Made by a program: the position numbers and the translations under genes | From: a virus | Reading direction: 5' to 3' (one strand) | Virus record (IMG/VR): IMGVR_UViG_3300008107_000960 | Coordinates: 1-28,001 of that record | Length of the DNA stretch: 28,001 bases | Notes under the pieces: model-generated | The model's database searches: none | What the model saw: the letters and a program-made list of their open reading frames with translations, nothing else | What the model was told of the DNA's origin: nothing | Shown: positions 1 through 28,001 of the stretch, piece after piece | How the letters are laid out: the number at the start of each line of letters is the position of its first letter | How positions within the stretch are numbered: the first letter of the stretch is position 1

Positions 1-39
1 TTTAGTGAACAAAAAATTGATTTAAGTATTAGAAGATAA
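1..39 (+). CDS. C-terminal end of an upstream gene (partial)
   Basis: Frame 1 is open from the first base and ends at TAA 37-39, giving a tail reading FSEQKIDLSIRR. The stop is followed at once by the Shine-Dalgarno sequence of the next gene (AAAGGA, 38-43), the same tight packing seen between the other genes. Only 12 residues are visible, so no family can be named. Frame 2 also reaches a stop (23-25), so the frame choice rests on packing alone. Confidence 0.4.
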   Translation, partial: FSEQKIDLSIRR

Positions 40-49
40 AGGATTTAAG

Positions 50-1174
50 ATGACAGTAGCAAGTGCTCCAACAAATTGGTTTAGAATAGAAAAAGATACA
101 ACTGGTGGTTTGTATGCCAAATCTCTACAGGGCGGCACACCTGGAAGATTTATTAATTTTTCCTTACAAGCTGATGGTACGTTTGGAATTAATATTAGCG
201 GATCACTTAGTGCAATACCACAATTCGCTCAAGTATCTGCAATTATACAAGGAATTTTAGGTATCTTTGGTCTAAGTAACTCACCTGCTGACCCTACACC
301 GCAACCAAAATATATCACAATAGATGCAGGCGTTTCATTAGCAACTTTATTTGGTGCTAGTCAAGGAATTAATTTTTTATTACAAGTGTTGAGAGGAAAA
401 ATAAATGCTATTAAAAATTATGTTAAATCAGCAGTATCAAGTATTGAAAATTTATTCAAATGCTTTTTAAAAAATCCATTGTTGGCAGCATCTTTGATTG
501 CAAAATTAATTAGACAAGGATGGATATCATTACCACAACCAGTTAAGGTAGCATTAGAAAGAATTAGAGATCTAATCAACAAAACAATTGGTTTGAATAT
601 TTTAATTAATAATCCTTTAACTCAGTTTCTAGCAAAGCTAAGAGAATATTTGCAGTATAAGTTCCCTCCACCAATATTACTGCCTTACATACCTTTTATT
701 CCAGGATGTACTGATGGTTTTTATTCTGGAAGACCGCCTGCCGCATTTATTGGTAATGATCCTATTAATGCAGATGTTGATCCGCAAACAATTACCGTTC
801 CAGGTGGATTTTTTTCACAAATAGATTTGCAAGTCCCAACAATTAGTATTCCATTTGGTCCAGGAACAACACCAAATTTAGCGTTAACTGATGACCAAAT
901 ATCTAATTTATTAGGAACATACAACCCATATGATTTATATACTTCTGGTGTGGCATCAGTTGAACTAGATCAAGACTTAAACACTACTAACTTTCCAACA
1001 GTTGCACAAACAAACTCTTCAGTTAGACAAGTACAAGATAAATTGATATCAGCAAGTTCAAAAGTTGTCAATGACATAACAGTGCTCAGTAAGGATATTA
1101 GCAGAGCAGGTTTAATACCTAAAACTAGTCCATTAGATGATCTGCTATGTAAGCCAGGAGAATATCAGTCATGA
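50..1174 (+). CDS. Probable virion/baseplate protein upstream of gp5, function unrecognised
   Basis: The protein has 374 residues and starts at ATG 50, with AAAGGA six bases upstream. I do not recognise a named family. Visible features are an N-terminal beta-rich stretch (about 1-60), a hydrophobic and amphipathic helical middle (about 100-205), then a proline-rich segment with FPPPILLPYIPFIPGC (about 205-220), and a C-terminal part with Ser/Thr-rich helices. There is no signal peptide and no clear catalytic motif. It overlaps the gp5 gene by ATGA, so the two are probably translationally coupled. Its place next to gp5, gp25 and gp6 makes a role in the baseplate or tail likely, but that is inference from context. 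In T4-like marine phages gp53 often lies near gp5; I see nothing that lets me assign it. Confidence 0.85.
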   Translation: MTVASAPTNWFRIEKDTTGGLYAKSLQGGTPGRFINFSLQADGTFGINISGSLSAIPQFAQVSAIIQGILGIFGLSNSPADPTPQPKYITIDAGVSLATLFGASQGINFLLQVLRGKINAIKNYVKSAVSSIENLFKCFLKNPLLAASLIAKLIRQGWISLPQPVKVALERIRDLINKTIGLNILINNPLTQFLAKLREYLQYKFPPPILLPYIPFIPGCTDGFYSGRPPAAFIGNDPINADVDPQTITVPGGFFSQIDLQVPTISIPFGPGTTPNLALTDDQISNLLGTYNPYDLYTSGVASVELDQDLNTTNFPTVAQTNSSVRQVQDKLISASSKVVNDITVLSKDISRAGLIPKTSPLDDLLCKPGEYQS

Positions 1175-2925
1175 GTGCAAAAGAGTTAGGCATATCGTCT
1201 GAATTACCTAATAGTGAAATACGTGACCTAATAGGTAAACAAGGTCCAGTAATTGCTGAAGTGGTTGACATTCTAGACGGTGGAAAGATGGGCGCATTAA
1301 AGGTTGTGCTATATAGAGGGGCAGTCAAAGGTAAAAAACAATCTGATTTAGTAGAATATATTGCTGAATATTTGCCGTCATTTTTTGGATACACTCCTTA
1401 TGATGCTATGGATCCAAACAATAGAGATTGGAGAAGTACTCAGTCAAGCTACGGCATGTGGTTCGTACCTCCAGATGTTGGTACTAAGGTCGTTGTAATT
1501 TTCATTGAAAACAATACTGCAAATAGATGTTTTTGGATTGGATGTGTTCCTGAGGGTGGTATCAATCATATGGTACCAGGCCTTGCGGCGTCTAAATCAG
1601 TAGAGTTAACCCCACAAGAAAAAACTAAAATTGGTACAGACAATGTCCCAGTTATGGAAGTTAATAGAAGAATTCGAGATCAAAGATTGGATTCAATTGA
1701 TGCAGTTAAAAGACCAATACATCCTTTTGCGTTAAGACTGGCAACTCAAGGTTTATTAAAAGATCCTATTCGAGGAATTACAACCAGCAGTGCTCGCCGC
1801 GACGCTATCAGTAACGTTTATGGAATATCAACACCTGGGCCTGTTAGAGTTAAAGGCAAGTCATATTCAGTAGGACCAGAAAATCAAACGTTTGATGTTT
1901 ATACTGAAAGAGAAGGTGGCACACAATTTGTCATGGATGATGGATACATTGGTAAAGATGAAAAAACAAAAAAAGAAGGTATATTAGACGAACATGTTAG
2001 GATTAGAACTAGAACTGGACATCAAATACTATTACATAATAGTGCAGATTTAATTTACATTTGTAATAGTAAGGACGGTAAAATTGATATCTTTGCCGCA
2101 GATAGTGTTAGTATTCATACAGAGTTTGACTTTAACTTCCGTGCAGATAGAAATATTAACATGGAAGCAGGCAACAACGTTAATATTGTTGCCACTAGAG
2201 GTTCTTTACATTTAGAAGCAGGTGGCATAGTAGAAGGGTATGCAGGACTTGATTGTAATTTTTCTGCTAAGAGCCATGTTAACTTAAATTGCGGCGGAAA
2301 AATTCGTCTTACTTCACAAGTAAATCCTTTAAATCCGTTAACTTCTGGTATTGATTTATATGCTTTAACTGGAAATATAAACATGTATGCCACTACTGAT
2401 TTTAAAATGCAGTCGTTGTTAGAAATGAATATAAGATCTGGATTAGGTTTAAGTGTTATTTCTGGAGCCGCAACAAATATACAAAGTATTGGCGAATTTG
2501 TTGTTGATACTGGAGGTGCAAACTATATTTCAGCAGTTGGTGCTAACGTCTTTAATGCAGGTGGAGCCCATATTGAGCGTGCTACATTAATAGATATGAA
2601 CGGCCCTACACCTGCTCCAGAGTCCGTAAGTTCTGAAACTAATCTTCTTAATGCGTTAGAAGCATTGACAATATTGCCAGAAGCAGCCACCGTTGTACCA
2701 GTATTGGATACCTTTGTATTGCCTTATAGAGAAGCTGATAGAAATGCTACCGAGGGCATACAGAAGGGTTGGGAGAACAATAATTATTATCGTCAACCAG
2801 ATATAAGAAGCATTATGTTGCGAGTACCAACACATGAACCATGGGATCATCACGAAAGTCTTGACCCAGAACAATTTAAACCTATAAAAACTGACAGAGA
2901 CGGTAACGTAGCACAAAGCGTATAA
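1171..2925 (+). CDS. gp5: Baseplate hub / tail spike protein, gp5-like, without lysozyme domain
   Basis: The protein has 584 residues. In T4 a trimer of gp5 forms the membrane-piercing needle under the tail tube. Residues about 25-135 match the gp5 OB-fold domain, with the conserved FFGYTPYDAMDPNNRDW and VPPDVGTKVVVIFIE segments. From about 270 a VgrG-type stretch begins (VRIRTRTGHQILLHNS), followed by alternating beta repeats (about 300-475) that look like the triple-stranded needle. The C-terminus (about 515-584) carries a His-rich motif, HEPWDHHE, at 555-562. T4 gp5 has a lysozyme domain between OB and needle. Here that interval (about 140-265) shows no Glu/Asp/Thr lysozyme signature and is too short for one, so peptidoglycan cleavage must come from elsewhere. 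The start has AGGAG at 1156-1160. The gene is followed 10 bases later by gp25, and the AAGGA for gp25 overlaps its stop codon. Confidence 0.9.
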   Translation: MSAKELGISSELPNSEIRDLIGKQGPVIAEVVDILDGGKMGALKVVLYRGAVKGKKQSDLVEYIAEYLPSFFGYTPYDAMDPNNRDWRSTQSSYGMWFVPPDVGTKVVVIFIENNTANRCFWIGCVPEGGINHMVPGLAASKSVELTPQEKTKIGTDNVPVMEVNRRIRDQRLDSIDAVKRPIHPFALRLATQGLLKDPIRGITTSSARRDAISNVYGISTPGPVRVKGKSYSVGPENQTFDVYTEREGGTQFVMDDGYIGKDEKTKKEGILDEHVRIRTRTGHQILLHNSADLIYICNSKDGKIDIFAADSVSIHTEFDFNFRADRNINMEAGNNVNIVATRGSLHLEAGGIVEGYAGLDCNFSAKSHVNLNCGGKIRLTSQVNPLNPLTSGIDLYALTGNINMYATTDFKMQSLLEMNIRSGLGLSVISGAATNIQSIGEFVVDTGGANYISAVGANVFNAGGAHIERATLIDMNGPTPAPESVSSETNLLNALEALTILPEAATVVPVLDTFVLPYREADRNATEGIQKGWENNNYYRQPDIRSIMLRVPTHEPWDHHESLDPEQFKPIKTDRDGNVAQSV

Positions 2926-2935
2926 GGACAGAGTC

Positions 2936-3373
2936 ATGCCTATTAAAAAATTAGTAATAAAGCCAAATTCAAATCAAGTTTCAAACTATGGAATTTCAAC
3001 AGTACATGTGTACAAAGGGTTCAATAGTAATCGTCCAGGCCAAAATTTCAAAATGTACGACTTTGACTGTGTTAGACAGGATCTTTTAAATCAGTTCAAT
3101 ACTAGAAAAGGCGAGAGAGTTATGGATCCAACTTTTGGTACCATTATATGGGACGCAATTTTTGAACCATTAACTGAATCAACTAAGAATGCAATAACTG
3201 AAGATATCAGAGAAATACTAAACAAGGAACCTAGAATAGAACCAGAAGCTGTTAAAGTGGATGAATATTCCAGCGGAATATTATTAGAAATAACAGTAAA
3301 GTATAGAGTCACTGATCAAAGATCAAATATCAAATTATCTTTTGATAGAGATATTGGACTGATAGTTGATTAA
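2936..3373 (+). CDS. gp25: Baseplate wedge subunit gp25
   Basis: The protein has 145 residues, close to the usual size for T4 gp25 and the GPW/gp25 family. These proteins sit in the inner baseplate where the sheath starts to assemble. The family core is visible: YDFDCVRQDLLNQFNTRKGERVMDP (split here as YDFDCVRQDLL then NQFNTRKGERVMDP, about 41-65), then FGTIIWDAIFEP (67-78) and the signature EPR triplet at 98-100 within LNKEPRIEPEAV. The C-terminal beta strands (LLEITVKYRV, then IKLSFDRD) are also typical. The start is supported by AAGGA at 2924-2928 with seven bases of spacing. In the phage it works with gp6 in the inner wedge, and gp6 follows directly. Confidence 0.95.
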   Translation: MPIKKLVIKPNSNQVSNYGISTVHVYKGFNSNRPGQNFKMYDFDCVRQDLLNQFNTRKGERVMDPTFGTIIWDAIFEPLTESTKNAITEDIREILNKEPRIEPEAVKVDEYSSGILLEITVKYRVTDQRSNIKLSFDRDIGLIVD

Positions 3374-3392
3374 ACACGCAGATAATTTTTAA

Positions 3393-3400
3393 AATAAATA
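3393..3400 (+). promoter_or_regulatory. T4-type late promoter-like box ahead of gp6
   Basis: AATAAATA in the 50-base gap between gp25 and gp6 differs by one base from the T4 late promoter box TATAAATA, and cyanophages use a similar NATAAATA. A transcript would begin about six bases downstream, near 3406, just before the gp6 Shine-Dalgarno GGAG (3409-3412). Late genes of this phage type are transcribed with a gp55-like sigma and a sliding clamp; neither gene is in this window, so the assignment rests on sequence and position only. Confidence 0.5.
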
Positions 3401-3423
3401 TGGATATCGGAGATTGACCCACA

Positions 3424-4497
3424 ATGGCTAGCACAGAACGACAAAACTCACTATTGGTTGCTGAAGATTGGACCAAAATTTATCAAACTTTTCAGAATGC
3501 TGACTTTAAATCCTACGACTTTGAAACTATTCGTAGGAGCATGATTGAGTATCTCCGTCAAAATTATCCTGAAAGTTTTAATGATTATATTGACAGCAGT
3601 GAATATGTAGCACTTATTGATATGATTGCCTTTTTGGCACAAAGTTTGAGCTTTAGAGTTGATTTAAATGCTAGAGAAAACTTTTTAGAAACTGCAACTA
3701 GACGAGAAAGTATATTAAAATTAGCCAAGTTGGTCAGTTATAATCCTAAACGAAATCAAACTTCAAACGGTCTACTAAAGGTAGTGTCTGTAAGTACAAG
3801 TGATAATATAATTGACTCAAATGGAACTAATCTTTCAAATAAAATTGTTGTTTGGAACGACGGAACTAATCCAGATTGGTATCAGCAGTTTACATTCGTA
3901 ATGAACTCTGCAATGAGTTCTGCTACATTTGGCAGACCTAATTCAAGAAGAACAATAGATGGTATAGTTAATGAACAATATAATTTAAATGTTGTTTCTG
4001 CCGACGTTCCTGTTTTTTCTTTTTCTAAAACAGTCAGCGGAATTCCAATGAATTTTGAAATTGTTGGCTCTTCTATTATAGACAGATCAACTGTGGGCGA
4101 ACAAGATCCAAAGATTGGTGCTAGTTTTGGTGTAATTTATAAAAATGACAACAAAGGAAGTGGCAGCAAAAATAGTGGATGGTTCGTGCAATTTAAAGAA
4201 GGTACACTACAGAGTAGTGATTTTACAATAACAAACCCTATAGCTAATGAAGTTATTGGTGTTGATGTAGAAAACATTAATAATTCTGATATTTGGCTTT
4301 ATGAATTAAATGCTAATGGCGAGTTATCTACTATGTGGACTAAATTAGATTCTGTTGGTGGAACCAGTGTCATTTATAACAGCATTAAAAACAAAACAAA
4401 AAATATCTATAGTGCATCAACTAGAGAGAATGATCAAATTGATTTAATTATAGGACTAGTAACGGACTTAGTTATATTATCAGTCCGCAGGACATGA
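3424..4497 (+). CDS. gp6: Baseplate wedge gp6, N-terminal part (reading frame broken)
   Basis: This 357-residue reading frame carries the N-terminal part of gp6, the dimeric protein that joins neighbouring wedges around the T4-type baseplate. The conserved opening is clear at residues about 24-108: FKSYDFETIRRSMIEYL, then YIDSSEYVALIDMIAFLAQS and ARENFLETATRRESILKLAKL. The match to the family runs to about residue 342 (ENDQIDLI). The last 15 residues before the stop (GLVTDLVILSVRRT) do not look like gp6. In frame 0, codons from 4449 read YRTSNGLSYIISPQDM and run into the next gene, so the true gp6 sequence changes frame here. By comparison with remembered gp6 proteins, a short stretch containing FGDG is also missing between DLI and YRT. 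The start has GGAG 11 bases upstream. It may be a deletion in the phage, an assembly error, or a real split gene. Confidence 0.88.
   Translation: MASTERQNSLLVAEDWTKIYQTFQNADFKSYDFETIRRSMIEYLRQNYPESFNDYIDSSEYVALIDMIAFLAQSLSFRVDLNARENFLETATRRESILKLAKLVSYNPKRNQTSNGLLKVVSVSTSDNIIDSNGTNLSNKIVVWNDGTNPDWYQQFTFVMNSAMSSATFGRPNSRRTIDGIVNEQYNLNVVSADVPVFSFSKTVSGIPMNFEIVGSSIIDRSTVGEQDPKIGASFGVIYKNDNKGSGSKNSGWFVQFKEGTLQSSDFTITNPIANEVIGVDVENINNSDIWLYELNANGELSTMWTKLDSVGGTSVIYNSIKNKTKNIYSASTRENDQIDLIIGLVTDLVILSVRRT
4443..4497 (+). other. gp6 frame junction: overlap of two gp6 reading frames
   Basis: Frame 0 opens after TGA 4440-4442, while the N-terminal gp6 frame (frame 1) stays open to TGA 4495-4497. In frame 0 the codons from 4449 give YRTSNGLSYIISPQDM, which is the expected continuation of gp6 upstream of the ATG at 4494. 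Frame 1 over the same bases gives sequence unlike gp6. The switch is best placed at 4447-4451 (ATTAT). No good minus-one slippery heptamer is seen (TTTAATT does not fit X XXY YYZ). AGGA at 4489-4492 is only one base from ATG 4494, too close for a normal Shine-Dalgarno site. Confidence 0.8.
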
Positions 4498-6779
4498 ATA
4501 ATATTCAAGTGAGGATGCCTTACCTAAACGGAGCAGGGCAATCTCAGACATTATCAATAGTTTTGAGTTTACAAGTAAGTGTATCAAATAGCGCACAGAG
4601 TGAAAGCAATCAAAGCATTAAGCAAAATGCTCCTCAGATGTACTATACACAAAATAGAATGATAACAGGCGAAGATTATAATGTACTTCCTATTACAATT
4701 AATCAAGACATTGTTAAAGTAAAATCTATTAACAGAGTTTCTTCTGGAATTTCTAGATATTTTGAAATTAATGATCCAACAGGCAGATCAAGTTCAATAA
4801 ATTTATTTTCAGATGACGGCTGCATTTATCAAAATACGTATACTACAAGTTTTACTTTTAATTTTAATACAAAAAATGAAGTATATGGAATTGTTAAATC
4901 TAAAATTGAACCATTAGTTTCTAAAGAAGAAGTTAGAGACTTTTATTATGAACTGTTTGAAAGAATTTTAACAGGCGACACTAACATTGTTTGGAACAAT
5001 GTTTTCTCTGTGTCCAATCAAGCCACAGGATATTTTAAAGACTCTGTAACATCATTGGCAGTTCCTATTGGGCAATATACCCAATCTCCATTACGATATT
5101 TAAAATCTCAAGCATTGGTAAAATTTGTACCTCCTACAGGAAAATATTTTGCACCTAATAATACTTTAACCACAGTTAATAATAAAAATACCAAATCATA
5201 TATTTGGAGTGAAGTAGTTTATGTTTCTGGGGACGGTAGCAACTCTGGAAAAGGAACAGACGACAATGGTGTTGGACTAGTGTCCATATCAAATCCAGTT
5301 CCTGATGGTGCGATACCTTCAGAAATAATACCATTATTTGTTACAGACATACCATTTACGTTTGAAACAGAAATTGTTAACCAAATTACTTTAAGAAGAG
5401 ATTTTGGAATTAGGTACGACAGGGATTCAGCAGAGTGGAAAATTATTAATTCAAGTAATTTAGATTTAGACAGTGAATTTAGTTTAACTTACGCAGGTGA
5501 TGTTAGTAATTTAAGACAGGACAGTAGTTGGCTCGTTGCTTTTAAGAGTGATGGAGAAAATTATATAACATATTACAGAGGACTTGAATACGTTTTCCAA
5601 AGTAATAAAAAGATAAGTTTTTATTTCAACGAGAGAGATAAACAATTTAGTCAAAAATTAGGTGGAGAATCTAAAGATAACATTAATATTTTGTCAGTTA
5701 ACGAAGATTTAGAAACGGGAACTGTGCTAGGAAAAGATTATCAGTTTGAAATCACTGGCATGATATCCAACGATGATGGTATATATGACAATAATAGAGT
5801 TAAAATTAGTTTTTCTGATAAAACAGGAGATGGCATAGTTGACGATCCTGATTCTTTTGTTAACATAGTTAAACCTTTATTGATAGATCCTATAACAAAC
5901 ACTAGAAGTTCTTTTGTTTATATTAAAACAGTTGTGCTTGACGGACAGGTCTATAAAGAAATATTAGACTCAAGTTCTGTTCTAACATTTGAAAGTGAAT
6001 TAGATGTTGTTAATCTAAGTTTATATCCTTCAGGACAATTATTTTATTTTTATTCTTCGGCAGAAAATATAATCAAACGATTAGACACTACTATTGGTCT
6101 TGTTGTGGAAACTGGAGTTGAAGCATTTATTGGAAGAAATAACATCAAATTCCAATATATTCACAACGCAGGTCAAGATTATAGGATTGATCCTTGTAAA
6201 ACAAATATTATTGATATATTTTTATTAACTAAAACATATGATGATGCATTGAGATCATGGATATTATCACAACAAGATGATCCTCCTGAGCCGCCAGACT
6301 CAACACAATTATATGAATTATACTCTGCTCCGTTAAACAGCGTGAAAGCATTGAGTGATGAGATTGTTTTCCATCCTGCAAAGTATAAATTGTTATTTGG
6401 AACAGGAGCAACAGAAGATTTACAAGCTAAATTTTATATAGTTAAGAATCCTGCTTCAACAGTAAATGACAATGACATTAAGAGTAGAGTTATAGTTGCT
6501 ATCAATCAATATTTTGCACTTGAAAATTGGGATTTTGGAGATACTTTTAACTTTGGAGAGTTGAGTGCGTATGTTATTAAGTCATTAAGCCCAGACGTGG
6601 TAAACTTTTTAATAGTTCCAACCGCACCAGAAAGGTATTTTGGAAGTCTGTTCCAAGTATTTTGCCAACCAGACGAAATATTTTTAAGCACTGCTGATGT
6701 CTCTGATTTAGAAATAATTAGCACAATCACATCTGGATTATTAAAAACAAATGGACCTATTGTAGTGTCTGCAAGTTAA
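4494..6779 (+). CDS. gp6: Baseplate wedge gp6, C-terminal part
   Basis: This 761-residue frame continues gp6. From the N-terminus it shows the conserved VRMPYLNGAGQSQTL, then the hallmark YYTQNRMITGEDYNVLP (about 50-66) and VNRVSSGISRYFEI. Long beta-rich insertions typical of marine T4-like gp6 follow (YRGLEYVFQSNKKISFYF; IRYDRDSAEWKII). It ends with the family's C-terminus, FGSLFQVFCQPDEIFLS, followed by a helix and a final VVSAS. With the first part it would make a protein of about 1,100 residues, longer than T4 gp6 (660). The ATG at 4494 overlaps the stop of the first part (ATGA) and codes for an internal methionine of the family, so it may not be a natural start. Coupled reinitiation is possible, but a single original gene is more likely. 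Confidence 0.85.
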   Translation: MNNIQVRMPYLNGAGQSQTLSIVLSLQVSVSNSAQSESNQSIKQNAPQMYYTQNRMITGEDYNVLPITINQDIVKVKSINRVSSGISRYFEINDPTGRSSSINLFSDDGCIYQNTYTTSFTFNFNTKNEVYGIVKSKIEPLVSKEEVRDFYYELFERILTGDTNIVWNNVFSVSNQATGYFKDSVTSLAVPIGQYTQSPLRYLKSQALVKFVPPTGKYFAPNNTLTTVNNKNTKSYIWSEVVYVSGDGSNSGKGTDDNGVGLVSISNPVPDGAIPSEIIPLFVTDIPFTFETEIVNQITLRRDFGIRYDRDSAEWKIINSSNLDLDSEFSLTYAGDVSNLRQDSSWLVAFKSDGENYITYYRGLEYVFQSNKKISFYFNERDKQFSQKLGGESKDNINILSVNEDLETGTVLGKDYQFEITGMISNDDGIYDNNRVKISFSDKTGDGIVDDPDSFVNIVKPLLIDPITNTRSSFVYIKTVVLDGQVYKEILDSSSVLTFESELDVVNLSLYPSGQLFYFYSSAENIIKRLDTTIGLVVETGVEAFIGRNNIKFQYIHNAGQDYRIDPCKTNIIDIFLLTKTYDDALRSWILSQQDDPPEPPDSTQLYELYSAPLNSVKALSDEIVFHPAKYKLLFGTGATEDLQAKFYIVKNPASTVNDNDIKSRVIVAINQYFALENWDFGDTFNFGELSAYVIKSLSPDVVNFLIVPTAPERYFGSLFQVFCQPDEIFLSTADVSDLEIISTITSGLLKTNGPIVVSAS

Positions 6780-6789
6780 TGGATAAAAA

Positions 6790-9700
6790 ATGAGTAAAAG
6801 AAAATCATTAGACCTATTACCAGTTATTTTTAGGACTGACGCGAATAACCGTTTTCTTTCTGGAACAATAGATCAATTAATACAACAACCTAAACTTAAA
6901 AAGATTGATGGCTTTATTGGCGAAAGAGCAGTAACGAATTTCAATCCTGAAACTGATTTATATATCAATTCAAATTTAGAAAAATCTTTTAGAACAGACT
7001 ATGAAGTAGAGCCAGGAATTGTAACTAGAAATGCTATTACTGACAATGTTGAATTTGCCAAATCATATGAAGACATTCTCAATAGTTTAAAATTTTATGG
7101 ATCTGACGTATCCAATCAAGACAGACTTTTTAAACAACAAAGCTACACATGGAATCCACACATTGATTTGGATAAATTTATCAATTATAGAAATTATGTT
7201 TGGATACCAGAAGGACCTCCAACTATTTTAGTTATTGGTGATGAAAAAGTAACAAATACAACTGTCAAAGTTGGCATTGTCAGCGATGAAAATTCTGAAT
7301 ATTGGAATTTTAGTAGTGATTCAGTTGCAGTTAATCCAACAATAACACTATATCGAGGCATGACTTATGTTTTTGATGTTGATACTGTGGACAATCCTTT
7401 TTATATTAAAACTAAGAGAACAAGTGGAAGTTTAGATTTAGTTGAAAATGTATTAAACAATGGAAGTAACAACGGAAATGTGGTATTTGAGGTAACTGAT
7501 GATATACCTGCAACGTTGTTTTATGTTAGCGGAAAAGATAGTACAACTTTTGGAAAATTTTTAATAAGAAATAAAACTGAAAACACCGCATTAAATGTTG
7601 AAGAAGACATACTTGGAAAAAAGAATTACGAAGTAGTAGGTAAGTTCAAGTTAAGCAATGGCATGAAAATTAGATTTTCCAATGTTGTTATGCCAGAATC
7701 TTATAGAGAAAAAACATATATTGTAGAAGGTGTTGGAGAATCAATTACATTAGTTGACTATGAATCATTAGTTACAATTGAAGGATATTCTTCTGAAGTT
7801 GAAAGTTCGTTTGATGAAACTTCATTTGACGATTTGCCGTTTGATCAAGTTAGTAATTATCCATTAACACCAGATTATATATTGATCAATAGATCTAGTA
7901 AAGATAAAAATCCTTGGTCTAGATATAATAGATGGTTTCATATTGATGTAGTTACTTTAAGCTCTGAAATTAACGGTGTTGAACCTAATTACGGAACTAG
8001 AGCAAGCAGACCTATTATTGAATTTCAACCAAATATTCGTCTTTATAATTTTTCATCACAGTCTAAAAGATATGTTGATTTTTTAGATACAAGAGTAACT
8101 GACGCATATAGTTCAGTTGAGGGATCTGTTGGTTTCTTTGTGGACGGTGTGCAATTACAGAATGGAAATAGAGTAATTTTTACCGCAGAAAAAGATGCAA
8201 GTATAAGAAACAAAATATTTGAAGTAAAGTTTTTAGATATTGATGGCAATAAAAAACTTCATTTAGAACAAGTTATAGATAGTGATCCTTTAGAAAATCA
8301 AGGATTATTAGTATTGTCAGGTAATGAAAATGGCGGAACAACTTGGTTATATAAAAACGATGAGTGGGTACCTGCCCAAAGAAAAACAACATTGAATCAA
8401 TCGCCTTTATTTGATTTATTTGATAACACAGGTAAAAGTTTTTCAGATTCTTCATATACCAATAACAATTTTAGTGGAACAAAATTGTTTGGTTATCAAA
8501 TAGGAACAGGAGTTAATGACAGTGTACTAGGATTTCCTTTAAAATATGCCAACGTGTCAAATGTAGGCGGCTATCTATTTGAGAATTTTATAGAAACAGG
8601 GTCATCAAGTTATTTTGATGCTGATGGAAATTTAATCACTGTGGATTTTAAAGATGGGTTCATTAAAGTTGATGATTCTAGATACGAAAATTTTTGGACG
8701 TTAACCAATGCACCATCAATTCAAGAAATTATTGATCAACAAGTTGCAATGGGAGGTGAAGAATACTTAGAATTCAACAGTATTAATGTCAATACTCCAA
8801 AAACTGCAATTAGAGTTTTTAAAAATGGAACATTATTACCACAAACAGATTATACGGTTTCTGCAGACGTAACATTTGACTCTTATTTTATTAATTTTAA
8901 TGTACCTCTAATAAAAAATGATGTAATTACAATTAGATCATTACCTGTATTTGATAAAGGAATAGAAGGAAAATACGAGTCTCCAATAAATTTAATTAAC
9001 AACCCATTAAATGAAGTTCCTTTTACTGTTAGCTATGCAGAAATAAATGATCATGTTAATTCAATTTTATTAAATGCATCTAAAGCTATTGGGGCAACAG
9101 TCAACAAAGACAATTTAAGAGATCTTCCTAATTTATATTCTTATGGTAGAAGATTTGTACAGCATCAGGGCCTTGTTGCAATGGCTGGCGCAATGCTTTG
9201 CGATAAACAGATCAATTTTATCAGTTCTATTCGTTGGGCGGCATTAGAATATCAAAGATATAAAACATTAATTCTGCAAAAGTTTGTTGATTTGCCTTCT
9301 TATAATTCTATTCCTTCTGCATTAGATGATATCATCACAGATATTAGTAAAGACAAAAATAATAAATCAACTTTCTACTATAGCGATATGGTGCCTTATG
9401 GGTTGAATAAGAGAGATTATGAATACACAGTTAGAGATGTTAATATCATATCTTATGCTTATGGATCTAAAATTTACGACTCTAAAGAATTAAACAATAA
9501 TGCAATTCTCGTTTATCTAAACAATGAGTTATTGATAAAAGATAAAGATTACCATTTTGACACTATTGAACCTTTGGTTACATTTGATAAGACTCTAAAT
9601 TTAAATGACAAAGTTTTGATTAAGTTCTATAACAACATCTACGGTTCTTGCATGCCATTTAGCCCTACTAAGTTAGGCCTTTATCCTGCATTTATTCCAG

Positions 9701-12700
9701 AAATTTATAAAGACGAAACGTACTTAGAACCTACAGATGTTATACAAGGACATGACGGATCAATAACAGTTTGTTTTGGTGATGACAGAGATTTGCTATT
9801 ATTAGAGCTAGAAACAAGGATCTATAATAATTTAAATTCTTTTTATGATAACAGAATCTTTGATGTGATTGATGTTGTTCCAGGAATTTTTAGAAGCAAC
9901 AAAGAGGAATTAGTTCGAGTTAACAAAACTATTGAAGAAGAGTTTTTAAGATGGACTGGACTTTATAACATTGATTATGAAACAAACGAAAATGAAATCT
10001 ATGGTGGTAATTTTAGCTATAATTTTGTAAACTCTGTTGGAGAATTAAATCCAGAATCAGTTTTAAATGGCTCATGGAGAAAGATATATAGGTACTATTT
10101 TGATACAGATAGACCACATTCTCATCCTTGGGAAATGTTGGGATTCAGTATTAAGCCAGATTGGTGGGATACAACATACGGACCAGCACCCTATAGTGCA
10201 GGTAATGATGTTTTGTGGAAAGATTTAGAAGACGGTTACATTAGAGATGGCAATAGAAAAGGTTATGATAGTAGATATAAAAGAATAGGTCTATCCAACA
10301 TATTGCCTGTTGATTCTTACGGAAACCTAAAAGATCCATTTGATGTAAATGTTGTTAAGTACTTTGATTTTTCTCAAAGATACCAACAATGGAAGTTTGG
10401 TGATATGGGTCCTGCTGAGAGTTCTTGGAGAAGGAGTCATTTATATCCGTTTGCTATTCAAGTAGCTATGGCATTGAATCTTCCTGCAAAGTATCTAACA
10501 CTGTGTTTTGATACTTCTAGGAATACTTTTAATAACGCCAATCAAACAATATATAAAGACACAAATCAAAGGATATCTCCTAAAGATTTAAAAATTTATT
10601 CAGACTTTAACAAAGGATTTGTTTTTGCAACAGGCTATTCTCCTTATATAGTAGAATATCTAAGATTAAAAAATACTTCTCCTTCTACAACATTAAAAAA
10701 TTATATTAACAATATTAAATCTAATTTAATGTATAAGCTAGGAGGATTTGCCAGCAAAGACAAATTCAATGTAGCATTAGAAACTGTTACTAGTTACAAA
10801 ACAGTAGATAAAGTTTTTGTACCACAGGAAAATTATCAATTATTTTTATCTACTGGCAATCCTATTAAAACACTTTCAATGTCAGGAATAATTGTTGAAA
10901 GGGGTACAACTGGATTCGTTATTAAGGGTTATGATAATGTTAATCCTTATTTTAAAATTAATAAAGCAATTACCGCACCAAATGATCCAGTTATCACAGT
11001 AGGAGGAACAACTGAATCCTTTATATATTGGGCACCAAATGCAAATATTACTGGAGGAAGCATAGTATCAGTTGGACAAAAGTATTATAGAGCAGTGTCA
11101 ACTCATTTGACTAAAGAGTCTTTTGATCCAGCTTTATATTATCCTCTTCCATATCTTCCAACAATTGGTGGAATTGATGCAACTGTTCCATCAAATTTTG
11201 AAGATACTATTACGTTAATTCCTTACGGAACTATTTTAAAATCTTCTCAAGAGGTGTTTAATTTTATTCTAGGATACGGCAGCTATTTAGAATCTGAAGG
11301 ATTTATTTTTGATAAAATCCTATCTGAGTTAGAAGTTGTTGCAGATTGGAAGTTGGCCGGAAAAGAATTCTTATTTTGGAGTGTTCAAAATTGGGCTAAT
11401 AATAGCGTTATTAGTTTAGCACCTTTTGCAGACACCGTAAAGTTTTATAGTGAAAAGTCAGTTGTAGAAGATATAAATGATTTATTTTATGACTATTCAT
11501 TATTGAAATCAGACGGAAGTGCGATAGATAAAAACAGAATCAACATTGTTAGAGAGGATAACACTTTCTTAATTGATACATCTAAAATTTCTAATGATGG
11601 AATATATTTTGTAAAAATCAACCTAGTACAAAAGGAACATATTGTTGTCTTTGACAACTTTACTATTTTTAATGATTTGATATATCAACCTTATTCTGGA
11701 TATAGACAAAACAGATTTAAGGTTTCTGGATACATCACTGACAACTGGACTGGTGATTTTTATATCCCAGGATTTGTATATGACAGTGCAAAAATAGAAG
11801 ACTGGCAAGTGAACGTTGATTATAATATTGGTGATGTTGTCAAGTTTCAAACTAGATATTATCAAGCTAATACTAAATTACTTCCTGCAGAAACTTTTAA
11901 CTATGAGAATTGGGCTGAACTTGGGAAAGCTCCTGTAGCACAATTACTTCCTAATTTTGAATATAAAATAACACAGTTTGAAGATTTTTATAGTTTAGAA
12001 AGTGAAAATTTTGACGATAGTCAAAAAAAGTATGCACAAAAATTAATTGGTTATGTTCCTAGAAATTACTTGAACAGCTTAATTGTTGATGAAACAAGTC
12101 AATATAAGTTTTATCAAGGGTTTATTAAAGAAAAAGGAACCGTAGCGCCATTAGAAAAGTTTTCCGTAGCATCTAATCAAGCATTAGGATCACATTTATC
12201 TGTGCAAGAAGAATGGGCGATTAGATTGGGAACGTTTGGTGGTGAGAACACTTATAAAGAAATAGAATTTTCTCTAGATCAAAATAAATTTAATCAAGAT
12301 CCTCAATTGTTTGAATTTGTATACGGTGAAAATGTTATAACTTCGCCTAGAAGCTATCCAGTAGATCAATCAAGTCTGCTAATTAAACCTATTGACTTTA
12401 ATGGTGCGCCTTGGCCAACATTAGACGTTAACAAAAAGAATGGAACTAGTTATCTACAATATCAAAAATTACCAACTGCTGGTTATCCTAGAATTGACGA
12501 TGTTACATTTACTGCCTTATACGAAAATAATATACTTTCTTTAGGTGCAAGCGGCTCTTTACAAGAAGGAGACACCGTTTGGGTTGCAATGGATAAAAAG
12601 GGAGACTGGAGTGTTAAACGATATACTAAATCTAGTTCTAAGATTATCAATTATCAAGTCGACAACGCAAACAATTTAATTCAATTTATAACTGATGTTG

Positions 12701-15700
12701 CACATAATTTAAAATTAAGAGATTTTATTTCAATTGCTAGAATGCCAGATCCTTTGAATGGGGTATATGAAGTTATTGGAATTGACACTCCTAATACTTT
12801 TGTTGTAAGTACAACGTTTAATGATATTCCTGATTCTGAATCTATATTAGACGGATCTCTTTACTATTTCTTAAAAACTCGATTTACTAATTTAGATGAA
12901 TTAGCAAACATACCTGGAATAGCTCGTTGGAAAAATTGTGAATTTGTTTGGATTGATGACGACGGCACAGGCAATTGGTCAGTTTTAGAAAAAGAAAATT
13001 CTTCTATTCCTACCCCACTGCGACCTTATAAAGAAGAAGCCAAGCAATATTTTGGCCAATCAGTAGCTATAGCCCCAGTCACTAATATTTTTGTAGTGTC
13101 TGCAACTAATGTTGAAGGTGGTAGAATTTATGTTTATCGAAGAGAAGTTCTTGGATCAACAGATGTTCAATTAGATCAAAGTTATCTAGTAGAAGAAAAT
13201 GTAAGCGATGTATTATCTGTTCAAACTCTTAAAGATGGAGTAGTAGTTGAGGCAATGCCTAGAAATCATGGCGCTTCAATTGGCATTTGGGAGAATGAAT
13301 CATTATCTTTAAGATATATTGTTACAGGCGCACCTAATGCTTCTGGAGTAAAGTGGATATCATCCGGAGTTACATTTGAGAATGAGCCAATTAAGAAACC
13401 AGTTGATTTTAGCTATCAGTCAAGTGGAATTTTTGATGAAGGGTTAATAAAAATTGTAAAGTATGATGACCTTGGTGCAGAATTTGTAACTGATATTATA
13501 CTAGCAAGCCCTAGTGCAGAAAGAGCATCAAATTTTGGTCATAAAGTAAAGATAGTTGGTAACACTAATCCTTTCATAATGGTGTCTGCACCAGGACAAG
13601 ATTCAAAAACTGGATCAACATTTATATACTACCTAGATAGTAACAAGGATTGGCAAGTTGTATTATTAAACAATCAACCTTTTGACTTTAGATCTAGAAT
13701 TACACAAATTAGTCAAGGATCTGAATTTGGTTGGGATATTGCATCATCCAGTGATGGAAATATTGTAGCAATTTCTGCTCCATCTTATTTGAAAGATCGA
13801 ACACAGGCACATATTGGAGCAGTATTTGTCTTCCAAAAAGATGCTGTAAATTATACATATATCTTAAAACAATCTATATATGCAGATGATTTCATTGAAC
13901 CAGGAGATTTGCTATTAAAGGGTGTATCAAAATCTTACTCTACTGTTGAAATAACACTTGTGTTTGATGCAACAGAATACACATTAACTAGAAATAGAGG
14001 AAATTTTATTCAAGATGGTTTTAGGACTGGTCAAACAGTACAAGTTACTGGATCTAGATTTAATAATTTTGAATTTGTAATTGATGGAATTTCTACAACA
14101 ACATTGACTTTTAAAGCCAATGAACTAATGGCCAATGAAAACGTTACCACACCTATTACAATTATTGGATTAGGTACTGCTAGGAAAGATAGATTTGGTG
14201 ACAAAATTTCAATGACTTCAGATGGTAGTTTGTTATTAATTTCTAGTGACCATTCCTCACAAAATAAACTTGATGCAGGAATGGTATATGCACTTAACAA
14301 AAATACTTCAGGGCAATATGTATTAAATCAAAAAATATCATCTCCATCCGCTGAGCCAGGTGAATTGTTTGGAAATAATATTGAAGTTAGTCCTGATGGA
14401 AAAATTTTACTAGTAACCGCTGCCGGAGGCGATCAAGCCTCAAATATGTATTTTGATTCATATATTGAAAGAATTATAAATGCGCAGGAATTATATGGCT
14501 CTGAATATGTTTTAAATCCAAAGTCTGCATTGAGACCATTAAGAACTACATTTGATAGTGGTAGTACAAGATTTGTTGATAAAGCACAAGATAGCGGTTT
14601 AGTTTATTTGTATCAAAAATTAGGAAATTATTTTGTATTTGGAGAATCATTAGTTAGCGGTGATGCGTCTGATGCAGACGGATACGGAACAGGTCTAGCC
14701 ACAAACGGAAAATACTGTTTAGTGGGTGCTCCAAGATATGAATATAGAGTTGAAGGACAAGATGAAATCAATCCAAATATAACATCAGTGGTTACATATA
14801 GTGATGCAGGTACTGTTGTTTTCTTTGATAATAGTCCTAAAGATGATGGTAATAAAACTACTTGGACTGCGGAGCATGTAGGTGAACTTTGGTTAGATAC
14901 TAGTACATTGAGATATGTATGGTATGAGCAAGGATCTGCAGAATTTAGAATTAACAATTGGGGCAAATTGTTCCCAGGTGCTACTGTTGATGTCTATGAG
15001 TGGGTTAAGAGTGATTATAGACCAAGTGAATGGGCAACTTTGGCTGATACTGAAGATGGATTAGCTCAAGGTATTAGTGGTCAACCAAAAAATCCAGATA
15101 ATACTGTAGTTTCTATTAATCAATATTTTGATCCTATCATTAATGATTTTGTAAACGTGTACTACTTCTGGGTTAGAAATAAAATAACCATTCCAGATTT
15201 GAATTTTAGATCAATTAGTTCTTTTGAATGTTCAAGAATTATAGAAGATCCAAAAACACAAGGGATTAAGTATGCTTCCTTTTTAAGCCCAAGTAGTATT
15301 GCCCTAGCAAATACTAAGAAAGATCTTGATGCTAAAAAGATAAACATTGACATTTATTATAGAGATAGTGACGTTGAAATCAATCGCCATAGTCATTGGC
15401 AGTTGATCAATGAGAATAACAAATATGCTGTTTTAGATCCAATGATCGAACTCAAATTATTTGATAGTTTGGTAGGACAAGATGAATTAGGAAACTCAGT
15501 TCCTGATCCAAGATTGTCTCCAAAGATGCGCTACGGTATTTTAAATAATCCAAGACAAAGCTGGTTTGTTAATAGAGAAAAGGCTCTAAAAACTTTATTA
15601 GTATTTGTTAATAACATTTTACTGAAGAATGATGTAGTAGGTAAAGTTAATTTAGATAATTTGGATGATTATGATGCAGTACCTTTGGAAAGTTACGGCT

Positions 15701-18700
15701 ATTACGATGAAATAGTAGAGTCAAAGGCAGATTTGTCTTCTATTGGAACTGCTGGTAAAATTGCAGGTGAATTAGAAGCAGAAATAATCAATGGAAGATT
15801 AGTCAATGTAAACATTGTTGATTCTGGTGTTGGCTATAAAATTGCTCCAACTGTAGAAATAATTGGAGATGGCACAGGCGCTAGAATACAGACGGCTATT
15901 GATTTGTCTGGTAAAATTGTATCAGTTAAAATATTAAGTCAAGGTATTAATTATACTTCAGCACCAAAATTATTAGTTCGTTCATATTCAGTGCTAGTAA
16001 CATTGGATGAGGAAATTAATAAGTGGGCGATTTATCAATCTATCAACAATATTTTTGAAAGAAAAATAAGCCAAATATATGATGTTAGAAATTATTGGAG
16101 TTTTGTTGATTGGGTGTCTGATGATTACAGCGTTGAAATTCCGCCTAAATTTGTTATCGAGTTTACATCAGATCTAGCAACATCTAATTTTTCTATTGAT
16201 GACACTGTAAAAATTAGAAATACAGGAGATGGAAGAAGTATAGTATTAAGAAAAGTTGAACTAGGAAAGGGCAATTATTTAAGTGACTATGATTTAATTT
16301 ATAGAGAAAGAGGCACTATCCAATTTAGTGAAAAGTTATACAATAAAGCTGTTTCTGGTCTTGGGTTTGACAGTTTTGTTGGTTTTGATCAAAACAGTTT
16401 TGATGAATCAAATGCTACTGAAATAAGAAAAATATTAGTGAGCGTTAAAAACGATATATTTGTTGGAGACTTAGCACAATATTGGAATAAATTTATTTTT
16501 GTTGCTATAAAATACGTTCTAAGTGAACAACTTTTTGTTGATTGGGTTTATAAAACAAGTTTTATCACTCCAATAATTGATGCTGGATTATTAGATCAAA
16601 AAGAAATTTACAGATTTAACGATTTTGCCTATGTTGAAGAATTTGTTAATGAAATTAAACCATATAGATCTAAATTTAGAGAAATTACAACTAATCACCA
16701 AGTTAAGGAAACTATCAATGTTGGTGTGACAGATTTTGATTTGCCTTCTTATATTGATATAAATGGCAATATAACAATACCATCTACTTCTGTTATTGAA
16801 AATGTTTACCCATTCAAATATTGGAATGACAATAAAGGGTTTAGTGTAAAACAAATCAATATAGCCAATCCAGGTAATGGATATCGATTACCTCCTCAAG
16901 TTGTTATCAACCCTGCCCAAGGAGATTCGGGCAGAGGAGCAACTGCTATTGCACGTATTAGTAATGGAAAATTGTCTGAAATTGTAGTTACTAATCCAGG
17001 CACAGGTTACCTATTAACGCCTAACGTGGTTATAGTAGGTGGCGGAAATTATGATACAAATTTTGTACAGGCAAAAGCTAGTGCAGAGTTATTCAATGAC
17101 TATATTAGAACAAGCGAGATTAAATTAAGATTTGATAGGACTTCTGATAAAGGATTGTTTACTGGGCAATTTTATAGTCGCAATTTTACAACTGATGGAA
17201 TTACATTGAATTATGTATTAACTTATCCTGTTGACGACTTTGACGATAACTACCCTGCAATGCAGGATAAAGAAACTATCAAAGTTTTGATTAATGAAGT
17301 GGAAGTTGGGGAAGATGCGTATAGAGTTACGTTTAGAACAGATTTGAGTACGATTATAACTTTCAATGTCGCCTTGCCAGCAAATCAAAATTTGAGAATT
17401 CAATATATTAAGAATTTCTTGTATACTAAGGATATTTTTGAGCAAACTACTGAAAGTTATAAGGACACGTTCCAATTAACTTTCCCACCAGAATTAGATA
17501 ACCAGAAAATTGTTATTACTTCAATTAATGGTATCACGAATGTTGGCTATACGGTTCCTTATTCAGATTACTTAATACAATTAGTGCAGTCTGAAGTGAG
17601 CCATAATAAGTTCATTGGATATATTAAATTTAAAAATGTACCAACTATTGGTTCTATAATAACTGTTCAATATGCAAAAAATATTAATATTCAAAATGCA
17701 GTTGATAGAATTATTACCAGTTATCAACCAACAGTTGGTATGCCTGGTAAGGATATTACTCAATTAATGAAAGGTGTAGAATTTGGCGGTGTACAAGTTC
17801 AAGGATTAAACTTTAGTGTGAGTAGTGGTTGGGATGGACTGCCTTGGTTTACACAAGGTTGGGATACTTTTGTCAATGACTATAAAGATTTATTAGTTAT
17901 TAGTGACGGAGTAACAACCACATACGATTTAGGATATGTCCCCTTACAAGGCGTACAAATAAACTTTTATTTTAATGGTGTTCGTGTTGATGACGAATAT
18001 TTTGGAACTTCTGAGCAAAAAAATAATGATGCCTTGTTTAAAACTATTATTTCTAATGGAACAACTAGTAGGATAACACTACCTGTAATTCCTGCAAATG
18101 GCGTTAAGATTGAAATTAGACAATCTTTAAGTGACGGAGTTACATTGCCAACTGATGATTTTGTTCTTGACACAAGTTTAAGTGGCGGCGATTTCACAAC
18201 AATTAGAGATGCTTTAGAAACTAGATTTAGAACAGCAACTGGGTTACGTCCAGATGATATATCAGTTGATGGAGGACAATTCTTATCAATAGAACACAGC
18301 CCATCAACAGAGGAACTAGTGAAGGGAGAAATTTTTGATACCCTGTCAATGACTGTTTTTAATAGTCCTAGTTCAGGAAGTAATCTAGTTAGAACATATC
18401 AATATCTGTATGATGGAACAAATCCAACATATGAAATTACAGGAAGTGTTGATAGTAATCAATCTATTGATGTATATGTAAATAATTTCTTATTAGACAG
18501 AAGTACTGATTTTACAGTTTCGTCTTTAGGAAATGGTAATTCTTTAGTAACATTAACTACTACTGATTATGGAATAAGTACTGCCAATTTAGTTGACAAA
18601 ATTTCAGTTACTATACAGAATATGTCGATTGGTGGAAGTAACATATTGAATAGAGTAAATTACATTGTTACTTCTTCTGATAGCACTGCTAATTTGATTG

Positions 18701-20811
18701 AAATTGATTTAAACGTAAGTATTGACGATATTGGAAGCTACTATTTGTCAATTCCTAATTCATCAACATTGGAAAAGAAATCAAATAGATCAAAGAGAGC
18801 AAAGGTTGTTATCAATAACAATCCATCTGTAAGTGCAGGTGATTTAATTACGGTAATATTGTTTTCATCATCTGTTAAAACATATAGTGAAGTGTTTAAT
18901 CAAGAAATTTCAATTACAGCTAATAGCACGTATCTTTTAACTAGACCACCAGGCGATATTGAACCATTGCATGTTATGGCGGCAGTGACAAGATTAACAC
19001 CTTCTAGTATAGATTGGAAAGGCAGCTGGGAAGATGGAATTGAGTACAATGTGAATGACACTGTATTATTCTCTAATAGATCTTACGTTTGTATTTTGGG
19101 TCATAAGAGTTACTATAGTTTAAATGGAGTTACATTCTCCTCTTGGGCGTTAGCAACCAACTATGTATTAGGTGATGTTGTTAATTTTGGAAATAACAGA
19201 TACATCTGTATCAGTGCTCATCTTTCTAATAACACGTCTAATACTCCTACTAATAATCTTCTTTGGTCATTACATACTGGTAACAGACCAGATGAAGACT
19301 ATTCTGGACTCTATTGGGAAGCCCTTCCTAGACAACGATTGTTGCCGCCAGAAACTGAATATTATGAAGTGACGCAAGATTCTCAAACATTTGAACTTGG
19401 TAAAAACTTCCCTTATATATCACGCTCCTTGTCAGTTTCAGATATTGAAGTATATAGAAATGGCAAAATTATGGCAACAAACAGGGACTACGAATTTGAT
19501 AATGTTACTAACTCAGTACAACTAAGTTCTGGTGTTGCGTTTGCTGGCGATGTCATTGCAATTAGCGTATTGAGAGGTGCAGAATACTTGATACGAAACG
19601 GTCAAATCATCTTTACAAACTTTGCAAATTTAGAAATTGGTCAAAAAATAGTGGTTACTACGTACACTAACCATGATGGTAACCTAATGAGAAGAGAAGT
19701 ATTTAAAGGTCAAAGACTGTTAAATGAATACAAAGTTAGCAGAAGAATTTTAAGTATAAACAATGTTTGGGTTGATTTGAATGGTCGTCCACTAATACCA
19801 AACGTGGATTATGACATTAAAGACAATTATTATGTTAAACTTTCTGACAAGTTTGATATTCTTGATTCTGATAGAATAGTTGTTACTAGTATCAGTGATG
19901 TTACTTCTGTTGATCCTATAGCTTATCGCTTGTTTAAAGATATGACTAATACTGTTCAATTTAAGAGAATTTCAAAGAAAAGTACTACTTCGTTGACTAG
20001 CCCATTGTTGATTACTGATAGGGAAATTCACGTTCAAGATGCTTCTATTTTTGGAGTTTTAGAAACTAACAGCACTAGATCAGGCGTTATTTTTATTGGT
20101 GGGGAACGAATTGAATTTAAGTCTGTAAATGGGAATGTCTTATCTAGTTTAACTAGGGGCACTAGTGGAACTGGATCAGCGGACGTTTACCCAGCAGGTA
20201 GTAAAGTTTTTAATGTTTCTCAAAGCGAAACTGTTCCTTATAAAGAAGGGTCTGTTATTCAAACAGTCGCTACTCCTTCTAACTATCGATATAATGAGCA
20301 ATTAGATCAATATGAAAGATATAGTAACGGATTTTGGGTCTCACTTGCAGATGGTGAATTAGGTGCGTATACTCTAATTGACGATTTTAATTTTACTGAT
20401 CAGATTCCTTACGAGGATCAAATTACAGTTTACATGGCAGGTAGAGTATTATTAAAGCCAGCTAAGTCTAATAATCCGTTAATTAAACATGACTTCTCCA
20501 TAACACTTGATTCTAATGAGACCAACAGTCAAGGACAAACAGGGGATATTGAGATAGATCCAGACTTCACTGTGTCTAAAGTAAATGGAAATTACATTTT
20601 ACAAATTAACATTAATTCCCTAATGAGGGATGAAGCAAACAATATAATTCCAGATTTGCAAATTCGTGTGGTGCAAAAAACTGGAAAAATTTGGTACACA
20701 CTTGATGGAGATCAAACATTACAGCAAGATAATACTGTTCAAGCCAAGTTCTTACAAGAATTCCCTGCGGAACTTCCAGACAGAAACTATTATGCGACAA
20801 ATGTTGATTAA
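6790..20811 (+). CDS. Giant modular virion protein (4,673 residues), probable peripheral baseplate component in the gp7-gp10 position
   Basis: One uninterrupted 14-kb reading frame follows gp6, where T4 has genes 7 to 10. The N-terminal region (LDLLPVIFRTDANNRFLSGT, 6-25; WNPHIDLDKFINYRNYVWI, 120-138) and a mid segment (SSWRRSHLYPFAIQVAMAL) resemble the giant structural proteins of cyanophages. Modules in order: degenerate cupredoxin-like domain (about 178-260); a DGVQLQNGNRVIF fibre module (about 452); 'VNG' modules near 680 and 912; W...Y chitin-binding-like modules at about 1414-1446 and 1672-1708; a seven-repeat FG-GAP-like propeller (about 2085-2682); two GxGY repeats (about 3010-3063 and 3358-3418); seven further VNG modules (3502-4551); two more W...Y modules (4080-4159); and an RGTxGT module (about 4398-4477). 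There is no signal peptide, membrane segment or enzymatic motif. The start has a weak TGGA six bases upstream. The C-terminal half looks like host-facing fibre material. Assignment to gp7 is by position, not by recognised homology. Confidence 0.92.
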   Translation: MSKRKSLDLLPVIFRTDANNRFLSGTIDQLIQQPKLKKIDGFIGERAVTNFNPETDLYINSNLEKSFRTDYEVEPGIVTRNAITDNVEFAKSYEDILNSLKFYGSDVSNQDRLFKQQSYTWNPHIDLDKFINYRNYVWIPEGPPTILVIGDEKVTNTTVKVGIVSDENSEYWNFSSDSVAVNPTITLYRGMTYVFDVDTVDNPFYIKTKRTSGSLDLVENVLNNGSNNGNVVFEVTDDIPATLFYVSGKDSTTFGKFLIRNKTENTALNVEEDILGKKNYEVVGKFKLSNGMKIRFSNVVMPESYREKTYIVEGVGESITLVDYESLVTIEGYSSEVESSFDETSFDDLPFDQVSNYPLTPDYILINRSSKDKNPWSRYNRWFHIDVVTLSSEINGVEPNYGTRASRPIIEFQPNIRLYNFSSQSKRYVDFLDTRVTDAYSSVEGSVGFFVDGVQLQNGNRVIFTAEKDASIRNKIFEVKFLDIDGNKKLHLEQVIDSDPLENQGLLVLSGNENGGTTWLYKNDEWVPAQRKTTLNQSPLFDLFDNTGKSFSDSSYTNNNFSGTKLFGYQIGTGVNDSVLGFPLKYANVSNVGGYLFENFIETGSSSYFDADGNLITVDFKDGFIKVDDSRYENFWTLTNAPSIQEIIDQQVAMGGEEYLEFNSINVNTPKTAIRVFKNGTLLPQTDYTVSADVTFDSYFINFNVPLIKNDVITIRSLPVFDKGIEGKYESPINLINNPLNEVPFTVSYAEINDHVNSILLNASKAIGATVNKDNLRDLPNLYSYGRRFVQHQGLVAMAGAMLCDKQINFISSIRWAALEYQRYKTLILQKFVDLPSYNSIPSALDDIITDISKDKNNKSTFYYSDMVPYGLNKRDYEYTVRDVNIISYAYGSKIYDSKELNNNAILVYLNNELLIKDKDYHFDTIEPLVTFDKTLNLNDKVLIKFYNNIYGSCMPFSPTKLGLYPAFIPEIYKDETYLEPTDVIQGHDGSITVCFGDDRDLLLLELETRIYNNLNSFYDNRIFDVIDVVPGIFRSNKEELVRVNKTIEEEFLRWTGLYNIDYETNENEIYGGNFSYNFVNSVGELNPESVLNGSWRKIYRYYFDTDRPHSHPWEMLGFSIKPDWWDTTYGPAPYSAGNDVLWKDLEDGYIRDGNRKGYDSRYKRIGLSNILPVDSYGNLKDPFDVNVVKYFDFSQRYQQWKFGDMGPAESSWRRSHLYPFAIQVAMALNLPAKYLTLCFDTSRNTFNNANQTIYKDTNQRISPKDLKIYSDFNKGFVFATGYSPYIVEYLRLKNTSPSTTLKNYINNIKSNLMYKLGGFASKDKFNVALETVTSYKTVDKVFVPQENYQLFLSTGNPIKTLSMSGIIVERGTTGFVIKGYDNVNPYFKINKAITAPNDPVITVGGTTESFIYWAPNANITGGSIVSVGQKYYRAVSTHLTKESFDPALYYPLPYLPTIGGIDATVPSNFEDTITLIPYGTILKSSQEVFNFILGYGSYLESEGFIFDKILSELEVVADWKLAGKEFLFWSVQNWANNSVISLAPFADTVKFYSEKSVVEDINDLFYDYSLLKSDGSAIDKNRINIVREDNTFLIDTSKISNDGIYFVKINLVQKEHIVVFDNFTIFNDLIYQPYSGYRQNRFKVSGYITDNWTGDFYIPGFVYDSAKIEDWQVNVDYNIGDVVKFQTRYYQANTKLLPAETFNYENWAELGKAPVAQLLPNFEYKITQFEDFYSLESENFDDSQKKYAQKLIGYVPRNYLNSLIVDETSQYKFYQGFIKEKGTVAPLEKFSVASNQALGSHLSVQEEWAIRLGTFGGENTYKEIEFSLDQNKFNQDPQLFEFVYGENVITSPRSYPVDQSSLLIKPIDFNGAPWPTLDVNKKNGTSYLQYQKLPTAGYPRIDDVTFTALYENNILSLGASGSLQEGDTVWVAMDKKGDWSVKRYTKSSSKIINYQVDNANNLIQFITDVAHNLKLRDFISIARMPDPLNGVYEVIGIDTPNTFVVSTTFNDIPDSESILDGSLYYFLKTRFTNLDELANIPGIARWKNCEFVWIDDDGTGNWSVLEKENSSIPTPLRPYKEEAKQYFGQSVAIAPVTNIFVVSATNVEGGRIYVYRREVLGSTDVQLDQSYLVEENVSDVLSVQTLKDGVVVEAMPRNHGASIGIWENESLSLRYIVTGAPNASGVKWISSGVTFENEPIKKPVDFSYQSSGIFDEGLIKIVKYDDLGAEFVTDIILASPSAERASNFGHKVKIVGNTNPFIMVSAPGQDSKTGSTFIYYLDSNKDWQVVLLNNQPFDFRSRITQISQGSEFGWDIASSSDGNIVAISAPSYLKDRTQAHIGAVFVFQKDAVNYTYILKQSIYADDFIEPGDLLLKGVSKSYSTVEITLVFDATEYTLTRNRGNFIQDGFRTGQTVQVTGSRFNNFEFVIDGISTTTLTFKANELMANENVTTPITIIGLGTARKDRFGDKISMTSDGSLLLISSDHSSQNKLDAGMVYALNKNTSGQYVLNQKISSPSAEPGELFGNNIEVSPDGKILLVTAAGGDQASNMYFDSYIERIINAQELYGSEYVLNPKSALRPLRTTFDSGSTRFVDKAQDSGLVYLYQKLGNYFVFGESLVSGDASDADGYGTGLATNGKYCLVGAPRYEYRVEGQDEINPNITSVVTYSDAGTVVFFDNSPKDDGNKTTWTAEHVGELWLDTSTLRYVWYEQGSAEFRINNWGKLFPGATVDVYEWVKSDYRPSEWATLADTEDGLAQGISGQPKNPDNTVVSINQYFDPIINDFVNVYYFWVRNKITIPDLNFRSISSFECSRIIEDPKTQGIKYASFLSPSSIALANTKKDLDAKKINIDIYYRDSDVEINRHSHWQLINENNKYAVLDPMIELKLFDSLVGQDELGNSVPDPRLSPKMRYGILNNPRQSWFVNREKALKTLLVFVNNILLKNDVVGKVNLDNLDDYDAVPLESYGYYDEIVESKADLSSIGTAGKIAGELEAEIINGRLVNVNIVDSGVGYKIAPTVEIIGDGTGARIQTAIDLSGKIVSVKILSQGINYTSAPKLLVRSYSVLVTLDEEINKWAIYQSINNIFERKISQIYDVRNYWSFVDWVSDDYSVEIPPKFVIEFTSDLATSNFSIDDTVKIRNTGDGRSIVLRKVELGKGNYLSDYDLIYRERGTIQFSEKLYNKAVSGLGFDSFVGFDQNSFDESNATEIRKILVSVKNDIFVGDLAQYWNKFIFVAIKYVLSEQLFVDWVYKTSFITPIIDAGLLDQKEIYRFNDFAYVEEFVNEIKPYRSKFREITTNHQVKETINVGVTDFDLPSYIDINGNITIPSTSVIENVYPFKYWNDNKGFSVKQINIANPGNGYRLPPQVVINPAQGDSGRGATAIARISNGKLSEIVVTNPGTGYLLTPNVVIVGGGNYDTNFVQAKASAELFNDYIRTSEIKLRFDRTSDKGLFTGQFYSRNFTTDGITLNYVLTYPVDDFDDNYPAMQDKETIKVLINEVEVGEDAYRVTFRTDLSTIITFNVALPANQNLRIQYIKNFLYTKDIFEQTTESYKDTFQLTFPPELDNQKIVITSINGITNVGYTVPYSDYLIQLVQSEVSHNKFIGYIKFKNVPTIGSIITVQYAKNINIQNAVDRIITSYQPTVGMPGKDITQLMKGVEFGGVQVQGLNFSVSSGWDGLPWFTQGWDTFVNDYKDLLVISDGVTTTYDLGYVPLQGVQINFYFNGVRVDDEYFGTSEQKNNDALFKTIISNGTTSRITLPVIPANGVKIEIRQSLSDGVTLPTDDFVLDTSLSGGDFTTIRDALETRFRTATGLRPDDISVDGGQFLSIEHSPSTEELVKGEIFDTLSMTVFNSPSSGSNLVRTYQYLYDGTNPTYEITGSVDSNQSIDVYVNNFLLDRSTDFTVSSLGNGNSLVTLTTTDYGISTANLVDKISVTIQNMSIGGSNILNRVNYIVTSSDSTANLIEIDLNVSIDDIGSYYLSIPNSSTLEKKSNRSKRAKVVINNNPSVSAGDLITVILFSSSVKTYSEVFNQEISITANSTYLLTRPPGDIEPLHVMAAVTRLTPSSIDWKGSWEDGIEYNVNDTVLFSNRSYVCILGHKSYYSLNGVTFSSWALATNYVLGDVVNFGNNRYICISAHLSNNTSNTPTNNLLWSLHTGNRPDEDYSGLYWEALPRQRLLPPETEYYEVTQDSQTFELGKNFPYISRSLSVSDIEVYRNGKIMATNRDYEFDNVTNSVQLSSGVAFAGDVIAISVLRGAEYLIRNGQIIFTNFANLEIGQKIVVTTYTNHDGNLMRREVFKGQRLLNEYKVSRRILSINNVWVDLNGRPLIPNVDYDIKDNYYVKLSDKFDILDSDRIVVTSISDVTSVDPIAYRLFKDMTNTVQFKRISKKSTTSLTSPLLITDREIHVQDASIFGVLETNSTRSGVIFIGGERIEFKSVNGNVLSSLTRGTSGTGSADVYPAGSKVFNVSQSETVPYKEGSVIQTVATPSNYRYNEQLDQYERYSNGFWVSLADGELGAYTLIDDFNFTDQIPYEDQITVYMAGRVLLKPAKSNNPLIKHDFSITLDSNETNSQGQTGDIEIDPDFTVSKVNGNYILQININSLMRDEANNIIPDLQIRVVQKTGKIWYTLDGDQTLQQDNTVQAKFLQEFPAELPDRNYYATNVD
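7321..7569 (+). other. Cupredoxin-like module in the giant protein, metal ligands apparently lost
   Basis: Residues about 178-260 read NPTITLYRGMTYVFDVD, then NPFYIKT, and later VVFEVTDDIPATLFYVSG. This follows the plan seen in marine phage and bacterial proteins: 'P.l.L.rG.tY.F.v..ghPF.i.t' and then 'v.f.vp.d.P..lyY.c..h..M'. In the metal-binding version a His precedes PF and a Cys/His/Met cluster follows the second motif. Here the His position is Asn (202) and the cluster is replaced by VSGKDSTTF, so it would be a structural sandwich rather than a copper site. Confidence 0.45.
11029..11127 (+). other. Chitin-binding-like W...Y module 1 (giant protein)
   Basis: Residues 1414-1446 contain W1414, a Gly-rich turn, SVGQKYYRAVSTHLTKESFDP and a following Tyr/Pro stretch. 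The pattern resembles the CBM5/12-type carbohydrate-binding fold 'W....Y..GD.V...G..Y.c...H.s'. The first strand is poorly conserved, so it is the weakest of the four copies. Confidence 0.35.
11803..11913 (+). other. Chitin-binding-like W...Y module 2 (giant protein)
   Basis: Residues 1672-1708 read WQVNVDYNIGDVVKFQTRYY, then a loop and NYENWAELG. This fits the CBM5/12-like plan: first Trp, Tyr before GDVV, the YY pair, and the closing Trp 36 residues on. Such modules can bind polysaccharide or act as small adaptors in tail fibres. No ligand can be predicted. Confidence 0.5.
13042..14835 (+). other. Seven-repeat FG-GAP-like beta-propeller within the giant protein
   Basis: Seven FG-type repeats occur at residues 2088 (YFGQSVAIAP), 2160 (HGASIGIW), 2249 (NFGHKVKIV), 2313 (EFGWDIASSSDG), 2469 (RFGDKISMTSDG), 2527 (LFGNNIEVSPDG) and 2632 (GYGTGLATNG). 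Each is followed by a hydrophobic strand ending in a small-residue motif such as VSAP, VTGAP, ISAP or VGAP, and several by a 'G.vyvf' strand (GGRIYVYRRE, GAVFVFQKD, AGMVYALNK). This is the FG-GAP_2-like propeller pattern, and seven copies match one closed seven-bladed propeller. An inserted beta segment of about 90 residues lies between repeats 4 and 5. The full Ca-binding DxDxDG loop of integrin-type repeats is shortened to SxDG here. Confidence 0.7.
15817..15978 (+). repeat. GxGY repeat 1 in the giant protein
   Basis: Residues about 3010-3063 hold VDSGVGYKIAPTVEIIGDG followed by a short strand, KIVSVKILSQGINYTSAP. The plan 'v...G.GY...P.V.i.G.G.GA.a...i..G.v..v.i...G..Y...P' is common in phage tail proteins. 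Its function is unknown; it probably forms a repetitive beta structure. Confidence 0.55.
16861..17043 (+). repeat. GxGY repeat 2 in the giant protein
   Basis: Residues about 3358-3418 repeat the plan of the first copy: ANPGNGYRLPPQVVINPA, then GRGATAIARISNGKLSEIVV and NPGTGYLLTPNVVIVGGG. It lies about 350 residues after copy 1 and is the better conserved of the two. Confidence 0.6.
19027..19266 (+). other. Tandem chitin-binding-like W...Y modules 3 and 4 (giant protein)
   Basis: Residues 4080-4119 (WEDGIEYNVNDTVLFSNRSY, then VCILGHKS) and 4119-4159 (WALATNYVLGDVVNFGNNRY, then ICISAHLS and a closing LLW) form two adjacent copies of the CBM5/12-like plan 'W....Y..gd.V...n..Y.c...H.s....P....W'. 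The second Trp of the first copy is the first Trp of the second. They are the clearest carbohydrate-binding-like elements in the window. Confidence 0.6.
19981..20220 (+). other. RGTxGT module near the giant protein's C-terminus
   Basis: Residues about 4398-4477 read TTSLTSPLLITDREIHV, then GVIFIGGERIEF, then LTRGTSGTGSADVYPAGSKV (R4456). The order 'it....d.ei.V.d...f...G...i.gEri.y......L....RGT.GT...h..Gs.V' is a module found near the ends of many tail proteins. Its role is not known to me. Confidence 0.5.
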
Positions 20812-20831
20812 CTGCTTTGATAAAGATGCTG

Positions 20832-20839
20832 GATAAATA
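20832..20839 (+). promoter_or_regulatory. T4-type late promoter-like box after the giant gene
   Basis: GATAAATA lies in the 33-base gap after the giant gene and differs by one base from TATAAATA. The predicted transcript start, about six bases downstream, falls near 20845. It would therefore lie before the AAGG/ATG pair at 20854-20866 and would make ATG 20845 leaderless. It would give the fibre genes their own late transcript. Confidence 0.5.
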
Positions 20840-20853
20840 TTACTATGGATAAT

Positions 20854-20857
20854 AAGG
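20854..20857 (+). promoter_or_regulatory. Shine-Dalgarno site that selects ATG 20866
   Basis: AAGG at 20854-20857 lies eight bases before ATG 20866. The alternative in-frame ATG 20845 has no comparable site; the nearest GGA is 11 bases away, inside the promoter-like box. Confidence 0.5.
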
Positions 20858-20865
20858 TTGATGAA

Positions 20866-21516
20866 ATGAACGAAAAAACGTCAGAAAATACGCAAAAATC
20901 GGGCGTAAATGAACAAGCGGGCTTTCATATTGAGGGTCATATTAAAATATTTGACCCTGAAACTAAGGAAGTTTATATAGATAAAAGGAACGCTATTCAT
21001 TATGAAAATATGAGCGTGGCCCTTGCTGCCGCACTAGCCAATCAAGGATATGGTATCATTGAGGGTATGAGTTTTGGAAATGGCGGTAGTACCGTTGATC
21101 CTAATGGAATTATAACTTATTTGACTCCTAACAATGTTGGAGTTAACTCAGGGCTTTATAATCAAACTTATTATAAAATTATTGACCCAAAAAATACATC
21201 AAATATAGATCCAACAAGAAATTTTACTGAAATACGTCACGTAAGAGGCACGGTTTATACTGACATTTTTTGTAGTGTTTTATTAGATTATGGTGAGCCA
21301 AGCGGTCAAGCTGCCTATGATAATGCACAAAATATGAACAGCGAGTTTGTTTTTGACGAAATTGGTCTAAGAGCAAGTAGTCAAGATTTGGTAGAAGGAA
21401 ATGGAAGATTGTTAACTCACGTTATTTTCCACCCAGTCCAAAAGGCCCTGAATAGATTGATTCAAATAGATTATACTGTTCGTATTCAAACTTTGACTAC
21501 ATTTAGTGAGACCTAA
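20866..21516 (+). CDS. Conserved virion protein of T4-like marine phages, role unknown
   Basis: The protein has 216 residues from ATG 20866 (223 if started at ATG 20845). I chose the downstream start because it has AAGG at the right distance and lies just after a late-promoter-like box. The sequence (GHIKIFDPETKEVYIDKRNA, then IHYENMSVALAAALANQG and MSFGNGGSTVDPNGIITYL) matches, from memory, a short structural protein found between the giant protein and the tail-fibre genes of cyanophages. Other conserved pieces are LDYGEPSGQAAYDN, VFDEIGLRA and LLTHVIFHPVQKALNRLI. The fold looks all-beta apart from the helix MSVALAAALANQG. A baseplate or fibre-attachment role is plausible from position; I cannot equate it with a numbered T4 protein. 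The first 20 residues are charged and probably disordered. Confidence 0.85.
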   Translation: MNEKTSENTQKSGVNEQAGFHIEGHIKIFDPETKEVYIDKRNAIHYENMSVALAAALANQGYGIIEGMSFGNGGSTVDPNGIITYLTPNNVGVNSGLYNQTYYKIIDPKNTSNIDPTRNFTEIRHVRGTVYTDIFCSVLLDYGEPSGQAAYDNAQNMNSEFVFDEIGLRASSQDLVEGNGRLLTHVIFHPVQKALNRLIQIDYTVRIQTLTTFSET

Positions 21517-21518
21517 AG

Positions 21519-23765
21519 ATGCCTTATACCATACCTTTTAGCGACCCTAGTAAATCGTCTAGTCCGATCACAGTTAACGATAATACTGAAAATATAACCA
21601 GTACAAGTTTGTCGTTGGTTGGAAGAAACTATTCCAACTATGGTGTAGCATTTGCTAAGAATTTTGTACATCTATTAGAAAATTTTGCGAGTCCTTCATC
21701 CCCAGGAAATAGTATTGAAGGACAGCTTTGGTACAACAATATTACAAAAAGGTTGTACATAAATGACTCCACTGGCGGTACAAGTAACTGGAGGCCTGCA
21801 GGAGGAACACACGTTGCACCAAGTACCAACATTCCTCAAAATCCTTTATTGGGCGATTTATGGGTTGATACATTAACACAGCAGTTAAGTTTATATAACG
21901 GAAGCAACTGGGTATTAGTAGGACCAACTGCACTTTCAGGAAAAAAGACTGGATCTTATGTTGAACAACTTGAAGATTCATCTGGAGTTAAGCATTTAGT
22001 TTCAATTGAATACGCTAATGACGAAGCTATAAAAATTGTATCAACAGAATCTTTCCAACCACAACGAGTTATTGACGGGTTTACTATATTAAATCCAGGT
22101 ATCAACGTATCATCTAAAAAGTTTATTGGTCCAGCAGATACAAATATTGCAAATACAGTTTCTAAAATTTACGGAATTGTCACTATTGCTGAATCATTAA
22201 ATGTAACTAGTCCGTCAGTGGCCACAGTTAGCGCAAATAATTTTGCTAGAAGAGATAGTGCAAATCAATTTTATGGTCAACAGAGTATTCTTAATGATGC
22301 AGGATTGAATATAGGATCAACCAGTGGTTTTAGCTTGTCTGTCCTACAAGGGACATCTGTAATTAAAAATACTTCAGATGGTGGATCAATTGACTTTATC
22401 ATTTCTAATCAAGGGTCACAGAATATTGTGATGAAACTTGACGGTAGAAATCAAAGAGTTGGTATTAATCATCCAACACCTCAAGTTGAATTAGACGTTA
22501 ATGGTGATGCGTTCATTAGTGGTCATTTAACAATGACCGGAACAATTGACTCCTCAAGTCCTACATCAGGATCTTTCCAAAGTAGGGGCGGTGCAGGAAT
22601 AGCAAAAAATTTATATGTTGGTAAAAATATTGTATCAAAAGGAAGTCTTCAAATTGGAGAAGTAAACGACTCCAATGTTCCAGTTGCAGGATCAGCAATT
22701 ATACCAAATGCTTCTTCTACTTATGATATTGGCACTTCGTCAAGTAAATTTAGAACAGTGTATGCTGATAATTTTAGTGGAAACTTTACAGGTAACTTCC
22801 AAGGTCAATTTGATGGACAAGTTCAAGGTTCAGCGGCTAGACTTACTAATTCTACTAACTTTACACTAACTGGTGATGTTAATACAATTTCTGCTAAATC
22901 TTTTAATGGAACACAAGTTTCTTTAGAGTTGACAAACGTTCTTTCAGATAGTTCAATCACTGGTAAAACTGAAGTTGTTGATAGTAGAATTGATGATACT
23001 TTATTAATTTATAGATCTAATTTAGGTTTAAGAAAAGTTACTAGAACAAATTTCTTATTAGGGGAAGCGTTTGTTCCAATTGGATCAATTTTTCCATTTG
23101 CTGGTACACAAATTCCATTAGGATATCTTCTATGTGATGGCGCTTTGGTATCTCGTGTTGAATATCCGACACTATATCAGGCTATTGGATCTACTTATGG
23201 TGCTAGTGCAGGTGGTGAATATTTTAGATTGCCAGACTTAAGAGGTCGATTCCCATTAGGCAACGCTGCCATGGCAAATTCTTTATCAAACGTAATTGTT
23301 AATAAAGCTGTTACATTACCAAATGCAACACCATCTACTACAGTAAATCTTTCAAATACTGAAAACATTTACATTGGTATGGTTGTTACTGGTTCAGGAA
23401 ACGTGCCGTCAAACACAGTTGTTATTGATACTACAGCAGAAACAGTGACATTGAATAATGCAGTTACTATTGCTTCTGGATCAGTTCTAACGTTTACTAT
23501 TCGAGTTTTAAGAGATACGATCCCTGTTAACTCTTCTGATAGAGTTAGTAGTGTTACAGGCGACAATTCAGCTAGCGAAATAGGCGGCTCTGGTGGTTTG
23601 AGCAAGAGAGCTCTTAATACACAAACTAGCGGTACTGCTCCAATTTATACAAGTGCAGGTTCTGCTCAAAATTTCAATACCACTTTTGACATTGGATTGA
23701 CTAATCCTTATCTAACTATTAATTATATAATTAGAGTGGGAGTAGGTGCTACACAACTAGGTTAA
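21519..23765 (+). CDS. Tail fibre protein with tail-collar domain (fibre paralogue 1)
   Basis: The protein has 748 residues. Residues 1-140 are the N-terminal module shared with the next two genes: STSLSLVGRNYSNYG, FVHLLENFASPSSPG, then two lectin-like repeats, GQLWYNN...NWRPAG (69-95) and GDLWVDT...NWVLVG (112-135). This end probably attaches to the baseplate. The middle (about 140-510) is a beta shaft with TYDIGTSSSKFRTVYADNF and short G-N-F-T-G repeats. Residues about 517-585 form a phage tail-collar domain (FVPIGSIFPFAG, PLGYLLCDGA, FRLPDLRGRFPLGN), as in T4 gp12-type short fibres. The collar is followed by an inserted module of about 65 residues (MVVTGSGNVPSNTVV...VTLNNAVT) before the typical end NPYLTINYIIRVG. 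The start lies two bases after the previous stop and has only a weak ribosome site. It is probably a receptor-binding fibre; the receptor is unknown. Confidence 0.9.
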   Translation: MPYTIPFSDPSKSSSPITVNDNTENITSTSLSLVGRNYSNYGVAFAKNFVHLLENFASPSSPGNSIEGQLWYNNITKRLYINDSTGGTSNWRPAGGTHVAPSTNIPQNPLLGDLWVDTLTQQLSLYNGSNWVLVGPTALSGKKTGSYVEQLEDSSGVKHLVSIEYANDEAIKIVSTESFQPQRVIDGFTILNPGINVSSKKFIGPADTNIANTVSKIYGIVTIAESLNVTSPSVATVSANNFARRDSANQFYGQQSILNDAGLNIGSTSGFSLSVLQGTSVIKNTSDGGSIDFIISNQGSQNIVMKLDGRNQRVGINHPTPQVELDVNGDAFISGHLTMTGTIDSSSPTSGSFQSRGGAGIAKNLYVGKNIVSKGSLQIGEVNDSNVPVAGSAIIPNASSTYDIGTSSSKFRTVYADNFSGNFTGNFQGQFDGQVQGSAARLTNSTNFTLTGDVNTISAKSFNGTQVSLELTNVLSDSSITGKTEVVDSRIDDTLLIYRSNLGLRKVTRTNFLLGEAFVPIGSIFPFAGTQIPLGYLLCDGALVSRVEYPTLYQAIGSTYGASAGGEYFRLPDLRGRFPLGNAAMANSLSNVIVNKAVTLPNATPSTTVNLSNTENIYIGMVVTGSGNVPSNTVVIDTTAETVTLNNAVTIASGSVLTFTIRVLRDTIPVNSSDRVSSVTGDNSASEIGGSGGLSKRALNTQTSGTAPIYTSAGSAQNFNTTFDIGLTNPYLTINYIIRVGVGATQLG

Positions 23766-23774
23766 GGATAAAGA

Positions 23775-25532
23775 ATGCCGTACGTAATTAAAAAAACTGA
23801 TGGAAATATTATTGCAACTGTTACTGACGGAACTGTTGATACATCCAGTACATCTTTAACATTGATAGGAAAAAATTATAAAGGGATTGGCGAGATTTAT
23901 AATGAAAATCTAGTTTACTTACTAGAAAATTTTGCAAATTCAAGTCCACCAGGAAATCAAATCAAAGGTCAACTTTGGTACAATAACAATACCAGTAAAT
24001 TAAATGTATATGATGGTACAAATTGGAGACCAGTAGGAAGTCCTTTTGTATCAAATGCAAGACCAGACAATTTAATCAGTGGTGATTTTTGGATTGACAC
24101 TGCCAGTCAACAATTAAAATTCTATGACGGTATTAATCTAATCACTGCTGGTCCTATCTATACTAAAAATCAGGGAAAGAATGGTTGGGTAGTTGAAGAA
24201 ATTGTTTCAGATAATGGCGACACAAAATTAGTGACTAGTATATATTCTGCTGATATTAGAATGGCCATTCTTAGTACTAGTGAATTTAGACCATTAGTTC
24301 CAATTAATGGATTTACAGAAGCTTTACAACCCTTGCGAGCTGGATTAACATTTAGTTCTTTAGTAACAGGTAATACAGTTCATGCTATTGTTGAAACTGC
24401 TCAAACACTGTATGATGCAGTTGATGGATCATTAGACACTACTAAGTTTGTAAGATCTGATAAATCTGGTTCTATTTCAGGATCATTAAGTGTAACAAGC
24501 GCCAGCGGAGTCACCATAGGTCCTTCAGCGGCTATATCAATTTATGTTGATACAACAGTAACACCAAATAAGAATGTTGTTAGTAATCAAGTAAACGAAA
24601 GTAAATTAATACTTCGTGTTAGGTCTTCAGATAGTTTTCAAGATGCTGTCTTAGTAGACCCAACTACTAAATCTTTCTCAGTATACCCTGATGACAATTG
24701 GAGAGTGGACGAAGAACCTGCTCCTACTATTAATTTAAATGGTAACACTACTATTGAAGGTTCTTTATTAGTAAAAGGAGTAACAGAGTTTACCAACTCT
24801 ACCACCTTACAAGTTACTGATAAAAACATTGAACTTGCTGTAGTAGACACCCCAACTTCAACTACTGCTAATGGCGCGGGAATAACAGTAAAAGGTGGAG
24901 TAAGTGGCGATAAAACAATTACTTGGTTAAGTTCAGGAGTAATATTACCTCCGTCAACACTAATTCCAACTTGGGAATTGAACGACAATGTCAAAATTCC
25001 TCCTTCAAATTCTTTTTATATTGGCAACAACTCAGTATTAAGTTCTACTACATTAGGAAGTTCTGTTGTTTCTAGCTCATTAACTTCTTTAGGACAATTA
25101 ACTACTCTTAACGTTGGTGACATTAATATAACTAATAATACGTTAACTGTTGACGGTGAAAATTTAATTATTAATGTTCCTTTAGGAAACATTATTTCAC
25201 TAACTAATTTAGTTAGAATTAACAACGTAGCTAGTCCTTTATTTCAATTTGACGTAGCGAATAAAGATTATGTAGACAGATCAAAGACATCAATTAATTA
25301 CTTGACTATTGATATTACAGGATTTGAGACACCAAATACCGAAGCAATTTCACAGATTGAGGCTATGATACCTGCAAATACAGTAAATGCAGGTGACGTC
25401 GTTAGAGCATTGTGTTTGAGTTACACTGATAACACACCGTCGCCAATTGTAGTTAGAGTAGTTAAAAAATTCGTTTGCCAATTAATTTCAGGTATTAGAA
25501 CTTGGGTGTGGGACGAGGATATTTCAGTATAA
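23775..25532 (+). CDS. Tail fibre protein (fibre paralogue 2)
   Basis: The protein has 585 residues, with AAGGA at 23764-23768 six bases before the ATG. Residues 1-130 repeat the N-terminal module of the preceding gene: MPYVIKKTDGN, STSLTLIGKNYKGIG, LVYLLENFANSSPPG, GQLWYNN...NWRPVG and GDFWIDT...LITAGP. The following shaft has TTKFVRSDKSGSISGSLSV and a conserved fibre segment, LQVTDKNIELAVVDTPTST then GAGITVKGG (about 345-375), that also occurs in cyanophage fibres. The C-terminal part has the motif DVANKDYVD, a version of the 'A.K.YVD' segment before fibre tips, and then a distinct tip of about 85 residues ending in WVWDEDISV. There is no collar domain. It shares its base with its neighbours but not its tip, which fits a set of fibres with different receptor-binding ends. 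Confidence 0.88.
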   Translation: MPYVIKKTDGNIIATVTDGTVDTSSTSLTLIGKNYKGIGEIYNENLVYLLENFANSSPPGNQIKGQLWYNNNTSKLNVYDGTNWRPVGSPFVSNARPDNLISGDFWIDTASQQLKFYDGINLITAGPIYTKNQGKNGWVVEEIVSDNGDTKLVTSIYSADIRMAILSTSEFRPLVPINGFTEALQPLRAGLTFSSLVTGNTVHAIVETAQTLYDAVDGSLDTTKFVRSDKSGSISGSLSVTSASGVTIGPSAAISIYVDTTVTPNKNVVSNQVNESKLILRVRSSDSFQDAVLVDPTTKSFSVYPDDNWRVDEEPAPTINLNGNTTIEGSLLVKGVTEFTNSTTLQVTDKNIELAVVDTPTSTTANGAGITVKGGVSGDKTITWLSSGVILPPSTLIPTWELNDNVKIPPSNSFYIGNNSVLSSTTLGSSVVSSSLTSLGQLTTLNVGDINITNNTLTVDGENLIINVPLGNIISLTNLVRINNVASPLFQFDVANKDYVDRSKTSINYLTIDITGFETPNTEAISQIEAMIPANTVNAGDVVRALCLSYTDNTPSPIVVRVVKKFVCQLISGIRTWVWDEDISV

Positions 25533-25545
25533 CGGAGCGAATTAA

Positions 25546-27351
25546 ATGCCATACACAATTAAACTTTCTAATAGATTACCTTTAGTAGATGTTCCAGATG
25601 GAGCAGTAGATCAAGCAACAACTTCATTGAACTTGATTGGTAAAAATCTTTCAGGATACGGACCGTATCAAAATGATAATTTTGTTCATCTATTAGAAAA
25701 TTTTGCTTATGAAAATCCTCCTGATAGTCCACTATTAGGGCAATTATGGTATGATACACAGAATAAAAAATTAAAAATCTATTTTAAATTTTTATCGACA
25801 GCACCAAGTACCTACAGTAATATTTGGAAATCAATTGCTAACATGACATCAACTGCAACTGCACCATCAGTTGCATCTTCAGTTGTTGGTGACCTTTGGT
25901 ATAATACAACATCAAAACAACTTCATGTTTTTGATGGAACAATTTATGAACTAATAGGAACAAGTGTACCAGGATTTGGCAAAAGCAGATTAGAGGGTGG
26001 AGTAATATCTGGTAGACCACCAGGCTCACCTGAAAGCACGCCTGTTAATTTTCCAGTATTAACATTATTTTTAGATAATGCACCAATAGCAATAGTTTCA
26101 AAAGATCCATTTGTACCAGTAACCCCAATATCTGGATTATACCAAAATAATTCATCCTCAGGTCAAGTTTTAGCAGGTGTAAATTTAGTTGGTCCAGGTT
26201 TATTAAACGGTAGAGCCGATTCGTCTCATAAATTTATTGATCCAGTAGATGGACCATTGACTACTTCAAGTTTTGTAAGATCAAATAAAACTGGATCTCA
26301 AAGTATTACTGGATCTTTAGCAGTTGTTGGGAACGTTTCATCTGCAGGGTTTAACGGAAACTTAACAGGTAATGTAACGGGAAATGTTACAGGTGATGTT
26401 ACAGGTGATGTTACAGGCGATTTAATAGGCGATGTCACTGGTAATGTAACTGGAAATGTTACAGGCAATGTAACTGGTAACGTCACAGGTAATGTAACTG
26501 GTATACACTATGGAGATTTGATAGGAACTAATGTTAAATCAGATTTTCTATATAATAAAAACGGAACAAAACTTGCAATTGATTTAACAAAGGCAACTAC
26601 AGAATTTACTGGTAAATTCATTGGAGATCTTCAAGGAAATGTAATTGCAGACGTTACTGGTGATCTTACTGGTGACGTTATTGGAAATGTAACTGGTAAT
26701 ATTACAGGTAATCTTACAGGAAACACTACAGGCGTACATAAAGGTAATGTTTTAGCGGCAGATAACTCTGTATCGTTTAATGCAAGTACTAAAACTTTTA
26801 CTGGTAATTTGATAGGTAATGCAAGTACAGCTTCAAATCTACAACTAGCCAAACAGATAAATGGTGTACCATTTGATGGTACTTCCAATATTACAATATA
26901 TGATAGTACCAAATTACCTTTGACAGGTGGTGCGATATCTGGCTATTTGACATTAACTCAACAACCACTTACTAATTTACATGCAACTAATAAACTGTAC
27001 GTTGATGATAAAATTTCACAAGTTGTTGCTGATTATATTCAAGCAAGGCCTCTGTTCTTCTCATTAGATACAAGAGGATTGAGTGTTACTGGAACAGGAG
27101 CGGGTTCAGTAGTGGGAATTTTAAATTCCATTGCGCCCCCATCAAATTTTACACCAAATACTACATGTAGAGTTTCGTCAACAATTCAAAATATTTCAAC
27201 TTCAGCTTCTACAACAAGCGGAAGCTGGATTAGTATATCGTTTATTCGATCAGTAAGTGTTACAACTACAGTTTCTGATCCAACAAGGAATAGCAATTTA
27301 TTGTATAAAGTTAATGCTAACAAGACAAGTTGGGAATATGTCTCAGGTTAA
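25546..27351 (+). CDS. Tail fibre protein with tetrapeptide repeats (fibre paralogue 3)
   Basis: The protein has 601 residues, with GGAG at 25534-25537 eight bases before the ATG. Residues 1-140 are the third copy of the shared N-terminal module: MPYTIKLSNR, TSLNLIGKNLSGYG, FVHLLENFAYENPPD, GQLWYDT and GDLWYNT...LIGTS. The shaft contains two blocks of four-residue G-N/D-V-T repeats: 12 units at 271-318 and 9 units at 360-395. They should form a regular beta solenoid or triple-stranded shaft. The motif HATNKLYVDD (about 478-487) precedes a unique tip, PLFFSLDTRGLSVTGTGAG to WEYVSG. In related phages the same 'A.NK.YVD' motif marks the shaft-tip junction. It overlaps the next gene by 14 bases, so late translation is probably coupled. 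Confidence 0.9.
   Translation: MPYTIKLSNRLPLVDVPDGAVDQATTSLNLIGKNLSGYGPYQNDNFVHLLENFAYENPPDSPLLGQLWYDTQNKKLKIYFKFLSTAPSTYSNIWKSIANMTSTATAPSVASSVVGDLWYNTTSKQLHVFDGTIYELIGTSVPGFGKSRLEGGVISGRPPGSPESTPVNFPVLTLFLDNAPIAIVSKDPFVPVTPISGLYQNNSSSGQVLAGVNLVGPGLLNGRADSSHKFIDPVDGPLTTSSFVRSNKTGSQSITGSLAVVGNVSSAGFNGNLTGNVTGNVTGDVTGDVTGDLIGDVTGNVTGNVTGNVTGNVTGNVTGIHYGDLIGTNVKSDFLYNKNGTKLAIDLTKATTEFTGKFIGDLQGNVIADVTGDLTGDVIGNVTGNITGNLTGNTTGVHKGNVLAADNSVSFNASTKTFTGNLIGNASTASNLQLAKQINGVPFDGTSNITIYDSTKLPLTGGAISGYLTLTQQPLTNLHATNKLYVDDKISQVVADYIQARPLFFSLDTRGLSVTGTGAGSVVGILNSIAPPSNFTPNTTCRVSSTIQNISTSASTTSGSWISISFIRSVSVTTTVSDPTRNSNLLYKVNANKTSWEYVSG
26356..26499 (+). repeat. 12-base tandem repeat block 1, coding for G-N/D-V-T units
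   Basis: Twelve in-frame 12-base units code for GNLT, GNVT (2), GDVT (2), GDLI, GDVT and GNVT (5). Third-position bases differ between units (ggtaatgtaact, ggaaatgttaca, ggtaacgtcaca), so the protein pattern is kept while the DNA has diverged. This points to selection on the repeat structure rather than very recent slippage. Confidence 0.9.
26623..26730 (+). repeat. 12-base tandem repeat block 2, coding for G-N/D-x-T units
   Basis: Nine in-frame units code for GDLQ, GNVI, ADVT, GDLT, GDVI, GNVT, GNIT, GNLT and GNTT. It is a more diverged version of block 1, and both blocks run into a similar exit (GIHYGD after block 1, GVHKGN after block 2). That suggests the larger segment, block plus exit, was itself duplicated. 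Confidence 0.85.
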
Positions 27352-27832
27352 ATTGATTAAAGGATATTTAAAAAATGCTGAGGAGATTGTGAAACTGGCT
27401 GAAAAAGAAAAGAATAAATTTTCTTTTAGAGCTAAAAATGAAAAATACAATTTCTCAACAGAATACGGCGACAGTCATATGAAGTCGTTATTTTATTTTG
27501 ATATGAGTGAGGAATTAAAAGAAGCAATTTTTAAAACGTTACCTGAAAAAGATAAAACAGCAGATGCATTTGTGATCAATAGATATGATCCAGGTGATTA
27601 TTTGCAAAGGCATAAGGATAGTATTGGTGGATATTGGAAATTTAAATTGATATATTTGCAAAGTGATAAACCACATTTTATTTGGTATGATCAGGATGGG
27701 AAGGCAAATTTAGTCGAAGAAGAGCCAGGAGCGTATTTAGAAATGCCAATAGACATTGAACATGAAGTAACTGAAATTGGGCAGAATGAATGTCCAAAGT
27801 ACAGCCTTGTATTAAGTTGGGGATATAGATAA
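27338..27832 (+). CDS. 2OG-Fe(II) oxygenase (prolyl 4-hydroxylase-like)
   Basis: The protein has 164 residues from ATG 27338 (MSQVKLIKGY). Enzymes of this family use 2-oxoglutarate, O2 and Fe(II) to hydroxylate proteins or small molecules. The metal triad is visible: H92 and D94 in RYDPGDYLQRHKDS, and H142 in DIEHEV. K154 (in KYSLVLSWG) is at the place of the basic residue that binds 2-oxoglutarate. The core strands KFKLIYLQSD and GAYLEMP are typical, and the length fits the small phage members. The open frame extends upstream to 27257 but that part lies inside the fibre gene in another frame. ATG 27338 overlaps the fibre gene by 14 bases, and GGGA sits close before it. Similar genes occur among late genes of cyanophages and pelagiphages; the substrate is unknown. 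Placement right after three fibre genes suggests modification of a virion protein, which is inference. Confidence 0.9.
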   Translation: MSQVKLIKGYLKNAEEIVKLAEKEKNKFSFRAKNEKYNFSTEYGDSHMKSLFYFDMSEELKEAIFKTLPEKDKTADAFVINRYDPGDYLQRHKDSIGGYWKFKLIYLQSDKPHFIWYDQDGKANLVEEEPGAYLEMPIDIEHEVTEIGQNECPKYSLVLSWGYR

Positions 27833-28001
27833 TGGCAAAAAAGATTAGAGAATTATTATTTTTAAAATCAACAGGTGTGTTGATAGGCGAAATTACTGAC
27901 GAAGTAGATACATCAGTAATGGATCTCTCTCAATTTCTTACAAAGCAAGTAGAAATAGATGAAGAAAACGGCGAGTATTGGCATGGGGATTTTAATAATG
28001 G
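27832..28001 (+). CDS. Unrecognised small protein, 3' end beyond the window
   Basis: The start overlaps the oxygenase stop (TAATG) and has GGGGA at 27819-27823, eight bases upstream. Fifty-six codons are visible, beginning MAKKIRELLFLKSTGVLIGE and reading ITDEVDTSVMDLSQFLTK then VEIDEENGEYWHGDFNN. It is acidic after the first helix. No family is recognised; spacing and coding quality support a real gene. Confidence 0.75.
   Translation, partial: MAKKIRELLFLKSTGVLIGEITDEVDTSVMDLSQFLTKQVEIDEENGEYWHGDFNN

Follow-up and report, generated by a model that had tools for sequence, protein, structure and literature searches.

Is the gp6-like baseplate wedge gene of this virus truly divided into two overlapping reading frames, or does the division originate in the way the record was put together? 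The window, that is, the whole stretch of DNA analyzed here, is the complete IMG/VR virus record of 28,001 bases, assembled from a metagenome. The features on which the argument depends are as follows.

1171-2925: gp5-like hub/lysozyme gene (hub/lysozyme profile match)
2074..2075, no strand: second join, within the gp5-like gene; 27 bases absent, in frame, with loss of residues GTAWMEFTS
2936-3373: gp25 gene (Pfam GPW_gp25 match)
3424..4497, + strand: ORF1, N-terminal part of gp6, 357 aa; in the gp6 frame to about 4447, then a 15-residue out-of-frame tail
4443..4493, + strand: gp6-frame remnant 5' of ORF2, (FN)YRTSNGLSYIISPQD, read from the sequence; a TGA at 4440 precedes it
4447..4448, no strand: gp6 join; lacks 52 bases that all relatives have (FxDG segment), with 1 bp shared at the join
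4494..6779, + strand: ORF2, 761 aa, the rest of gp6; begins with the ATG at 4494, and its stop ends at 6779
6790-20811: giant virion-protein ORF, 4,673 codons
14849..14850, no strand: third join, within the giant ORF; 246 bases absent, in frame, 0 bp shared

The broken gp6 gene

ORF1 ends with RENDQIDLI in the gp6 frame, followed by 15 unrelated residues (IGLVTDLVILSVRRT) and a TGA at 4495-4497, and past the break the gp6 frame is displaced by one base and continues through YRTSNGLSYIISPQDM into ORF2; the window contains no single uninterrupted open frame for gp6. Against the profile phrog_10646 (baseplate wedge subunit), ORF1 matches positions 1-342 (E 5.8e-126) and ORF2 matches positions 375-826 (E 4.8e-150), collinearly with ORF1. 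Positions 343-374 are matched by neither ORF; 17 residues have been lost and the frame is broken. The original prediction, that a frame change splits gp6, is thereby borne out, with the break located at 4447/4448. That prediction had also estimated a loss of about 52 bases, encoding some 17 residues that include FGDG, as the explanation of both the gap and the frame shift, and direct DNA comparison with the sister contigs L017 and L002 and the 93% relative L003 yields exactly this loss and both of its consequences.

Exactly 52 extra bases are found at 4447/4448 in L017 (8 mismatches to the window in 5,193 bp), L002 (20 in 5,303 bp), L003 (93%), L004 (79%) and L005. In L003, gp6 spans 1,135 codons without interruption and has FGDG at residue 343; intact single-ORF gp6 genes also occur in ten further complete relatives. 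The span between the anchors that flank the site is 99 bases, in frame and free of stops, in 111 of 111 distinct relatives, compared with 47 bases in the window. Natural length variation at this site was rejected because these 111 relatives show none, and the single fixed length argues that the 52-bp difference is not chance variation. Comparison with sister contigs had been proposed as a check on the split: all of the sisters compared carry the 52 bases, and none of the 111 relatives has the two-gene arrangement. The sequence across the gp6 join occurs in no other contig of the virus collection (the window's own record excluded), and the intact sequence occurs in three.

The missing bases encode a conserved F-x-D-G segment, in which F343, D345, G346, F348, P352, G354 and F356 are invariant among 15 aligned relatives; the FxDG..G..P.G.F segment of the gp6 family is absent from the window. 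What remains of the gene is well preserved. Up to residue 344, ORF1 is 97–99% identical to intact relatives, and ORF2, which begins at a codon that specifies an internal Met in the intact gene, is 99–100% identical to L017, L082 and L083. The remnant frame from 4449 to 4493 differs from L003 by two synonymous codons and one conservative codon. Silent and replacement codon differences from L003 number 31 and 7 in ORF1, and 128 and 10 in ORF2, which indicates strong purifying selection on each half. Such selection on both ORFs argues against a long-standing split, and the near-identical intact sisters imply that any loss can only have happened very recently. The gp6 split is not a new gene arrangement, and the gene is best explained as a gp6-like baseplate wedge gene of the ordinary kind, encoding a single chain of about 1,135 residues, from an uncultured jumbo phage.

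The original prediction had left three readings side by side: a working two-part gp6, an assembly or sequencing error, and a defective genome. The comparative evidence strongly favors assembly error, leaves a recent, real and defective deletion as a possibility, and opposes the two-part protein. ORF1 and ORF2 made separately by coupled translation, or joined by -1 frameshifting, and then co-assembling would agree with the ATGA overlap at 4494-4497 and with the otherwise intact state of both ORFs, but we regard this as very improbable, given the lack of the arrangement among relatives and of the join in any other viral contig. The ATGA at 4494, formerly taken as a possible coupling site, lies within the same CATGAATAAT in intact relatives, where it is read as internal Asp-Met-Asn; the ATG and the upstream AGGA are identical there and are ordinary codons, so that no new start has evolved, and coupled translation was rejected. 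Programmed -1 frameshifting was rejected as well, because no X-XXY-YYZ slippery heptamer was seen by eye in the overlap (4443-4497) and a fused product would still be without the hairpin formed by the FxDG segment, which a two-part protein would likewise be predicted to lack. An intron or translational bypass was set aside because there is no insertion and it is conserved coding sequence that is missing.

The lost hairpin

The gp6 fold was examined in the intact relative L003 instead of the broken window protein. An AlphaFold model of the first 480 residues of L003 has a mean pLDDT of 65, with both ends poor, and places the lost residues (about 342-358) at the end of one strand (338-343), the following loop and most of a second strand (354-362), with moderate local confidence. 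The best seven PDB matches of the model are all baseplate entries, including those of T4 (5iv5), phage P1 and phiKZ. Its best fold matches are T4 gp6 (PDB 5iv5) and P1 BplA (PDB 9ay5 and 9vzk), with E values of 1e-7 to 8e-10, and the FGDG segment of BplA aligns at the same place. Identity to L003 in these fold alignments is only 10–14%, both proteins are much shorter, and the low TM-scores against them reflect a model that is only partly confident.

The backbone of the T4 baseplate is a continuous ring formed by gp6, and assembly of the T4 wedge is strictly ordered and halts when one product is missing (PMC3004832). Either gp6 fragment is therefore unlikely, by inference, to be functional without the hairpin. 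If the deletion were real, a ring-forming baseplate protein could do without its most conserved hairpin, which would be surprising.

Two further missing blocks and the origin of the joins

The gp6 break is not the only one in the record. The 27-bp block absent from the gp5-like gene is present, with invariant length, in all 102 distinct relatives, which led us to reject natural length variation there too, and the window has the exact 27-bp gap in comparison with L002, L003, L004 and L084. The 246 bases absent from the giant gene are carried by G006 (99.8%) and G002 (93%), and all 22 relatives have a block of 117–252 bases, of varying length, at that site. Neither the gp5 join nor the giant-gene join recurs elsewhere in the virus collection, the window's own record again excluded. 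Every relative carries the blocks missing here. The joins are private to this record and close to blunt, sharing with the ends of the skipped sequence 1 bp (gp6), 1 bp (gp5) and 0 bp (giant gene). Such private, near-blunt joins, accompanied by other skips within one record, are what an assembly artefact should display. Deletion by recombination between repeats was discarded because the three joins share only 0–1 bp.

From these comparisons we infer an origin in the assembly and not in the virus itself, and we consider it probable that the gp6 break is an assembly error that skipped 52 bases. An assembler or scaffolder would have joined two contig ends, passing over 52 coding bases at 4447/4448, in a region where sister assemblies broke too; the skip would remove the FxDG hairpin, shift the frame and make one gene resemble two overlapping ORFs. 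Similar skips probably lie behind the missing 27 bp of gp5 and 246 bp of the giant virion-protein gene. Sister contigs end at window positions 2091 (16 bp from the gp5 site) and 4482 (35 bp from the gp6 site), and the chance that two of the five internal sister ends should fall within 35 bp of the three sites is about 0.0005 under random placement, by a criterion picked post hoc.

The sister record L168 (contig 3300008108_004592) has 22 N in place of a true 211 bases (window 3498-3708), which means that gap sizes in such records are underestimated; a smaller gap with a similar underestimate might leave no N at all. For the window, L168 serves only as an analogy. Between 4309 and 4332, the window differs from its nearest sisters at seven positions, mostly silent, in 24 bases, which suggests strain recombination or mixed-strain assembly. 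Local strain mixing is a common reason for assembly breaks.

Two observations run against an assembly error. The reading frame is kept across two of the three missing blocks, as real deletions would favor (chance 1 in 9), and the sister G006 itself lacks an in-frame block, so that the block content of the population might be truly variable. G006 lacks 189 in-frame bases of window 24709-24897 (near 5717 of L175), within a tail-fibre-like gene of 585 codons. In the window these residues are covered by family profiles, and the scan of relatives returned G006 only. It may be G006 that carries the skip near 24708, a decision that rests on the family profiles, and the loss could be either the same artefact on the sister's side or real block variation.

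A real and very recent 52-bp deletion in part of the phage population, with the gp6-defective genomes being lost or complemented in co-infection and the assembly following that variant, is unlikely, but deserves more weight than the two-part protein. The two sisters that lie <0.5% from the window would make it very young, strain mixing is visible at 4309-4332, and other block differences between sisters are also in frame. It has to contend, however, with the strong purifying selection on both halves (31 to 7 and 128 to 10). Since T4 wedge assembly stops without a product (PMC3004832), such a variant should be rare rather than the assembled consensus. Moreover, deletions by replication slippage usually use short repeats, whereas the joins are almost without shared sequence, and the loss of three conserved blocks with no point stop or frameshift is unlike decay.

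Should the deletion instead be fixed in a living lineage, a two-chain gp6 without the FxDG hairpin, together with a gp5 and a giant virion protein shortened in parallel, would amount to a trimmed jumbo-phage baseplate; we give this little credence, about as much as the two-part protein. Chimeric molecules produced by amplification (MDA or PCR) and then assembled would also be expected to give several joins with little shared sequence in one record, but such chimeras usually appear as low-frequency reads and as inversions, not as three collinear skips, and this origin is extremely improbable.

An assembly error of the kind favored here has counterparts among the metagenome contig misassemblies described with metaMIC, where breakpoints likewise lie in coding sequence and disrupt genes (about 65% fall within coding sequences in the CAMI sets; PMC9661791); the misassembly proposed for the window differs from those cases in being deduced from comparison with relatives and not from reads. 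As an artefact, the break is a warning that at least three conserved coding blocks can be missing from a record of a virus collection in wide use. In surveys that draw on such records, genes would falsely appear split, and gp5 and the giant virion protein would seem to have short variants that do not exist.

Closest systems and gene neighborhood

The original prediction had named gp6 of cyanophages and pelagiphage HTVC008M for alignment, but the nearest isolates found are jumbo phages (Phosso, Atu_ph07, RaK2, the 121Q/PBECO4 group and PA5oct). By sequence comparison the virus groups with the jumbo phages Atu_ph07, RaK2, 121Q and PA5oct, not with cyanophages. Sinorhizobium phage Phosso and Agrobacterium phage Atu_ph07 are the nearest isolates, at about 30% amino-acid identity over ORF2, and searching annotated phages at the DNA level produced only short matches of 60–80%. 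The profile matched by both window ORFs represents the T4 gp6-like wedge subunit of jumbo phages, and the intact L003 protein matches it as one chain (977 bits).

The order hub/lysozyme, gp25, gp6 and giant virion protein in the window is also found in isolates. Atu_ph07, RaK2, 121Q and PA5oct all have gp25, gp6 and a giant virion protein in this order, the gene in the gp25 place of Atu_ph07 being annotated as hypothetical, and 121Q, RaK2 and PA5oct also carry the hub/lysozyme gene immediately upstream. Unlike that of the window, gp6 in these four phages is a single ORF of 1,153–1,319 codons. The segment lost from the window is present in the isolates as FGDGRFGSIP or FSDGNFGTIP, with the variant PDSRSGVVP in 121Q and RaK2, and the PA5oct record states that gp6 was detected by mass spectrometry. 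In 121Q, gp25 and gp6 are separated by an annotated HNH endonuclease gene (L202 499-1263), which is absent from the window.

Promoters close to the gp6 split are no more numerous than in shuffled sequence. Three successive genes at 21519-27351 have similar N-termini (MPYTI/MPYVI) and look like tandem paralogues, the first of them carrying a phage tail collar domain. A 601-codon tail-fibre-like gene contains 12-base tandem repeats at 26363-26503 and 26635-26717, which encode GDVTGNVTGN-like repeats.
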